Assembly (NCBI GenBank): GCA_020846005.1
Contig: JADLEQ010000055.1
Coordinates: 1 to 64,000, forward strand
Reading direction: 5' to 3'
Source of the DNA: Polyangiaceae bacterium
GTDB lineage: Bacteria; Myxococcota_A; Polyangia; Polyangiales; Polyangiaceae
DNA: 64,000 bases
The position numbers were made by a program, and so were the translations under genes. Under the pieces are notes generated by a model that saw only the letters and a list, made by a program, of their open reading frames with translations, did no database searches and was not told the DNA's origin. Of this stretch, positions 1 through 64,000 are shown one piece after another (position 1 is the stretch's first letter; every line of letters starts with the position of its first letter).

Positions 1-36
1 CCTCTCGCCCTCCCTCTCGCCCTCCCTCTCGCCCTC
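1..36. repeat. 12-bp pyrimidine-rich tandem repeat, cut by window edge
   Basis: Three perfect copies of CCTCTCGCCCTC occupy the first 36 bases, and degenerate CT-rich sequence continues to about base 90. One strand is almost purely pyrimidine. The array starts at the window boundary, so its real length is unknown. It lies just beyond the stop codon of the leftward AarF-like gene. No coding function is supported. Confidence 0.75.
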
Positions 37-90
37 CCTCCTCGCCCTCGCCCCCCCTCCGCCCTCGCTCTCCCCCTCCCCTTCCCCCCA

Positions 91-1389
91 TCACCGCCTC
101 GGCACCTCCCGCGCCGGCGCCCTCCCCGGCGGCGCCTCGAGCATGGCTCGCGCGAGATACGGCTGCGCGAGCGGCACCAGATCGATCTCCGGATCGAGCT
201 GTTTCCCGAGCCCCTCCGCGACGAGCAGCGCGAGGTTCACGACGGTAAACGCCGGATCGATCTGGACGCGGTGACGCCGGAGCACGTTCATCATGCTCGT
301 GACGGCGACGCTGATCTCGACCTCCCCGAGCCGCTTGCCGTGCAGGGCGTCGAGGTTCGCGAGCACGTCCCGCTCGAACGCCGCGTACTCCCCGCGCCCG
401 ACGTTCGGCGAGTACGTGTAGAGCAGCTCCGCGACGCGCCGGCCGTCCTGCTGGGCCAGCGCGACGAACGTCTCCACCCAGGGGCGCAGCAGATCCGCCG
501 GGATCTCCGACACCATGCCGAGATCGATCAGCACCACGCGATCGTCCTCCGTGAGCAGGATGTTCGCGGGGTGGAGGTCGGCGTGCACGAAGCCATCCTC
601 GAAGATCATCTTGAGGACCGTCTCGCCGCCGAGCCGAGCGAGCTTCTTCCGATCTCCTCCCACCTGCTCCGGGTTCGTGGCCTTGACGCCGTGGACGAAC
701 TCCATGACGAGCACGCGCTCGGTGCAGAGTTCGTCGACCAGGGTGGGGACGCTCACCTCGGGCACGCTGGCGAAGTTGGCCGCGAAGCGCCGGTTGTTCG
801 CCGCCTCGCGCCGGAAGTCGAGCTGCCCGCGGAGCGCCTCACCGAAGCGCTCGACCGCACCCGGCAGGCTCAGCAGCGAGACCGAGGGCAGCCGATCGAC
901 GAGTCGCGCGCCGAAGCCGAGGATGGCGAGATCGCGATCGATCTGCCCGGCGGCGCGCGGGCGCTGGACCTTCACCGCCACCTCGCGCCCATCGTCGAGC
1001 ACGCCGCGGTGCACCTGCGCGACCGAGGCGGCGGCGACGGCCGTCTCTCCGAGCGTCGCGAGCCGGTGGCGGCGTTGGCCGAGCTCGCGATCGAGCATGG
1101 CGCTCACCTCACCGAACGGCGCGGGGGGCACCTCGTCCTGCAGCCGCGCGAGGGCGAGGAGCACCGGGGCGCTGATGAGATCGGGCCGGGTCGAGAGGAT
1201 CTGGCCGAACTTGATGAACGTCGCGCCGAGCCGCTCCAGCAGGCGCGCCAGGTGCTCACCGAAGAGCGCTTGCTGGCGCTCCAACGGCGCGCCGACGAGC
1301 GCCAGCCGGCGCAGCGCCCACGGCACGAAGACCAGCGCGGCCACGCCCAGGATGGCCAAGGACCGCGAGATCAGCGAGAGGACGCGCAT
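91..1389 (-). CDS. AarF/UbiB (ABC1) family kinase-like protein
   Basis: This 432-residue protein belongs to the atypical ABC1/UbiB kinase-like family, whose members support ubiquinone biosynthesis or lipid handling at membranes. Visible marks are a hydrophobic N-terminal stretch (about residues 9-24), the family KxGQ signature (K60-Q63), an Ala-rich nucleotide loop followed by a V-A-V-K strand, the catalytic-loop motif HADLHPANIL near residue 270 and IDLG soon after. The ATG at 1389 begins MRVLSLISRS. The open frame runs on upstream, but that part has the odd composition of a shadow frame and lies over the divergent methyltransferase gene. A TATACG-like hexamer lies about 12 bases before the ATG. 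The substrate is unknown. It could equally be described as a ubiquinone-biosynthesis regulator homologue. Confidence 0.88.
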   Translation of the reverse strand: MRVLSLISRSLAILGVAALVFVPWALRRLALVGAPLERQQALFGEHLARLLERLGATFIKFGQILSTRPDLISAPVLLALARLQDEVPPAPFGEVSAMLDRELGQRRHRLATLGETAVAAASVAQVHRGVLDDGREVAVKVQRPRAAGQIDRDLAILGFGARLVDRLPSVSLLSLPGAVERFGEALRGQLDFRREAANNRRFAANFASVPEVSVPTLVDELCTERVLVMEFVHGVKATNPEQVGGDRKKLARLGGETVLKMIFEDGFVHADLHPANILLTEDDRVVLIDLGMVSEIPADLLRPWVETFVALAQQDGRRVAELLYTYSPNVGRGEYAAFERDVLANLDALHGKRLGEVEISVAVTSMMNVLRRHRVQIDPAFTVVNLALLVAEGLGKQLDPEIDLVPLAQPYLARAMLEAPPGRAPAREVPRR

Positions 1390-1573
1390 GCGGGGCGGCG
1401 CCGTATAACGCGGGAGCTTCGCGTCACGCAGCGGGGCCCGCCCGCCGCCGAGGGCGAGGCGGTTCGTGCTGGGACGGGGGCGCCAGGCGCAACCCTTGCG
1501 CGAGCCGACCCCGATCCGGGCCCGGCCCGGTGGTTCGGTTCTTGCTGGTGACGCTCGCCGCCGAAGGCAGCCC

Positions 1574-3841
1574 GTGACCCGACCGACCCCACCCGCCTCG
1601 ACCACCGCCCCGCCCGCCCCGCCCGGTGCGCGGGTCGCGCGCGCGATCGCGGAGATCCCAGTCGACGAGCTGCTTCGCGCCGGTGGGGGCGTGAGCCCGT
1701 CCGCGCGTGCGGTCCCGCCGCCCGAGGCGCTGGCGGAGATGCTGGGCGGGCTGGCGCTGGCGCCGGGCAGCCGCGTGCTCGAGGTCGGCACGGGGACGGG
1801 GTACGTAGCGGCGGTGCTGTCGCGCCTGGCGGGCGCCGTCTTCACGCTGGAGCAGGATCCGGCGCTCGCGCAGGCCGCGCGGGACCGGCTCGCCGCGTTC
1901 GGCTGTGGGTCGGTGAGCGTCGCGCACGGCGACGGCTGGCGCGGCTGGCCGGAGCACGGACCGTACGACGCCGTGCTGGTGTGCCGGCTCGCGACGGAGG
2001 TGCCGCACGCGCTCCTCGCCCAGCTCGCCCCGGGCGGGTCGCTCGTGCTGCCCGTGGGCACCGATCCGCTCGACGCCCGCCTCGTGTGCTTCACCAAGGG
2101 CACCGACGGGCGGTGCGCGAGTCGGGAGCTCGGGAGTGTCCGCCTCGCGAGCGCGCTCGGCGACACGCTGGTGGGGATGGGCGTGCTGGCGCGGCCCGAG
2201 ATCGAGCGCGCGGCCCACGCCGCCCACGAGCACGGCGTCAAGCTGGGCGACGAACTGCTCCGACACACGCGCGCCGAGGCGACCGACATCTACCGGGCGC
2301 TCGCGCTCCAGCGCGGGATCGGCTTCGGCACGTTCGACGACATGATGGCCGACGCAGATCCGCTCCTCATGCGAGGGGTGCCGCGGCGCTTCCTCGAGCA
2401 TAACCAGGTGATCCCGGTGAAGAAGGAGGCCGGCATCCTGCGCGTCGCGACGAGCGACCCCGACGCCGCCTCCGCGGAGCTCTCCAAGGCGTTCCCCGGA
2501 GCGACGCTCGACCTCTGGCTCGTCACGCCGACGGATTTCGGGCGCCTGTGGAGCGCGCTCGAGCTAGCGGGCGCCGTCACCACGCCGAGGTCGGCGGGTG
2601 CCGCGAGCACGCCGCGAGGCCACGACCTGCTCGGCCGAGCCGGCGAGCTCGACGCGAGGTTCGTGGCGCTGTTCGACGCCATGCTCCTCGACGCGATCGG
2701 CGAGCGGGCGAGCGACGTGCACCTCGAGCGCTACGGCGACCACGTGCGGCTGCGCCTGCGCATCGACGGTGAGCTCCGCGACGTGTCGCGCTACGAGCTC
2801 TCGCCCGTCGATCTCGTCGGGGTCGTCAACGTCATCAAGATCCGCGCGAACCTCGACATCGCCGAGCGCCGCCTGCCCCAGGGCGGGCGGATCGAGCTCC
2901 GCGCGGGTGGGAGCGTGTACGACCTGCGAGTCCAGACGCAGCCCGCGCTCCACGGAGAGCACGTGGTGATCCGGCTCCTGCCGCAGAACGTCCACCTCCT
3001 CACCATCGAGGAGCTCGGCCTGCCGCCGCGGATCTCCAGCGACTACCGCCGGCTGCTCCAGAGCCCGGCGGGCCTCGTGCTCGTCGTGGGGCCGACGGGC
3101 TCGGGGAAGTCCACGACGCTCTACGCCGGCCTGCAGGTGCTCGCGAGCGACACCACGCGGAAGGTGATCACCGTCGAGGACCCGATCGAGTACTCGATCG
3201 CCGGCGTACAGCAGACGCAGGTGCACGGCGGGATCGGCTTCGCGTTCGCCGACGCCATGCGCGCCTTCGTCCGCCAAGATCCAGACGTGATCCTGGTCGG
3301 CGAGATCCGTGACGCCGAGACGGCGCTCGAGGCGCTCCGCGCGTCGCAGACGGGCCACGTCGTCCTCTCGACGCTCCACTCGAACGACGCGGTGGACGCC
3401 GTGCAGCGCCTCTTCGATCTCGGCATGCACCCGAACAGCATCTCCAGCGAGCTGCTCGCGGTGGTCGCGCAGCGGCTGGCCAAGCGCGTGTGCGAGGGGT
3501 GCCGCGTCGAGGTGCAGCCGGACGCGAGCGTGCTCGCCGAGCTCTACCCCGGCGGCGCGCCCGCGGACTTTCGCTGCTGGGCGGGCCAGGGGTGCGCTCG
3601 GTGCAGCGGCCGCGGGACGCACGGGCGGATCGCGGCGGTCGAGTACCTCCGCCTGGGCGCCGAGGTGCGCGACGCGATCGCCCACCACCCGCCGCTCGAC
3701 GAGCTGCGGAGGCTGGCGATCCGCTCCGGGCTCGTCACGATGCGGGACTCGGCGATCACGCTCGTCCGGGGCGGCACGGTGCCGCTCACGGAGCTGCCAC
3801 GCATCCTGCCCGCCGAGCGCATGGCGGGGGAGCGCGGCTGA
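1574..3841 (+). CDS. PCMT-like methyltransferase fused to GspE/PilB-type ATPase
   Basis: This 755-residue protein joins two normally separate modules. Residues about 20-215 resemble protein-L-isoaspartate O-methyltransferase, with the SAM-binding EVGTGTG at 70-76. A type II secretion ATPase N-terminal (MshEN-like) region follows at about 235-335. The ATPase core has Walker A GPTGSGKST at 506-514, Walker B/Asp-box DPDVILVGEIRD near 567, and the tetracysteine zinc site C640-x2-C643 and C674-x2-C677. The core is therefore complete and probably active as the motor of a type II/IV pilus-like system. The GTG at 1574 is chosen because it leaves a short Pro-rich leader before the PCMT core. An ATG at 1466 is possible but adds low-complexity sequence overlapping the divergent promoter region. 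Whether the methyltransferase half is active is unknown. Confidence 0.87.
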   Translation: MTRPTPPASTTAPPAPPGARVARAIAEIPVDELLRAGGGVSPSARAVPPPEALAEMLGGLALAPGSRVLEVGTGTGYVAAVLSRLAGAVFTLEQDPALAQAARDRLAAFGCGSVSVAHGDGWRGWPEHGPYDAVLVCRLATEVPHALLAQLAPGGSLVLPVGTDPLDARLVCFTKGTDGRCASRELGSVRLASALGDTLVGMGVLARPEIERAAHAAHEHGVKLGDELLRHTRAEATDIYRALALQRGIGFGTFDDMMADADPLLMRGVPRRFLEHNQVIPVKKEAGILRVATSDPDAASAELSKAFPGATLDLWLVTPTDFGRLWSALELAGAVTTPRSAGAASTPRGHDLLGRAGELDARFVALFDAMLLDAIGERASDVHLERYGDHVRLRLRIDGELRDVSRYELSPVDLVGVVNVIKIRANLDIAERRLPQGGRIELRAGGSVYDLRVQTQPALHGEHVVIRLLPQNVHLLTIEELGLPPRISSDYRRLLQSPAGLVLVVGPTGSGKSTTLYAGLQVLASDTTRKVITVEDPIEYSIAGVQQTQVHGGIGFAFADAMRAFVRQDPDVILVGEIRDAETALEALRASQTGHVVLSTLHSNDAVDAVQRLFDLGMHPNSISSELLAVVAQRLAKRVCEGCRVEVQPDASVLAELYPGGAPADFRCWAGQGCARCSGRGTHGRIAAVEYLRLGAEVRDAIAHHPPLDELRRLAIRSGLVTMRDSAITLVRGGTVPLTELPRILPAERMAGERG

Positions 3842-3851
3842 AGGGGTCCGC

Positions 3852-4343
3852 ATGCAGCAACGTCTCGTCCCGATGAGCTTCCTCACCACCGCCGGCTGGG
3901 TCATGGGCACGCTGCACGTCCCGGGGTCGAGCCGGCTGGTCGACTTCCTGGACCACTGCCGCGAGTTCGTCCCGCTGACGGACGCGCGACTCGAGGCCCA
4001 GTCGGAGGCGCTCGCGTTCTTCGGGTTGCGCCGCCGCGCGATCGTCGCCGCGATCCCCCCGGCGACGGAGACCCTGGCGAGCGCGCAAGCGACGCAGCGG
4101 ACCGGAGAGCACGAGGTGTGGTGCCTGCTCCGCTGGGGGAGCGCGCAGGGGCGCCTCGAGGTGCCCGCCGGGACGCGAGTCTCGGACTACCTCGCGAAGC
4201 ACTCCGGCTGGCTCGTGCTCCGCGCTGCGCGGCTGCACCTGCGCGACCCGTGGTCGCTCCAGCCGATCGACCGTGAGGAGCCGACGGTCCTGCTCGGGCC
4301 GGAGCACGTGGTAGGCGCCACCGAGCGCTCCACGGCGCGGTGA
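3852..4343 (+). CDS. Small protein with two copies of one beta-rich module
   Basis: This gene starts 10 bases after the PCMT-GspE fusion, so the two are probably co-transcribed. The 163-residue product has no signal peptide or membrane segment. It contains an internal duplication: residues 19-47 and 100-128 align without gaps over 29 positions with 11 identities (pattern G-x-L-x-V-P, then R, D-x-L and a closing A-R-L). From memory this resembles short DUF6812-like modules, but I cannot confirm that. Its position suggests a partner or regulator of the upstream ATPase. The function is unknown. Confidence 0.8.
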   Translation: MQQRLVPMSFLTTAGWVMGTLHVPGSSRLVDFLDHCREFVPLTDARLEAQSEALAFFGLRRRAIVAAIPPATETLASAQATQRTGEHEVWCLLRWGSAQGRLEVPAGTRVSDYLAKHSGWLVLRAARLHLRDPWSLQPIDREEPTVLLGPEHVVGATERSTAR

Positions 4344-4367
4344 AGGCACGGACCGGGGGGTTCGCCC

Positions 4368-4396
4368 TTGACTTGGCGCCCCACGAGACCACTACG
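4368..4396 (+). promoter_or_regulatory. Possible promoter upstream of copA
   Basis: A TTGACT hexamer (4368-4373) matches a sigma-70 -35 element. The -10 region 17 bases downstream is only weakly matched (ACTACG). Copper ATPase promoters are often controlled by MerR-type activators at elongated spacers, but no clear dyad is visible here and no regulator gene is adjacent. A good ribosome binding site (GGAGGG) follows, just before the copA ATG at 4405. Confidence 0.35.
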
Positions 4397-4404
4397 GAGG
4401 GCAG

Positions 4405-6822
4405 ATGCCGCCCCTCGGCGAGACCTCGCCGGTGAACTTGCCGCCGGATCCCGGGCGCCTCCTCACCCTGCCGGTCCAGGGGATGACCTGCGCCGCCTGC
4501 GCGCTCCGGCTGGAGAAGGTGCTCGGCCGCGTGGAGGGGGTGACGGAGGCGAGCGTGAGCTTCGCGACGGAGCAGGCGGCGGTGCGCCTCGATCCCGCTC
4601 GCGCCTCGATCGCCGACGTGGCCGCCGCGGTGGGGCGGGCGGGGTTCCGCGTGCCGCTGGCGACCGCGCGCCTGCGACTGCAAGGGCTCACCTGCGCAAG
4701 CTGCGTCGAGCGCGTCGAGCGCGCGCTCCGGCGCGTACCCGGCGTCGCCTCGGCCCAGGTGAACCTAGCGTCGGAGTCGGCGAGCGTGGCGTCGCCGCCG
4801 GGCGCCGTCGAGCTGGCCGCGCTCCTCGCCGCGGTGGAGCGCGCCGGCTATCGCGCGGAGCCGGCGCCCTCGAGCCGCGAGGAGCGCGAGGCGCTCGAGC
4901 GAGAGGAGCGGGCGCGTGAGCGGCGAGAGCTCGGGCTCCTCGCGCTCTCGGCGGCGCTCACCGCGCCGCTCGTGTTGCCGATGCTCGCGCACCCGCTCGG
5001 CGTGGCGCTGCACCTCCCCGGCTGGGTGGAGCTCGCGCTCGCGACACCCGTGCAGCTCGTCGCGGGTGCGCGGTTCTTCCGCGGCGCGTGGGCCGCCCTG
5101 CGAGCCGGGAGCGCGAACATGGACGTGCTCGTGTCGCTCGGCACGTCGGCTGCGTTCGGGCTCTCGGTGGTGGAGCTCGCCCGGGGCGGGCCGCTCTACT
5201 TCGAGGCCGCGGCCGCGGTGCTGACGTTCGTCCGGTTCGGCAAGTACCTGGAGGGGCGCGCCAAGCGCAGCACGACCAGCGCGATCCGCGCGCTCGTCGC
5301 CCTGCGGCCGGAGGTGGCGCGAGTCCGGCGAGGGGACGCCGAGCTCGAGATCCCGGTCGAGGCCGTGGGCCGCGGCGACCTCGTCGTCGTGCGCCCGGGC
5401 GAGCGCGTGCCCGTCGACGGCGCCATCGTGCACGGGTCGAGCACGCTCGACGAGTCGCTCATCACCGGCGAGAGCGCCCCGGTGCCCCGCGAGCCGGGGG
5501 CCGAGGTGACGGGCGGCTCGATCAACGGCGAGGGCTTGCTCGAGATCGAGGCGACCCGCGTGGGCGACGACTCGCGCCTCGCGCGCATCGTGCGGTTGGT
5601 CCAGGACGCCCAGGCGACGAAGGCGCCCATCCAGCGGCTGGTCGATCGAGTCGCGGGCGTGTTCGTGCCGGCGGTGATCCTGGTGGCGTCCGTCGCGCTC
5701 GGGGCGTGGTGGCTCGCCGGCGCGGCGCCGGAGCGAGCGATCGTGATCGCGGTGTCGGTGCTCGTCATCGCGTGCCCTTGCGCGCTCGGCCTGGCGACGC
5801 CGGCCGCGCTGCTCGTGGGCACGGGCGCGGCGGCGCGCGCGGGCGTTCTGATCCGGGACGCCGTCGCGCTCGAGCGCGCGCACGCGGTCGACACCGTGGT
5901 GTTCGACAAGACGGGGACCCTCACCGAGGGGCGCCCGGCGGTCAGCGCCGTGATCGCGGCGCCCGGCAGCGCGGACGCGGTGCTCGCGCTCGCCGCCTCG
6001 GCCCAGCGCGGCAGCGAACACCCACTCGGTCGCGCTCTCGTCCGCGAGGCGGCGGAGCGCGCGCTGGTGACCGTCGCCCCATCGGAGCTCCGCGCTGTAC
6101 CCGGTCGGGGCATCGAGGCCACCGTGGAGGGGCGAGGGGTCCGCGTGGGGAGCCCCCGCTGGATGGGCGAGCTCGGCGTCGACCTGGGCGCGCTGGCGGA
6201 GCGGGCGGCCGCGCTCGGGGCGGACGGGGCTACGGTGGTGTGGGTGGCCGAGGCCGATCACGCGATCGGTGCGATCGCGCTGCGCGATCGGCTCCGACCC
6301 ACGGCCGCGGAGGCGGTCCGCCGGTTGTCGGCGGCCGGCGTGCGCACCGTCCTCCTCACCGGGGATCACGAGGCCGCCGCGCGCGTGGTGGCGTCGGAGC
6401 TCGGGATCGAGCGCGTGCTCGCGCAGGTGCTCCCGGAGGACAAAGCCCGGCACGTGCGCGAGCTCCGCGCGGAGGGGCGCGTCGTGGCGATGGTCGGGGA
6501 CGGCGTGAACGACGCCCCGGCGCTCGCCGCGGCGGACGTGGGCTTCGCGATGGGCGAGGGCACCGACGTGGCAGTGGAGACAGCGGGCATCACCCTGATG
6601 CGGAGCGAGCCGCTGCTCGTCTTTGCCGCGCTCTCGGTGTCGCGGGCGACCACGAGCAAGATCCGGCAGAATCTCTTCTGGGCGTTCGCGTACAACGTCC
6701 TGTGCATCCCGCTGGCGGCGCTCGGGCTGCTCACCCCGATGCTGGCGGGCGCGGCGATGGCGGCCTCGAGCGTGAGCGTTGTGGCGAACGCCCTGCTGCT
6801 GCGACGCTGGCGCCCCCGCTGA
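4405..6822 (+). CDS. copA: Copper-exporting P1B-type ATPase (CopA)
   Basis: This 805-residue inner-membrane pump uses ATP to expel Cu(I). Two heavy-metal-associated domains sit at the N-terminus, with GMTCAAC (C29, C32) and GLTCASC (C97, C100). Further motifs are the actuator TGES, the transmembrane metal site C457-P-C459, the phosphorylation motif DKTGTLTEG with D501, the SEHPLG motif of the nucleotide-binding domain, and GDGVNDAPAL from residue 698. The last helices carry YN and MxxSS, which mark Cu(I)-specific (P1B-1) pumps. Length is normal for a two-domain CopA. The start is set by a GGAGGG ribosome binding site. The copZ chaperone follows directly. No copper-responsive regulator is adjacent. 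Confidence 0.96.
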   Translation: MPPLGETSPVNLPPDPGRLLTLPVQGMTCAACALRLEKVLGRVEGVTEASVSFATEQAAVRLDPARASIADVAAAVGRAGFRVPLATARLRLQGLTCASCVERVERALRRVPGVASAQVNLASESASVASPPGAVELAALLAAVERAGYRAEPAPSSREEREALEREERARERRELGLLALSAALTAPLVLPMLAHPLGVALHLPGWVELALATPVQLVAGARFFRGAWAALRAGSANMDVLVSLGTSAAFGLSVVELARGGPLYFEAAAAVLTFVRFGKYLEGRAKRSTTSAIRALVALRPEVARVRRGDAELEIPVEAVGRGDLVVVRPGERVPVDGAIVHGSSTLDESLITGESAPVPREPGAEVTGGSINGEGLLEIEATRVGDDSRLARIVRLVQDAQATKAPIQRLVDRVAGVFVPAVILVASVALGAWWLAGAAPERAIVIAVSVLVIACPCALGLATPAALLVGTGAAARAGVLIRDAVALERAHAVDTVVFDKTGTLTEGRPAVSAVIAAPGSADAVLALAASAQRGSEHPLGRALVREAAERALVTVAPSELRAVPGRGIEATVEGRGVRVGSPRWMGELGVDLGALAERAAALGADGATVVWVAEADHAIGAIALRDRLRPTAAEAVRRLSAAGVRTVLLTGDHEAAARVVASELGIERVLAQVLPEDKARHVRELRAEGRVVAMVGDGVNDAPALAAADVGFAMGEGTDVAVETAGITLMRSEPLLVFAALSVSRATTSKIRQNLFWAFAYNVLCIPLAALGLLTPMLAGAAMAASSVSVVANALLLRRWRPR

Positions 6823-6889
6823 CCTCCGGGCGCCGGCCGGGGCAGGACGGACTTGCGCGGCGGCGCGCCGCGCGCCAGGAGCGATCCCC

Positions 6890-7096
6890 ATGGAAGCGAC
6901 GTACTCGGTGAAGGGCATGACCTGCGGCGGCTGCGCCAGCGCCGTCACGCGCGCGCTCGAGGCGCTCGGGCACGATGTGGTCGTGCGCGTCTCGCTCGAG
7001 CGGGCCCAGGCGACGATCGAGGGCCAGCACGACGAGCGCGCCGTGCAGCGGGCGATCGAGGACGCCGGCTTCGACTTCGGCGGTCGGACAGGCTGA
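6890..7096 (+). CDS. copZ: Copper chaperone (CopZ-like HMA domain protein)
   Basis: This 68-residue single heavy-metal-associated domain carries GMTCGGC near the N-terminus, the Cu(I)-binding CxxC. Such proteins shuttle Cu(I) in the cytosol to CopA. The ATG at 6890 is supported by AGGAG nine bases upstream and by the canonical domain start; the longer open frame upstream only adds Cys/Ala-rich sequence. It lies 67 bases after copA and probably shares its transcript. The fold and metal motif make the assignment strong. The partner is inferred from position. Confidence 0.92.
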   Translation: MEATYSVKGMTCGGCASAVTRALEALGHDVVVRVSLERAQATIEGQHDERAVQRAIEDAGFDFGGRTG

Positions 7097-7201
7097 CGGG
7101 CCGGGACCCGGTCCCACTGGCGTCGCACCCGGGCTCGCGCCGCGGGTGTTGTGACACCTGGTGCCATGCTAGACGTGCTCTCCCACCCCCGAGAGTGCTG
7201 C

Positions 7202-8842
7202 GTGGCCCCGAACCCTCGTCTGGTCGCCCGATCGTGCGCCGCCGCCGCGGCGCTCACCACCGCGCTCTCCGCGCGCGCCGCCGAGCCACGGTCGAGCGCG
7301 CCTCCCGCGAGCGCCGCCCCACCGAGCGCCGAAGCACCGAGCGGCGCAGACGCAGCGCCGCGCGCTCCCCGTGACGACGCGTGGGACGCCTGGGGCGAGG
7401 CGCGCGCGCGCTACCTCGTGATGTCGCAGGTCGTCGAGGACGACGCGGGCTCGCCCCTCGCGCCGGAGCGCTGGGCGATGTCGCGGCTCGTCGCCGGCAC
7501 CCGCGTGGAGGTCACCGAGTCCCTCGGCCTCGACCTCGAGCTCGAGGCGCTGTCCGGTCGGGCCGCCGGCGACACGACGGCGCTCGGCACCTCGTTCGGA
7601 GAGCGCCCGTTCCCGATGGCCCGCGACGACGCCGGCGACCTCGAGCGCGTGCTGCCGCGCAAGGCGGTGGTGAGGCTCCGGACGGGCATCGGGCAGTTCT
7701 CGCTCGGCGCGCAGACGCTCACGTGGGGCACCGGTATGCTCGCGAACGACGGCGCCGGCGATCCAGCGTTCGGGGATCCGTGGATGGGGAACGTCCTGGC
7801 GCGCGTGGGCTTCGGGACGCGGCCACTGCAGGAGTCGGCGACCCGCCCGTTCCTGCGATCGCTCACCGTGTTCGTGGCCGGGGGATGGGTCCTGCGCGAC
7901 GACAACGCCTCGCTCTACGAGGGCGATCGAGCGCTGGCCGGCGTCGCGGGCGTCCGCGCGGAGCACTCGGGCGATGCGCTCGGCGTCCTGTTCGTCGCGC
8001 GCCACCAGCGCGACCGCGCCGAGGCGCTCCGCCCCGGCGGCGAGCGCGCGGAGACGACGGCGTTCGTCACCGACGCCCACGGCAAGCTCACGCTGCCGAC
8101 CACGGACGCCTCGCGCCTGTCGCTCGAGGCGGAGACCGCGGTGGTCGTGGGGCGCTCCACGCGTCCGTGGTCGGACGCCACGTGGCGAGACGGATCGCGC
8201 ATCTTTCAGCTTGGCGCGATCTCGCGCGTGCGGTGGGACGACGACGCCTCCCACCTCACCGCGCTCCTCGAGGGCGGCTACGCCTCGGGCGACAACGACC
8301 CGCGGGATCGAGTGTCGCGCACGTTCACGATGCACACGGACCACAACGTGGGCCTCGTGCTCTTCGATCAGGTGCTGCCGCTGCTCTCGGCGCGTGGCGT
8401 CGACCGGCTCGACGATCCGACGCTCGTCGCGACGCCGCCTCCCGGCACGCGCTACGCGGTGAACCCGGGCTCCGTGCAGAACGCGCTCTATCTCCACCCG
8501 GTCGTGAAGCTCCGCCCGCTCCCTCCGCTCGATCTGCGGCTGGGCTACCTCTACGCGACGCCAGCAGCCGACGTTCTGGACGCCTACCAGACCGGCATCA
8601 ACGCGGGGTTCGTCACCAGCTACGGCGGCCGGACACAGAACCGCAAGGCGTATGGTCACGAGGTCGACGCGCGCGCGACCTGGGATCTCGCGCTGCCGGG
8701 GGCGCTGGTCGTGCGCGCGGGCGCCGAGGGTGGCGTCCTGTTGCCCGGTGGCGCGTTCGACGGCGTCGCCGCGCTCGAGCGCGACGGCGGCGGGAAGAAG
8801 CCCGTCTGGCTCGGCCGCGCCCTGCTCTCGGTCCTCTGGTGA
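7202..8842 (+). CDS. Predicted outer-membrane beta-barrel protein
   Basis: The product, about 546 residues, begins with a signal-peptide-like stretch ending near ALSARAAE, then an Ala/Pro/Ser-rich linker. The rest alternates short amphipathic strands (RTGIGQFSLGAQ, LTALLEGGYASG, LDLRLGYLYATP) and ends in ALLSVLW, with the aromatic C-terminal residue typical of barrels inserted by the BAM complex. It resembles alginate-export or carbohydrate-porin-like barrels in general architecture, but no family is certain. The GTG at 7202 gives the cleanest signal peptide; upstream ATGs at 7151 and 7166 are in frame but add charged, Cys-containing sequence. The lipoprotein gene 17 bases downstream is probably co-transcribed. 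Confidence 0.75.
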   Translation: MAPNPRLVARSCAAAAALTTALSARAAEPRSSAPPASAAPPSAEAPSGADAAPRAPRDDAWDAWGEARARYLVMSQVVEDDAGSPLAPERWAMSRLVAGTRVEVTESLGLDLELEALSGRAAGDTTALGTSFGERPFPMARDDAGDLERVLPRKAVVRLRTGIGQFSLGAQTLTWGTGMLANDGAGDPAFGDPWMGNVLARVGFGTRPLQESATRPFLRSLTVFVAGGWVLRDDNASLYEGDRALAGVAGVRAEHSGDALGVLFVARHQRDRAEALRPGGERAETTAFVTDAHGKLTLPTTDASRLSLEAETAVVVGRSTRPWSDATWRDGSRIFQLGAISRVRWDDDASHLTALLEGGYASGDNDPRDRVSRTFTMHTDHNVGLVLFDQVLPLLSARGVDRLDDPTLVATPPPGTRYAVNPGSVQNALYLHPVVKLRPLPPLDLRLGYLYATPAADVLDAYQTGINAGFVTSYGGRTQNRKAYGHEVDARATWDLALPGALVVRAGAEGGVLLPGGAFDGVAALERDGGGKKPVWLGRALLSVLW

Positions 8843-8859
8843 GTGGAAGGAGCCGCACC

Positions 8860-11800
8860 ATGATACGTACCCGCTCGTCCGCCGCGCTCCTCGCCGCCGC
8901 TGGCGGCACGCTCGCGCTCGCCTCGCTCGGGGCTTGCGAGTCGGCCCTGGATCCCTCCGGCGGCCGCCCCGCAGGGCTGGGCGAGACCCGCCGCGCGGGC
9001 GGCCCGCGCGTCGTCTGGGACGTGAAGCACCAGCCGCTCCCCGAGATCCCCCTCCCGAACGACCAGGCCACCCGCCTCGATCCCGGCTCGCCGACGGGCC
9101 GCCGCGTCAACATCTCGCTCGACGCGGCGCGCACCCGCTACGAGCGCAAGACCCGCGCGATCTTCAACCGCCTCGACGGCTTCGGCGCGTACGCGCCGAT
9201 CACCGTGCGCTTCGACGCTCCGCTCGATCTGCCGGGGGTCCTCGCCCGCCACCGGAACGACGACTTCCGCGACGACGCGTTCTACCTGCTCAACGTCGAT
9301 CGGAGCTGCAAGCGCTTCGGCGAGGAGATCGCGCTCGACGTGGGCCGCGGCCGCTTCCCCATCATCCTGATGTCGCGGAGCGAGCGCGGGACGGATCCTG
9401 AGGCGCCCAACGGGTTCTTCCTGGACGAGAGCGACAACAAGATGTTCGGCTTCGATCCGGAGGGCGAGGCGCTGACGCTCCTCTTCAAGGACTACACGGA
9501 GGATCGCAACCGGGACGGAGTCCTCCAGCCGAGTGAGGACCGCAACCAGGACGGCGTGATGGACGAGGCGAATTTCCTCGATCCGCACGCCTGCGACGCG
9601 GTGCCCGAGTCGACGCCCGAGCACGATCGATGCGTCGCCGACCACCTCCTCTCCTGGTACGAGCGCGCCTCCAACACCCTGATCCTGCGCCCGGTGTGGC
9701 CGCTCGAGGAGCGCTGCACCCACGCGGTGGTGCTGACGAAGCGGCTGCGAGGCGCAGACGGCGAGGCCGTCGAGAGCCCGTTCCCCGCCGTGCAGGCGCC
9801 GGATCAGATCGGCGCGCTCGAGCCGGTGGGCGCGCTCCTCGGCCGCTACGGGTTGTCGAAGGGTGACGTGGCGTTCGCCTGGTCGTACACCGTCGGCACG
9901 ATGACGCGCGACCTGGAGGGGCTCCGCGCGGGGCTCTACGGGCAGGGGCCCATGGCGCGCCTCGCGAAGGAGTTCCCGGTCTCCGGGTTCCGCGTGCGGA
10001 CGCGCAACGAGTGGCGCGAGATCGGGAGCGATCCGCCGCTCACCGCGGGCGGCGACTCCCGCGTGCTGCCGGGCGGGTGCGCGGGCGCGGCGTGGGCCGC
10101 GCTGGCGAGCACGATCGAGGGCGACAAGCAGATCTGCGGCGGGTACGCCGACTTCGCGAGCGTCGGCGGGCTCTTCGCCGGGGAGTTCGAGGCGCCGAAC
10201 CTCCTCGTCGACCAGGACGGCCACGCCACGCCGGCGTATCCGGCGGACGAAGACGAGGTGTGGGACGTCGACGTGGGGGCGGGGCGGGCGGTCTACGATC
10301 GCGGGAAGGTGACGTTCTTCTGCGCCCTCCCGCGCGAGGACGCGCGGCCCGCCGGCGTCACCTGCGAGCCAGGGAATCCCGAGGGCAAGCCGTGGTGCAA
10401 GCCCTATCCGGTCGCCTTCTTCGCGCACGGCTACGGGAGCTTCAAGGGTGAGTTCGTGCTGCACGCCGGCCGCCACGCGCAGATGGGCTTCGCCGCGTGC
10501 GGGCTCGACAGCTTCGGCCACGGGCGCTCGATCGTGCTCAACCCGCGCTGCGAAGGGAACCTCGACTACCTCGCCGGCAAGGGCTTGCTCGCCGCCTACG
10601 GCGTCCCCGAGCTCGTCACGATGATCTTCTACGGCCGGGACCGGGACCTCAACAACGACGGCTGCCCGGACGGGGGCGCGGATCAGTGGACCGCGAACCT
10701 CTTTCACACACGCGACGTGGTCCGACAGTCGGTGTTCGAGGAGATGCAGTTCGTGCGCATCCTGCACGCGGTCGACGGCCAGCAGCGCGACGCGTCGGGG
10801 AACGTCCTCGGCGACGTCGACGGCGACGGCGAGCCGGACATCGGCGGGCGCAAGTCGATCACGGCCGCGTGGGGGATCTCGCTCGGCGGCCAGCTCACCG
10901 GCGTGCTCGCCGGAGCGGAGCCCACGCTCGACGCCGTCTCGCCCAACGCCGTCGGCGCCGGCCTGACGGACGTCGCCGTGCGCCTCGGCGAGGGCGGCCT
11001 CGCGGAGGCGGTGATGTTGCCCGTCCAGGGGCCGATCATCGTCGGGTGCTTGCCGACGGACGGGCACCAGGTCCCGCTGACGAGCGGCGAGGGCGGCGCG
11101 TCGTGCCTGCCGCGGGTCGACGGCCAGCAGGGCGTCGCGGGGCCGCAGGTGGCTGGGGAGCTCCAGCTCGCGTGGTACGGGCACGACAACGCGCGCCTCG
11201 CGGTGCGCGCCTTCGCCAAGGTGCCCGGCGTCGCGGTCGGGGACACCGTCCGCGTCGAGAACGTCGACAAGGGCCTCGCCGCCGCGTCCAGGCTCGGTCC
11301 GCGCGGCTGGGCGCGCGTGAGCATCGCCGCGGACGCGCTCTGGCCCATCGCGCGGCGCGGCCTGCTCGGCTTCGCGGACGACGAGAACGACGCCCGCGCC
11401 GCGCCGGACACCACCGCCCTCGGCGATCGGATCCGGGTGACGGTGGTCGACGGCGGCTCGGGGGCCGTGAAGGCCACGGTCGACACCTGGCAGTGGGACG
11501 TGGAGTTCCAGCACACGATCTACCCGGCGGGCCAGCCGCTGGTGGCGATGCAGGAGGGCCTCGGTTACCCGCGCAACACCGTGGACTTCCGCCGCTTCTA
11601 CGGCATCGCCCAGCACGCCGTGGCGCCCGCGGACCCGGCGGTGTGGTCGCGCAGGTACACCGACGATCCCATCCTCGCGCCGTACGATCCCGCTTGGTGG
11701 CCAGGGCGCGCTCACGTCCTCGTGATGCCGACGATCGGCGACTCGCAGGTGCCGACGGCGACGGGCGTCGCGCTCGGCCGCACCTCCGGGCTGCTCGGCT

Positions 11801-12495
11801 CCTGGGATCGCGACCCGGCGCGCTTCGCGCCGGAGCACGGCTGGCGGGAGCTCTTCACGCCCGACGCGCGCTACGGTGTGTCCGTCGAGCAGTGGCTCAC
11901 CGACAACTGGGTCGTCGAGGGCGACTGGCGCCTGCAGCGATGGGCCTCGCACGGAGTGAACCCGAGCACGCTCTTCGACCCGGACGACACCTCGGACGGC
12001 GCGGCGGAATTCTCGTGTCTGCACTCGTACGACTGGTCGGCGGACAACGGGGAGTTCCACTGCCCCGCCGCGATCGACGACACCGCGACGACCTTCGACG
12101 TGCCGCGCCCGGGGCCGGGGCAGGCGATGCGGCAGGACCGCCCGCGTGGCGACGGATCGTACGACGCCCTCCGGATCCCGCTGCTCCGCCCCTCGGGCCA
12201 GCACGGGATCTACAACCCGCAGCCGTTCCGCGCCTTCGACACGGACGCCTACATGGTGCACTTCACCGCGCGCTTCATGGCGACCCGTGGCGGCGACGTG
12301 AGCCACGAGCCCGGCTGCGACTGCGGCTACGCCGAGCTCCCGCGCTTCGAGGTCGGCGGCGCCGAGGCGTGGCCCGGGGTCGACGGCGTCGCCGCGTGCC
12401 CGACCGACGACCCGACCTACGGCAAGCGGTGCTCAGCGGAGTGCACGGCCGCGTGGGGGATCGTGCCGCTCCCGCCGGCCGTGTGCGCGCCGTGA
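8860..12495 (+). CDS. Large lipoprotein with alpha/beta-hydrolase-like core
   Basis: This 1,211-residue exported lipoprotein has its lipobox at LGAC (C26). An aspartate-rich, calcium-loop-like segment (DRNRDG...DRNQDG) lies near residues 214-240. A hydrolase-like region follows, with FFAHGYGS near 520 and the nucleophile-elbow-like G-I-S674-L-G-G. The C-terminal 60 residues contain paired cysteines (CDCGY, CPTDD, CSAEC). The gene has a clear ribosome binding site (GAAGGAG) and sits 17 bases after the barrel gene, so both probably act together at the outer membrane. It is much longer than ordinary hydrolases. The substrate is unknown and the catalytic Asp/His cannot be placed with confidence. 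It could also be a non-catalytic surface protein. Confidence 0.82.
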   Translation: MIRTRSSAALLAAAGGTLALASLGACESALDPSGGRPAGLGETRRAGGPRVVWDVKHQPLPEIPLPNDQATRLDPGSPTGRRVNISLDAARTRYERKTRAIFNRLDGFGAYAPITVRFDAPLDLPGVLARHRNDDFRDDAFYLLNVDRSCKRFGEEIALDVGRGRFPIILMSRSERGTDPEAPNGFFLDESDNKMFGFDPEGEALTLLFKDYTEDRNRDGVLQPSEDRNQDGVMDEANFLDPHACDAVPESTPEHDRCVADHLLSWYERASNTLILRPVWPLEERCTHAVVLTKRLRGADGEAVESPFPAVQAPDQIGALEPVGALLGRYGLSKGDVAFAWSYTVGTMTRDLEGLRAGLYGQGPMARLAKEFPVSGFRVRTRNEWREIGSDPPLTAGGDSRVLPGGCAGAAWAALASTIEGDKQICGGYADFASVGGLFAGEFEAPNLLVDQDGHATPAYPADEDEVWDVDVGAGRAVYDRGKVTFFCALPREDARPAGVTCEPGNPEGKPWCKPYPVAFFAHGYGSFKGEFVLHAGRHAQMGFAACGLDSFGHGRSIVLNPRCEGNLDYLAGKGLLAAYGVPELVTMIFYGRDRDLNNDGCPDGGADQWTANLFHTRDVVRQSVFEEMQFVRILHAVDGQQRDASGNVLGDVDGDGEPDIGGRKSITAAWGISLGGQLTGVLAGAEPTLDAVSPNAVGAGLTDVAVRLGEGGLAEAVMLPVQGPIIVGCLPTDGHQVPLTSGEGGASCLPRVDGQQGVAGPQVAGELQLAWYGHDNARLAVRAFAKVPGVAVGDTVRVENVDKGLAAASRLGPRGWARVSIAADALWPIARRGLLGFADDENDARAAPDTTALGDRIRVTVVDGGSGAVKATVDTWQWDVEFQHTIYPAGQPLVAMQEGLGYPRNTVDFRRFYGIAQHAVAPADPAVWSRRYTDDPILAPYDPAWWPGRAHVLVMPTIGDSQVPTATGVALGRTSGLLGSWDRDPARFAPEHGWRELFTPDARYGVSVEQWLTDNWVVEGDWRLQRWASHGVNPSTLFDPDDTSDGAAEFSCLHSYDWSADNGEFHCPAAIDDTATTFDVPRPGPGQAMRQDRPRGDGSYDALRIPLLRPSGQHGIYNPQPFRAFDTDAYMVHFTARFMATRGGDVSHEPGCDCGYAELPRFEVGGAEAWPGVDGVAACPTDDPTYGKRCSAECTAAWGIVPLPPAVCAP

Positions 12496-12560
12496 CGATC
12501 GGCGCCCGCGCGCAGCGGGGCGCGCGCGGCGGCGGCGGCGCGGGCGAGCCGCGGTCGCGC

Positions 12561-12566
12561 TAGGCT
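12561..12566 (+). promoter_or_regulatory. -10-like TAGGCT placed for leaderless start
   Basis: TAGGCT lies exactly six bases before the ATG at 12573. If it is a -10 element, transcription would begin at the A of the start codon, giving a leaderless mRNA. No ribosome binding site and no convincing -35 element are visible. The same arrangement occurs at 13678 and, on the other strand, at 23276. Confidence 0.45.
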
Positions 12567-12572
12567 CGCCGC

Positions 12573-13634
12573 ATGCGACTCCGGCCCGAGCCCGGCCGCC
12601 CCCTGACGCTCGCCGCGGCGCTCGCGGCCGCGTGTTCGAGCGCCGCCGCCGCGCCGTCGCGTGGCGTGAGCGATCGCGCCGCGCCGGTCGCGCCCGAGGC
12701 GCGCGCCCCGGCGAAGCGCCCGCGGCCACGCGCGCCCGCCCCGGCGCCCATCGGCGCGGCCAACGCCGAGGGCGTACGCAAGCTCTGGGAGGCGGACGCC
12801 GGCAAGCGGGGCCTGGCGGTCTCGGTGTCGCGGCGGGACGGGGTCGCCGCCTCGGCGGCGGGCGGCGGCGCGTCGCTGTGGGCGCTCGCGACAGGCAAGC
12901 GCGCGCGCACCCTGGACTCGTGCGCGGAGGTGGTCCGGGGCGGGCTCGGCTTCCACGAGGGCAAGCTGGTGGTCGTCTGCGAGCGCGCCGTCGAGCGCTG
13001 GGATCCCCGCGACGGCGCGCGGCTGGCGTCACCCCCGATCGCCGAGCCGGCCGTCACAGCGGCGCACCGGTCGGGGCCGCGGCTCGCGCTCGCGCACCGC
13101 GACGGCGTGGTGCGGATCGTGTCCCTGGCGGGCGACGCCCCGATCGAGGTGCGCGTCCCCGGGCCGCCCATCGACGTGAAGGCGCTCGCCCTCACGCCGG
13201 ACGGCAAGCGGCTCGCGGTCGCCTGGACGCAGGGCTCGATCTGGTGGTGGGACACGGCGGCGCCGGACACACCGCACGACCTCGTCCGGTATGAGCGCGA
13301 GTGCGACGCGCTGGCGTGGAGCCCCGGTGGCGGACTGCTCGCGGAGGAGGGCGCGCCGAGCCTGACGACGGTGTGGACCTTCGGGGAGCGCCCGGCACGC
13401 CGTGACACGCTGCGGCAGGGCGCGTGGCTCAAGCGCCTCCTCTTTACGCCGGACGAGCGCTGGCTGGTGCGCGCCGGCTCGGAGGGCCTGGAGCTCGCGG
13501 AGATCGCCGGGCCCCGGCGCGTGGCGCTGGACGCCCGTGCCCCGGTCGAAGACGCCGCCTTCGACGAGGGCGCCCTGCTGCTCGGGGCGATCGACCGGGA
13601 CGGCCGCCTCACCCTGTGGGGCGCCGCGGAGTGA
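12573..13634 (+). CDS. WD40-like repeat lipoprotein
   Basis: This 353-residue predicted lipoprotein has a signal peptide ending at LAAAC (C21), then a Pro/Arg/Ala-rich linker to about residue 60. The remainder consists of short propeller-like blades with motifs such as VERWDPRDGARL, LTPDGKRLAVAW and FTPDERWLVRAG, ending RLTLWG. This is the pattern of WD40/quinoprotein-type beta-propellers, which usually mediate protein contacts rather than catalysis. It lies between other exported proteins but has its own apparent promoter. The partner is unknown. Confidence 0.8.
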   Translation: MRLRPEPGRPLTLAAALAAACSSAAAAPSRGVSDRAAPVAPEARAPAKRPRPRAPAPAPIGAANAEGVRKLWEADAGKRGLAVSVSRRDGVAASAAGGGASLWALATGKRARTLDSCAEVVRGGLGFHEGKLVVVCERAVERWDPRDGARLASPPIAEPAVTAAHRSGPRLALAHRDGVVRIVSLAGDAPIEVRVPGPPIDVKALALTPDGKRLAVAWTQGSIWWWDTAAPDTPHDLVRYERECDALAWSPGGGLLAEEGAPSLTTVWTFGERPARRDTLRQGAWLKRLLFTPDERWLVRAGSEGLELAEIAGPRRVALDARAPVEDAAFDEGALLLGAIDRDGRLTLWGAAE

Positions 13635-13677
13635 GGAGGGTGGTGGGCTCCGGCAGATCGCAGGGCGCGCTCGGTCG

Positions 13678-13683
13678 TAGGAT
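13678..13683 (+). promoter_or_regulatory. -10-like TAGGAT placed for leaderless start
   Basis: TAGGAT lies exactly six bases before the ATG at 13690, so a transcript starting one turn downstream would begin at the start codon. No Shine-Dalgarno sequence lies between them. Confidence 0.45.
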
Positions 13684-13689
13684 CGCGGC

Positions 13690-14544
13690 ATGAAGCTCTC
13701 GCGGTGGCGCCTCGGCGCCGGGGCGCTCGCGATCCTCCTGATCTCCGCGGTCGCGTGGGCCGCGCTGGCGCACGCGCCGGCCCGTCGCGCGACCGCCCGG
13801 CGGTGGACCCCGCCCGCCGCGACCTACCGCGTGGCGCTCGAGGACGGTGAGGGCGATCCGCTGCCGGTGTACGTACACCGCGGGCAGACGTGGGTGCTCG
13901 GGGAGCAGGGCGAGCGCTACGCCATCCGGGTCTCGAACCCGACGAGCCGCCGGGTCGAGGCGGTGGTCAGCGTCGACGGCCGGGACGCGGTGAGCGGGCG
14001 CGTCGCGGACTACGCGCGCGACCGGGGCTACGTGCTCGAGCCGGGCGGCTCGGTGACCCTCCGTGGGTTCCGGCAGAGCCTGGAACGCGTGGCGACCTTC
14101 CGCTTCGCCGCGCCGGAGGACAGCTACTCCGCGCGACGCGGCACCCCAGAGAACGTGGGCGTCATCGGCGTCGCGTTCTTCCCCGAGCGAGCGCGGCGAC
14201 CCGCGATCGCAGACGATGACACGCGCCGGCGCCCGCGACCACCGGCGCCGCGCTCGAGCCCTCGGCGCGAGGGACGCAGCGAGGGACGCGGCGCCGCCGC
14301 CGATCGCTCGGCCGAGGCGCCGAGCGGGCTCGGGACGGAGTACGGCGAGTCGCGGTACGACGAGGCGCGCGAGGTCGGGTTCGTCCGCGCGAGCCCGCGA
14401 CGACCGGAGCGGATCGTCGTGGTCCGCTACGATGACGCGGAGGGCCTCGAGGCCCGCGGGATCGACCTGTGGTCGCGCCCACGCCCTCACCCCCACCCGG
14501 CCGAGCCCTTCCCCGGCTCCCGCTTCGCGCCGCCGCCTCCGTGA
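13690..14544 (+). CDS. Secreted or anchored protein of unknown function
   Basis: This 284-residue protein has one N-terminal hydrophobic segment (about residues 9-27) that could be a signal peptide or an anchor. Residues about 45-165 form a conserved-looking beta domain, with VRVSNPTSRRVEAVVSVDG-type strands, a GY-V-L-E-P-G-G turn and FRFAAPEDSYSAR. From memory, similar domains occur in unannotated proteins of several proteobacteria. The C-terminal half is Arg/Pro-rich and low complexity, followed by a short domain rich in charged residues. Its stop codon overlaps the next gene's GTG (GTGA, 14541-14544), which indicates translational coupling to the RCC1-repeat lipoprotein. The function is unknown. 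Confidence 0.8.
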   Translation: MKLSRWRLGAGALAILLISAVAWAALAHAPARRATARRWTPPAATYRVALEDGEGDPLPVYVHRGQTWVLGEQGERYAIRVSNPTSRRVEAVVSVDGRDAVSGRVADYARDRGYVLEPGGSVTLRGFRQSLERVATFRFAAPEDSYSARRGTPENVGVIGVAFFPERARRPAIADDDTRRRPRPPAPRSSPRREGRSEGRGAAADRSAEAPSGLGTEYGESRYDEAREVGFVRASPRRPERIVVVRYDDAEGLEARGIDLWSRPRPHPHPAEPFPGSRFAPPPP

Positions 14545-15467
14545 GCCGCTCGCCGTCGCGCCGAGCCCGTCGGGCGTCCGGGCGCGCGCCTCGCGCCGCT
14601 CGGTGGCGCTCGGTGGCGCTCGCGCTGGGCCTGGTGGGCTGCGCCGCTCCAGACGCCGCGAGCGATCGACGTCGAGGCGACGCGGGCGACGCGGGCGACG
14701 ACGCTCAGCGCTTCGTCCAGGTCCGCGCGGGCGGGGCCGGCACCTGCGCGCTGGACGACACGGGCGCGGTGGGGTGCTGGGCGGGGGGCCTCGCGTCGCG
14801 CCCCGGCCCGTACGTCGAGATCGACGTGGGGTACCGTCACGCCTGCGCCCGGACCCCCGACGCCCGCGTGGAGTGCTGGGGCGAGGACGAGGAGGGCTCT
14901 ACCGTGCCCCCCGCGGGGACCTTCGACCGCGTCCGCGCGGCGCACGACCTGAGCTGCGCGCTCGAGGGGACGCGCGGCCGCTGCTGGGGGAGCAACCGCT
15001 GGGAGCGCGCGGACGTCCCCGACGTCGCGCTGGCGGAGCTGGAGCCGGGCTGGGGGCACACGTGCGGGATCGAGCCGGGCGGAGCGGCGCGGTGCTGGGG
15101 CAACGTCGAGGCCGCCCCACCCCCGCCCGCGGGGCCGCTGCGCGGGCTGACCGTGGGCGACTCGCATGCGTGCGCGCTCGACGCGGCCGGCCTCGCGCGC
15201 TGCTGGGGGAGCGGCCCGCAGGCGTCGAGCCCACCGCCGCCCGTGCCGTTCTCCAGCGTCACCGCGGGCGCCCTCCACACGTGTGGGCTCACGGGCGACG
15301 GCACGGTGTCGTGCTGGGGAGAGGACACGTTTGGCCAGAGCACGCCGCCCTCCGGACGCTTCGTCAGCGTCGACGCCGGCACGTACCATACCGTCGCGCT
15401 GACCGCGGAGGGCCGCGTCGTGTCCTTCGGCCTGTTCACGGAGGGGCGCCCCGCGGGGGGCGAGTGA
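14541..15467 (+). CDS. RCC1/BNR-type repeat lipoprotein
   Basis: The product is about 308 residues. It starts at a GTG overlapping the previous stop codon, has an Arg-rich n-region and a lipobox LVGC (C34). The body is a propeller of six similar blades, each with a cysteine about ten residues before a C-W pair (CALDDTGAVGCW, CARTPDARVECW, CALEGTRGRCW and so on), plus a seventh degenerate blade without cysteines. Regularly paired cysteines suggest a disulfide in each blade. RCC1-like propellers on bacterial surfaces usually act in binding. An ATG at 14469 is in frame but overlaps the upstream gene by 76 bases without a ribosome binding site. The ligand is unknown. Confidence 0.83.
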   Translation: MSRSPSRRARRASGRAPRAARWRSVALALGLVGCAAPDAASDRRRGDAGDAGDDAQRFVQVRAGGAGTCALDDTGAVGCWAGGLASRPGPYVEIDVGYRHACARTPDARVECWGEDEEGSTVPPAGTFDRVRAAHDLSCALEGTRGRCWGSNRWERADVPDVALAELEPGWGHTCGIEPGGAARCWGNVEAAPPPPAGPLRGLTVGDSHACALDAAGLARCWGSGPQASSPPPPVPFSSVTAGALHTCGLTGDGTVSCWGEDTFGQSTPPSGRFVSVDAGTYHTVALTAEGRVVSFGLFTEGRPAGGE

Positions 15468-15493
15468 GCCGAGGCCGCTGCCGGGCGCGCCGC

Positions 15494-16297
15494 CTACCAG
15501 AGCCTGCCGGGCACGAACGGCAGCGAGGCCGAGAGGCCACCGTCGACGACGATCGCCTGGCCGTTCACGTAGCTCGACGCCTCGCCCGCGAGGAACAGCG
15601 CCACCTCGGCGACCTCCTCGGCGCGCCCCGCTCGACGCAGCGGGTTGAGCTGGCCGAGGCGCGCCTCGGTGCCCTTGGCGCGCGCGAGCTCGAACACGGG
15701 CCGGGTCATGCCCGTCTCGATCAGGCCGGGGCAGATGGCGTTCACGCGCACGCCGCGCCCGCCGAGCTGGCTCGCGGCGCTCTGGACGAGGCTCACGATC
15801 GCCGCCTTGCTCGCCGCGTAGTGCGCCGGCCCGGCGCCGGCACGCAGCGCCGCGACGCTCGCGGTGCACGCGATCGAGCCTCCCCCGTGCTCCACCATGT
15901 GGCGCGCGGCGTGCTTCACGAGGAGGAACGTGCCGACCAGGTTCACGCGGAGGAGCGCGTCCCAGTCGCCGGCCTCGAGGTCGAGGACGCTCGCCAGGCT
16001 CTGTACGATCCCGGCGTTCGCGAACGCGAACCCGAGCCCGCCGTGGGCCGCAACGCTCGTCGCCACGAGCTCGCGCACCAAGGCCTCGTCCGCTGCATCG
16101 CCCGCGACGACGCGGACCGCGGCGCGCGCGCCAGCGGCGAGCTCTGCCGTCTCGGCGAGCCCCTCGGCGTCCTGGTCGTTGGCGACCACGCGCGCGCCGT
16201 TCCCCGCGAGCGCGAGCACCGTCGCGCGCCCGATCCCGCTCGCCGCGCCGGTGACGACGGCGCAGCACCCCGCGAGCCTCGCGGGCGCCTCGGTCAC
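15494..16297 (-). CDS. SDR-family dehydrogenase/reductase
   Basis: This 267-residue classical short-chain dehydrogenase/reductase has the NAD(P)-binding VVTGAASGIGRA near the N-terminus, the NAG motif (FANAGIV), a Ser upstream of the active-site Y-A-A-S-K, and the C-terminal G-G cofactor-dimer region (VVDGGLSASLP). An acidic residue after the second strand (VVANDQD) suggests NAD(H) preference. It starts with GTG at 16297, overlapping the stop codon of the ATP-grasp gene (GTGA), so it is translationally coupled to it. The substrate is unknown. The pairing suggests both enzymes act in one short pathway. Confidence 0.9.
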   Translation of the reverse strand: MTEAPARLAGCCAVVTGAASGIGRATVLALAGNGARVVANDQDAEGLAETAELAAGARAAVRVVAGDAADEALVRELVATSVAAHGGLGFAFANAGIVQSLASVLDLEAGDWDALLRVNLVGTFLLVKHAARHMVEHGGGSIACTASVAALRAGAGPAHYAASKAAIVSLVQSAASQLGGRGVRVNAICPGLIETGMTRPVFELARAKGTEARLGQLNPLRRAGRAEEVAEVALFLAGEASSYVNGQAIVVDGGLSASLPFVPGRLW

Positions 16298-17871
16298 TGG
16301 CGCGTCTCCTTGTCGAGCGCCTCGCGGCACTGGGCGGCCCAGTCGTCTGCCTCCTCCGGCGTCGATCCGATCGCCGTCATCCCGAGCTTGCCGAACTGGC
16401 TCACCGCCCCGAGCAGGTGGAAGACCACGCCGGCCTCCGTCCACGGCCGGTAGTGGACGTCGTGCACCGCGGCGATGTCGAGCACGTCCTCGGGGAGCAG
16501 GCCACGATACGCCGGCGCCTCCAGGTTGTCCGTGGACACGTAGTAGCGCGGCTCGCCGCGGTGCGTGAGGTAGAGGCCCCGCTCCGCGTCGTAGTCGCCG
16601 TCGTTCAGGAGCTTGAGCGTCATGATGGGGTGGGTCGTGCCCGTCATCCGGAGGTTGATCTCGATCGCGAAGCGATCCCAGCCGCCATCGGCGCGGCGCG
16701 CGGTGACGAAGTCCACCGCGACGCGCCCCACCACGCCGCGCCGGCGGAGCACCTCTCCCACGGCGAGCGCGTCCCGCTGGATGTCGAGGCGGTACGGCTC
16801 CGCCGCCGGGAACCGGCACCCGAGGTACCTCTGCCCGTCGGCTCCGCCGAGCACTTGATCGTGGGTGCTCATCGCCTGCAGCTCCCCGCGCGGGTTCACG
16901 CGGAGCTGCGCGCTCGGGCTCCGCTTCTCGGCGCCCTCGAGCCACGCCTCGACCACGCCGCCGATACGCTGGAGCTCTGCGCGAAACCGAGGCCACGTCT
17001 CCGACGCGGCAGTGAACCGCACCTGCTCGAACCCGCCGAGGACGGCGTCGACCCGCGCGGTGTGCGCCGCGGCGCCGGGAGCGACCCGCGCGAGCGGCGC
17101 CAGGTCGAGGACTCCGTTGCCCTCGCCGCTGAAGCCCTGGTCGAGCTTCACGACCACTCGCGTGAGCGAGGGCTGCTCCTCCCAGAGCGACGCGACGGCC
17201 TCCGCCGCCTCACGCTCGCCGTGCACGTCCTCGACGCCCGGCGGGAGCGGCACGCCGGCCTCGCGAAACACCTTGCGCGAGCCGCTCTTCGTCCCCAGCG
17301 CCAACAGCTCCGGATCGACCCCGTAGAGCGGGATGCCGAGCGCGACCGCGAGGCTCCGCTCGCGCTCGCTCACGGTGAAGACGGTCATGTGCGCGCGGTC
17401 GCGCGCGATGGCGTCGCGGATCCGCTGGATGAGCCGCGGGCGCTCGAGGATCTTGTCGCTGAGGGGCCGCGGCGTGGCGTCGTGGCACGTGAGGAGCGTC
17501 AGCCGGTCACGCGCGTGGGCGGTTGGCATCCCGCCGAGGAGGGCAAGGTAGTAGTCGACGATCGCAGGATCGATCGGCTGCGAGCTGACGTAGACGAGCC
17601 GGGCGCGCGGGTGTCGCAGCAGCCCGAACGTGAAGAGCATCCGCTCCTCGTAGTGGTTGATGCCCGGGATGGCCGCGAGCTGGAAGCCGTCCATCGACAG
17701 CGACGGCACGACGACCACGTCCCGCGCGCGCATGTCGATGTCGTGGAACCGCGACCACCGATCCGCGAGCTGCTGCTGGAGGAGCCGGAACTCGAGGAGC
17801 TTTTCGGCTGCGTCGAGACGGCGTGGCGGCGGCAGCGTCTTGTACCGGACCCGCGGGGAGCGTCGTGACAT
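16294..17871 (-). CDS. ATP-grasp peptide ligase, PGM1-like
   Basis: This 525-residue protein resembles the PGM1-type ATP-grasp ligases known from pheganomycin biosynthesis, which join a carboxylate to an amine using ATP. I recognise the family from the overall architecture and segments such as GFSGEGNGVLDL, AWLEGAEKRSPS, FAIEINLRMTGTTHP and the C-terminal YYVSTDNL region. The ATP-grasp core falls at about residues 190-415 and a distinct C-terminal domain follows. The ATG at 17871 begins MSRRSPRVRY; a TACGAT hexamer lies eight bases upstream. The SDR gene follows with a 4-base overlap. A small-molecule amide or peptide product is plausible, but no core peptide is visible nearby. Confidence 0.82.
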   Translation of the reverse strand: MSRRSPRVRYKTLPPPRRLDAAEKLLEFRLLQQQLADRWSRFHDIDMRARDVVVVPSLSMDGFQLAAIPGINHYEERMLFTFGLLRHPRARLVYVSSQPIDPAIVDYYLALLGGMPTAHARDRLTLLTCHDATPRPLSDKILERPRLIQRIRDAIARDRAHMTVFTVSERERSLAVALGIPLYGVDPELLALGTKSGSRKVFREAGVPLPPGVEDVHGEREAAEAVASLWEEQPSLTRVVVKLDQGFSGEGNGVLDLAPLARVAPGAAAHTARVDAVLGGFEQVRFTAASETWPRFRAELQRIGGVVEAWLEGAEKRSPSAQLRVNPRGELQAMSTHDQVLGGADGQRYLGCRFPAAEPYRLDIQRDALAVGEVLRRRGVVGRVAVDFVTARRADGGWDRFAIEINLRMTGTTHPIMTLKLLNDGDYDAERGLYLTHRGEPRYYVSTDNLEAPAYRGLLPEDVLDIAAVHDVHYRPWTEAGVVFHLLGAVSQFGKLGMTAIGSTPEEADDWAAQCREALDKETRQ

Positions 17872-17879
17872 CGAGCCGG

Positions 17880-17885
17880 ATCGTA
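17880..17885 (-). promoter_or_regulatory. -10-like TACGAT before ATP-grasp gene
   Basis: On the minus strand TACGAT ends eight bases before the ATG at 17871. This would give a leader of only a few bases. No Shine-Dalgarno sequence is present in that gap. The spacer to the divergent histidine kinase gene is 175 bases. Confidence 0.35.
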
Positions 17886-18046
17886 TCAGCACCGCGCGGG
17901 CGGCCCCTCGCTCCAGCGCGCGCCGGCCCGGCCGCGGGGCCCCGCGGCGCACCGGTCGCGCCCCCGGCGCCGCCGCCCCCTGCGGCGGGACGCGCCCGCC
18001 GCAGGGTCGCGTTCCACCGGGCGCCGATCCGTGGGAGAGTGGGGGC

Positions 18047-19087
18047 ATGACCTCGGGAGGTCATCCAGGCGGCGCGGCTGCGGAGGCGGCCGTCGTCAGC
18101 GCGTGCGTCGGGGCCGTCCTCGCCGCCGGCTTGCTGCAACAGGTGGTGGTGCTCGGGGTACCGGCGCCGTCGCTCGGGCTCGCGAACTTCCTCGTCCCCG
18201 CGGCCGTGGGCGGTGGCTTCGGCGCGCTGCTCGTGCGGATCCGCCGCCTGAGGCGTCGCCAGGACGCCCTCCTCCTGGAGCTGGCGCTGCGCGAGCGGGA
18301 GCTGGCCGCCGGCAAGTTGGTGCTCGAGCGCGAGGTCGACGAGCGTACCCGCGAGCTCCGCGAGGCGTACGCCCAGCTCGCCCACGCGCAGAAGCTCGAG
18401 GCCGTGGGCCGCATGGCGGGGAGCGTCGCCCACGACTTCGCGAACATGCTCACGATCGTGAACATCTGCGCCGACCAGCTCCGCTCGTCGGTCACCGGCG
18501 ACGCGCGCGCGAGCGAGCTGGTGGGGGAGGTGCTGGCGGCGTCCGAGCGCGCGGCGAGCATCAGCAAGCAGCTGCTGCAATTCGCGCGCAAGGATCCCGG
18601 GCGGCTCGAGCCCGTGGAGCTGGTGCGCCTGGTGCGCAACGTCCGCCCGATGCTCGAGCGGCTCCTCGGCGAGGCGGTGACGCTGGACGCAACGCGCCTG
18701 GAGGAGGCCTGTGTCCGCGCGGATCCGGGCCAGCTCGAGCAGGTCCTGGTGAACCTGGTGGCGAACGCGCGCGACGCGGGGGCCCGGCACGTGACGATCG
18801 ATCTGGCGCGCCAGCGCGCCGAGGCGCTCCCGCCCACCGTCCGGTCGGCGGCGTCGAGCGCCACCGTCCGGCTGGCGATCACGGACGACGGCGGCGGGAT
18901 GCCGGAGGAGGTGCGGGTCCGCGCCCTCGACCCGTTCTACACGACCAAGGCGGAGGGCGCGGGCACGGGGCTCGGGCTCTCCGCCGCGTATGGGATCGTC
19001 CGCGCCGCCGGCGGGGACGTCGTCATCGAGAGCACGCCCGGGAGCGGCACGACGGTCGCGGTGTTCCTGCCGCCCGCGCCCGCGTGA
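18047..19087 (+). CDS. Membrane-bound orphan histidine kinase
   Basis: This 346-residue sensor kinase has two predicted transmembrane segments (about residues 15-35 and 43-62) joined by a very short loop, so there is no extracellular sensor domain. A coiled-coil signalling helix follows. The phosphoacceptor box is VAH129DFANMLT, and the ATPase domain has the N box (LVNLVANARDAG), G1 (DDGGGMP), F box (DPFYTTK) and G2 (GTGLGLS). No response regulator is adjacent, so it is an orphan. It diverges from the ATP-grasp/SDR pair. It may sense membrane state or serve a distant partner. Confidence 0.9.
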   Translation: MTSGGHPGGAAAEAAVVSACVGAVLAAGLLQQVVVLGVPAPSLGLANFLVPAAVGGGFGALLVRIRRLRRRQDALLLELALRERELAAGKLVLEREVDERTRELREAYAQLAHAQKLEAVGRMAGSVAHDFANMLTIVNICADQLRSSVTGDARASELVGEVLAASERAASISKQLLQFARKDPGRLEPVELVRLVRNVRPMLERLLGEAVTLDATRLEEACVRADPGQLEQVLVNLVANARDAGARHVTIDLARQRAEALPPTVRSAASSATVRLAITDDGGGMPEEVRVRALDPFYTTKAEGAGTGLGLSAAYGIVRAAGGDVVIESTPGSGTTVAVFLPPAPA

Positions 19088-19097
19088 GCCGGCGAGG

Positions 19098-20795
19098 TCA
19101 GAGGCAGGTCTCGATGGCGCGCACGTGTGGGACGTGCCCGGCCGGGATCACCGGGACGCTCGAGAGGGAGAACCGCTCGGGGAGAACGAGATCTCGTGTC
19201 CGGTAGAGTACGTCCACGAAGTACACCGTATTGGCCGCGAATGGCGCGGCGACCACCGCCTGGTACAGCCCGCCCCCCGCGCCGGAGAGCTCGACGCTCC
19301 CGAAGGCGAAGGCGTCGTCGTTGCTCCACCAGTACTTGACCTCCTGCACCTCGAGCTGGCTCCCGCCGGCGTCGACCTGCGCCGTGACGAAGGTCGCCGG
19401 TCCGGCGGCGACGGCGGTCACCACCGGCGCCGCCGGGATCGTGGCGTAGCGCGAGTCCGTGCCGAACCAGCGCGCGAACCACGCGCGTTGCCCGCCCTTC
19501 GCGCGCTCCTCCGCGCGCGCCTCGATGGTCGCCGCGCTCTCGATTCCGGAGAGGGCGTAGCAGCCGTGATCGAAGTTGCCTGCGAGCGAGGTGCGCTTCT
19601 CCGCCCCCGGGATCGCGCTCCAGGTCGCGACGTGGGCCGTGAGCGGGAAGAATTCGTCCGTCGTCCCGTTCACCATGAGGACGTTCGCGCTCGTCCCCGG
19701 CAACAGGACGTCGGCGCCGATCGTGCCGAGGAGCGTCGACCACTCGGGGCTCGCCGTGGAGAGGCCCGCCTTCGCCAGGAGCGTGTGCTGCCACGCGGCC
19801 GGGGCCTCGGTCGCTACGCCCCACGCCCCGGTGCCGCTGAGCGGCACCGCCGCCACCACGCGATCGTCGACGGCCGCGCTCATCAGCGTGGCGACGGCGC
19901 CAGCCGAGAAGCCCGTCATGCCGAGGCGAGAGGGGTCCACGTCGGACCGGGCGCCGAGGCAGGTGAGCCCCCGCATCGCCGCGACGGAGTGCGCCCAGAA
20001 CCAGCTCCCGCGCGGATCCTGGAGCACGTCGAACATACGGTAGCCGTTCCCGTGGCTCGACGGCAGCCCCTCCGAGGTATTGGTGGCGTCCGTACCTCCC
20101 CCAGGACCGGTGTAGGCGAGGGTCATCGTCTTCAGCAGCGCGGCGAGGCCGGTAGCGTGATCCTCCTCGGAGTAGCCGCCCAGCCCGTGAGCCTGCACGA
20201 CCCCGGGCAGCGCCGCCGCGACCGACGCAGGCCGCGCGGCGAAGCCCCGGATCCGGATCGGCACGAGCGCGCCACCCACCGACTCCCAGGAGCGGTAGCT
20301 CACGTCCCACACGGAGACGAGCACGCCGTCCTTCAGGACGGTGCGCGGGTTCGTGAACGTGCACTCCGCGGTCGCGGGATCGCGGATGGCGGGCAGGTCG
20401 AAGAGCGGCGCCGAGCCGCCGCTGCCCGCCGCGCCGCTCGCGCCGCCCGACCCGCCGCTCCCGCCGCCGGCCCCCGCCGCGCCCGCGCCCGCCGCGCCGG
20501 CCCCGGAGACACCGCCCGCCCCGGAGGCACCGCCCGCCCCGGAGGCACCGCCCGCCCCGGAGACACCGCCCGCCCCGGAGACGCCGCCCGCCCCGGAGAC
20601 ACCGCCCGCCCCGGAGACGCCGCCCGCCCCGGAGACACCGCCCGCCCCGCTCGAACCGTCGTCGCTCGCGTCGGCGCCGCCCGCCCCGCCCGCGGAGCCC
20701 GCGCCACCCGCCTCGGTACCCCCGCAGCCGCTCACGATCGCCGCGAGCACGATCCAACGCGAACGCTGCCGGGGCGACGGTCGCCGGCGCGTCAC
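19098..20795 (-). CDS. Alpha/beta-hydrolase lipoprotein with repeat linker
   Basis: This 565-residue lipoprotein has its lipobox at VSGC (C24). It is followed by a Gly/Ala/Ser linker encoded partly by eight 18-bp tandem repeats. The folded part is an alpha/beta hydrolase with QAHGLGGYS (oxyanion side), the nucleophile elbow G-F-S-A-G, and a late NFDHGCY carrying the likely catalytic His. A C-terminal beta domain carries a W-W-S-N-D-D motif. It starts with GTG at 20795, overlapping the stop codon of the FG-GAP lipoprotein gene (GTGA), so both are co-translated. The substrate is unknown; an esterase or deacetylase is plausible. Confidence 0.85.
   Translation of the reverse strand: MTRRRPSPRQRSRWIVLAAIVSGCGGTEAGGAGSAGGAGGADASDDGSSGAGGVSGAGGVSGAGGVSGAGGVSGAGGVSGAGGASGAGGASGAGGVSGAGAAGAGAAGAGGGSGGSGGASGAAGSGGSAPLFDLPAIRDPATAECTFTNPRTVLKDGVLVSVWDVSYRSWESVGGALVPIRIRGFAARPASVAAALPGVVQAHGLGGYSEEDHATGLAALLKTMTLAYTGPGGGTDATNTSEGLPSSHGNGYRMFDVLQDPRGSWFWAHSVAAMRGLTCLGARSDVDPSRLGMTGFSAGAVATLMSAAVDDRVVAAVPLSGTGAWGVATEAPAAWQHTLLAKAGLSTASPEWSTLLGTIGADVLLPGTSANVLMVNGTTDEFFPLTAHVATWSAIPGAEKRTSLAGNFDHGCYALSGIESAATIEARAEERAKGGQRAWFARWFGTDSRYATIPAAPVVTAVAAGPATFVTAQVDAGGSQLEVQEVKYWWSNDDAFAFGSVELSGAGGGLYQAVVAAPFAANTVYFVDVLYRTRDLVLPERFSLSSVPVIPAGHVPHVRAIETCL
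20503..20646. repeat. 18-bp coding tandem repeat (eight units)
   Basis: Eight units of CCGGAGACACCGCCCGCC, with A/G variation at two positions, encode the Gly-Ala-Gly-Gly-Val/Ala-Ser linker of the hydrolase lipoprotein on the minus strand. Because 18 is a multiple of three, unit gain or loss would change linker length without a frameshift. Confidence 0.95.
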
Positions 20796-23269
20796 GCGGG
20801 CGGCTCGCAGTACACGGCCTGCACGATGCCGCGGTTGTTGCCCTCCCGGCACTCCTGACGGAGCCCCGCGTCGTCGGCGATCATGAAGAGATCGCGCGGC
20901 TCGGTGCCCGTCTGCGACCAGGTGCAGCTCACCGTCTCGCACTCGCCCGGGTTCAGCGCGAGCGTCGAGGTGGCGCTGCACACGCGGGTGCTGCCGTCGT
21001 AGAAGCCGATCGCGATCCCGGCAGCGACGGGAGCCGCGCCGCGGTTGCACACGGGCGCAGCGAGGCGCGCCGCTCCGCCCGAGCAGGTGAAAGAGCTGGC
21101 GCCCGCCGTGAGATCCGGGGTCGACTGCCCGTTGGCGACCCCCGGGACGTTCTGCCGGAAGTTGTTCAGCGACGGGTCGAGCCAGTTCTTCTGCCACTGG
21201 GACGCGCGCGGGATGGTGCCGTTCTCGTTCACGTGCGTCACGTGGTAGGCGTGTTGGTTCCAGATCGTACGGGACTGGACCCACGAGTCACGCGCGTCAG
21301 CGTAGACGCGGATCCCCGAGACGCCGCGCGGGTGCGCCGCCCGGCAGGTGTTCCCGGTACCGGGCGTGCCGGGCGGAGGCGGTGCGCAGGCGAAGCCCTC
21401 GTCGAGGCAGGCGGCGTCCGTCCCTGCAGCGCAGCAGTCGGCGCCGGTCGCGCACCGACAGAGCCCCGCGTCGCAGCTCCCGGACAGACAGTCGGCGGCC
21501 GCGACGCACCGGACACCGGGGAACTGGGTGTCGACGCCCTGCGCGTCCAGCATCTGGCAAGCGATGCCGCTCACGCCGTCCGAGCACGCGAGGTTCGACG
21601 GCGTGACGAGATCCGCGCGGAAGTCGCCGTCGGCGTCGGCGACGATCGGGTTCTCGTACCAGGTGCACGAGGAGCGATACTGGCTGAAGAGGACGGTGCC
21701 GTCGGTGCCGTCGTACACGCGCACGAAGCACTCGTCCGCGTACACCACCTCCGCCTTGCCGTCCCCCTCGAAGTCGAAGACGCTCGAGCCGGTGATGTTG
21801 CTGGAGAGATCCTGCGTGCTGCGCGACCACAGGATCCCGGCCGGGCACGGCCCGGGCACGCCGCTCGCGTCGTCGCAGGCTGCCCCCGCGCCGCAGCTGC
21901 CGCCGCTGCGTGGGGTGCCCGCGCAGTCCGGGTCGAACACGGTCAGGAACGCCTGCCCGGCGACGGCGAGCTCGGGGAGGCCGTCGCCGTCGTAGTCTGC
22001 GATGGTCGGCGGACCGCCGCCCCCGCCTGGGAGCGCCGTCGGCGCCAGCGCCAGGCTGCCGTCGGTGGCCTGGATGCGCACCGCGCCGGGGCCGACGACG
22101 GCGAGCTCCGGCGTGGTCGCCAGCCCGGCGCCGAACGGCCCGAAGTCGGCGACGCCGACGAACCCCGGGCTCGAGGGGCTGGAGCCGGGGAACCACGCCT
22201 CCTGCACCCAGCCCGCGCCGACGGCCCACTCCCACACGGCCGCGCCGTTCGTGAGCTCGAGCTTCGGGTCGTCGTCCAGGTTCGCGAGGACCGGATCGAG
22301 CCCCTGCGAGTGAGAGACCCAGCCGGGCGCGCCGCCAGCGAGCACGGCGCCGTTCGCGCCGCTGAGGACGCTCGACTCGACGATCACCTCTGGCACGTCG
22401 TCGTCGTCGAGATCGTGGATCGACGGCCCCGCCCAACGCACGACCGGCGCGACGCCCGCCGGGCTCTCCCAGAGCACGCTCCACGCGCCCCCCTTGCGGG
22501 TGAAGGCCACGACGGAGCCCACGCCGGATCGGACGACCACCTCCGCGACCGCGTCGCCGTCCAGATCGGCGACCGCGACCGACGCGGAAGACACGAGCCA
22601 GCCGGCGTACCCCGCCGCGCCCCCGCCGAGGTTCGCCTCCACCTCGCAGGTGTCGCCGCGCAGCACGCGCACGATCCCCTGATCCTCCGTGTACCCGCCG
22701 GGCACCGTCGCGGTGAAGGGCGCGACGATGCTCGGCGCCTGTGGCCCCAGCCGGACGACGACCGGCGTCGCCTGCACGTCCGTGTGCGACGGGAAGGGAT
22801 CACCGGCAGGGGGGGTGCGGAATTCGCACTTCACGCGCGGAGAGAAATTGCCCGCGGGGAACCCGACGCCGCAGTCGGCGTCGTACGCGCCCGCGCCCCA
22901 CGGAACACACCCCGTACCCACGACGCACCGGGTGTCGTTCTCGCAGTCGTCGTCGCCCGCGCAAGCCGTCTGCGTCACGCACACCCCGTTGCTGCACACC
23001 TGGCCCTCGTCGCACCCTCCCGCGCAGCCCGCTCCGTCCGCGCTCCACTGGTCGACACCGAGCGTGCCGCCCGACGACGCCGCCGCCCCGCCACCGGCGC
23101 CCGCGTCCGACCGAGCGCCCGAGTCCCGCCCGCCAGCGCCACCTCCGGGCAGCCCACGCCCCTCGGCGTCGGCTGGGTCGGAGCCGCAGCCGGGCGCGAG
23201 GAACGCGGCGACGAGCGCGACGAGCGCCGCGGCCCCCCACGCACGCCGCCAGCTCGCTCCTCGAGGCAT
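20792..23269 (-). CDS. FG-GAP/VCBS repeat surface lipoprotein
   Basis: This 825-residue lipoprotein has its lipobox at LAPGC (C28), a Gly/Ala/Ser-rich linker and two short Cys-rich modules (CDEGQVCSNGVC and one near CENDTRCV). FG-GAP-like repeats follow, with calcium-type loops DLDGDAVAEV, DLDDDDVPEV, DYDGDGLPEL, DFEGDGKAEV and DADGDFRADL, as in integrin-like propellers. Another Cys-rich segment and a CARDB-like domain end the protein. It is probably surface-exposed and adhesive or binding. The ATG at 23269 has TACCAT exactly six bases upstream. The hydrolase lipoprotein gene follows with a 4-base overlap. Confidence 0.87.
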   Translation of the reverse strand: MPRGASWRRAWGAAALVALVAAFLAPGCGSDPADAEGRGLPGGGAGGRDSGARSDAGAGGGAAASSGGTLGVDQWSADGAGCAGGCDEGQVCSNGVCVTQTACAGDDDCENDTRCVVGTGCVPWGAGAYDADCGVGFPAGNFSPRVKCEFRTPPAGDPFPSHTDVQATPVVVRLGPQAPSIVAPFTATVPGGYTEDQGIVRVLRGDTCEVEANLGGGAAGYAGWLVSSASVAVADLDGDAVAEVVVRSGVGSVVAFTRKGGAWSVLWESPAGVAPVVRWAGPSIHDLDDDDVPEVIVESSVLSGANGAVLAGGAPGWVSHSQGLDPVLANLDDDPKLELTNGAAVWEWAVGAGWVQEAWFPGSSPSSPGFVGVADFGPFGAGLATTPELAVVGPGAVRIQATDGSLALAPTALPGGGGGPPTIADYDGDGLPELAVAGQAFLTVFDPDCAGTPRSGGSCGAGAACDDASGVPGPCPAGILWSRSTQDLSSNITGSSVFDFEGDGKAEVVYADECFVRVYDGTDGTVLFSQYRSSCTWYENPIVADADGDFRADLVTPSNLACSDGVSGIACQMLDAQGVDTQFPGVRCVAAADCLSGSCDAGLCRCATGADCCAAGTDAACLDEGFACAPPPPGTPGTGNTCRAAHPRGVSGIRVYADARDSWVQSRTIWNQHAYHVTHVNENGTIPRASQWQKNWLDPSLNNFRQNVPGVANGQSTPDLTAGASSFTCSGGAARLAAPVCNRGAAPVAAGIAIGFYDGSTRVCSATSTLALNPGECETVSCTWSQTGTEPRDLFMIADDAGLRQECREGNNRGIVQAVYCEPPA

Positions 23270-23275
23270 GCGGTG

Positions 23276-23281
23276 ATGGTA
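23276..23281 (-). promoter_or_regulatory. -10-like TACCAT placed for leaderless start
   Basis: On the minus strand TACCAT lies exactly six bases before the ATG at 23269, the spacing expected if transcription begins at the start codon. The intervening CACCGC holds no Shine-Dalgarno sequence. Confidence 0.45.
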
Positions 23282-23337
23282 GCGCCACGCCCAGCCCGCA
23301 CCAAGCCAGCCCCGGGGCTGCGCGCCCGAGACGCGGA

Positions 23338-23838
23338 TCAATCGGCGCGAAACGCCATCACCCAGGCCTCGATGTCCTTGGCCTTGCCCTCGACCAGCTC
23401 CTTCGTGCCGCCGGCCTCGAGGAGGTAGATGTGCGACTCGGTGACCAGCACCGTCACCCAGTAGAGGTGGGGAGTCGCGCCCTGGTCGTGGCCGAAGCGG
23501 AGCATGGTGCCCTCGACGCCCTGCGTCGTCTTCACGTTCGACTTGGACAGCAGCGCGTAGCCGCCGCTCTGCCGCATGTGGTTCTCGACCACCTTCGCCC
23601 AGAACGTGAGCTCGCCCTTCGGCTCATGATCCTTCGCGCGCACCGCGAGCACCAAGCCGTCCGCGCTCGTGGCCCGCCACTCGTAGCCGCGCTCGTCCTG
23701 GTCCTCGAGCTCCACGAACCCGGCCGGCGTCGCCGCCTCGAACGGGAGCCCGCACCCGGCGCAGGCGAGCCCCGCGGTGAGCGCGAGCGCCAGGCCCGCC
23801 AACCTCGACATCTTCCGCACCAGCATCCGCTTCGTCAT
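23338..23838 (-). CDS. Small lipoprotein of unknown function
   Basis: This 166-residue protein has a signal peptide rich in Leu/Ala ending in a Cys cluster (AGLACAGC; C29 or C26 would be lipidated). The mature part is a single alpha/beta domain of about 135 residues with WRATSADGLVLAVRA and a C-terminal helix. The ATG at 23838 has GAGGA about eight bases upstream and begins 11 bases after the DUF4349 gene ends, so the two form an operon. A TTG at 23853 would overlap that stop codon but lacks a ribosome binding site. I do not recognise a family. A membrane-stress role with DUF4349 is only a guess. Confidence 0.8.
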   Translation of the reverse strand: MTKRMLVRKMSRLAGLALALTAGLACAGCGLPFEAATPAGFVELEDQDERGYEWRATSADGLVLAVRAKDHEPKGELTFWAKVVENHMRQSGGYALLSKSNVKTTQGVEGTMLRFGHDQGATPHLYWVTVLVTESHIYLLEAGGTKELVEGKAKDIEAWVMAFRAD

Positions 23839-23849
23839 CGCGTCCTCGA

Positions 23850-24809
23850 TCAAAGGTTGAGGAGAGAGCCCAGCCCGAGCCCGCCGAGCCAGTCGAAGGG
23901 CATGCGCACCGTCGAGCCCACGTGATCGACCGGGCGCGGCTGCAGGACGAGCGTGATCGTGGAGAACGCGACGAGCTCCTGCAGGAGCTTGAGCCTGCCC
24001 TTGATCCGCTCGATGTTGCCCGCCACGCGCTCGAGCTCACGCTCGACGGCCAGCGCCTCCTCGACCTTGTTCGCCTTGAGGAGCAGCGCCTCGAGCCGCT
24101 CGCGCACGACCTCGAGGTTCCGCAGGCGGATCTTCAGGTCGAAGTACTCCTCGGTCACGTCCTTCACGGTCACGTCGCGCCCGAGGACGTCCCCGAGCTT
24201 CATCACCTCGTCGAGCGCGCCGTCGAACTTGCCGCTCGGGACGCGGAAGGTGATCGAACGGTCGTCGCGCCGGACGAGGTAGCCGCCCAGGCTCTTGGCG
24301 AGCTTCTCGGCGTCGTCGAGCGTCTTCTTCGTCTCGAACACGGCCATCGTCACGTTGGCCGTGTAGATGAGCAGCGGCGCCGCGACCGCCTTCGGGCCCC
24401 CCGCGTCCGTGCCGGTGCCCGGCGGCGCCGGCTCCGGAGGCACGCCGGGCTTCGGAGGCGGCGAGTCCGTCGCCTGCCCGCCCGTGGCGCTGGGGGGCGC
24501 GGGAGGCGCGGGCCTCGCCGGCCCCGCCTGGGCGATCGGCTGCGGCGCGGGCGCCGAGCTGCCCCCGCGCTCGCGGTAGAGAGCGACCTCGTCCTGGGCC
24601 TCGGCCTCCGAGTCCGCCATGGGCTCCTCTGAGGCAGTCGTGGCGCCGGCGGCCGACTTGCCGTAGCTGCCCGGGTAACCGCCCGCGTCGGCGGAGTACG
24701 CCGCGCTCCCGCAGGCGCCGAGGATCAGCGCGAGCACGAAGACCGCCAGCTCAGCGGCGATCGCCCGGAGGCGAGTTGAGACGACGGATCGTGGGGGAGA
24801 GCTCAGCAT
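23850..24809 (-). CDS. DUF4349 domain lipoprotein
   Basis: This 319-residue lipoprotein has a long signal peptide with lipobox LGAC (C33). A Pro/Gly-rich linker runs to about residue 145. The DUF4349 domain follows: a beta segment with YLVRRDDRSITFRVP, then a long amphipathic coiled-coil helix (RLRNLEVVRERLEALLLKANKVEEALAVERELERVA family pattern, about residues 225-280). The usual C-terminal membrane helix of DUF4349 proteins is not obvious here. A strong AGGAAGGAG ribosome binding site precedes the ATG. The family's function is unknown; it is often linked to envelope stress. Confidence 0.9.
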   Translation of the reverse strand: MLSSPPRSVVSTRLRAIAAELAVFVLALILGACGSAAYSADAGGYPGSYGKSAAGATTASEEPMADSEAEAQDEVALYRERGGSSAPAPQPIAQAGPARPAPPAPPSATGGQATDSPPPKPGVPPEPAPPGTGTDAGGPKAVAAPLLIYTANVTMAVFETKKTLDDAEKLAKSLGGYLVRRDDRSITFRVPSGKFDGALDEVMKLGDVLGRDVTVKDVTEEYFDLKIRLRNLEVVRERLEALLLKANKVEEALAVERELERVAGNIERIKGRLKLLQELVAFSTITLVLQPRPVDHVGSTVRMPFDWLGGLGLGSLLNL

Positions 24810-24895
24810 CGTGTCGTGCTCCTTCCTTCGCTCGAGGCTCGAACGCGGCAGCGGACGGCAGCTTACACCGGCGCGACGCGGACGGCGCCACTCGT

Positions 24896-25699
24896 TCACT
24901 TCTTTGGCGGCGCGCGGCGGACGACCACCTTCTCGATCTTCGGCGGCGTCACCGGGCGCTCGCCCCGCACCGGCACCGTGGCGAGGGCCTCGAGCGCGGG
25001 CCCGGCCTCGCACTGACCGAAGATCGTGTAGCCGCCGTCGAGGTGCGGCGCGGCGCCGTCCGTCACGAAGAACTGCATGCCGTTGGTGTCGGGGCCGCGG
25101 TTCGCCATGCAGAGCTGGCCCTTCTTGTCGTGCGCGGCGCCGGCCCAGATCTCGTCCGGCAGGTGGAACCCCGGCGAGGGCCCGGCGCCGGTCCCCGCCG
25201 GATCCCCGCCCTGGATCATGAACCCGCGCACGACCCGATGGAACGTGGTGCCGTCGTAGCCGGGCTTCTTCGCCCACTTGCCGTCCGCTCCCTTGAACGG
25301 CCGCAGCCCGCGCGCGATGCCGACGAAGGCCGCGACGGTGATCGGGGCCTTGTCCTCGAACAGCTCGCACTCGAGCGCGCCCTTGTCCGTGGTGAGGACG
25401 GCGGTGAGCTTGCCGTCCTTCGGGAGGCCCTTCGTCGCGTCGGCCAACGACCACACGCCCTTCAGCGGGTCGTCGGCCGACGGCGGGATCTCTTTGACGG
25501 GCTTCGCCTCGACCGGACGGCGCGGCGGCGCCGCGGTGGGGCGCGGCGTCGGGCGAGCCGAGACGAGCGGCGCGGTGCGCGCGGGCACCGCGGAGGGGCG
25601 GGGCTCGGGCATCGGCTCGGCGGGAGCGGACTGACAGGCGACGGCGAGCGACGAAGACGCGACGAGCGCGAGGGGACCCACGGGAGAGGTGCGAGGCAT
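24896..25699 (-). CDS. Cyclophilin-type peptidyl-prolyl isomerase lipoprotein
   Basis: This 267-residue lipoprotein has lipobox LAVAC (C22) and a Pro-rich linker to about residue 75. The rest is a cyclophilin domain with FHRVVRGFMIQGGDP, MANRGPDTNGMQFFV and FGQC motifs. The catalytic Arg of FHRV and the QGGDP loop are present, so it should isomerise prolyl bonds of exported proteins in the periplasm. I chose the ATG at 25699 over 25711: the latter lies inside TATGCT, a good -10 hexamer, seven bases before 25699. Both starts give a workable signal peptide. Confidence 0.92.
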   Translation of the reverse strand: MPRTSPVGPLALVASSSLAVACQSAPAEPMPEPRPSAVPARTAPLVSARPTPRPTAAPPRRPVEAKPVKEIPPSADDPLKGVWSLADATKGLPKDGKLTAVLTTDKGALECELFEDKAPITVAAFVGIARGLRPFKGADGKWAKKPGYDGTTFHRVVRGFMIQGGDPAGTGAGPSPGFHLPDEIWAGAAHDKKGQLCMANRGPDTNGMQFFVTDGAAPHLDGGYTIFGQCEAGPALEALATVPVRGERPVTPPKIEKVVVRRAPPKK

Positions 25700-25706
25700 C
25701 GCCGCC

Positions 25707-25712
25707 AGCATA
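25707..25712 (-). promoter_or_regulatory. -10-like TATGCT before cyclophilin gene
   Basis: TATGCT on the minus strand ends seven bases before the ATG at 25699 and itself contains the alternative ATG at 25711. If it is a promoter element, only the inner ATG can be translated, from a leaderless or nearly leaderless mRNA. Confidence 0.4.
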
Positions 25713-25753
25713 CCGGCGCGCGCCGCCGCGTCGACCTCTCCGTCCCGCGCCGG

Positions 25754-26443
25754 CTACTTGCCGATCACGACGCGCTGGCCGGGAGCGACGCCGTGACGGC
25801 GCGACCAGCCGGCGTTCACCTCCAGCACGTGGGCCGCCGGGCACGGCACGCTCCGCGGCGCCTCGTTCATCACCGGGACCTGCTCGAGGATGCCGGCGAC
25901 GGTGCCGTCCTTCGCGAGGAAGAGCATGTCGAGCGGCAGGCAGGTGTTGCGCATCCAGAAGGAGCGGGGCGCTTCGTGATCCCAGCTGAAGAGCATCCCG
26001 GCGTCCTCCGCGAGCTCCGTGCGGTACATCAGTCCGCGCTCGCGGTGCTCCGGCTCGCGAGCGACCTCGACCGCGACCCGCGGGGCGCCCGGCGCCTCGG
26101 GGAAGGTGACGGCCTGGCGCGGCAGCCGCGGGGCGCCGTCCGGATCCGCGGGGCAGAACCGCGCGGGCTCGGCGGCTCGCGCGGGGGGCTCGCCTAGCGG
26201 CACCACGCAGCGAGCCGCGCTGCCCCCGTCGCGCCCACCCGAGGCAGCGGTCGCCCGAGGTCCGGCAGTGCCGGAGGGCGCGCTCGCGGGCGGTTCGGAC
26301 GCGAGGCCGGTCGTCGCCGCCGGGTCGCGACGGGGCACCGCAGACGCCGCGCGGGCACCGCCCGTGCTGGACGGCTCCTCGACGCGCCCGCACGCGGCCG
26401 CTGCGCCGAGCGCGACCACGAACGCGAGGCGACCGCGGAGCAT
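25754..26443 (-). CDS. DUF192 domain lipoprotein
   Basis: This 229-residue predicted lipoprotein has lipobox AAAC (C18) and an Ala/Ser/Pro-rich linker to about residue 110. The DUF192 domain has EREHR-ERGLMYR, MLFSWDHEAPRSFWMRNTCLPLDMLFL and the C-terminal HVLEVNAGWSRRHGV. These are the hallmark motifs of this small beta-barrel family, whose function is unknown. The GTGCC-type gap to the cyclophilin gene is 42 bases. It diverges from the small Gly-rich lipoprotein gene over 88 bases. A TATCTG hexamer lies seven bases before its ATG. Confidence 0.9.
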   Translation of the reverse strand: MLRGRLAFVVALGAAAACGRVEEPSSTGGARAASAVPRRDPAATTGLASEPPASAPSGTAGPRATAASGGRDGGSAARCVVPLGEPPARAAEPARFCPADPDGAPRLPRQAVTFPEAPGAPRVAVEVAREPEHRERGLMYRTELAEDAGMLFSWDHEAPRSFWMRNTCLPLDMLFLAKDGTVAGILEQVPVMNEAPRSVPCPAAHVLEVNAGWSRRHGVAPGQRVVIGK

Positions 26444-26450
26444 GCCCGAC

Positions 26451-26523
26451 CAGATACCGCCGGAGCGGGCCGGGGAGAAGCCTCCGCGCGCGAGGTGGCG
26501 GCGCCGTCCGATTCCGGTATCCT
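26451..26523. promoter_or_regulatory. Divergent promoter pair with GATACCG/CGGTATC arms
   Basis: The 88-base gap between the DUF192 and Gly-rich lipoprotein genes has TATCTG (26451-26456, minus strand) and TATCCT (26518-26523, plus strand) placed 7 and 8 bases before the two ATGs. The hexamers sit in inverted copies of CGGTATC. This may be the symmetry of two alike leaderless promoters, or an operator. Confidence 0.35.
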
Positions 26524-26531
26524 CGATCGCG

Positions 26532-27122
26532 ATGAGCACCGCGAGGGTCGTCGTGGCCGGGCTCGCGCTCGCCGTGAGCTGCGGGGGCGTCGCCGAGTCG
26601 GACTGGTCGCCGGACGCTGGCGACGCAGGCGGGGGCACGGGTGGCGCGTACTCGACGGGCGGGCGCGGCGGGACGGGCGGCACCGTCTTCCCCACAGGCG
26701 GGCGCGCCGGCACCGGCGGCCGCGACGCCGGCAAGGACGCCCGCGACTCGGGCAAGGACGCCCGCGACTCCGGCTGGGTGGATCCGGTCTGCCCGGACGC
26801 TCCCCCCCCCCCGCCGCTGGAGGAGTGCGATCCGTTCTCCACGCCGACGGGCTGCGCCGCGGGTCAAGGGTGTTACCCCTACGTGGATTACCCGTCGGGC
26901 CCGTGTGACGAGGAGCAGTACGGCACGATCTGCATGACGTCCGGCTACGGCACGCAGGGCACGCCCTGCGACGGCTCGCCCTGCGCCTCGGGGCACGTGT
27001 GCGTGGTGACGGGATCGGGCAACCAGTGCGTCGAGCTCTGCGATCCGACGGGTCCCGACACCTGCCCGGGCGGGCTCATCTGCTTCGGGCTCGACGTGGC
27101 CGGCTTCGGCGGCTGCTTGTGA
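26532..27122 (+). CDS. Gly-rich Cys-containing lipoprotein
   Basis: This 196-residue lipoprotein has lipobox AVSC (C17). A Gly/Thr-rich linker with a repeated K-D-A-R-D-S-G element is followed by a poly-Pro stretch. The C-terminal 105 residues hold about 14 cysteines (CAAGQGCYPY, CDGSPCASGHVC, CPGGLICFG), so a disulfide-rich extracellular domain is likely. It is probably surface-exposed. Its stop codon overlaps a GTG that could start the next gene. I do not recognise a family. Similar Cys-rich lipoproteins are common in myxobacteria. Confidence 0.8.
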   Translation: MSTARVVVAGLALAVSCGGVAESDWSPDAGDAGGGTGGAYSTGGRGGTGGTVFPTGGRAGTGGRDAGKDARDSGKDARDSGWVDPVCPDAPPPPPLEECDPFSTPTGCAAGQGCYPYVDYPSGPCDEEQYGTICMTSGYGTQGTPCDGSPCASGHVCVVTGSGNQCVELCDPTGPDTCPGGLICFGLDVAGFGGCL

Positions 27123-27136
27123 GCGCCCCGCGAGCG

Positions 27137-28759
27137 ATGCGCCGCCCTCGGCCTTCTCCGACCCGCGGCCGCTCGAAGCGGCCGGCCGTGGCCCTCGTCG
27201 CCGGGCTGCTGGCGGCCGCCTGCGGCGCCAAGTCCGGCCTGCGCGTAGGCGACGCCGGTCCCGTGGACGCGGCCGAGGACTCGCCGGTCGACGCGGCCGG
27301 CGTGGTGGACGCCGGCGTGGACGCGGCGCCGGAGTGTCGCACCGCCGAGGACTGCCCCACGCCGGACTCCTGCGAGTCGGTCGAGTGCGTCGACGGCCGC
27401 TGCGTCGCAGGAGGTCCAACCGCGTGCGACGACGGCGACTCGTGCACGCGGGACGAGTGCGACCCGGGGTCGGGCACGTGCCGCCACTCGCCGCTCACCT
27501 TCGATCGCGACCGCGACGGCTTCCCCGGCCCGCGACCGGGCTACGCGGCGGGGGCGCCCGGCTCCTGCGGCGACGACTGCGACGACACGAGCCCCCTCGC
27601 CTACCCCGGCGGCAAGGAGGTGTGCGACGGCGTCGACAACGACTGCAACGGCGTGGTGGACGACGACGCCCGCTACGAGCCAGTCGGCAAGGAGGCCATC
27701 CTCGTCTCCGACGGCTCCACGGGCGGCTCCGCCCGCGGCGGCCTGGCGTGGAACGGCGAGGCCTACGGCGCGACCTACTCCGCGAGCCTCGAGCAGGAGG
27801 CCAACCACTTCGAGCTGCTGGACGCCCAGGGCAAGACGGTCGGCGGGCCAACGGCGATCACGAACGTCTCGAGCGACGCCTTCGCCGGGCCGCTCGTGTG
27901 GACGGGCGCGGAGTTCGGGGTCGCCTGGGAGGACCGCCGCGACGACGACTTCGAGATCTACTTCAACCGGCTCGACCCTAAGGGCGAGAAGCTCGGCCCC
28001 GACGTGCGCGTCACCGACGCGCCGAACTTCTCGATCCACCCGAGCCTCATCTGGACGGGAGCGGAGTACCTGCTCGCGTGGGACGATCAGCGCCTCGGGC
28101 CGGCGCGTATCTACGTGCAGCGCATCGGCGCCGACGGCCTGCTGATCGGGGGCGAGGAGGGGCTCGTGAGCGACTCGATCGGGGCCGAGTCCCCGTACCT
28201 GGCCGAGGGGACGACCCGGATCGGCGTGGCGTTCAACGTGGGCAACTCGAGCCAGCGCAGCATCGTGTTCCGGAGCTTCTCGCCCGATCTCGAGGACCTC
28301 GGCCCCGTCGTCGTCGTCGACAAGCAGCAGGGCCTGTCGCCCTCGATGGTCTGGAGCGGCGATCGTTTCATCCTGGCGTGGCACACGCGGACCAACGAGC
28401 CCGGGGACGCCATCTGGGCGGCGGCGGTGAGCGAGGACGGCGACATCCTGGTCACTCCCCGTCGTGTAGCCACGGGCGGCACCTACGCGCGCACGCAGTC
28501 CCTCCTCGCCCTCGGCGACCGCGTCCTGCTCGTGTGGGGGGACGACCGCGACGGCAACTACGAGCTCTACGTGAAGATGCTCGACAACGACCTCGAGGAG
28601 CTCGCACCGCGCAAGCGCATCACGACGAGCTCGGCGCACACGCTCGGCCCGTTCGCCGCCTTTGGCCCGGACGGCGACGTTGGCGTCCTCTTCGAGGACC
28701 ACCGCACCGGCCTCTGGCAGACGTACTTCACCCGCCTCGCCTGCCGCGCCGGCAAGTAG
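27137..28759 (+). CDS. MopE-like metal-binding repeat lipoprotein
   Basis: This protein of about 540 residues has lipobox LLAAAC (C29 from the ATG at 27137), then an Asp/Val/Ala linker and Cys-rich EGF-like modules. A MopE-type segment lies at about residues 130-178 (DRDRDGFPG, CGDDCDDTSP, CDGVDNDCNGVVDDD), rich in Asp and Cys as in proposed metal-binding repeats. The C-terminal 350 residues form a propeller of VWTGAEFGVAWED / IWTGAEYLLAWDD blades. A GTG at 27119, overlapping the previous stop codon as GTGA, is an equally possible start. It probably forms an operon with the Cys-rich lipoprotein and acts in surface binding. Confidence 0.85.
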   Translation: MRRPRPSPTRGRSKRPAVALVAGLLAAACGAKSGLRVGDAGPVDAAEDSPVDAAGVVDAGVDAAPECRTAEDCPTPDSCESVECVDGRCVAGGPTACDDGDSCTRDECDPGSGTCRHSPLTFDRDRDGFPGPRPGYAAGAPGSCGDDCDDTSPLAYPGGKEVCDGVDNDCNGVVDDDARYEPVGKEAILVSDGSTGGSARGGLAWNGEAYGATYSASLEQEANHFELLDAQGKTVGGPTAITNVSSDAFAGPLVWTGAEFGVAWEDRRDDDFEIYFNRLDPKGEKLGPDVRVTDAPNFSIHPSLIWTGAEYLLAWDDQRLGPARIYVQRIGADGLLIGGEEGLVSDSIGAESPYLAEGTTRIGVAFNVGNSSQRSIVFRSFSPDLEDLGPVVVVDKQQGLSPSMVWSGDRFILAWHTRTNEPGDAIWAAAVSEDGDILVTPRRVATGGTYARTQSLLALGDRVLLVWGDDRDGNYELYVKMLDNDLEELAPRKRITTSSAHTLGPFAAFGPDGDVGVLFEDHRTGLWQTYFTRLACRAGK

Positions 28760-28861
28760 GCGACCGGGCGCGAGGCCTGCGGCGGGGCCAGGCTCGCGTC
28801 GCGCTCGCGCTCCCGCTCGCGCTCGCGCTCCCTCCCGCTCGCGCCCCAGCCCCCCTTCCCC

Positions 28862-29776
28862 TCAGCTCCGCAACGTCGGCACCCCCGCCTGGTGCACCTT
28901 CCCCGGCAGCCGCCGCCCGATCACCGCCTCCGCCACGCGCCCAGCCTCGACCAGCTTCTCGAGGTCGACCCCCGTCTCGATCCCCATCCCCTCGAGCATG
29001 TAGACCAGATCTTCGGTCGCGAGGTTCCCTGCGGCGCCGGGCGCGTACGGACACCCTCCGACCCCAGCGACCGACGAATCGAAATCCCGGATCCCGAGCT
29101 CGAGCCCGACCAGCGCGTTCGCCAGCGCCGTCCCGCGCGTGTCGTGCAGGTGGAGCGCGAGCCGCTCGGCGGGAACGTTCCGGAGGAAGAGCTCGCAGAT
29201 ACGCCGAGTCTGCAGCGGCGTGCCCACCCCGATGGTGTCGCCCAGCGACACCTGGTAGCAGCCGAGCCCGAGCAGCTCCTGCGCGATCTCGAGCGCCCGC
29301 TCCGCGCTGACCTCGCCCTCGTACGGGCACCCCCAGACGGTCGAGACGTACGCGCGGACCCGGACGCCCGCCACCAGCGCGGGCTCGACGATCTCGCGGA
29401 ACGTCTCCAGCGACTGCGCGATGGTCTTGTTCGTGTTCTTCTTGTTGTGGGTCTCACTCGCCGACATGAAGACGGCGACCTCGGGCAGCCCCGCCGCCCG
29501 AGCCCGCTCGAATCCCTTGGCGTTCGGGCAGAGGGCGCTCAGCGTGACGCCCGCCGGCGGAGTCACCAGCGAGGCGAGCGTCTCGGCATCCGCGAGCTGC
29601 GGCACCCAGCGCGGCGACACGAAGCTGGTGAGCTCGATGCGCGTCAGCCCTGCTGCGACCAGCGCCTCGACGAGGCGGCGCTTGCCCTCGATCGGGATCG
29701 GGCTCGACTCGTTCTGCAGGCCGTCGCGGGGCGACACCTCGTAGATGGAAACGCGCGCGGGGAGGTGGGCGAACAT
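28862..29776 (-). CDS. mvaB: Hydroxymethylglutaryl-CoA lyase
   Basis: This 304-residue TIM-barrel enzyme of the HMG-CoA lyase family cleaves 3-hydroxy-3-methylglutaryl-CoA to acetyl-CoA and acetoacetate in leucine degradation. It has the metal/substrate motif SPRDGLQNE near the N-terminus, VSLGDTIGVGTP, the metal-binding HLHDTRGTA, and the catalytic-cysteine loop GVGGCPYAPGAAGN. Length is normal. It begins 12 bases after purF ends, so the two are probably co-transcribed, an unusual pairing. A related hydroxyacyl-CoA lyase is possible, but every signature fits HMG-CoA lyase. Confidence 0.93.
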   Translation of the reverse strand: MFAHLPARVSIYEVSPRDGLQNESSPIPIEGKRRLVEALVAAGLTRIELTSFVSPRWVPQLADAETLASLVTPPAGVTLSALCPNAKGFERARAAGLPEVAVFMSASETHNKKNTNKTIAQSLETFREIVEPALVAGVRVRAYVSTVWGCPYEGEVSAERALEIAQELLGLGCYQVSLGDTIGVGTPLQTRRICELFLRNVPAERLALHLHDTRGTALANALVGLELGIRDFDSSVAGVGGCPYAPGAAGNLATEDLVYMLEGMGIETGVDLEKLVEAGRVAEAVIGRRLPGKVHQAGVPTLRS

Positions 29777-29788
29777 CGCGAAGGAGAG

Positions 29789-31255
29789 CTAGGCGTCGAG
29801 GAGGCGGAGCTGGCGCTGCCGGTGGCTGGGCACGAACGGGATCGGGTACTCGCCGCTCCAGCAGGCGTGGCAGTACCCTCGCCCGACGGGACCTCCCGCG
29901 ATCGGCAGCGTGCGGTGACCGTTCGCCCGCGGAGCCGCCTCGCCCCCCGCCGGCGGGGCGCCGGCCGCCTCGACGGCCTCGATCAGCCGCTCGAGAGTGA
30001 GGAACCGCAGCGAGTCGCTCGTCACGTATTGATTGATTTGCTCGACGGTGTGGCTCGAGGCGATGAGCTCGCTCCGTGTCGGCGTGTCGATGCCGTAGTA
30101 GCAGGGCCACTGCGTCGGCGGGCTCGAGATGCGGAGGTGGACCTCCTTGGCGCCGGCGTCCCGCAGCATCTTCACGATCTTCCGGCTGGTGGTGCCGCGC
30201 ACGATGCTGTCGTCCACCACGACGACGCGCTTGCCGGCGAGCGCGGCCGCCACCGGGTTCAGCTTCAGCCGGACGCCGAAGTGACGGATGCTCTGCTGCG
30301 GTTCGATGAACGTGCGCCCGACGTAGTGACTGCGGACGAGCCCCATCTCGAACGGGATCCCGGAGCGCTCCGCGTAGCCGATGGTGGCCGGCACGCCGGA
30401 GTCCGGCACCGGGATGACGAGGTCCGCCTCGACCGGGTGCTCCTCGGCGAGCGCGCGCCCGAGCGCCTTGCGCGCGGCGTACACGCTGACGCCGGCCACC
30501 GTGGAGTCGGGCCGCGCGAAGTAGACGTACTCGAAGATGCAGAGGTGCCGCGGCCGCGGCGCGAAGGGCCGCCGGCTCTCCATGCCGCCCGGACCGATGA
30601 CGAGCATCTCTCCGGGATCCAGCTCACGCACGTGCTCGGCCCCGATGAGGTCGAAGCTGCTCGACTCGCTCGCGACGACCCAGGTGTCCGTCTCGCCGCG
30701 CAGCACGCCGAGCGCGAGGGGGCGGATCCCGAGCGGATCGCGCGCGGCGACCAGCATGTCGTTCGTCAGGCTGACGAGGGAGTACGCGCCCTGCACCTGC
30801 GCCAGCGCCTCCGCCAGGCGATCCTCATGCTGCCGCTGCGAGCTCATCGCGACGAGGTGCACGATCACCTCGGTGTCGCTCGAGCTCTGGAAGATCGATC
30901 CGCGCGACTCGAGCTGCTCGCGCAGGTCCTCGGCGTTGGTGAGGTTCCCGTTGTGGGCGATCGCGAGCGAGCCGCGCGCGTAGTCGACCGCGACTGGCTG
31001 CGCGTTCTTGAGGAAACTGCCGCCTGCCGTGCTGTAGCGGACGTGGCCGATGCCGAGGTGCCCCGGCAGCCGCGCGAGCTGTTCGCTGGAGAACACGTCG
31101 TGGACGTGTCCCATCCCCCGATGCAGGACGAGCTGGCGCCCGTCGCTCGTCGCGATGCCCGCGCTCTCCTGGCCGCGGTGCTGGAGCGCGTGGAGCCCGA
31201 GGTACACGAGGTTGGCCGCCTCGGGGTGGCCGTAGATGCCGACGACGCCGCACAT
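29789..31255 (-). CDS. purF: Amidophosphoribosyltransferase
   Basis: This 488-residue cytosolic enzyme makes 5-phosphoribosylamine from PRPP and glutamine, the first committed step of purine synthesis. The N-terminal nucleophile is Cys2 (MCGVVGIYG), so no propeptide is present. The glutaminase half has HRGQESAGI and HNGNLTN. The transferase half has the PRPP loop [13 protein letters not shown]. The C-terminus has [15 protein letters not shown]. The ATG at 31255 is fixed by the catalytic Cys. Upstream sequence overlaps nothing essential and a divergent TPR gene starts 155 bases away. The HMG-CoA lyase gene follows. Confidence 0.96.
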
Positions 31256-31393
31256 GGGCGCGGCGAGCCTCGCACGCGCGGGCCCCCGATGCCACGTCGG
31301 AGCGCCCACGCGCGCGCGACCGGCTCCACGCCCGGCCCGGGAGGCCGGGCCGTCCGGAGGCGAAATTTCCGGCCCGCTCCGGCCCGGTGCGGG

Positions 31394-31399
31394 TATGCT
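31394..31399 (+). promoter_or_regulatory. -10-like TATGCT before TPR membrane protein gene
   Basis: TATGCT ends ten bases before the ATG at 31410 and contains the alternative ATG at 31395. As with the cyclophilin gene, a promoter here would leave only the inner ATG usable. Confidence 0.35.
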
Positions 31400-31409
31400 G
31401 CCGGTCGCC

Positions 31410-34157
31410 ATGGGCGCCTTGGACGAGCTGCTCCAGCGCTGGCGTGCCAACCCGGACGCAGACGCGACCGTCGCCATCGCCGCGGTCATCGGCACGGCGG
31501 GGAACGAGGAGATGGTGCGCGAGGTCGGCGCGTGCGCCGAGACGTGGCACTTCACCGACCCGGGCGTGATGCTCGCCGCCGGCCGGATGTACCTCGAGGC
31601 CCAGCTCCTGCCGGAGGCGCAGGCCGCGTTGGTCGCGGCTGGCAAGGCCGCGCCGAGCGATGGCCGCGTGTTCCGGTTCTTGGGCGAGGTGCTGCTCCGC
31701 CGCGGTGACGCCGTGCGCGCCGACAAGGTGCTCGCCAAGGCCATCACGCTCGGCCAGACGGACGCCGCGACGCGCCTCTGGCACGATCGGAGCACCGTCT
31801 ACTCTGCGCTGCAGAAGCGGGTCGGCCCCGCGGCGGTCGCCGCCGAGGTCCAGCGGTCGCTGCCGAAGACGCCGAGCGTCCTCCCCGGGCCGGTCCCGCC
31901 CATGGACTCGTGGCCCGGTGGGGATGAGGCCCCGACGAACCCCAAGGGCCACGCCGTACCGATCCCGCGCGCGCCGAACCCGCCGATGTTGGCGCCCGTC
32001 CCGCCGGCGTACGGCGCGCCGATCGCGCGGGCGCCGGCGCCGACCGTCCCGGTGGCGCCGCCGACCGCGCCGGTGATCCGAGCTCTCGAGCCGACTCCGC
32101 CGCCGCTCCCGGTCGCCCCGCCCGTATCGACGGCGTCCCCCGGGGCGTTCGTGACGCACGCGGCGTCGCCGCTCACGGGCGCGCCAGCCGTCCCGCCGCC
32201 GCTGCACGCGCCGGCCGCCGTCGGCGGTCTGCCCGCCGCGGTGCGCCTCCCCGAGGGAGCGCTGCGTGGTTTCGACGCTCCCGCGCAGCCGAGCGCGGAG
32301 GAGGTGCTCGACGCGCTCGCGCGGGTCGGCGTCTACGAGCCGGGTGGCGGCGCGCCTCCGGCCTGGGAGCGTGCGCCGCGCGCCCGGAGTCGCGGCGGCT
32401 GGGTATTGCTCGGCGCGATCGTGCTCGCGGTCGGCGGGGCCGGCGGCGGCTTCGCGTACGCGACCCACATGAAGGCGAAGCGCGCGGCGGAGGCCAAGGC
32501 GCTCGAGGCGGAGGTGGCGACGCTCCTCGCCTCTGCGCGCCCGGAGGATCTCGCGACCTCGGACACGAAGCTCGCCGCCGCGTTCGAGCTCGACTCCCGG
32601 AGCCGCGAGGCCGCGCGGCTGTGGCTCGACAACCGCGTGATCTCCGCGCTCGTCTTGCGCGGTGAGGCCCGAGGGCTGGACGCCGCGTATCACCGCGCGC
32701 GCTCCCTGGAGATCCCGGAGGCCGAGGTCGTGCACGGCAAGGTGGCGTCGTTCCTCGCGGAGGGCGACCTCGCCGGCGCGGCGGCGCTGTTGCAGAAGTG
32801 GGACGCGCAGGCGGGGCGGATCGCGCTCTACCAGGTCGTCGCGGGCGCGGCGCTGGAGCGCGCGGGCGACACGCGAGCCCTCGAGCGTTACGAGGCCGCC
32901 ACGCGCTTGGACGAGCGCATGGTGCTGCCCCGACTCCTGCTCGCGCAGCTCGCGCTGCTCGAGCTCGGCCCCGAGCGCGCCCGGCCGCTGGTGGAGGACG
33001 CCCGCAAGGTCGCGGGGGACACTCCCGCGGTGCGGGTCCTCGCGGGTCTCGCGTGGGCGCTCGACCCGGAGCATCCGCCGGAGCCCCCGGAGGGTGCCCT
33101 TCCGCCGCCCGACGTGCAGGCGAAGCTCCCCGCGCCGCTCGCCGCGACGCCGCACTACGTCGCTGCGGCGCGCGCGCTCTACGGCGACTCGCGTGAGGAG
33201 CTCGAGGGCGCGATCTCACGCGGGATCGAGGCCTCGTCCACGCCCCCGATGGCGACGCGCTTCGGGCTGCTCGCCGTCCAGGCCGGCGACGAGCAGCTCG
33301 CGCGCCGGGCCGCGCTCCGCGCCCTGCAGCTCTCGGCGCTCTACGCCCGTGCGCGCGTGCTGGCGGCGCGGGTGGCGCTGCTCGGCGGACGCCTCGACGA
33401 AGCACGCAAGGCGATCGAGGAGCTCGACCCCTCGCCGGACATCGCGGTGGTGCGGGCGGTGCTCGCGTACGAGGCCCTGGATCCCGCCGGCATGGCGACG
33501 GCGCTCGAGCCGCTCGGCCCGCAGCCGCACTCGGACCTCTCCGCGCTCGTCGCCGGGCCACGGATGCTCCGTGGCGAGGCGTACCCGGATACCGCCACGC
33601 TCGAGCGGCTGGCTTCACCTGGCGCGCCGTGGGGCGAGCCGGTCGCGATCGACGCCGCGCTGGACCAGGGGCAGCTCGACGTGGCCGATCGGATCGTCGG
33701 GGACTGGGCCCGCCCAGCGGCGCGGCCGTCGTACGCGCTGCGCGCCGCGCGGCTGCGACGCTACCAGGGCAAGACGGCCGAGGCCGTGAGCTTGAGCGCG
33801 GCGGCGCTCGAGGGGACGGCGACGAAGGGCGCGCTGGTCGAGCGCGTGTACGCGCTGCTCGCGGCGGATCAAGCGAAGTCCGCGGGCGAGCTCGTCGCGC
33901 GCCACCCGAGCCTGCTCGGTCCGCTCACCGCATGGCTTGAGGTCCTCGTCCTCGCGAGCAGCGCGAAGGTCGCAGACGCGAACGTGAAGTGCGCGCAGCA
34001 GGAGCTGCCGCCCGAGGGCGCGCCCGTGGTGCTCCGGGTGCTCGCGGCGCGCGCGCTCGCGGCCGCCGGCGACCGCCGGGCGAAGGCCTACGTGCAGGCC
34101 CTCTCGAAGGCGTTCCCGAAGCACCCGGACCTCGCGCTGGCGAAGGACGCGCGCTGA
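31410..34157 (+). CDS. TPR-rich single-pass membrane protein
   Basis: This protein of about 915 residues has three parts. Residues 1-150 are helical repeats that look like TPRs ([24 protein letters not shown]). A Pro/Ala-rich linker runs from about 160 to 325. One transmembrane helix follows (about 330-352, [21 protein letters not shown]), and a large C-terminal region of TPR-like helix pairs runs to the end. With no signal peptide, the N-terminal part should be cytosolic and the C-terminal part periplasmic. It diverges from purF. A perfect hairpin spans its stop codon. TPR proteins of this size usually scaffold complexes; the partner is unknown. Confidence 0.83.
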
Positions 34158-34182
34158 CGGCGGCGCCCCCCGCCGTCAGCGC
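34151..34182 (+). terminator. Strong hairpin overlapping stop codon
   Basis: A perfect 13-bp stem (34151-34163 paired with 34170-34182) with a 6-base loop includes the TGA stop codon of the TPR gene. No T-run follows, so it is not a canonical intrinsic terminator. It sits between convergent genes and could act on both strands, or protect transcript 3' ends. Confidence 0.6.
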
Positions 34183-34236
34183 GTACGATGCTCATCCGGC
34201 GCGCGCCGCGGCGCGCGCCACGCGACGCCGAGGCGC

Positions 34237-35490
34237 TCAGTTGGTCGTGACCACGACGCCGAGCGTCGTCGTGAGCTGGAGATCGCCGCTGTCGCGCACC
34301 TTCTCCGCGAACGGGTCCGTGCCGGCGTCGTCGACGGCGTGGTCGGCCCGCTGCTCCAGGCGCAGCACGAGGTTCGCCGTCGGGCGCGCCTCGAGGGTCA
34401 GCGTCCCGGTCGCGAGGGTGAGCCCGGCGGTGCCCGTCGTCGCGCCTCCGACGTCGTCGTAGTACTCGCCGCGCCCGGCCACGGCCCAGGTGTCGTCGAG
34501 CTGGTAGCGCGCGGCGAGCGCCGCGCCCCAGTAGTCGCGCGATCGGACCTCCGTCCCGGATGGACCGGGTGTTCGCTGCCGCACGACGCCGTAGTCGCCG
34601 TTGAGCGACAGGGTGAACGACTCGACCGGCTGCCACGTCACGACCACGTCGCCGAGGTGGCGCCAGCTCTCGGGGTCGTTCGCGCCACCCTGATCGACGA
34701 GGTGGTCGCCCGCGGGCGTGCCCGGCGACGGCCCGCAAGCGCCCGTCGACGGATCGTAGGCGGTGTCCGCCGAGCACGACACCGTGACCGTGTCGGCCTC
34801 TTCGGGGCCGCCGATCCAGCCGAGCGCCACCGTCAGCGATTCGGCCGGCGCGAGCACGAGCTGCGCGCCGAAGGTCTTGCCGATGTTGTTGTCGACCGTC
34901 GCGTTCCAGCCGTTCACGGCGAGGAGCTTGAGCGTGAGCGACTCGCTCGCCTCCCAGGTCGCGCGGAGCCCGGTATGGAAGAGCGGCTGCGCGAGCCAGT
35001 AGACGACGCCGCGCGTGTAGTTCGCGTTCGCCTGGCTGTCAGCGACCTCCGCGCCCACCGGGGTGTCGAACTTCCCGAGGTCGAGCGTCAGGCTCTCCAC
35101 CGGCCGCCACGAGGCGTACGCCTGCTTCACCATCTCCAGCCCGGCGTCCCGCTCGGCCGCGCCCGCGTACGTCACGGCGCCCGGCCCGAACCGGAGCGAC
35201 AGCTGGCCCCCGACCGGGTCGGGATCGTACGCGGCGTCCAGCCCCACCCAGTGCAACGAGAAGCCGTTGGTGGCGTCGTACGCGCGGTACGCGTTCACCG
35301 CGCCCTGGGGCTTGGGGAAGCCGTAGTTGACCGAGCCATACGCGTCGACGAACGCCGACAGGGCGATCGCCTCCGTCCACGGACGCGGCGCCGGGAGCGG
35401 CTCGGGGGCGGTCTCGTGCGCGAGCGCGGGCGACGCGAAGAGAGCGACGGCGGCGAGGATCGGGAGGCGACGGGGAACGGGAAGCATCAT
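34237..35490 (-). CDS. Outer-membrane porin, BBP2-like
   Basis: This 417-residue barrel has a clear signal peptide cleaved after ALAHE-like sequence near residue 24. The mature protein has repeated amphipathic strands (SAFVDAYGSVNYG, QLSLRFGPGAVTYAG, LTLDLGKFDTPVGAE, RGVVYWLAQPLFHTG, LTLKLLAVNGWN). The D-x-G-K-F-D-T-P-x-G-x-E segment is typical of putative beta-barrel porin-2 (OmpL-like) proteins. It ends in a Thr/Asn-rich strand. SD GGAGG precedes the start, where MM gives two possible ATGs. The transported solute is unknown. Confidence 0.87.
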   Translation of the reverse strand: MMLPVPRRLPILAAVALFASPALAHETAPEPLPAPRPWTEAIALSAFVDAYGSVNYGFPKPQGAVNAYRAYDATNGFSLHWVGLDAAYDPDPVGGQLSLRFGPGAVTYAGAAERDAGLEMVKQAYASWRPVESLTLDLGKFDTPVGAEVADSQANANYTRGVVYWLAQPLFHTGLRATWEASESLTLKLLAVNGWNATVDNNIGKTFGAQLVLAPAESLTVALGWIGGPEEADTVTVSCSADTAYDPSTGACGPSPGTPAGDHLVDQGGANDPESWRHLGDVVVTWQPVESFTLSLNGDYGVVRQRTPGPSGTEVRSRDYWGAALAARYQLDDTWAVAGRGEYYDDVGGATTGTAGLTLATGTLTLEARPTANLVLRLEQRADHAVDDAGTDPFAEKVRDSGDLQLTTTLGVVVTTN

Positions 35491-35698
35491 CGAGGGAGGT
35501 CCTCCAGGCGAAGGCCGCGCGGGATACCAACGGGGACGCGCACGGTCCGAGGGAACGGTAGCTCACCCGGAGGAGATCCGGGGCGCGAGGGGGATCCTCG
35601 CGCCCCGCGAGCGTGCACGATGGCAGGTTCCGAGAGCGTTTCGTACTGATTTCTCCTGGCGCCGGAGCGCCGCCTCGGGGTGCCCCGCGCCGCCGTGA

Positions 35699-35704
35699 TA
35701 GCGT
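35699..35704 (+). promoter_or_regulatory. -10-like TAGCGT before debranching enzyme gene
   Basis: TAGCGT lies nine bases before the ATG at 35714. The 223-base gap back to the divergent porin gene holds this element and the porin ribosome binding site, with no other clear feature. Confidence 0.3.
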
Positions 35705-35713
35705 CGGCCAAGG

Positions 35714-37627
35714 ATGCCGGTGGGTCGTGAGCGGGAGTGGCTCGAGACGGACGGCCTCGGCGGCTTCGCGAGCGGCACCGCGACGCTCGTCCGCACGCGC
35801 CGCTACCACGCCCTCCTCGTCGCCGCGCGGCGACCCCCGGTGGATCGAGTCGTGCTGGTGTCCGGCTTCGAGGCGTGGGTGTCGAGCGGTGCGCAGACGA
35901 TCCCGCTGACGAGCCAGCTCTACCGCGGCGGAGTCCGTCATCCAGACGGCGAGGACCGGCTCCTCTCGGTGAGCTACGATCCGTGGCCGCGCTTCGAGCT
36001 GGATCTCGGGGAGCTCGGCGCCGTGGTGATCGAGCTGGCGCAGCGGCGGGGATCGCCGCTCACCGCGCTCCGCTTCACGCCCAGCCTTCGCGGCGAGGCC
36101 CGCCTTCACCTGCGGCCGCTCCTCGCTGCCCGAGGCTTCCACGAGCTGGCGCGCGCCGAAGCCGCGCTCGACCTCGCGCCGACGTTCGTCACGGGTACCG
36201 TCCTGCTGCGTCCGAGGAGCGATCTCCCGTGGCTCGCGCTCGCGAGCGACGGGCGGTACCGCCACGCGCCCGACTGGTACCGGCAGTTCGAATACCCGGA
36301 GGAGCTCGCCCGGGGCCTGGACGCGCACGAGGATCTCGCCTCGCCAGGCGTCTTCGACTGGGATCTGGCGCGCGGTCCGGCCCACCTGGCGCTCGCCGCC
36401 CTCAGCGCCGAGGACGACGCGCTCGTCACGCAGCCGGCCGCCGCGCTCGTCACCCGCACGCTGCAGGAGGAGGAGCTGCGTCGCGCCGGGCGATCGCGGC
36501 TCGACCGGGCGGTGGACGCCTACCTCGCGCGGCGCGGCGACGGCCTCACCGTCATCGCGGGGTACCCGTGGTTCGGCGACTGGGGCCGCGACACGTTCCT
36601 CTCTCTCCGCGGGCTGTGCCTCGCGACGGGTCGCCTCGCGGAGGCGCGCGACATCCTCCTCGAGTGGTCCGGCCACGTCTCGGAAGGGATGCTCCCGAAC
36701 CGCTTCCCGGACGGTGACGTGCGCCCCGAGTACAACTCCGTCGACGCGGCGCTCTGGTACGTCGTCGTCGTCCACGAGCTCCTCGACCACCCCGGGGCGT
36801 CCGCGATCCTCGGCCCGAGGGACCGGCCGCGCCTCCTCGAGGCCGTCCGCGCGGTGCTCGCCGGCTACCTGCGCGGCACCCGGCACGGGATCCACGTCGA
36901 CGCCGACGGTCTCGTCGCGGCGGGGGAGCCCGGCGTGCAGCTCACGTGGATGGACGCCAAGGTCGGGGACCACGTCGTCACCCCGCGCATCGGCAAGCCG
37001 GTGGAGATCCAGGCGCTGTGGCTCGCGGCGCTCGACCGCGCGCGGGAGGAGTGGAGCGATCTCGCGTCGCCGTTCGCCCGCGCGCTGGCGAGCTTCGAGT
37101 CACGCTTCTGGTCCCCGGCCCACGGCCACCTGTTCGACGTGGTCGACGCCGATCACGTCGCCGGCCGCGACGACGCGAGCCTCCGCCCCAACCAGCTCCT
37201 CGCCGTGGGGGGCCCGCGCCGCAGCTGGCTGTCGCCCGACCGCGCCGCCGCCGTCGTGGGCGTGGCGGAGCGGTCGCTCGTCACGCCGCTCGGCCCGCGC
37301 TCCCTCGGCCCGCGCGAGTCCGGCTACCGGGAACGATACGAGGGCGGCGTCTTCTCCCGGGACACCGCCTACCACCAGGGGACGGTCTGGCCGTGGCTCG
37401 TCGGCCCGCTCGTCGAGGCGTGGCTGCGCGTCCACGGGGCCACGCCGGAGAGGAAGCGGCAGGCTCGCGAGCGGTTCGTCGCGCCGCTGCTCGGTCACCT
37501 CGACGAGGCCGGGATCGGCCACGTGAGCGAGATCGCGGACGGAGACACGCCCCACGCGCCGCGCGGTTGCCCGTTCCAGGCGTGGTCGGTCGCCGAGCTG
37601 CTCCGCGCCCTCCAGCTCACCGAGTGA
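35714..37627 (+). CDS. Glycogen debranching enzyme (amylo-alpha-1,6-glucosidase type)
   Basis: This 637-residue cytosolic enzyme hydrolyses alpha-1,6 branches in glycogen-like polymers. The N-terminal GDE_N domain opens with EWLETDGLGGFASGTA and RRYHALLVAA. The C-terminal (alpha/alpha)6 domain has GYPWFGDWGRDTFLSLRGLC, the catalytic-acid region WMDAKVGD, FEIQ-like VEIQALW, and AYHQGTVWPWLVGP. Length and motif order fit the family. It stands alone, with the porin gene divergent upstream and pilT convergent downstream. Confidence 0.93.
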   Translation: MPVGREREWLETDGLGGFASGTATLVRTRRYHALLVAARRPPVDRVVLVSGFEAWVSSGAQTIPLTSQLYRGGVRHPDGEDRLLSVSYDPWPRFELDLGELGAVVIELAQRRGSPLTALRFTPSLRGEARLHLRPLLAARGFHELARAEAALDLAPTFVTGTVLLRPRSDLPWLALASDGRYRHAPDWYRQFEYPEELARGLDAHEDLASPGVFDWDLARGPAHLALAALSAEDDALVTQPAAALVTRTLQEEELRRAGRSRLDRAVDAYLARRGDGLTVIAGYPWFGDWGRDTFLSLRGLCLATGRLAEARDILLEWSGHVSEGMLPNRFPDGDVRPEYNSVDAALWYVVVVHELLDHPGASAILGPRDRPRLLEAVRAVLAGYLRGTRHGIHVDADGLVAAGEPGVQLTWMDAKVGDHVVTPRIGKPVEIQALWLAALDRAREEWSDLASPFARALASFESRFWSPAHGHLFDVVDADHVAGRDDASLRPNQLLAVGGPRRSWLSPDRAAAVVGVAERSLVTPLGPRSLGPRESGYRERYEGGVFSRDTAYHQGTVWPWLVGPLVEAWLRVHGATPERKRQARERFVAPLLGHLDEAGIGHVSEIADGDTPHAPRGCPFQAWSVAELLRALQLTE

Positions 37628-37637
37628 AGGGCCGCCC

Positions 37638-37656
37638 GCGCCGCGCTGCGCGGCGC
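37638..37656. terminator. Hairpin between convergent debranching enzyme and pilT genes
   Basis: An 8-bp perfect GC stem (37638-37645 with 37649-37656) and 3-base loop lie in the 34-base gap between two convergent genes. It has no T-tract and could end transcription from both sides. Confidence 0.5.
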
Positions 37657-37661
37657 CCGCG

Positions 37662-38765
37662 TCAGAGAGCCGGCGCCGGCTGCTTGCCCTCGATCATCCC
37701 GCGCAGCTCCTCGGCGTCGCCGGATCGCCCCATCGCCTCCTCGAGCGAGATGAGGCGCCGGGCATAGAGGGAGTAGAGCGCCTGATTGAGCGTCTGCATC
37801 CCGAACTTCGCCTGCCCGACCTGCATCTGCGAGTAGATCTGGTGGACCTTGTCCTCGCGGATGAGGTTCCGGATCGCGGCGTTCGGCACCATCACCTCGA
37901 GCGCCAGGACGCGCCCGGGCGCGTTGTGGCGAGGGAGCAGCAGCTGGCTGATGACGCCCTCCAGGACGAAGGAGAGCTGCGCGCGGATCTGCGGCTGCTG
38001 GTGGGGCGGGAAGACATCGATGATGCGGTTGATGCTCTGAGCGGCCGAGTTGGTGTGCAGCGTCGCGAAGACGAGATGGCCCGTCTCCGCGATGGTGAGC
38101 GCGGCCTCCACCGTCTCGAGATCTCTCATCTCGCCGATGAGGACGACGTCCGGATCCTGACGCAGCACGTACTTGAGCGCCTCCTTGAACGTCCCCGTGT
38201 CCGTCCCCACCTCGCGCTGGTTCACCACGCTCTTCTTGTGGGGGTGGAGGTACTCGATCGGGTCCTCCACCGTCATGATGTGCTGGCGGGTCTCGGTGTT
38301 GATCTTGTCGATGATGGACGCGAGCGTGGTGCTCTTGCCGGAGCCGGTGGGCCCGGTCACGAGCACGAGGCCGCGCGGCCTAGTCGCGAGCTCGGCGACG
38401 ACCGGGGGCAGGCCGAGCTCGTCGAAGCTCAAGATCTTGAACGGGATGGACCGGAAGGCGCCGGAGACGGCGCCTCGCTGCATGAAGATGTTGGCGCGGA
38501 ACCGGCTCAGGTTCTTCACGCCGAAGGAGAGGTCGAGCTCCTTGCGCTTCTCGAACTCGATCTTCTGCTCCTCCGTGAGCACGGAGTAGCAGAGCTGCTT
38601 CGTCTCGACGGGGCCGAGCGGCGGCAGCTTCACCGGGACGATCGAGCCGTCGATCCGCAGGAGCGGCGGCGAGCCCGTGGTGATGTGCATGTCGCTCGCG
38701 CCCTTCTCGATCATGGCGCGAAGGAGCTGGTGGAGGTTGACCTTGATGCCTTCTTGCTGCGCCAT
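37662..38765 (-). CDS. pilT: Type IV pilus retraction ATPase PilT
   Basis: This 367-residue hexameric ATPase depolymerises type IV pili and powers retraction and twitching. It has the N-terminal PAS-like domain (LLRAMIEKGASDMHITTG), Walker A GPTGSGKST with K144, the Asp-box TVEDPIEYLHPHKKSVVNQREVG, Walker B PDVVLIGEMRDLET and the His-box TGHLVFATLHTNSA. The AIRNLIRE motif, characteristic of PilT, is present. A GAGAGG ribosome binding site precedes the ATG. pilB lies directly upstream on the same strand, so extension and retraction motors are paired. Confidence 0.96.
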   Translation of the reverse strand: MAQQEGIKVNLHQLLRAMIEKGASDMHITTGSPPLLRIDGSIVPVKLPPLGPVETKQLCYSVLTEEQKIEFEKRKELDLSFGVKNLSRFRANIFMQRGAVSGAFRSIPFKILSFDELGLPPVVAELATRPRGLVLVTGPTGSGKSTTLASIIDKINTETRQHIMTVEDPIEYLHPHKKSVVNQREVGTDTGTFKEALKYVLRQDPDVVLIGEMRDLETVEAALTIAETGHLVFATLHTNSAAQSINRIIDVFPPHQQPQIRAQLSFVLEGVISQLLLPRHNAPGRVLALEVMVPNAAIRNLIREDKVHQIYSQMQVGQAKFGMQTLNQALYSLYARRLISLEEAMGRSGDAEELRGMIEGKQPAPAL

Positions 38766-38823
38766 CGGTGCCCTCTCGGTGCGAGATCGTCGGTCCCGGG
38801 GCTATCACCCCACGGGGCGCGAC

Positions 38824-40527
38824 TCAATCCGACATGGTGACGCGCAGGATCTCCTCGGGCGTCGTGACGCCCTCCATGACCTTCCGGATGCCGCTCATCC
38901 GCAGGGTGATCATCCCGCCCTTGATGGCGGCCGCCTTGAGCTCGGCGGACGAAGCACCCTGGAGCACGCGCTCCTTCAGCTCATCCTTGAAGCGCATGAC
39001 CTCGTAGAGCGCGACCCGGCCCTTGTAGCCTGTCCCGTTGCAGGTGGTGCAGCCGGCGCCCTTGAAGACCTTGGCGGTCGCGGCTTGCTCCTCCGTCATG
39101 CCGAGGTCGAGCTTCGCCTGGTGATCGAAGGGGACCTCCGCTCGACACTCGCCGCACACGCGCCGCGCGAGACGCTGGGCGAGCACCAGGTTGACGCTGG
39201 CGGTGATGAGGAACGGCTCGACGCCCATGTTGAGGAGGCGCGAGATGGTGGCGGGGGCGTCGTTCGTGTGGAGCGTCGAGAGCACGAGGTGGCCCGTGAG
39301 CGCCGCCTTGACAGCGATCTCCGCCGTCTCGAAGTCACGGATCTCGCCCACCATGATGATGTCCGGGTCCTGCCGGAGGAAGGCGCGGAGGGCCATCGCG
39401 AAGTTCAGGCCGATCTCGTCGTGCATCTGCACTTGGTTGATGCCGTGCAGGTTGTACTCGACGGGATCCTCGGCCGTGCTGATGTTCACGTCCGTCTTGT
39501 TGAGGTCGCTCAGCGCCGAGTAGAGCGTCGTCGTCTTGCCGGAGCCGGTCGGGCCCGTCACGAGCACCATCCCCCACGGCTGCTCGATCGCCCAGCGGAA
39601 GTCCTCGAGCGGCTTGATGTCGAAGCCGAGCTTCGTCATGTCGAGCTGGAGGTTGCTCTTGTCGAGGAGGCGGAGCACCACCTTCTCGCCCCAGAGCGTC
39701 GGCAGGACGGAGACGCGAAAGTCCATCTCGCGGCCCTTGCCGAGCTTCAGCTTGATGCGACCGTCCTGCGGGAGGCGGCGCTCGGCGATGTCGAGCTGGC
39801 TCATGATCTTGAGCCGGCTGACCAGCGCGTTCTTCAGCTTGAGCGGCGGGTTCATCTCCTCGTGGAGCACGCCGTCGATGCGGTAACGCACACGGAGACG
39901 CTTCTCGTAGGCCTCGACGTGGATGTCGCTCGCGCCCTTCTTGATGGCGTTCAAGAGCAGGACGTTGACGAGACGGACGACCGGCGCGTCCTCGCTCGCC
40001 CGCTCGAGCTCCATGACGTTCACGTCGTCGCCCTCGGCGGCGAAGTCGATGTCTTCGTCGTCGAGCTGGAACTCCGCCATCACGTCCTCGTAGGACGGGC
40101 CCCCGGCGTTCAATCGCTCGATCGTGGCGAGGATCGACGTCTCGCTGGCGACGACCGGCTCGACGTTGTAACCGGTGAGGAACTTGATGTCGTCGATGGC
40201 GTGGAGGTTGGTCGGGTCCGCCATGGCGACGGTGAGCGACGACCCGTTGCGAGAGACGGGGAGGATCTTGTGCTTCTCGCACACGTCGCGCGCGACCAGC
40301 TTCGCGACCTCGGGATCGACGTCGTACTCGTCGAGGTTGATGCTCGGGAGCCGGTACTGCGACGACAGGAAGCCGGTGATGTCGCCGTCGCTGATGTAGC
40401 CGAGCTTCGCGAGGGCGTAGGAGAGGTTCTTCCCTGACTTGCGCTGCTCCTCCTGGGCCTGGCGAAGCTGCTGGAGGCTGATGAGCTTCTCCCTGACGAG
40501 GAGCTCTCCGAGACGTGTGTTGCTCAT
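38824..40527 (-). CDS. pilB: Type IV pilus extension ATPase PilB
   Basis: This 567-residue ATPase powers pilus assembly. It has an N-terminal MshEN-like c-di-GMP-binding-type region (LGELLVREKLISLQQL, LGYISDGDITGFLS) and a second linker domain. The core has Walker A GPTGSGKTT with K331, AEDPVEYNLHGINQVQ, PDIIMVGEIRDFET and THTLHTND-like LSTLHTNDA. The zinc tetracysteine motif (CGEC and CTTC) is present. The ATG at 40527 begins MSNTRLGELL. The open frame upstream adds only basic sequence. The minisatellite lies 78 bases upstream of the start, and a TATGCT hexamer at 40571-40576 may be its -10. Confidence 0.96.
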   Translation of the reverse strand: MSNTRLGELLVREKLISLQQLRQAQEEQRKSGKNLSYALAKLGYISDGDITGFLSSQYRLPSINLDEYDVDPEVAKLVARDVCEKHKILPVSRNGSSLTVAMADPTNLHAIDDIKFLTGYNVEPVVASETSILATIERLNAGGPSYEDVMAEFQLDDEDIDFAAEGDDVNVMELERASEDAPVVRLVNVLLLNAIKKGASDIHVEAYEKRLRVRYRIDGVLHEEMNPPLKLKNALVSRLKIMSQLDIAERRLPQDGRIKLKLGKGREMDFRVSVLPTLWGEKVVLRLLDKSNLQLDMTKLGFDIKPLEDFRWAIEQPWGMVLVTGPTGSGKTTTLYSALSDLNKTDVNISTAEDPVEYNLHGINQVQMHDEIGLNFAMALRAFLRQDPDIIMVGEIRDFETAEIAVKAALTGHLVLSTLHTNDAPATISRLLNMGVEPFLITASVNLVLAQRLARRVCGECRAEVPFDHQAKLDLGMTEEQAATAKVFKGAGCTTCNGTGYKGRVALYEVMRFKDELKERVLQGASSAELKAAAIKGGMITLRMSGIRKVMEGVTTPEEILRVTMSD

Positions 40528-40570
40528 GCGTTTGCCGTGGGCGGGGCGAAGGTCGCCGGAAAGGAGGAGA

Positions 40571-40576
40571 AGCATA
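40571..40576 (-). promoter_or_regulatory. Possible -10 (TATGCT) of pilB
   Basis: On the minus strand TATGCT lies 43 bases before the pilB ATG, between the gene and the tandem repeat array. The leader would be about 36 bases and contains no strong Shine-Dalgarno sequence. The -35 region would lie inside or at the edge of the repeats. Confidence 0.35.
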
Positions 40577-40604
40577 GCGCGAGCGCCCGCCCCGCGGGAG
40601 GGGC

Positions 40605-41111
40605 CGGCGTGGGTCCATCATGGCGTGGGTCCATCACGGCGTGGGTCCATCACGGCGTGGGTCCATCACGGCGTGGGTCCATCACGGCGTGGGTCCATCA
40701 CGGCGTGGGTCCATCACGGCGTGGCGCCGTCTCGGCGGGGCGCCAGCGCGGCGGGGCGCCGTCTCGGCGTGGGGCCGTCTCGGCTTGGCGCCGTCTCGGC
40801 TTGGCGCCAGCGCGGCGGGGCGCCGTCTCGGCTTGGCGCCGTCTCGGCTTGGCGCCGTCTCGGCTTGGCGCCGTCTCGGCTTGGCGCCAGCGCGGCGTGG
40901 CGCCAGAGCGGCGTGGCTCCATCGCGGCGTGGCGCGGTGCCGGCGTGGCGCGGTGTCGGCGTGGCGCGGTGTCGGCGTGGCTCGGTGTCGGCGTGGCGCG
41001 GTGTCGGCGTGGCTCGGTGTCGGCGTGGCGCCAGCGCGGCGGGGTTGGGCTCGGCGGGGTTGGGCTCGGCGGGGTTGGGCTCGGCGGGGTTGGGCTCGGC
41101 GGGGTTGGGCT
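40605..41111. repeat. Minisatellite of 27 x 16 bp plus 5 x 15 bp units
   Basis: Bases 40605-41036 are 27 contiguous 16-bp units built on CGGCGTGGCGCCGTCT. Seven leading copies read CGGCGTGGGTCCATCA. A middle block of CGGCTTGGCGCCGTCT-type units and a third block of CGGCGTGGCGCGGTGT-type units follow. Then come five 15-bp units CGGCGGGGTTGGGCT (41037-41111). The array occupies most of the 663-base gap between pilB and the FHA gene. Units of 16 shift frame each copy, so all frames stay open without being coding. Many units contain the palindrome GGCGCC. The rest of the gap (41112-41190) holds GATGCT, six bases before the FHA GTG. Confidence 0.97.
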
Positions 41112-41190
41112 CGGCGGGGTGCGCCCGGGACGCTGGCGCTCGGCGAGGTGGGCGGATGCCGGGCACCGCGCACCGTGCGATGCTCGGCGG

Positions 41191-42369
41191 GTGGACCCGA
41201 CTCGCGGATGGTGGAGCGCCTACGAGCGACTCGGGGGGGCCCTTCGGCGCGCGCTCGAGCCAGCGGCGCTGCGCGAGGCGCGCGCCGCCGAGGCGCGGGG
41301 TGAGCTGGTGGCGGCGGGGGAGCGCTACCTCGGGGAAGGCCGGGGCGCCGACGCGGGGCGCTGCCTCGCCCGGGCCGCCGAGGTCGAGCGGTCGCCCCTG
41401 GCGAGGCTCGCGCTGCTCGTGCGGGCGCGGGACGCGACGCCGGAGGGTGAGCGCGCACCCCGGGCGCGTCGGGTCGCGACGCTCCGGGCGGAGCTCGCCG
41501 AGCGCGGAGAGCTCGACCTCACCGCGCGCGAGCTGACGGAGCTCGCGGGGGAGCTCGAGGCGGCCGGCGAGCTCGGGCCCGCGGCGAGGCTCTACCGGCG
41601 AGCGGGCGACAGCGAGGGCGAGACCCGGGCGCGTATCGCGGCGGGAGACGTCGATGGCCTCGAGGCAGCGCTCGCGGAGGTCGACGCGCGCGAGCGACAG
41701 CGGCGCCAGGCCGCCTCGACGGAGCGGAGCGCTCGCGATCTCTTCCTCCTCGGGAGGCGCCGTGAGTCGCTCGAGGCGTGCGCGGCGGCCGAGCTCGCCT
41801 CCGCGAGCCTGAAGGCGCTCGCGAGCGAGATCGAGGCGCGGCGACCTGCGCGCGGGCCGCTCGAGCTGGTGCTGGCCGGGGCGGCGCTGCGGGTCGCGCT
41901 GGGCGACGAGGTCGTGGTCGGCCGCGGCGACGCGGAGGTGCTCCTGACGGGCCCGGGCGTCAGCCGGCGACACGTCGCTCTTCGTCGTGGGGCGCACGGC
42001 GCCGCGGTCTTCGATCTTGGCTCGAGCAACGGGACGTTCCTCGGGGGCGCGCGGATCGCCGCGCCCGTCCCGGTCGCGGGCGCGATGACGCTGCGGCTCG
42101 GCGACGACGCGACGCTCCGGGTCGAGCCCTGGCGGCAGGGCGTGAGGATCGAGGCGGCGGGCGCGGTGGTGCACGCTCCGCTCGGCCCGCTCGACCTCCG
42201 CCGGGGCGCCGAGCTCGACCTCGACGCCGGCGGCTGGGTGTGCGCGCGCGTACCGCCGGCCGCCGCGCTCCGGCTGGGCGACCTGCGGGTGGACGGCCCG
42301 ATCGAGCTGCTCCGCGGGGATCGTCTCCTGACGGAGGGAAACGAGCTCGTGCTGGAGCTTCGTCGATGA
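41191..42369 (+). CDS. FHA-domain protein
   Basis: The product is about 392 residues. Residues 1-215 are helical and look TPR-like (LGEGRGADAGRCLARAAEV, GPAARLYRRAGDSEGE). A forkhead-associated domain follows at about 225-310, with VVVGRGD, GVSRRHVALR and DLGSSNGTFLGG, the phosphothreonine-binding signature. A small beta domain ends it. The open frame runs upstream through the minisatellite, but the GTG at 41191 is the first start after the repeats and has GATGCT six bases before it. The Ser/Thr kinase gene 39 bases downstream is the likely partner: FHA domains read kinase phosphorylation. The target process is unknown; pilB and pilT lie across the repeat. Confidence 0.85.
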   Translation: MDPTRGWWSAYERLGGALRRALEPAALREARAAEARGELVAAGERYLGEGRGADAGRCLARAAEVERSPLARLALLVRARDATPEGERAPRARRVATLRAELAERGELDLTARELTELAGELEAAGELGPAARLYRRAGDSEGETRARIAAGDVDGLEAALAEVDARERQRRQAASTERSARDLFLLGRRRESLEACAAAELASASLKALASEIEARRPARGPLELVLAGAALRVALGDEVVVGRGDAEVLLTGPGVSRRHVALRRGAHGAAVFDLGSSNGTFLGGARIAAPVPVAGAMTLRLGDDATLRVEPWRQGVRIEAAGAVVHAPLGPLDLRRGAELDLDAGGWVCARVPPAAALRLGDLRVDGPIELLRGDRLLTEGNELVLELRR

Positions 42370-42408
42370 TCGGCGCTGGGCGCGCTGCCCGCCCGGGGGG
42401 CCGGTAGC

Positions 42409-43662
42409 ATGCTCGGATGGGTACAGCGCCGGCTGGGGCTCGGGCGACCCGCGGCCGCCGAGCGCTCGCCCGCCCGCCGGGAGGGGAACGAGGCGCGCCA
42501 CGCGACGCCCACGGGCGGCGCGCCGGAGTCCGCGGAGGCGACTCGGCTGAGGTCGCTCGTCGAGGGCGACGACGCGCTCGCGCTCGCGGCGCTCGGCGAG
42601 CTCGCCACGACGCTCGCGGAGCGCCGCGCGCTCGCTGCGGTGCGCGAGCGCGCACGCGCGCGTGGCCTCGGGCTCGAGCTCGCGCTCCGCGCCGCGCGCC
42701 TCCACGTTGCGCGCGGCGAGCCGGAGCGCGCTGCCGAGCTCCTCCACGGGCGCGACGAGCCGGCCGCGCTCGTGCTGGCGAGCGATCTCCGCGCCGCGGC
42801 GGGGGACACGGCGGGCGCGATCGCGCTCCTCGAGCGCGCGCTCGCGCGCGACGTGGACGAGCCGGGGGCGCTCGCGCGCCACACGCGGCTGGTCGCCGCG
42901 ACGCGCGCACCTCGCGCTACCCTCGACGCCGGCGCGACGCTCCTGCGCGCCGGCCCGGCGGACACGAGCCTGCGCATCGTGCGCGAGGCGGGACGCGGCG
43001 GCGCGGCCACGGTGTACGAGGCCGTGGACGAGGTGCTCGGGAGGCGCGTCGCGCTGAAGACCTACCACCGACCCGCGGACGATCGCGCGCAGCTCCTCGC
43101 CGAGGCGCGGCTCGCGGTCCGCCTGGCAGGGCCGAACGTCGTGAGGATCTGGGACGCCGATCCCGAGCGGGGGACGATCACCTGCGAGTGGGCGGAGGGC
43201 GGTTCGCTGCGCGATGCCCTCGCGGCGTGCGATCCCGCGCGGCTCCTCCCCTCCGCTGCGTGGCTCCTCCCGGTCGTCGACGCGCTCGCGACATGCCACG
43301 CGGCGGGCTTCGTCCACGGCGACGTGAAGCCCGGCAACATCCTGTTCGGCGCGAGCAGCGCGCCGCTGCTCGCCGACTTCGGGCTCGCGGGGCGGGCGGG
43401 AGAGCCGGCGCGCGGCGGGACGCGTCGCTATCTCTCGCCGGAGCGGCTCGCGGGCGGCCCGTTGGCGCCCGCGGACGACGTCTTCGCGCTGGGCCGCGTC
43501 GCAGAGGACGCCGCGCGCGCGCTCGCGGGCGTGGGTGAGGTGGATGGGGCATCCCGCCGGCTGGTCGAGCGCGCCGCCGCGCGGGCTTCGGCGGTCGCCG
43601 GGCGGCCCGCGGACGCCGGCGCGCTCGCCCGGGATCTCCGGGCGGAGCTCGCCGGGGGTTGA
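42409..43662 (+). CDS. Serine/threonine protein kinase, non-RD type
   Basis: This 417-residue protein has a helical repeat region (about residues 40-175) followed by a Hanks-type kinase domain with Gly-rich loop AGRGGAATVYEA, beta-3 Lys K217, catalytic loop HGD305VKPGN310, D323-F-G and APE-like SPERL. All catalytic residues are present, but the usual HRD Arg is Gly, so activation-loop phosphorylation is probably not needed. The kinase domain is short and lacks a membrane anchor, so it is cytosolic. It follows the FHA gene and probably forms a phospho-signalling pair with it. The ATG at 42409 is in frame; a better-placed ATG at 42417 is out of frame. Confidence 0.88.
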   Translation: MLGWVQRRLGLGRPAAAERSPARREGNEARHATPTGGAPESAEATRLRSLVEGDDALALAALGELATTLAERRALAAVRERARARGLGLELALRAARLHVARGEPERAAELLHGRDEPAALVLASDLRAAAGDTAGAIALLERALARDVDEPGALARHTRLVAATRAPRATLDAGATLLRAGPADTSLRIVREAGRGGAATVYEAVDEVLGRRVALKTYHRPADDRAQLLAEARLAVRLAGPNVVRIWDADPERGTITCEWAEGGSLRDALAACDPARLLPSAAWLLPVVDALATCHAAGFVHGDVKPGNILFGASSAPLLADFGLAGRAGEPARGGTRRYLSPERLAGGPLAPADDVFALGRVAEDAARALAGVGEVDGASRRLVERAAARASAVAGRPADAGALARDLRAELAGG

Positions 43663-43695
43663 CCGGCGGCCGCGGGGCGCCATACTCGCGAACGG

Positions 43696-43721
43696 ATTCT
43701 CGCATCGGAAAATGAGAGAAT
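43696..43721. promoter_or_regulatory. AT-rich inverted repeat upstream of the rhodanese-MoeB gene
   Basis: ATTCTCGCAT (43696-43705) and ATGAGAGAAT (43712-43721) are inverted arms with one mismatch around a 6-base centre. In such GC-rich DNA this A+T-rich dyad stands out. It lies 121 bases before the chosen ATG and 33 bases after the kinase stop codon, so it may be an operator or promoter for the rhodanese-MoeB gene. A weak terminator is the alternative. Confidence 0.45.
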
Positions 43722-43842
43722 AGCGACGCGGCCTCCGGCAGGCTCGGTTCGTGCTAGACGCCGCGGGCTCCCGGTGCCTCTGGCGCATGAATCCGGAGCT
43801 TGGATCCCCTGGCCGCGGCGCCCCACCCTGGACGAGATCGAG

Positions 43843-45009
43843 ATGGCGAAGACGTACGGTGACTTGATGGCGGAGGTGCGCGGCGCGGTGCGCACCATGA
43901 CGTTCGATGAGCTGCGCGCGCGCCAAGCCAAGGCTCGCGCGCCGCTGCTGGTCGACGTTCGGGAGAAGGACGAGTACCGCGCGGGGTACATCCCGGGCGC
44001 GCTGCACCTGGCGCGCGGGTTCCTCGAGATGCAGGCCGAGCAGAAGCTGCCGGACAAGAACGCTGAGATCATCCTCTACTGCGCGGCTGGGATCCGGAGC
44101 GCGTTCGCAGCGAAGACGCTCGCGGAGCTCGGGTACACCAACGTGACGAGCCTGAACCCGGGGTTCGTCCGCTGGAAGGACCTGGGGCTCGCCGTCGAGG
44201 AGCCGCCCAAGCTCACGCAGGAGCAGCTCGATCGGTACTCCAGGCACCTCCTCATGCCCGAGGTCGGCGAGGCCGGTCAGGCCAAGCTCCTCAAGGGGCG
44301 TGTCCTGCTCCTCGGCGCGGGCGGGCTCGGGAGCCCAGCCGCCCTCTATCTCGCCGCCGCGGGCGTCGGCACGCTCGGGCTGGTAGACGCCGACAAAGTC
44401 GACGCCTCAAACCTCCAGCGCCAGATCCTGCACGCCACGTCGCGGCTCGGTCTGCCCAAGGTGAAGAGCGCGGAGACGGCGCTCCGCGATCTCAACCCCG
44501 ACGTGAAGGTCGTGAGCTACGAGGAGCGCCTCACCAGCGAGAACGTCGACCGAATCTTCGGCGCCGGATGGGACGCCGTGATCGACGGCTGCGACAACTT
44601 CCCCACGCGGTACCTGGTGAACGACGCCTCGCTGTTCCACAGCATCCCGGTGATCCACGGGAGCATCTTCCGCTTTGACGGCCAGCTCACCACCTTCCTC
44701 CCGCGGCAGGGGCCGTGCTACCGCTGCCTCTACCCGGAGCCGCCGCCGGCTCACCTGGCTCCTTCGTGCGCCGAGGCCGGTGTCCTCGGCATCCTGCCCG
44801 GCACGATCGGCATCCTCCAGGCGACCGAAGCGGTGAAGCTCCTGCTCGGTCGAGGCGACGTCCTCTCCGGCCGCCTCCTCACGTACGACTCTCTGAAGAT
44901 GACGTTCCGCACGCTCCGCCTGCGCCGCGACGACGACTGCCCGGCCTGCGGGAAGAACCCGACGCTGACGGGCTACATCGACTACGAGGGCTTCTGCGCG
45001 GCGAGCTGA
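43843..45009 (+). CDS. Rhodanese-MoeB/ThiF fusion (sulfur-carrier adenylyltransferase)
   Basis: The 388-residue product has a rhodanese domain at about residues 15-118, with active-site Cys C80 (LYCAAGIRS), and a MoeB/ThiF E1-like domain from about 125 (RYSRHLLMPEVG). The latter has the nucleotide loop GAGGLGSP (158-165), DADKVDASNLQRQ, DGCDNFPTRY, CYRC and CPAC zinc pairs, and the SCAEAGVLG cysteine. Such enzymes adenylate a sulfur-carrier C-terminus (MoaD, ThiS or CysO type) and help thiolate it, using the rhodanese persulfide. In eukaryotic MOCS3 the rhodanese is C-terminal; here it is N-terminal. The carrier partner is not in this window. An ATG at 43774 is in frame but adds unrelated sequence. 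Confidence 0.9.
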   Translation: MAKTYGDLMAEVRGAVRTMTFDELRARQAKARAPLLVDVREKDEYRAGYIPGALHLARGFLEMQAEQKLPDKNAEIILYCAAGIRSAFAAKTLAELGYTNVTSLNPGFVRWKDLGLAVEEPPKLTQEQLDRYSRHLLMPEVGEAGQAKLLKGRVLLLGAGGLGSPAALYLAAAGVGTLGLVDADKVDASNLQRQILHATSRLGLPKVKSAETALRDLNPDVKVVSYEERLTSENVDRIFGAGWDAVIDGCDNFPTRYLVNDASLFHSIPVIHGSIFRFDGQLTTFLPRQGPCYRCLYPEPPPAHLAPSCAEAGVLGILPGTIGILQATEAVKLLLGRGDVLSGRLLTYDSLKMTFRTLRLRRDDDCPACGKNPTLTGYIDYEGFCAAS

Positions 45010-45078
45010 TCGCGGCGCCGCCGCCGCGCGTGGAGGTGCGGAGCGCCGCGCCGTGCGACGCTCCCCGCTCGGCGCCGC

Positions 45079-45963
45079 TCAGAACGTGAGGACCACGTCG
45101 CCGTTCTCGGCGGTCGCCTGGAGCACGGGGTCGGCCGCCGTCGCGCCGTTGCAGCTCACCGTCTTGGAGTTGGGCGCCGCCTCCTGCACGACACAGCCGC
45201 TCGGCGCGGCGGAGGTGTCGACGATCCCCGACGCGGTCGCCTGGACCGAGAACTTGCTGCTCTGCGAGATCTCGAGATCGAGATCCCCGTTGCCGCTGGT
45301 GAACGAGCCGGTCGCTCCCGCCGGGACACCGCCCACCTTCGCGGCCACGCCCCCGTTGTCGCAAGCCACCACGATGCTTGCCGCGGACGTCCCGCCGCTC
45401 ACCTCACAGCCGCCGTTCTCGCTGACGACCTCGATGCCCCGCGCCGAGCCGACGAAGTAGACGGCCGTCTGCCCGTTGTTTTGCAGCACGCGGAGCACGC
45501 CGTCGAAGTCCGGCGGGAGCTCGACGGTGATGTCCGCCCCGAGAGTCGAGTAGGCGCCGTCCTCACGGTGGGTCTTCACCAACGAGCTGCCGCTGCCGAC
45601 ACCGCCGACGTCACCCTCGACCGTGGTGACGAGCTTGCCGAGGTCCTCGACGATGGTGGCCTCTGGCGTGTCGTAGGCCCGCAGGATGTGGCGCTTGAAC
45701 TTGGCGACGACCTTGCCAGCGATGCCCGACTTCACCTCGATGTCGCCGTTCGTGCCGTCGATCGTCACGGCGCCGCCGCTCACCCAGAAAGCCTCCTTCG
45801 TCTCGAGCGATCCCTCGAAGCGCTTCAGCGACTTCGCCTGGACACAGACGCCGTCGGCGTTTTCCTCCTCACCTTCGTCGCAGTTCTGCAGCTCGCAGGA
45901 CGGCAGCAGGGCGAGCGCGGAGAGGGCGGAGAGGGCGAGCGCGAAGCGACGCAGGGTCTTCAT
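45079..45963 (-). CDS. DUF4097-like beta-helix lipoprotein
   Basis: This 294-residue lipoprotein has lipobox LLPSC (C23). The mature protein begins with a short Cys-rich acidic stretch (CELQNCDEGEEE), then successive short strands of the type VTIDGTNGDIEVKSG, GIEVVSENGGCEVSGG, GSFTSGNGDLDLEIS and VLQATAENGDVVLTF. These resemble the repeating, parallel-beta DUF4097 adhesin-like fold. A classical leader precedes it: TAGAAT about 30 bases upstream and GAGGTA near the start. It is convergent with the rhodanese-MoeB gene. Surface exposure is likely; its ligand is unknown. Confidence 0.8.
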   Translation of the reverse strand: MKTLRRFALALSALSALALLPSCELQNCDEGEEENADGVCVQAKSLKRFEGSLETKEAFWVSGGAVTIDGTNGDIEVKSGIAGKVVAKFKRHILRAYDTPEATIVEDLGKLVTTVEGDVGGVGSGSSLVKTHREDGAYSTLGADITVELPPDFDGVLRVLQNNGQTAVYFVGSARGIEVVSENGGCEVSGGTSAASIVVACDNGGVAAKVGGVPAGATGSFTSGNGDLDLEISQSSKFSVQATASGIVDTSAAPSGCVVQEAAPNSKTVSCNGATAADPVLQATAENGDVVLTF

Positions 45964-46047
45964 GGGCAGATACCTCGGTTTCGCAGGATTCTACGGCGAC
46001 GAACGGCGGGTGCTTCCCGCGCCGCGGCGATTGTGCGCCCGGGGCGC

Positions 46048-46935
46048 TCAGTCGGAGAATTCGTCAATATATCTAGATACTTGGACCGCGTGGGCGGAGG
46101 CGAGCCGGCGCGTGACCGCCCCCGGGACCCCGGCCCCAACGACCTGATCGCCGACGCGCACGACCGGGAGCACCTCCCGGATCGTCGAGGTGAGGAACGC
46201 CTCGTCGGCCGCCGCGAGGTCCTCGGGGCCCGGGGCGCGCTCCTCGCACGGCAACCCCGCCGCTCTCGCCGCCGATAGCACGTGGGCCCGCGTGATCCCG
46301 GCGAGCACCCCGGCGCTCTCGGGCGCCGTGATCAGGACGCCGTCGCGCACGAGGAAGAAGCTCGAGCTCGCGCCCTCGAGGATGCGATCGCGCGCGTCGA
46401 CCAGGAGCGCCTCGTGAGCCCCGGCGCGGCGGGCCTGGGTCGTCGCGAGCACGGCGACGACGTAGTTCGTCACCTTGGCTCCCTCGGCCACGTTGCCGTC
46501 CGTCGGTCGGACTCCGCGATAGAGCACCACACCCACGCCGCGCGCGTACGCCTCCGGCGGGGGGGGCTGGACGGGCCCCACGAACACGACCCGCCTCGCG
46601 GGCGTCTCGAGCGTCGAGACGTCGAGCCCGAGCGGCCCCTCCCCTCGCGTGAGCATCGCGCGGAGGAAGGCCTCCTCGAGCCCGGAGCGCCGCACGGCTT
46701 CGATGAGCTCCCGCCGCAGCGCCTCACGGGGGAGCGGCAGCGCGATCTCGAGGCGCGCTGCGCTCGAGAGCCACCGGTCGAGGTGCTCGTCGAGCGCGAA
46801 CGGCACCCCACGATACACGCGGAGGGTCTCGAACACGCCGTCCCCGTAAAGGAACCCCCGATCGAGCACGCTGATCCGCGCCTCCTCGGGCGCGAACGCG
46901 ACGCCATCGATGAGGACGAGCGTCGGGCGGCTCAA
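46048..46935 (-). CDS. Class IV aminotransferase (BCAT / ADC lyase / DAAT fold)
   Basis: This 295-residue PLP enzyme has ISVLDRGFLYGDGVFETLRVY and catalytic K154 in EGAKVTNYVV, with downstream LVDARDRILEGASSSFFLVRDG and GVLAGITRAHVL. These fit branched-chain aminotransferase, D-amino-acid aminotransferase or aminodeoxychorismate lyase (PabC); sequence alone does not decide. The start is a TTG at 46935 overlapping the acyltransferase stop codon (TTGA), with GAGGTG just upstream; no ATG or GTG precedes the conserved core. The last eleven codons are strikingly A+T-rich and use rare codons (CAA GTA TCT AGA TAT ATT). Confidence 0.87.
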   Translation of the reverse strand: MSRPTLVLIDGVAFAPEEARISVLDRGFLYGDGVFETLRVYRGVPFALDEHLDRWLSSAARLEIALPLPREALRRELIEAVRRSGLEEAFLRAMLTRGEGPLGLDVSTLETPARRVVFVGPVQPPPPEAYARGVGVVLYRGVRPTDGNVAEGAKVTNYVVAVLATTQARRAGAHEALLVDARDRILEGASSSFFLVRDGVLITAPESAGVLAGITRAHVLSAARAAGLPCEERAPGPEDLAAADEAFLTSTIREVLPVVRVGDQVVGAGVPGAVTRRLASAHAVQVSRYIDEFSD

Positions 46936-47579
46936 CTCGACACCTCGCAGGCGCTCGCGCCGGGCGCGCCGCCGCCCACCAACGAGGCGGCCTTCGCCCG
47001 TGCGCTGGTGAGCGCGCGCTCGAGGCGCTCGGGGCCGCCGGTCGCGGGAACCGGGCCGCCGAGGACGATCGCCACCCGCGAGAACGGCCACGGCACCTCG
47101 AAGCTCTCCCACCGCGCCCGGACGCCGAAGCGGCGCGAGGCTGCGACCGCGACGGGGATCAGCGCCGCCCGGCCCAGGCGCGCCGCGGCGAGCGCCCCCG
47201 GCTTCACCCGCCCGGCAGGTCCGCGCGGCCCGTCCACCGCGAACGCGGCGTCCTCTCCAGCGCGGAGGCGCCGGACCAGCGCGCGCAGGCCGGCGGCGCC
47301 GCCTCGCGTCGACGAGCCGCGGGCCACACCGAGCCCGAACGCCGCGAGAAGCTCCGCCTGGAGCGCGCCGTCGGCCGACCAGCTCACGAGCGCGTGCGTC
47401 TGCCGGGGACGCCCGACGGCGAGGAGCGCGAGCTGCTGCGCGTGGAGGAACGCGAGGACCCGCGGGCCCGCGAGCGCACGAGGATCGCACACGACGGTGA
47501 CGCGCAGCGACGCGACCCAGGCCCGGAGGAACCACGCGAGCGCCCACGCGCCAGCGCGCCATGCCGCCACGCGGCTCAC
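46932..47579 (-). CDS. DUF374-type lysophospholipid acyltransferase family protein
   Basis: This 215-residue membrane-associated protein has VVCDPRAL, LAFLHAQQLALL (the H of the family's HxxQD-like start), RGSSTRGGAAGLRALVRRLRAG and the signature FAVDGPRGPAGRVKPGALAAA. DUF374 proteins are related to LpxL-type lipid acyltransferases. The acyl donor and acceptor are unknown. It begins with GTG at 47579, overlapping the stop codon of the giant TPR gene (GTGA), and its own stop overlaps the aminotransferase TTG. The coupling implies one transcript and coordinated amounts of the three proteins. Confidence 0.88.
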   Translation of the reverse strand: MSRVAAWRAGAWALAWFLRAWVASLRVTVVCDPRALAGPRVLAFLHAQQLALLAVGRPRQTHALVSWSADGALQAELLAAFGLGVARGSSTRGGAAGLRALVRRLRAGEDAAFAVDGPRGPAGRVKPGALAAARLGRAALIPVAVAASRRFGVRARWESFEVPWPFSRVAIVLGGPVPATGGPERLERALTSARAKAASLVGGGAPGASACEVSS

Positions 47580-50500
47580 GCCTTGAGCTCGGCGATCCGC
47601 GCCTTCGCCTTCTCCATCGAGGCGTCGGTCTGCACCGCGCGCTCGAACTGCTGGATCGCCTTCGGCTTCTCGCCGAGCGCCGCGTGGATCTCGCCGAGCT
47701 GGAAGAAGACCTCGGCCTTCGTGATCGGGCTCTTGTCGTCGAGCTTCTGGAGGAGGAGGGCGCGGTACATCTGCTGCGCCTTCGCGTGATCTCCGACCGA
47801 GAACGCGACCTCCCCGAGCTGCTTCAGCACGCCGACGTTCCCCGGCTCGATGCGGAACGCCTTGTCCAGCTCCTCGAGCGCGCCAGCGGAGTTGCCGTCC
47901 GCGAGCTTGGCGCCCGCGAGGCGGCGGTGGATGTCGGCCAGCTCCTTGGAGCGCTTCCCGCCGTACGACGCCACGATCCGCTCCAGCACCTCCGCTGCCT
48001 CCTTGCCGCGGCCCGAAGCGCTGAGAGCGTCCGAGAGGGCGAGCAGGAGCTCGCGGTCCTCGGGTACGAGCGCCGACGCCTTTGCCAGCAAGTCCGCCGC
48101 CGCGGCCGGATCACCACGCCGCTCCGTCTGGATCGCCGCCGCGGCGCGGAGGAGCTCGACCTTCTTCTGGGTAGCCTCCGCGGCCTCGGCGTCCCCCACC
48201 ACGAGCTGGCTGAGCTCCGCCCACGCGCCCATCGACTCGTAAAGCGCGCGGAGACGGCCGCGGACCGCGGCGTCCCGCTCGTCGTGCCGCAGCCCGCGCT
48301 CGAGCCCCCGCGCCGCGCTCTCACGCTCGCCGAGCTTCTCGTACTCGTCGGCGAGGGTCATCGCCAGCCCGAGCGCGTCGCGTCCCTCGGAGAGATCCAG
48401 CAACCGCTCGAGGACGCGGGCCGCGTCGGCGTGCTCCGCGCCGGCCTGATGGAGGCGCGCCAGCGACTCGAGCGCTCCGCGGTGGGCCGCGCTCCGCCCA
48501 AGCACGGCCTGGTAGGTCGCGATCGCACGTGCGCGGTCGTTCAGCCGAGACTCGTAGACCTCGCCCAGACGAACCTGGAAGGCGAGCTCTGCCTCGAGAT
48601 CACCTCGCATCTCCGCCGCTCGGATCTGACCCGCGAGGAGCTCGGCGAGGTCCTCGTCGCGCCCGAGCTTCTCGAACAGCGCGCTGAGCTCGACCACCGC
48701 CTCGGCTCGCGCGGGATCGTCCTCGATCACGGCACGGAGGAGCTCGATCGCGGCAGAGGCGTCATCGAAACGGCTCGCGTGCAGGCGCGCGAGCTCGAGG
48801 CGGAGGGCGGAGCGCTCCCCCACGACGTCGGCGCGGTCGGTGAGACGCTCCAGGAGTCGGCCGAGCTCCGTCCACTTCGCGGTCGACTCGAACAGCGCCC
48901 GGAGCGCCCCGGCCGCGGCCGCGTCCGTCGGGTCGTCCTCGAAGAGCTGCTCGAACAGCGCGATCGCCTTGCCCGGATCGTTGAGCTCGTCCCGCGCGAG
49001 CTCGGCCGCGGAGCGCCGGAGCGCGCGTACCGCGCCGCCGTCAGCGCCCAGATCGATCTGCCGAACCAGCAGCGAGAAGGTCTCCTTGGCGTCGCCGGCC
49101 TTCCGGCGGAGGGTGGTGAGCTCGGCCAGCGCCCAGGCGTTCGCGTCGTCGCGCTCGAGGAGCTCACGCAGCAGCTTCTCTGCGAGCGCGTCGTCTTTCA
49201 CCTCGCCCGCGAGCTCCCGCGCGCTCTGGTACAGGGTGTCGCGCATGCCCTCGTCGGACTGCAAGCGGGCGCGGCGGCGCAGCGTCTCCACGAGATCGCG
49301 CTCGCGGCCGTCGACCCGTTGGAGCTGCTCGACGAGGACGAGCGTCTCATCCGACTCGGGGGTGAGCTCCAAGGCCCGCACCAGCGCCGCCTCGGCCCGC
49401 CTCGGATCGCCGACTCGATCCCGCAACCAGATCGCGACCCGGACCGTGAGCTCGCGGCCGAGCTCCGCCGGGAGATCCGTCCTCTTCTCCAGCGCGTCAC
49501 CGAGCGAGCGAGCGGCGCTCTCCCAGCCGCCGACGATGGGCGCCAGACGCTCGATCTCGTCCAGTACGGCGAGATCCGTCGGGTCGTCGGCGAGGCTCGC
49601 CTCGAGCACCCGCAGCGCGCCGCCGGCGTCCGAGCACTCGCTCTCCAGGACGCGCGCGAGGTGCTTGCGGCGCTCCACGCGCTCCGCGGCGTCACGCGCC
49701 CAGGCGACTCGCTTCTCGAACAGGCGCGCGAGCGCGTCCGTCCGCCCGCGGGCTCGATACACGCCCTCGAGGATCTCGGCGGCCTCGTCGCGGTGATCGC
49801 GATCGTCGGTGAGACGCTCGAGCGCCTGGAGCGCGCCATCGTGCGCAGCGTCGCGATCGAGGGCCTCGCGCAGGGACGACACGCCGCGAGCGGGCTCGCC
49901 GAGCGACTCGATCTGCAGTACGGCCAGGCGGTGGAAGAGGCCGGCGAGCTCCGCGGCGTCGCTCGTCACGGCCAGGCGCCGCTCGAGCACCTCCGCGATC
50001 TTCGCCGGCTCCCCCAGCGCCACGCGGAGCCGGTCGAGCGCCGCGAGGAGGTCGGCGCGATCACCGACGAGCTCGAGCGCGTGCTCGTAGGCCACCACCG
50101 CGCGCCCGGGGTCGCCCAGGCGCTCCTCGGCGACCCGGCCGAGCCGACTCCAGAGATCGCAGCCGAGCTCCGGATCGAAGGTCGCACCGGCGCGCTCCGC
50201 GAGCGCGTCAGCGTACGCCGGCCAGGCGCTGCACGCGGCCGCCAGGCGCTCGATGTCCGCGTGGAGATCGTGCGCCTCGGGACGCTCGGGGAGCGCGCGC
50301 AGCAGCGCGCCGAGCGCGGCGCGCGCGTCCCCCACGCGCGCCTCCAGCACCTCGGCGATGGCGCGCAGCGTCTCGGCGCGGACGGACGGCTCCGTCTCGG
50401 CGGTGAGCCGGAGCTCGAGCACCGCAGCCAGATCCGCCCAACGCTCGGCCACGCGGAGCACCGGGACCAGGATCCCGGCGACAGCCTCGCGCAGATCCTC

Positions 50501-53500
50501 GTGCTGATCGCCGATCGCGCGGACGGCCGCGATGGCGGCCGGGTCGCCCGGCGCATCCTCCAGCACGAGGCGATACGCCTCGAGGGCCTCTTCGTGCGAG
50601 CTCAAGCGCTCGTCGAGCAGCCCGCCGATCGCGCGGCGCAGCTCCGCCCTCCGCGCCGGCTCCGCCGCGCTCGACGCCTGCAGGCGGAGGTTTTCCAGCA
50701 GCGCCGGCCAGTCTTCGCCCGCCCGGTAGAGGGCCTCGAGGCGGCGGAGGACCTCGGGGTCGCCCGGCCGGACGCCGAGCGCGTGGGTGAGCGCCTCGAC
50801 GGCGCGCTCGCGCTCCTCGAGGCGCGTCTCCAGCACCGTCGCCGAAGCGACGAGGAGCTGGTAGCGAAGGTCGGCGTCGTCCTCGCCGCAGCGCTCCACG
50901 CGCTGCTCGTACAGCTCGACGAGGCGTGCGGGCTCCTGGCGCTGCTCATAGAGATCGATGAGGCAGTCGAGCGTGAAGTCGCTCTCCGGATCCAGCTCGA
51001 GCGCCTTCTCGTAGGCCTCTACGGCGCCCGCCGGATCCTCGAGCATGTCGCGGCGTGCCTCGCCCACGCGCCGCCAGAGGCTCGCGCGCTCGTCGTCCGA
51101 CGGCACCAGCTCCGCGAGCGCCGCGAGCGCCGCCACGAGCGCCGGCCAATCGCTGAGCAGCGTGGCGAGCCGGTCCACTTCGCGCAGCGGCTGCTCCTCG
51201 GACGGATCGGCCGCGTGGAGGGCCTGGTACGCGACGAGCGCGCGGCGCGGGTCGTCCCGGCGCCGGTCGTGGACGCTGGCGAGCTTCGCCAGGAGCTCCC
51301 GGCGGCTGCCGAGGTCGGGGTGGTCCTCGAGCGCGGCGTCGTACGTCTCGGCCAGCTCGTCCCACGCGCTGGTGCGTTCGACGAGCCGCTCGTAGTCGCC
51401 GCACGCCTCGGAGTCATCCGGGTCGAGAGAGACGGCGATGGAGAGGGCGCTCCGCGCGCGCTCGAGATCGTGACCGCGCTCCTCCCACAGCGCGGCGGTC
51501 TCGCGGAGGACGACCACCTTCTCGCTGGCGTCCGTCGCGAGCGCGTAGCGGTCCTCGTTCAGGCGGACGAGGTGCCGCCAGTCGTCGAGTGACGCGTAGA
51601 GCGGGCGCAGGATCTCCACGACCCGCTCCTTGTGCTCCTCGACCTCACGCAGCGCCTCGAGCTCCGCGAGGGCCTCCCGGTGGTGGGGGAGCTCGCGCAC
51701 GATCTCCTCTAGACTGTCGATCGCGCGCCCGGGCTCGCCGAGCTCGCCTCGCTGGAGCCTCGCCAGCGCGATCCGGTACTCTGCGCGCACCTCGGGAGAG
51801 GCGCCGGACTCCGCCCGCCGCTCAAGCAGCTCCGCCAGATCCGGAAAGCGAGAGCGCGCGCGGTACAGCTCGGTGAGGGCGTCGAGCACACGCGCGTCGG
51901 AGTCATCGACGTCGAGCGCGGCGCGGTAAGTCACGATCGCGGCGTCCGGATCTCCGAGCGGGCCGCGCTCCAGGCCAGCGATGACGTGGAGCGTCTCGAG
52001 CCGATCGGCAGGCTCGAACCGGTGGTCGAGTGCGGCCCGGTGGAGCAGGACCCGCTCCGCGTGCGCGCCCTGGCGGACGAGGATGCCGTCCACGGCGGAG
52101 AACAGCGCGCGGTCCTCGGGAGCGAACGCCAGCGCCCGCCGGTCGAACACGAGCGCCCGTTCGAGGTCCCCGAGCTGCTCGAAGAGCTCCCCCGCCCGAC
52201 GCGCCAGGCGCGCCGAGGTCTCGTCGTCGCCGTCGACGCCCTCGATCTCGCGCGCGTAGATCTCCGCCAGCTTCCGCTCGGCCCCGGACACCCGCGCGAT
52301 GCGCTCGAGCTCCGCGATTGCGTCCTCGCTCGCGCGGTCCTCGTGGAGGAGGAGCGCCATGGTTTCGAGCGCGCCGGTGTAGTCCTCCTTCTGCTCCTCC
52401 TGGATCTTCGCGAGTCGCGTCAGGAGCTCCGCTCGCTCGTCCGGGTCCTGGCTGTGCGCCAGGCGCGCGCGGAGGGTCTCCACGACCTTGGGGAAGTCCG
52501 CCCGGAGGAGGTAGACGGGCTCGAGCAGCTCCGCCGCGCGGGCGCGCGTCTCCGTCTCGCCCCCGGCGGTGAGCAGGCGCTCGAGCTCGGCGATGGCCGG
52601 CTCGAACTGGCGGTCCATCGTGAGCGCGAGGTCGAGCTCGTCGAAGGCTTGGGCAACGTCGCCCAGCTCGGCGATCGACACCCGCGCGATCTTGACGTGC
52701 AGGAGCGCGGCTTCGCCCACGCCTGCGTCGAGCTGGCGCCGGTGGAGCTCCACGCGATCGCCGTGTCGTCCCTCGGCGGCATAGAGCTTCTCGAGGGCGT
52801 CGACCGCCTCGGGCTCGACCGCGAGATCGAGGATCGCCTCGTAGACCTCGATGGCCCGGGACCGGCTCGCGAGCGGGCCGGCCAGGAGCGCGCCGCGCCG
52901 GTACATCAGCGCCTTCTTCTCGGCGTCGGTCTCGGCGGCGTCCGTCCGGCGCTCCAGGATGGCGAGGAGACGTTCGGGGTCGCCCGCCTCCTCGTGGATG
53001 CGCTCGAGCGCGACCAGGGCGCGCGGGTCGTCGGAACGGAGCTCGAGCGCCTTCTCGTACCACTCGCGGGCGCGCTCGCGATCCCCGAGCTCTTCGCGCG
53101 CGAGCTCTGCGACCCGCAGGGTGACGCGCAGCTGCAGCTCGTCCTGGAAGATGTCCTGCGCGATCGAGGCGAGGAGGTCCGCCTGGGCCCTCCGGCTGCT
53201 GGTCGCCGCGGCGAGGCGCTCGAGGTGCTCGAGCCACTCCTCGAGCTCGCCCCCGCCCGCGGCGTCCCGCACGCCTCGCTCGGCCAGCCCGTACGCGCGG
53301 CTGGCGTCCCCGAGCGGACCCTCCGCGACGCGCAGCGCCTGCTGGAGACCCGCCAGGCGCGAGGCCGGGTCGTCCGCGGTGTCGACCTCGATGACGAGGA
53401 CCCGGAGGAGGCGCTCGTTGTCGCCGTCGGCCTCGTAGATCGGGTGGAGGATCTCGGCGGCCTGGCGCCGGGTCGTCGGGTCCTCGGCACCGAGGAGCGC

Positions 53501-56500
53501 CTCGAGCGCGGCCCGGCTGGGGCCGTGCCCGGTGTCGATGGTGAGCGCGCTCCGATACGCCTCGAGCGCGCCGTCTACATCGGACTGGTGCAGTCGCTTG
53601 AGGTCGCCCAGCAACGAGAGGAGCTCCAGGCGCCGCGCCGGCTCGTCGGCGAAGTCGAGGTGGCGCTGGTAGGTGTCGCCGAGGTCGTCCCAACGCTCCG
53701 CGCGCTGGTAGAGCCCGGCCAGCGCGAGGAGCGCGTCGTCGCTCGGCCCGTGCTCGTCCAGCAGCGCGACCCAGGCGTCGATGGCCGCCGGGACGTCCGC
53801 CAGCTCACCCCCTAGCAAGCGCGCCGCGCGCATCGCGAGGTCACGACGCTCCGACGCGTCCTCCGACAGCTCTCGCCGACGCTCGAGCACGACCACCAGC
53901 TCACGGTGGTTCGCCGTCTGGGCGTACAGCCGATCGAGCGCCGCGAGCGCCTCGCGATCCGCCGGGTCGTCCTCGAGGCGGCTCCGCCACGCCTCGATCG
54001 CGGCCGCAGCGTCGCCCAGCGTCTCGTGAGCGAGCTCGCCCAATCTGCCGAGCAGCTCGCGCCGCACCTCGCCGTCCGACTCCAGGCGCACCCGGGTGCG
54101 GAGCATCTCGGCGAGCTTCGCGGCGTCCCCCGAGGCCTGGTAGATGCGCTCGAGCGCGCGCGCCGCGGGGAGCGCGTGCTCCGGGTCCTCTGCCTCGAGC
54201 GCGAGGACCCGGCGGTACGTGGCCTCCGCCGCTGCGGTGTCGCCGAGGAGATCCTCCTGGATGCCGGCGACGACCGCCAGGATCTCGCCACGCAGCGCCG
54301 GCTCGGCCGCGTGCGACGCCGCCTGATCGAGCACCGACGCGACTCGCACGTGCGAGCCCATCCGCCGCCCGATCGTGAGCAGCCGCTCGCGGGGCTCGGG
54401 ATCGTCGGGGACGAGCGGGACGAGGCGAGCCAGCGCCTCGAAGGCTCCGTCGTCGTCGTGGAGGCGCTCGTCGCGCAGCGTCGCGAGCTGCCGGAGGAGG
54501 CTGCGGCGCTCGTCGTCGCGAGCGGCTTCATCGCCAGGGGCCGCGTCGACCTCCTCGAGCCGTACGCCGAGGACGCGGACGAGCTCGCGAACCTCGTCGC
54601 GGGCGGCGTACACCGCCTCGAGCGCGCGCGCGGCGCGCCCGCGCAAGCTCCCGATCTCGAGCAATCGCTCGGCGAGCTCGCGGGCGTCCGGGTCGTTCGG
54701 GCGAGACGCCAGGACGTCCTCGACGGGCCCGATGGCTCCCTCGGGGCGGTGCAGGCGGACGAGCGCGAGCTGCGCGAGCCGCACCTCGAGATCGAGCAGG
54801 TCGTCCCCCGTCGCCGCGCCCAGCCGCCGCTCGAGGAGCGCGGCGAGGTCCGCCCAGCGCTCCTGCCGCTCGTAGAGGCGCTCGAGCGCGCGGCTCGCGG
54901 AGACGTGCTCGGGATCGAGCTCGATGACGCGCTCGTAGTGGCGCGTGGCCTTGCCCGCATCCTCGATGATCTCCTCGCAGACCATCGCGACCTCGACGAG
55001 GAGCTCCGCGCGGCGCGTCGGGTCCTCGGTCGCGGTCGCCGTGCGATCGTACAGCGCCTCGAGCTCGCTCCACCGGGCTGCCCCGGTGAGGATGTCCTTC
55101 AGCTGGCGGAACGCGGGCTCATTGGTCGGCTCGAGCCCGAGCAGCTTCTCGAGGTAAGGGGTCGCGCCGACGGGATCGCCGAGGCGGTCCTCGTGGAGCC
55201 GGGCGCCGCGCTCGCACAGGGCGCGCAGCGTCTCCTCGGGGAGCTCCGTCCGCAACGTCGCGCGGAGCGCCTCGGCGAGATCCGTCGGCCTCCCCGCCAA
55301 GACGGCCAGGGTGTCGGCACGCTCCCAGAGCTGGAGCTCGCCCGGCGCCTCCGCGAGCGCGCGCAGCAGGACGTCGAGCGCCGTCCCGTACGACTCGAGC
55401 TTCTCTTCGAACACCGTCGCGAGCCGATCGGCGAGCTCGAGTCGCTCGGCGACCGTGCCGGACTGCTCCAGCAGCGCCTGAAGCGCCTGGGCCTCGCGCC
55501 GCGCGTCGCCGCTCGCGGCGTACGCGCGCGCGAGCACCTCCGCCGCGCGCGCCTTCACCTCGGGCCGCTCGACGAGCCGCTCGAGGAGCGCGACGGCGCG
55601 CGCGTCCCTCGTGTCGAGATCGAGCGCGCGCACGGCGGCGTCGAGCGCCTCGCCCGGGCGGTCGAGGCGGTCCAACAGGACCTCGGCGAGCTCGATCTCC
55701 CGCTCCGCCCGCTCCGAGCCCTCGCAGACGTCGCGGTGGCGCTCCAGGATGACGGCCGCGCCGGCGGCGTCCCCGGCGGCGAGCAAGAGCCGCGGAAGGC
55801 CGCGGAGCGCGGCGAGATCCTCGGGCGCGTGATCGAGCACCCGGCGCAGCAGATCGACGGCCCGCTCGGGCGCGCCGAACACCTCCTCCTCGAGCGTCGC
55901 CCACTCCCCGAGGATGCGGGCCTTCTCCGCCGGCTCGGCGTTCTCGACCCGCAGCTCGAGCAGCCAGCGCAGGTCGTCCCGCCGGTCCTCGCGGCGCAGC
56001 AGCGCCTCCAGCGCCTGCGCAGCCTCGTCGTCGTCCGGAGCGGAGGCGAGGATGCGCTTGTAGAGCGCGATCGAGTCCTCGGATCGCCCGAGCTCGTCCG
56101 CGTACAGGCGGGCGAGGCGCAGCTCGAGCGCACGACGGGCGACGTCGACCGGCGCTGGCGCGGCGTCCGGGGCGCTCGACTCCGGGGGACGCTTGCCCTT
56201 CTTCTTCTTCCCGCGGCGCGCGTCGTCCACCGGCGGGGGCGCCGACTCGGCCTGGGGGAGGCTCGCCAGCCGCGCCTCGAGGGCGCCGACGAACGGATCC
56301 CAGCTCCCGGCAGCGCGCGCCGCCTCCTCGAGGAGCGCGAGCGCGTGCTCGTCCTCCGGCGCGAGGTCGTAGGCGCGCCGCGCGTAGGCGACGGCGGCCT
56401 TCTTGTCACCCAACCGCGAGCCCGTCACCTCGACCAACTTGCGCAGCAGCTCGATCCGCTCGGCGACGCCCTCCTCCTTCGAGAGCAGCACCTCGTAGAG

Positions 56501-58915
56501 CGGCGGCAGGCGCGCCCACTTCTCCTCGCGCTCGAAGATCGGGAGCAGCGCCGACGCCGCGCGCGCGTCCGCGGGGTCGACGGACAGCACGCGCTCGTAG
56601 GACCTGAGCGCCCGCTCCGGCTGGCCGAGCCGATCGGTGTAGACCGCGGCCGCGCGGTACGAGAGCTCGACCTTCTGCGCCGGCTCCTTCGCACGATCCG
56701 CCGCCGTGCTGAAGACGTCCGCCAGGGAGTCCCAGTCGTTCTGCGCCCCGTAGAGCTCCTCGAGCGCGGCGTAATCGCCCGCGGCGAGGTACGCGTCGCG
56801 CAGCGTGCGGAGCGCGCGCGCGTGGCCGGGCTGCAGCTCCAGCACCCGCCGCCACGCCGACGCCGCCGCGGCCGGGTCGCCCAGGTGCTCGGCGTACACC
56901 GCGCCCAACTTCTGCAGCACGGCGAGGCGCGCCGCGTCGTCGCCGGGCAAGGTCACTCGATGCTCGAGCGCGCGGGCGAGCGTCGCCCAGTCCTTCGCCC
57001 GTTCGGCCTGCTTCTCGAGGGCGTCGAGCGCGTCGATCCGGGACGGCTCCAGATCGAGGAGGCGCTGGTAGAGCGAGATGGCGTCCGCAGGGCGGTTCAG
57101 CCGCTCCGCGGCGAGCTGCGCCATCTCGCGGAGGAGGTCGAGCTGGGCCGGGCCCTCGGTCCGCGCGGCCTGCTTCTCGTAGAGCTCGAAGAGCGCGGGC
57201 CATGCGCGCCGCTTCCGGTAGAGCTCGTCGAGCCGCTCGCGGGCCTCCGAGTCCGAGGCGTCGAGCGCGAGCAGCGCCTCGTAGGCCTCCGTGGCGTTCT
57301 GCGCGTTGGAGAACTGCTCGAGCCAGCGGCGCGCCACCGCGCGGTAGAGGGCCTTCTTCTCCTCGGTGTCCGGCGTCACCTCGGCGAGCTTCGTCTGGTG
57401 GGTGAGCAGGTCGCGGAAGCGGCCCAGCTTCTCGTAGAGCGCGACGAGTTCGCGCAGCTCGGCGACGTCGTCGGCGTCGACCTTGTCGTCGAGCTGCACG
57501 ATCTGGTGCAGCACCGTGACCAGGGCCGTGTCGCTCTTGAGGTTCGTGCGGTAGATGCGGGCGACCTTCCGCAGGATCGCCACGCGGGTCGCCAGCTCTT
57601 CCGCCGGCGTCCGCTCCAGCTGCTGGCGGAGGAGCTCGACCAGCGCGTTGTGCTGCTCCGTCTGCCGGTAGAGCCGCTCGAGCCGCTCACGCGCGTCAGC
57701 GTCGTCCGGGTTCTGGCGGAGCGCGCTCTTCGCGACCTCGATCGCCTTCTGCGCGCTCTCCTGCGCCGCCGCGAGCCTCGTGAGATCGGCCGTCACGGCC
57801 GCCTTCTCGTCGCCCTCGGGCATCACCTTGTGGGCCGCCGACAGCACCGCGAGCAGCCGGCCGTCGTCGCCCGTCTCGCCGCACCACTCGCGGTAGAACG
57901 CCAGCACGAGCGGCTGCGCCGGATCGAGCTTGCGGATGCGGTCGAACCACGGCTCGGCCTGCTCGGCGCGGCCGACCTTGCGCCACTCGAGCATCGCGAT
58001 CTGGAGCAGCTCGCCGAGCTGGTCCTGGCTGGAGAGATCCTTCTTCTCGAGCTCCTTCGCGTAGAGCGAGACCAGCTCGGCCCACCGCTCCTCGGCCTCG
58101 TAGTGGCGGCTGAGGTAGCCGAGGGCCTCCTCGTCGCTGGCGAGCTCGAGGACACGCTCGTACGCCTTCGCCGCGCGCGCCGGGTCCCCCAGGCGCTTGG
58201 CGGCGACGCGGGCGAGCCGGACAGCGGCGGCGCGGCGCACCTCGGGCGCGGACGCGCGCTCGGCCAGGCGACCGAGCACGCGCGCGACGTCCTCCCAGCG
58301 CGCGGCCCGCCGGTGCGCGAGCTCCAGCAGCAGCCCCGCCCGATCGTTGGACGCGTCGAGCCGCATTGCCTGCTCGAGCCGATCCACGGCGGCGCCGACC
58401 GTCTCCGGCTCCTCGGCCTCCCGGGCGGATCGGAGCGCGAGCTCCGCGGCGCGCATCAGCATCGCGCTGCGGTAAGGATCGTCCGTCGCGCGGCCAGCCT
58501 CCTCGAGGTACTCGGCGACCCGGCGCTCCCACGAGGCGCGCCGGTCCTCGATCTCGTCGAACGCGGCGCGCGCCTCCGCGTCGTTCGAGTCGAGCTCGAT
58601 CCGACGAAGCAGGGCGACGCCGGCCCCCTCGTCGTCGAGCAGCTCGTCGCCGAGCACCCGCGTCTGCTCACGGAGCAGACGGGCCTCGTCCGGTGTGCCG
58701 GTGGCGGCCGCCACCTCGTGCTCGACGAGCCGCGCGACCGCCTCGGACTCACCGCGGTGCGCATGGCGCGCGCGGGCCGAGCCGAGCAGACGCAGGTGCT
58801 CGGCGAGATCGTCCGGCTCCCCTTCGACCGCGGCGCGGAGCGACTCCCAGGCGGCAGCGTCGTCAGGGTCGTCCTGCAGGAGGCCAAGGGCCGTTCGGAT
58901 CGCGTGCACGTCCAT
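47576..58915 (-). CDS. Giant TPR-repeat protein (3,779 residues)
   Basis: A single uninterrupted frame of 11.3 kb encodes a 3,779-residue protein made almost entirely of TPR-like helix pairs. A typical unit reads like EPARGVSSL or DPAAAASAWRRVLELQPGHARALRTL, with recurring D-P-x-x-A-x-x-x-Y and L-Y-x-x-x-x-x-W-x-x-L motifs about every 34-38 residues. No signal peptide or transmembrane helix is visible, so it should be a cytosolic superhelical scaffold. One break is a Lys-rich insert (KKKKGKRPP) near residues 900-906. The ATG at 58915 has GGGTGA close upstream. It heads an operon with the acyltransferase and aminotransferase. Similar giant TPR proteins are known in myxobacteria; the role is not established. 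Confidence 0.92.
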   Translation of the reverse strand: MDVHAIRTALGLLQDDPDDAAAWESLRAAVEGEPDDLAEHLRLLGSARARHAHRGESEAVARLVEHEVAAATGTPDEARLLREQTRVLGDELLDDEGAGVALLRRIELDSNDAEARAAFDEIEDRRASWERRVAEYLEEAGRATDDPYRSAMLMRAAELALRSAREAEEPETVGAAVDRLEQAMRLDASNDRAGLLLELAHRRAARWEDVARVLGRLAERASAPEVRRAAAVRLARVAAKRLGDPARAAKAYERVLELASDEEALGYLSRHYEAEERWAELVSLYAKELEKKDLSSQDQLGELLQIAMLEWRKVGRAEQAEPWFDRIRKLDPAQPLVLAFYREWCGETGDDGRLLAVLSAAHKVMPEGDEKAAVTADLTRLAAAQESAQKAIEVAKSALRQNPDDADARERLERLYRQTEQHNALVELLRQQLERTPAEELATRVAILRKVARIYRTNLKSDTALVTVLHQIVQLDDKVDADDVAELRELVALYEKLGRFRDLLTHQTKLAEVTPDTEEKKALYRAVARRWLEQFSNAQNATEAYEALLALDASDSEARERLDELYRKRRAWPALFELYEKQAARTEGPAQLDLLREMAQLAAERLNRPADAISLYQRLLDLEPSRIDALDALEKQAERAKDWATLARALEHRVTLPGDDAARLAVLQKLGAVYAEHLGDPAAAASAWRRVLELQPGHARALRTLRDAYLAAGDYAALEELYGAQNDWDSLADVFSTAADRAKEPAQKVELSYRAAAVYTDRLGQPERALRSYERVLSVDPADARAASALLPIFEREEKWARLPPLYEVLLSKEEGVAERIELLRKLVEVTGSRLGDKKAAVAYARRAYDLAPEDEHALALLEEAARAAGSWDPFVGALEARLASLPQAESAPPPVDDARRGKKKKGKRPPESSAPDAAPAPVDVARRALELRLARLYADELGRSEDSIALYKRILASAPDDDEAAQALEALLRREDRRDDLRWLLELRVENAEPAEKARILGEWATLEEEVFGAPERAVDLLRRVLDHAPEDLAALRGLPRLLLAAGDAAGAAVILERHRDVCEGSERAEREIELAEVLLDRLDRPGEALDAAVRALDLDTRDARAVALLERLVERPEVKARAAEVLARAYAASGDARREAQALQALLEQSGTVAERLELADRLATVFEEKLESYGTALDVLLRALAEAPGELQLWERADTLAVLAGRPTDLAEALRATLRTELPEETLRALCERGARLHEDRLGDPVGATPYLEKLLGLEPTNEPAFRQLKDILTGAARWSELEALYDRTATATEDPTRRAELLVEVAMVCEEIIEDAGKATRHYERVIELDPEHVSASRALERLYERQERWADLAALLERRLGAATGDDLLDLEVRLAQLALVRLHRPEGAIGPVEDVLASRPNDPDARELAERLLEIGSLRGRAARALEAVYAARDEVRELVRVLGVRLEEVDAAPGDEAARDDERRSLLRQLATLRDERLHDDDGAFEALARLVPLVPDDPEPRERLLTIGRRMGSHVRVASVLDQAASHAAEPALRGEILAVVAGIQEDLLGDTAAAEATYRRVLALEAEDPEHALPAARALERIYQASGDAAKLAEMLRTRVRLESDGEVRRELLGRLGELAHETLGDAAAAIEAWRSRLEDDPADREALAALDRLYAQTANHRELVVVLERRRELSEDASERRDLAMRAARLLGGELADVPAAIDAWVALLDEHGPSDDALLALAGLYQRAERWDDLGDTYQRHLDFADEPARRLELLSLLGDLKRLHQSDVDGALEAYRSALTIDTGHGPSRAALEALLGAEDPTTRRQAAEILHPIYEADGDNERLLRVLVIEVDTADDPASRLAGLQQALRVAEGPLGDASRAYGLAERGVRDAAGGGELEEWLEHLERLAAATSSRRAQADLLASIAQDIFQDELQLRVTLRVAELAREELGDRERAREWYEKALELRSDDPRALVALERIHEEAGDPERLLAILERRTDAAETDAEKKALMYRRGALLAGPLASRSRAIEVYEAILDLAVEPEAVDALEKLYAAEGRHGDRVELHRRQLDAGVGEAALLHVKIARVSIAELGDVAQAFDELDLALTMDRQFEPAIAELERLLTAGGETETRARAAELLEPVYLLRADFPKVVETLRARLAHSQDPDERAELLTRLAKIQEEQKEDYTGALETMALLLHEDRASEDAIAELERIARVSGAERKLAEIYAREIEGVDGDDETSARLARRAGELFEQLGDLERALVFDRRALAFAPEDRALFSAVDGILVRQGAHAERVLLHRAALDHRFEPADRLETLHVIAGLERGPLGDPDAAIVTYRAALDVDDSDARVLDALTELYRARSRFPDLAELLERRAESGASPEVRAEYRIALARLQRGELGEPGRAIDSLEEIVRELPHHREALAELEALREVEEHKERVVEILRPLYASLDDWRHLVRLNEDRYALATDASEKVVVLRETAALWEERGHDLERARSALSIAVSLDPDDSEACGDYERLVERTSAWDELAETYDAALEDHPDLGSRRELLAKLASVHDRRRDDPRRALVAYQALHAADPSEEQPLREVDRLATLLSDWPALVAALAALAELVPSDDERASLWRRVGEARRDMLEDPAGAVEAYEKALELDPESDFTLDCLIDLYEQRQEPARLVELYEQRVERCGEDDADLRYQLLVASATVLETRLEERERAVEALTHALGVRPGDPEVLRRLEALYRAGEDWPALLENLRLQASSAAEPARRAELRRAIGGLLDERLSSHEEALEAYRLVLEDAPGDPAAIAAVRAIGDQHEDLREAVAGILVPVLRVAERWADLAAVLELRLTAETEPSVRAETLRAIAEVLEARVGDARAALGALLRALPERPEAHDLHADIERLAAACSAWPAYADALAERAGATFDPELGCDLWSRLGRVAEERLGDPGRAVVAYEHALELVGDRADLLAALDRLRVALGEPAKIAEVLERRLAVTSDAAELAGLFHRLAVLQIESLGEPARGVSSLREALDRDAAHDGALQALERLTDDRDHRDEAAEILEGVYRARGRTDALARLFEKRVAWARDAAERVERRKHLARVLESECSDAGGALRVLEASLADDPTDLAVLDEIERLAPIVGGWESAARSLGDALEKRTDLPAELGRELTVRVAIWLRDRVGDPRRAEAALVRALELTPESDETLVLVEQLQRVDGRERDLVETLRRRARLQSDEGMRDTLYQSARELAGEVKDDALAEKLLRELLERDDANAWALAELTTLRRKAGDAKETFSLLVRQIDLGADGGAVRALRRSAAELARDELNDPGKAIALFEQLFEDDPTDAAAAGALRALFESTAKWTELGRLLERLTDRADVVGERSALRLELARLHASRFDDASAAIELLRAVIEDDPARAEAVVELSALFEKLGRDEDLAELLAGQIRAAEMRGDLEAELAFQVRLGEVYESRLNDRARAIATYQAVLGRSAAHRGALESLARLHQAGAEHADAARVLERLLDLSEGRDALGLAMTLADEYEKLGERESAARGLERGLRHDERDAAVRGRLRALYESMGAWAELSQLVVGDAEAAEATQKKVELLRAAAAIQTERRGDPAAAADLLAKASALVPEDRELLLALSDALSASGRGKEAAEVLERIVASYGGKRSKELADIHRRLAGAKLADGNSAGALEELDKAFRIEPGNVGVLKQLGEVAFSVGDHAKAQQMYRALLLQKLDDKSPITKAEVFFQLGEIHAALGEKPKAIQQFERAVQTDASMEKAKARIAELKA

Positions 58916-59044
58916 TCTTCACCCGTGAGAAATTGCGCCCGCTGCGAGATCTACGCCGATTGGCGGGGGGGGCGAGAGTACGTTCTCCAAGTGTCCGATA
59001 CAAGGCCGAAAACCCTGCGCGAAACCGCGCGGTGATCGTAGCCG

Positions 59045-59878
59045 TCACGGCGCGCGGGCGGCCCGCGCTCGCCGGGCCGCGAGGGCTGCGCGCTGCCGCG
59101 CGACGACCGCAGGTGCTGCGCCAGCGCGCTCGGCGGCGGCGAGCGCGCGCGCCGCCTCGTCGAGGCGCTCGAGCTCGAGGAGCGCCCACGAGCGCCCGAG
59201 GTGCGCGTCCGCGTGGCCGGGACGAAGCGCGAGCAGCGCGTCGTACTGCGCGAGCGCCTCGCCGGCGTCACCCTCGAGCACCGCGATCGTCGCCAGGCCC
59301 ACGCGGTTGTCAGCGCGCCGCGGGTCGGCGCGGAGCCCCGCCCCATAGGCCGCGCGCGCGCCGACCAGGTCGCCGCGGCGGAGCCGAACGAAGCCCAGCG
59401 TGTGCCAGCACTCGGCGTCGCCCGGCCGCCGCCGCAGCGCCTCGACCAACCGCGGCTCGGCGATCGAGAGCTCGCCCCAGCGCGCGGCGCGCGGGCCGGC
59501 GGTGCGCGGGCCTGCGGGGTCGGTGGGGTCGGCCGCCGCCGCCCGATCGTACGCCTCCAGGGCCTCGTCGTAGCGGTGCTGGAGCTCGAGGGCGTGCCCC
59601 AGCTCCAGCCACGGGATCGGGCTCCGGGCGCCGAGCCGGCGGCCGAGCTCGGCCACCTCGCGCTCGACGCCGCGACCGTCACCCGAGAGGGCGTACAGGC
59701 GCACGAGCAGGCGACGCGCAGCGACGTCCCCCGGCTCGGCCCGCAAGCGCTCGTCGACGACCGCGATCGCCTCGTCGACGCGCCCCCGCTCCGCGAGCAG
59801 GGCCGCGCGCTCGCGCGCTCCGCTCGTGCCGGCGGCGCACCCGAGCACCCAGCTCACCGAGATGGCGAAAGGCGCCAC
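59045..59878 (-). CDS. TPR lipoprotein
   Basis: This protein of about 277 residues has an N-terminal lipobox-like VLGC (C14 from GTG 59878) followed by five or six TPR units (GRVDEAIAVVDERLRAEPGD, HRYDEALEAYDRAAAADPTD, ALAQYDALLALRPGHADAHLG) and an Ala/Arg-rich tail. It would be an outer- or inner-membrane-anchored scaffold in the periplasm. The start is uncertain: GTG 59878 leaves a signal peptide with few positive charges, while ATG 59944 adds an Arg/Lys-rich n-region but overlaps the ATG of the divergent dehydrogenase gene. Its stop codon is 129 bases from the start of the giant TPR gene. Confidence 0.75.
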   Translation of the reverse strand: MAPFAISVSWVLGCAAGTSGARERAALLAERGRVDEAIAVVDERLRAEPGDVAARRLLVRLYALSGDGRGVEREVAELGRRLGARSPIPWLELGHALELQHRYDEALEAYDRAAAADPTDPAGPRTAGPRAARWGELSIAEPRLVEALRRRPGDAECWHTLGFVRLRRGDLVGARAAYGAGLRADPRRADNRVGLATIAVLEGDAGEALAQYDALLALRPGHADAHLGRSWALLELERLDEAARALAAAERAGAAPAVVARQRAALAARRARAARAP

Positions 59879-59942
59879 GCGCGCGGCCCACGATCGCGCG
59901 GGCTTGCGCGCGGCGACTGCTGCGACTACCGGGACCGGTGCC

Positions 59943-60839
59943 ATGAAGGTCGAAGACATCAGGGAAATCGCGGTGATCGGCGCCGGACAGATGGGCGGCG
60001 GCATCGCCCAGGTCTGCGCGGCGACGGGATACGACGTGCTGCTCCTCGACGCCAGCGTGGAGCGCGCCGAGCAAGGGAAGCGGCGGATCGCCAGCGTCCT
60101 CGGCAAGCAGGTGGAGAAGGGCAAGCTCCCCGCGGAGGACCGCGACGCGCTGCTCGCGCACGTGAAGCCCACCGCGCCGGACGGCTACCTCGGCAACGCA
60201 GACCTGGTGATCGAGGCGGCGACCGAGGAGCAGTCGCTCAAGATCGACCTGTTCAAGCGGACCGACCAGCGGATGAAGCCCGGCGCCATCCTCGCGTCCA
60301 ACACCTCGAGCATCAGCATCACGCGGCTGGCGGGGCAGACACAGCGCCCCGAGTCGGTCATCGGGATGCACTTCATGAACCCGGTGCCGCTGATGAAGCT
60401 GGTCGAGCTGGTGCGCGGGGTGCAGACCAGCGACGCGACCATGGACGTCATCCGGGCGCTGGCGGAGCGCCTCGGAAAGACGGTCATCACGAGCAAGGAT
60501 CAGCCCGGGTTCGTCGTGAACCGGATGCTGGTCCCGTTCCTCAACGAGGCGTGCTTCGTGCTGCAGGAGGGGCTCGGGACGCCGGAGGACATCGACGCGG
60601 GCGCGCGGCTCGGGCTCAACCACCCCATGGGGCCGCTCGAGCTCGCCGACCTCATCGGCCTCGACACGCTGCTCTTCATCGCCGAGGTGCTCCACCGCGA
60701 GTTCGGTGATGACAAGTACCGCCCGGCGACGCTGCTGCGGAACCTCGTCGCGGCCGGGTGGTACGGCCGGAAGGTGGGGCGCGGCTTCTACACGTACGAC
60801 GACAAGGGCATCAAGACGGGCCGCGCCTTCGAGCGCTGA
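59943..60839 (+). CDS. 3-hydroxybutyryl-CoA dehydrogenase
   Basis: This 298-residue NAD-dependent enzyme oxidises or reduces the 3-hydroxyl of short-chain acyl-CoA in fatty acid or PHB/butanoate metabolism. It has the Rossmann motif IGAGQMGGGIAQ, DLVIEAATEE, SNTSSISIT, the catalytic-His region GMHFMNPVPLMKLVE, and QPGFVVNRML with GLNHPMGPLELADLIGLD at the C-terminus. Length is standard. An upstream frame extension exists, but MKVEDIREIAVIG is the usual start. Sixteen bases separate it from the enoyl-CoA hydratase gene, so both form a beta-oxidation-type operon. Confidence 0.95.
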   Translation: MKVEDIREIAVIGAGQMGGGIAQVCAATGYDVLLLDASVERAEQGKRRIASVLGKQVEKGKLPAEDRDALLAHVKPTAPDGYLGNADLVIEAATEEQSLKIDLFKRTDQRMKPGAILASNTSSISITRLAGQTQRPESVIGMHFMNPVPLMKLVELVRGVQTSDATMDVIRALAERLGKTVITSKDQPGFVVNRMLVPFLNEACFVLQEGLGTPEDIDAGARLGLNHPMGPLELADLIGLDTLLFIAEVLHREFGDDKYRPATLLRNLVAAGWYGRKVGRGFYTYDDKGIKTGRAFER

Positions 60840-60855
60840 GGCCGAGGAGCCACCG

Positions 60856-61641
60856 ATGAGCTACGAGACGCTGCGAGTGGAGCGCGACGGCGGGGTCGCC
60901 GTCGTGACGGTGAACCGCCCCGAGAAGTTGAACGCGCTGAACGCGACCGTGCTGCGCGAGCTGGAGGCGGCCGTCGCCGCCCTCGCGGCGGGTCCGGAGC
61001 CGGCGCGCTGCGTCGTGCTCACCGGCGCCGGAGAGAAGGCGTTCGTCGCGGGCGCCGACATCGCGGCCATGAGCGCCATGACCGTCGCGGAGGCGCGCGC
61101 GTTCTCCGAGGCGGGGCACCGCGTCGGGTTTGCGCTCGAGCGCGCGCCGTTCCCGGTCCTCGCGGCCGTCAACGGCTTCGCCCTCGGCGGCGGGCTCGAG
61201 CTCGCCTTGGCGTGCGATTTCATCTACGCCTCGGATCGGGCGAGGGTGGGTCAACCCGAGGTGAACCTCGGACTCGTGCCGGGGTTCGGCGGGACGCAGC
61301 GGCTAGCCCGCCGCGTCGGCATCGCACGCGCGCGTGAGCTCATCTACTCGGGCGACCCGATCGACGCGGCGCGCGCCCTGGCGATCGGGCTCGTGAACGA
61401 GGTCGTCCCGCACGGCGATCTGCAGAGCCGCGCGCGCGCTCGCGCGGCCGAGCTCGCCGCCAAGGCGCCGCTCGCGATCGCGACCGCGAAGCGCGCCTTG
61501 CTGTGCGGCCCGGAGACGGATCTGCCGACGGCGTGCGAGCTGGAGGCTACCTCGTTCGCGGCGCTCTTCGCCTCCGAGGACACGCGCGAGGGGACCCGGG
61601 CGTTCTTGGAGAAGCGCCCGCCGACGTTCCGCGGCGTCTGA
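60856..61641 (+). CDS. Enoyl-CoA hydratase/isomerase family protein
   Basis: This 261-residue crotonase-fold enzyme adds water across trans-2-enoyl-CoA. It has NRPEKLNALN, the oxyanion-hole AFVAGADI, the active-site helix ALGGGLELALACD and the second acidic motif GQPEVNLGLVPGFGGTQRL; both Glu positions are present. The C-terminal tail FLEKRPPTFRG is canonical. A GAGGAGC ribosome binding site precedes the ATG. With the upstream dehydrogenase it covers two consecutive steps of beta-oxidation. It is convergent with the ABC permease gene, with only seven bases between stop codons. Confidence 0.95.
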   Translation: MSYETLRVERDGGVAVVTVNRPEKLNALNATVLRELEAAVAALAAGPEPARCVVLTGAGEKAFVAGADIAAMSAMTVAEARAFSEAGHRVGFALERAPFPVLAAVNGFALGGGLELALACDFIYASDRARVGQPEVNLGLVPGFGGTQRLARRVGIARARELIYSGDPIDAARALAIGLVNEVVPHGDLQSRARARAAELAAKAPLAIATAKRALLCGPETDLPTACELEATSFAALFASEDTREGTRAFLEKRPPTFRGV

Positions 61642-61648
61642 GCCGAGC

Positions 61649-62788
61649 TCAGAAGTCCAGCTTGTAGAAGCGCCAGTACGCGACACCCAGGCAGGCCGCG
61701 ATCCAGGCGGCCGCCACGACGATCGGCTGGCCCTCGAACACCGGGACATGCAGCACGGACGCCCCAACGGCGTCCCGCAGGCGGCCGAACCCTGGGAACA
61801 GGACCCCCGACCACTCCGAGATGGTACCGAGCGCCTCGAACTCGTCGGCGATCTCGGTGCCCTTGAGCGCCTGGACGAGCCCCACGACCGAGTCGACGAC
61901 CACGTAATAGACGTATCCGATGACGATCGCGAACGCCGTCGATCGCGTGAGGACGCCGATCGCGCCGACGAGCGCCCAGAGCAACGCGACGGCGAAGAGC
62001 GTGAGCGGCATCGCGCCGAGGAGCGGAGCGTGCCAGACCCCAGTACGGATCCCCATCCCGACGAACAGGAGGAAGTAGCAGGCGAGGAGCGCCGCCGCGT
62101 AGAGCACGAGTCCGCCGGCGTACTTGCCGAAGAAGAGGACGTGCCGCCCGATCGGCTTGGAGATCAGCACGTCCACCGCGCCCGCCTGGAGCATCGCCGG
62201 GTAGTAGCCCGCGCACGCCGCGATGAACCCCCACATGCTCAACGTGAAGAGGAACCTCACGGCGAGCGACAACCAGATCTCAGCGCCCTTCTCCAGCGGC
62301 GTGATGCCCTTCGCGCGCTCGTCGACGATCTTCTGCGCTTCGTCGAGCAGCTCTTGCTGGAGCGCGAGCAGCGACTTGGCACGCTCTCGGGACTCGGCGG
62401 AGAGCGTCTCCTCCTCGGCCTTGGCTTCCTCGACTTGCTCGGCGGCCGCGCCCGCCTCGGCGAGGCGCTGCCGCTTGCGGACGGCCTTCCGGTACTTGGC
62501 CTGCGCCTCGTCGTACGCCGTCCGCGCGGGCAGCGAGCGCTGCTCGAAGCCGCGCTCCTTGGCGACGGCCGCGCGATAGGCCTCGTCCCAGCTGGTCTCG
62601 AAGTCGCCGGTGCCCTGCGTCTGGAAGGCCACCCCGAGGACGGCCTTTCCGTCCGGGCCCGTCAGCACCTTCGGGATGGCGAGCATCCCGCCGGTCAGCA
62701 GCAGCATGAGCCCGATGAGGACGAGGAAGACGATCTGCTGCTTCGACTGGCGCCAGGTGTCGCTCACGATGGCGAGAAACGGGGTCAC
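61649..62788 (-). CDS. ABC-2-type transporter permease with coiled-coil loop
   Basis: This 379-residue permease has one N-terminal transmembrane segment (about residues 18-38), then a large soluble region including a predicted coiled coil (about 80-160, many E/K/A/Q). About five further transmembrane segments follow in the C-terminal half, with LVGAIGVLTRSTAFAIVIGYVYY-type helices. ABC-2 permeases of this type (GldF/NatB-like) serve export or lipid and protein movement. It starts with GTG at 62788, overlapping the ATPase gene stop codon (GTGA), so both subunits are coupled. The substrate is unknown. Confidence 0.88.
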   Translation of the reverse strand: MTPFLAIVSDTWRQSKQQIVFLVLIGLMLLLTGGMLAIPKVLTGPDGKAVLGVAFQTQGTGDFETSWDEAYRAAVAKERGFEQRSLPARTAYDEAQAKYRKAVRKRQRLAEAGAAAEQVEEAKAEEETLSAESRERAKSLLALQQELLDEAQKIVDERAKGITPLEKGAEIWLSLAVRFLFTLSMWGFIAACAGYYPAMLQAGAVDVLISKPIGRHVLFFGKYAGGLVLYAAALLACYFLLFVGMGIRTGVWHAPLLGAMPLTLFAVALLWALVGAIGVLTRSTAFAIVIGYVYYVVVDSVVGLVQALKGTEIADEFEALGTISEWSGVLFPGFGRLRDAVGASVLHVPVFEGQPIVVAAAWIAACLGVAYWRFYKLDF

Positions 62789-63759
62789 GTGCGCGTCCCT
62801 CCCACGCCCTGGTCCTCCTGGGCGCCGATGAGATCGATGAACGCGTCCTCGAGATTCGCCCGCTGCGGCTCGACGCCGTAGATGGCCACGCCACGCGACC
62901 GGAGCGCGTCGATGGCGCGCGGGATCTCCTCGCGGGAGGGGAGCGTCACCGTGACCCCGGACGCGTGCGGGCCAACGGCGCCGAGCTCCGCGAGCGCGGC
63001 CTGCGCATCGGCGCCGAGCTCACCCGTCGTGAAGCGCACCTCCACGGCGCCTCGCTCCGTGCGGACGGTGTCGCGGATCTCGTCGACGGTGCCCTGCTGG
63101 AGGACCCGACCATGATGCATGATGGCGACGTGATCACAGATCTGTTCCACCTCGAGCAGGAGGTGGGAGTTCAGGAACACGGTGGTCCCCTTGCGACACA
63201 GGTCCTGGATGACGGTGCGGATGTGTTGGCGCCCGACCGGATCCACGCCATCCGTCGGCTCGTCGAGGAAGACGAGCTTCGGGCTGCCGAGCATGGCCTG
63301 CGCGAGGCCGATCCGCTGCTGCATCCCCTTGCTGAACTTGGTGACCCGCGTCGTGCCCCACTCGCGCATTCCCACCAGCTCGAGCTTCTCGTCGATGTCC
63401 TTGGCGAGCGCAGCGCCCGAGTGGCCCGCGAGCTGGCCGAAGTACTCCAGCACCCCACGGCCGGTGAGGTAGGGAGGGAAGCGGTGACCCTCCGGGAGGT
63501 ATCCCACCTCGCGCCGAGAGACGGGGAGCTCCACGTCGCGCCCGAGGAGGGTCGCGAACCCCTGCGACGGCCGTACGATCGACAGCAGGATCTTCACGAG
63601 CGTGCTCTTGCCGGCGCCGTTCGGCCCGAGCAGGCCGAACGCCGACCCCGCCGGGACGCGCAGGTTCACCGCGTCGAGCGCGCGGACCCTCCCCTTGTAG
63701 ACCTTCCCGAGCCCGTGTGTCTCGACGGCGTGCGCCCCGCCGGTTCCCCCCGTAGCCAC
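62785..63759 (-). CDS. ABC transporter ATP-binding protein
   Basis: This 324-residue ATPase has Walker A LLGPNGAGKST, a Q-loop region, the signature FSKGMQQRIGLAQ, Walker B LVFLDEPTDGVDP and the H-loop NSHLLLEVEQICDH. A C-terminal regulatory region of about 75 residues includes an R-G-V-A-I-Y-G-V strand. It starts with GTG at 63759, five bases after the EF-P stop codon. With the permease it forms a two-gene exporter (GldA/NatA-like) unit. The EF-P gene just upstream implies co-transcription. Confidence 0.93.
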   Translation of the reverse strand: MATGGTGGAHAVETHGLGKVYKGRVRALDAVNLRVPAGSAFGLLGPNGAGKSTLVKILLSIVRPSQGFATLLGRDVELPVSRREVGYLPEGHRFPPYLTGRGVLEYFGQLAGHSGAALAKDIDEKLELVGMREWGTTRVTKFSKGMQQRIGLAQAMLGSPKLVFLDEPTDGVDPVGRQHIRTVIQDLCRKGTTVFLNSHLLLEVEQICDHVAIMHHGRVLQQGTVDEIRDTVRTERGAVEVRFTTGELGADAQAALAELGAVGPHASGVTVTLPSREEIPRAIDALRSRGVAIYGVEPQRANLEDAFIDLIGAQEDQGVGGTRT

Positions 63760-63763
63760 GGGT

Positions 63764-64000
63764 TCAGCTCGGCGCCTTGACGCGCTCGAGGTAGCTGGCG
63801 GTGCGTGTATCGACCCGGATCCACTCCCCCTCGGTGATGAAGAGCGGCACGGCGACCGTCGCGCCGGTCGAGATCTTCGCCGGCTTCGTGACGTTGGTGG
63901 CGGTGTCGCCCTTGGCGCCGGGCTCGGTCTCCACGATCTGCGCGACGATGTGCGGCGGCAGCGCGACCGACACCGGGTTGCCGTTGTAGATGGTGATCGT
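63764..64000 (-). CDS. efp: Elongation factor P, C-terminal part (cut by window end)
   Basis: The visible 78 residues are the end of elongation factor P, which relieves ribosome stalling at polyproline stretches. The sequence [23 protein letters not shown], then [36 protein letters not shown] and YLERV match domains II-III. The start and the modified-lysine loop of domain I lie beyond base 64000. The ABC ATPase gene begins five bases after its stop codon. Confidence 0.95.

Follow-up and report, generated by a model that had tools for sequence, protein, structure and literature searches.

A conserved bacterial fusion of a PIMT-like domain, lacking the isoaspartate-binding loop, to a PilB/GspE-class motor ATPase

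What does a protein-repair-type methyltransferase do at the front of a pilus/secretion-type motor? The question is raised by one gene near the start of a 64,000-nucleotide stretch of Polyangiaceae DNA, which was analysed as a whole and is called the window here. A sequence-only reading had described this gene as a PCMT-like domain in frame with a complete GspE/PilB-type ATPase, and had suggested that the methyltransferase marks or senses a substrate or partner of the motor. We investigated whether the fusion is real, what became of its methyltransferase, and to which class of motor it belongs. The features of the gene are as follows.

1574..3841, plus strand: fusion gene PCMT-like / MshEN / T2SSE ATPase, 755 aa, with GTG as the presumed start codon
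1616..2149, plus strand: PIMT-like methyltransferase domain, residues ~15-192 (PF01135; AF2 pLDDT 92; PDB match 3lbf_A)
1709..1723, plus strand: former isoAsp-binding T-I-S loop, here A-V-P-P-P, residues 46-50 (alignment; PMC11522691, PMC8275801)
1781..1801, plus strand: SAM motif I EVGTGTG, residues 70-76, intact
2150..2575, plus strand: MshEN / N1 domain, residues ~193-334 (PF05157; PilF-GSPIIB/MshE structures; motif table)
2651..3808, plus strand: T2SSE (PilB/GspE-class) ATPase core, residues ~360-745 (PF00437; PilB 5tsh_A)
3089..3112, plus strand: Walker A GPTGSGKS, residues 506-513
3491..3604, plus strand: tetracysteine zinc motif C640/C643/C674/C677

Profile searches against Pfam revealed both expected halves far above their cut-offs within the single open frame 1574-3841: PCMT (PF01135) at residues 50-190 with 115.1 bits (cut-off 20.3), and T2SSE (PF00437) at residues 363-741 with 363.2 bits (cut-off 24.9). 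The EVGTGTG motif was found at residues 70-76, where the sequence-only reading had placed it. Its two-halves architecture proved correct as far as it went, both halves being present; what it had overlooked was an MshEN domain between them (PF05157, residues 259-330, 44.0 bits, cut-off 23.1). The AlphaFold2 model of residues 1-345 (33 sequences) reached a mean pLDDT of 92.2 and a pTM of 0.83. In comparisons with the PDB, residues 15-192 matched protein-L-isoaspartate methyltransferases (3lbf_A, Z 24.6, 172 aligned, rmsd 2.6; 4l7v, Z 24.0); for residues 192-334 the matches were the PilF-GSPIIB and MshE N-domains (Z ~16.5). Residues 360-753 of the full-length model (pLDDT 85.7) matched PilB and GspE, with the ATPase core aligning to PilB 5tsh_A at Z 36.0 (373 aligned). 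HMMs and the AlphaFold/PDB comparison concur, and clearly indicate three domains in one protein. In the model, the PIMT fold passes directly into MshEN: only a few residues separate the end of its last strand (~189) from the start of the first MshEN helix (195).

Two ordinary genes merged by a frameshift or assembly error near 2200-2350 could give the same picture, and the position of the window at a contig start is the single point in favour of this. GC3 of the fusion ORF was 0.91-0.97 in each 300-base block over its whole length; this uniformity leaves no break in composition and no change of frame around 2200-2350, and the coding signal runs evenly across the junction. The same fusion occurs in many independent assemblies, including the single-contig genome G436 (8.05 Mb), and is therefore not an assembly artefact. 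We regard an artefact as next to impossible. Likewise, an open frame, intact motifs and a conserved architecture agree with the earlier view that this is not a decayed pseudogene.

We then asked how widely the architecture is distributed, since its absence from all relatives would have spoken against the fusion. The three-domain order was observed in at least 20 bacterial genomes, many of them relatives of the window's genome; because few candidates were scored per genome in each search, all fusion counts given here are lower bounds. Within the window's order (183 genomes), six genomes carried the fusion (G000, the window's own, and G056, G205, G209, G210, G312), and G196 carried the motor with the methyltransferase domain absent. 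The search of the window's class (317 genomes) gave G205, G056, G209 and G312 together with the frameshift-split copy of G210. In the latter, the frame change falls inside the ATPase part (L184 4911-7370 and 6277-7317), and reflects either a sequencing error or a recent pseudogene. No match to the fusion was found in the congener G001, nor in other searched members of the window's family.

More distant copies were also recovered. A GTDB contig scan added one copy (L102) in "Planctomycetota bacterium RX1_metabat.bin.42" (RX1 bin.42/G590); in the same class the fusion is also present in G601, and G593 and G594 hold the motor without the domain. In a phylum sample of 377 genomes, the architecture turned up in a further class, where family f38 (probably Bradymonadales) has 18 such genes of two types. 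Five of these are type A, with an intact motor (G436, G374, G366, G466 and G331, the last with its methyltransferase part split by a frame change), and 13 are type B, with a divergent motor (L228 8695-10929, L233 6988-9405, L229 8077-10374 and ten other loci). A type A-class gene and a type B gene were both seen in six f38 genomes. The long ORFs L041-L054 (660-1100 aa) were considered as further fusions and rejected, having no T2SSE core. Canonical PIMTs lie inside open frames of 800-1120 aa at L041, L044, L047, L048, L054 and L058, which are possibly other PIMT fusions.

Does the fused domain still repair isoaspartate? Thr60 and Ser62 hydrogen-bond isoAsp, and the S62A substitution abolishes Drosophila PIMT activity (PMC11522691); the proposed human isoAsp site consists of residues 57-59 and 212-216 (PMC8275801). 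In the T-x-S loop of 114 stand-alone PIMTs, Thr was present in 114/114 and Ser in 113/114; in the 24 fusions, Pro was found in 17 and an aligned Ser in one (G056), the latter a product of shifted local alignment where the real motif is LPPP. The Thr-x-Ser isoAsp-binding loop is absent from all fusions, and reads A-V-P in the window copy. As the stand-alone PIMTs were collected by whole-domain searches and the SAM motif I pattern, and not by the loop, this contrast does not follow from how they were chosen.

A working PIMT attached to the motor, repairing aged pilins or motor subunits, was the activity implied by the sequence-only reading, and would be in keeping with PF01135 membership and an intact motif I; however, the Thr/Ser substrate site is gone in every fusion, a loss which resembles the dead CI-PIMT and RPA2580 (PMC11522691), and the SAM loop is broken in several relatives. 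Furthermore, the domain scored below the PIMT equivalog cut-offs (107.5 bits against 159.05 for TIGR00080; 134.8 bits against 188 for PRK00312), and the window's genome encodes a separate canonical PIMT with GQTISQP at C85:64612. On its substrate-site residues a functional PIMT was rejected, and this part of the earlier reading was abandoned as very improbable. Judged from its residues, the fused domain is probably not a working PIMT; the loss of the substrate site, and of the SAM loop in several lineages, suggests that isoaspartate is no longer repaired.

The SAM pocket has a different history. All SAM motifs are kept in the window protein (G72, G74, G76, E93, D120). Across the 24 fusions, G72 and G76 were conserved in 24/24, the middle Gly in 12/24, and the Glu after beta2 in 22/24. 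The loop is broken in G056 (GEPSG), in G601 (LPAGSG) and in most type B copies, which read GTDTG and have also lost the GDG Asp. If the domain were still an active SAM-dependent methyltransferase, one that had acquired a substrate other than isoaspartate (e.g. a pilin, an adaptor or the motor), this would explain the intact SAM-binding residues of G000, G205 and L102 and the motif I of G209/G312, and PCMT-family enzymes of altered specificity (FxLD, ATP-grasp maturase methyltransferases) do score on the domain. Yet the domain was kept where the SAM loop was broken independently (G056, G601, most type B copies), no substrate emerges as a conserved gene neighbour, and pilin N-methylation is already covered by the bifunctional prepilin peptidase. 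We consider an active enzyme of this kind unlikely, though not negligible. The bifunctional prepilin peptidase with its A24_N domain was present in 5/5 fusion genomes tested, which makes prepilin N-methylation an unlikely substitute role; the fused domain as a replacement prepilin N-methylase was thus rejected. The earlier suggestion that the methyltransferase marks a substrate is possible for the window copy, given its intact SAM motifs, and is not favoured.

The motor part belongs to the T2SSE / type II-IV secretion ATPase superfamily, as indicated by PF00437 and the catalytic motifs. The window protein and all type A copies have intact Walker A, Walker B, Asp box, His box and four zinc Cys; in the window protein these include the Walker B Glu, in line with the sequence-only reading of intact catalytic and zinc motifs. 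The Walker A pattern GxxGxGK[ST] was found in 11/11 fused type A copies, 12/12 unfused members and 1/13 type B copies, with the cysteines kept in all 13 of the latter. Loss of Walker A in 12/13 suggests that type B is probably a pseudo-ATPase paralogue retaining the methyltransferase domain. The fusion protein scored below both motor equivalog cut-offs (PilB TIGR02538, 403.4 bits against 675.65; GspE TIGR02533, 411.9 bits against 630.25); the window's ordinary PilB (38824-40575) reached 796.9 bits on TIGR02538.

A c-di-GMP-binding MshEN domain contains two RLGxx..G..LxxxLxxQ motifs (PMC5013675). In the first motif of the window MshEN, ALGDTLVGMGVLARPEIERAAHAA, R is replaced by A, both late L are altered and Q is replaced by A; the second begins with K and has no central G. 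Control of the motor by c-di-GMP through MshEN was rejected as a candidate, the motif residues being missing, although weak or altered binding is conceivable.

Phylogenetic analyses placed both parts of the protein. A tree of 138 methyltransferase domains grouped the 24 from fusions in one clade, apart from the 114 stand-alone PIMTs (SH-aLRT 99). In ATPase-core trees, the fusions stood apart from PilB, GspE and PilT, and their subfamily, which holds fused and unfused members, was split from PilB/GspE with support of 100/100. By sequence, these motors make up a subfamily of their own beside PilB and GspE, in which the methyltransferase domain may be present or absent. Unfused members are common (G196, G350, G385, G593, G594 and others), and their existence means that in some lineages the motor does without the domain; as they are interspersed with fused members, a single fusion was followed by repeated loss, or movement, of the domain.

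Is the domain then an evolutionary remnant, hitch-hiking at the N-terminus with no function of its own? Common unfused members and variable motifs would fit this. Nei-Gojobori estimates of omega for the domain were, however, 0.10-0.34 in eight pairs, which indicates purifying selection, with several pairs showing faster change than in the motor core; the domain has been kept in three or more class-level groups, folds confidently (pLDDT 92), and is retained on the Walker-A-less type B paralogues. A remnant is improbable in our judgement.

The neighbourhood of the fusion gene in the window was also examined. Upstream, by sequence reading, lies a divergent ABC1/UbiB-type kinase ORF and then the contig end (~1.5 kb upstream). 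Beside this UbiB-like gene, at the contig start (window 1-90), there is a C/T-rich imperfect repeat, cctctcgccctccctctcgccc. Downstream features are as follows.

3852..4343, plus strand: DUF6812 protein (PF20660, 42.7 bits), starting 10 bases past the fusion stop
4405-7096, plus strand: heavy-metal P-type ATPase with two HMA-like CxxC motifs, then a small HMA/CopZ-like protein (sequence reading)

Co-transcription of the fusion and DUF6812 is probable in the window's genome only; as an obligate partner DUF6812 was discarded, since none of the other genomes examined has it beside the fusion. The locus itself has no pil or gsp gene context, and the ordinary pilT and pilB of the window are 34-37 kb from the fusion. 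Two other fusions have motor-type neighbours. In G056, the gene directly after the fusion (L069 7869-9509) encodes an MshEN-T2SSE ATPase, PilT-like by tree position; in RX1 bin.42, a PilT-like ATPase fused to PilZ and a second PilT-like ATPase adjoin the fusion (L102 4894-6285 and 6335-7687, both minus strand). The RX1 bin.42 genome holds ~20 T2SSE-type matches. Across fusion genomes of different groups, we found no shared neighbourhood and no shared pil/gsp context. These results point to an orphan motor, whose pilus/secretion assignment rests on homology only. Elsewhere in the window, we observed a 3779-aa ORF consisting mostly of TPR repeats (47576-58915, minus strand) and a 1211-aa putative lipoprotein with an LGACES motif and no Pfam match (8860-12495, plus strand).

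Taken together, we propose, with a probability of about 0.6, an alternative T4P/T2SS-type motor in which a PIMT fold was recruited N-terminally as a docking or regulatory module and lost isoAsp repair. The fusion protein would be an alternative, orphan motor ATPase of the PilB/GspE class, presumably hexameric, whose C-terminal core would use ATP hydrolysis to power a PilC/GspF-type platform, either in a type IV filament system or in a type II secretion machine. PilB of the type IVa pilus sits in a PilM socket (PMC11656802), and N1/MshEN is the likely docking site of such motors on PilM/GspL-type partners. In a single ancestral event, a PIMT would have been joined directly ahead of the N1 domain; its isoaspartyl site would then have been lost as Thr-x-Ser gave way mostly to x-x-Pro, and several lineages would have lost the SAM loop too. 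The resulting PIMT-derived cap, one per subunit, may recognise a partner or switch the motor on or off, with SAM/SAH possibly gating it where the pocket survives, as in the window copy. Precedent for a methyltransferase fold without its original chemistry comes from a SAM sensor whose orthologue is a methyltransferase (PMC11514484). Against a docking or regulatory module stand the intact SAM motifs of the window protein, unexpected if the fold alone mattered, the lack of a conserved pil/gsp neighbourhood, the absence of the domain from unfused members, and its evolution, in several pairs, at a faster rate than the core. The earlier idea that the methyltransferase may sense a partner of the motor is close to this preferred reading. 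In a further alternative, a metabolic sensor, SAM/SAH binding would itself gate docking or the ATPase, and in the probable Bradymonadales (predatory) a Walker-A-less sibling would mix with the motor or compete for the platform; we consider this rather doubtful.

With PilB, PilF and GspE (5tsh, 5oiu, 1p9r) the protein shares the ATPase core, N1/MshEN, and the catalytic and zinc motifs; it differs in forming a separate clade below the equivalog cut-offs, in its extra N-terminal PIMT, and in having no pil/gsp operon. With PIMT (PF01135; 3lbf, 4l7v, 1jg1) the window copy shares fold, topology and SAM motifs, whereas the fusion lacks the isoAsp-binding Thr/Ser, has a motor attached, and runs from its C-terminal strand straight into MshEN. 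Recombination of MshEN with many regulatory domains is common, and a survey of its partners lists REC, HD-GYP, CheA, CheX, cyclase and Ser/Thr kinase, with no methyltransferase (PMC5013675); the fusion differs in its methyltransferase partner and degraded c-di-GMP motif. We found no published description of a PCMT/MshEN/T2SSE architecture in the literature searched, consistent with the sequence-only reading, which knew of no such system. The earlier interpretation is supported in part: the evidence is for a conserved, previously undescribed architecture within a known motor superfamily, with a domain repurposed rather than repairing. This architecture defines a separate subfamily of PilB/GspE-class motors whose N-terminal module is new to the literature searched, and which offers a natural contrast among fused, unfused and Walker-A-less copies. 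Myxococcota are rich in unassigned MshEN proteins (M. xanthus has 22 MshEN genes; PMC5013675), and the subfamily gives a concrete handle on one such group.

Human PCMTD1 (CRL5-PCMTD1, 9oma) is likewise a larger protein that includes a PIMT domain, and one study saw no isoAsp activity for it (PMC11514484); unlike the fusion, it is eukaryotic and belongs to a cullin-5 ubiquitin ligase complex. The fusion also warns against reading a "PCMT" annotation without the Thr-x-Ser loop as protein repair. A further parallel is CI-PIMT of Paracoccus denitrificans complex I (8qby_t), likewise a PIMT paralogue without Thr/Ser recruited onto a molecular machine; lacking both residues, it is catalytically dead and serves as a structural subunit, for which stabilisation of closed complex I has been proposed (PMC11522691). 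CI-PIMT is, however, a separate subunit of a different machine and has lost its SAM contacts; the window copy shares the Thr/Ser loss of such dead structural PIMTs but keeps its SAM contacts. The fusion would thus be the second bacterial case, after CI-PIMT, of a PIMT without its repair site recruited onto a molecular machine.
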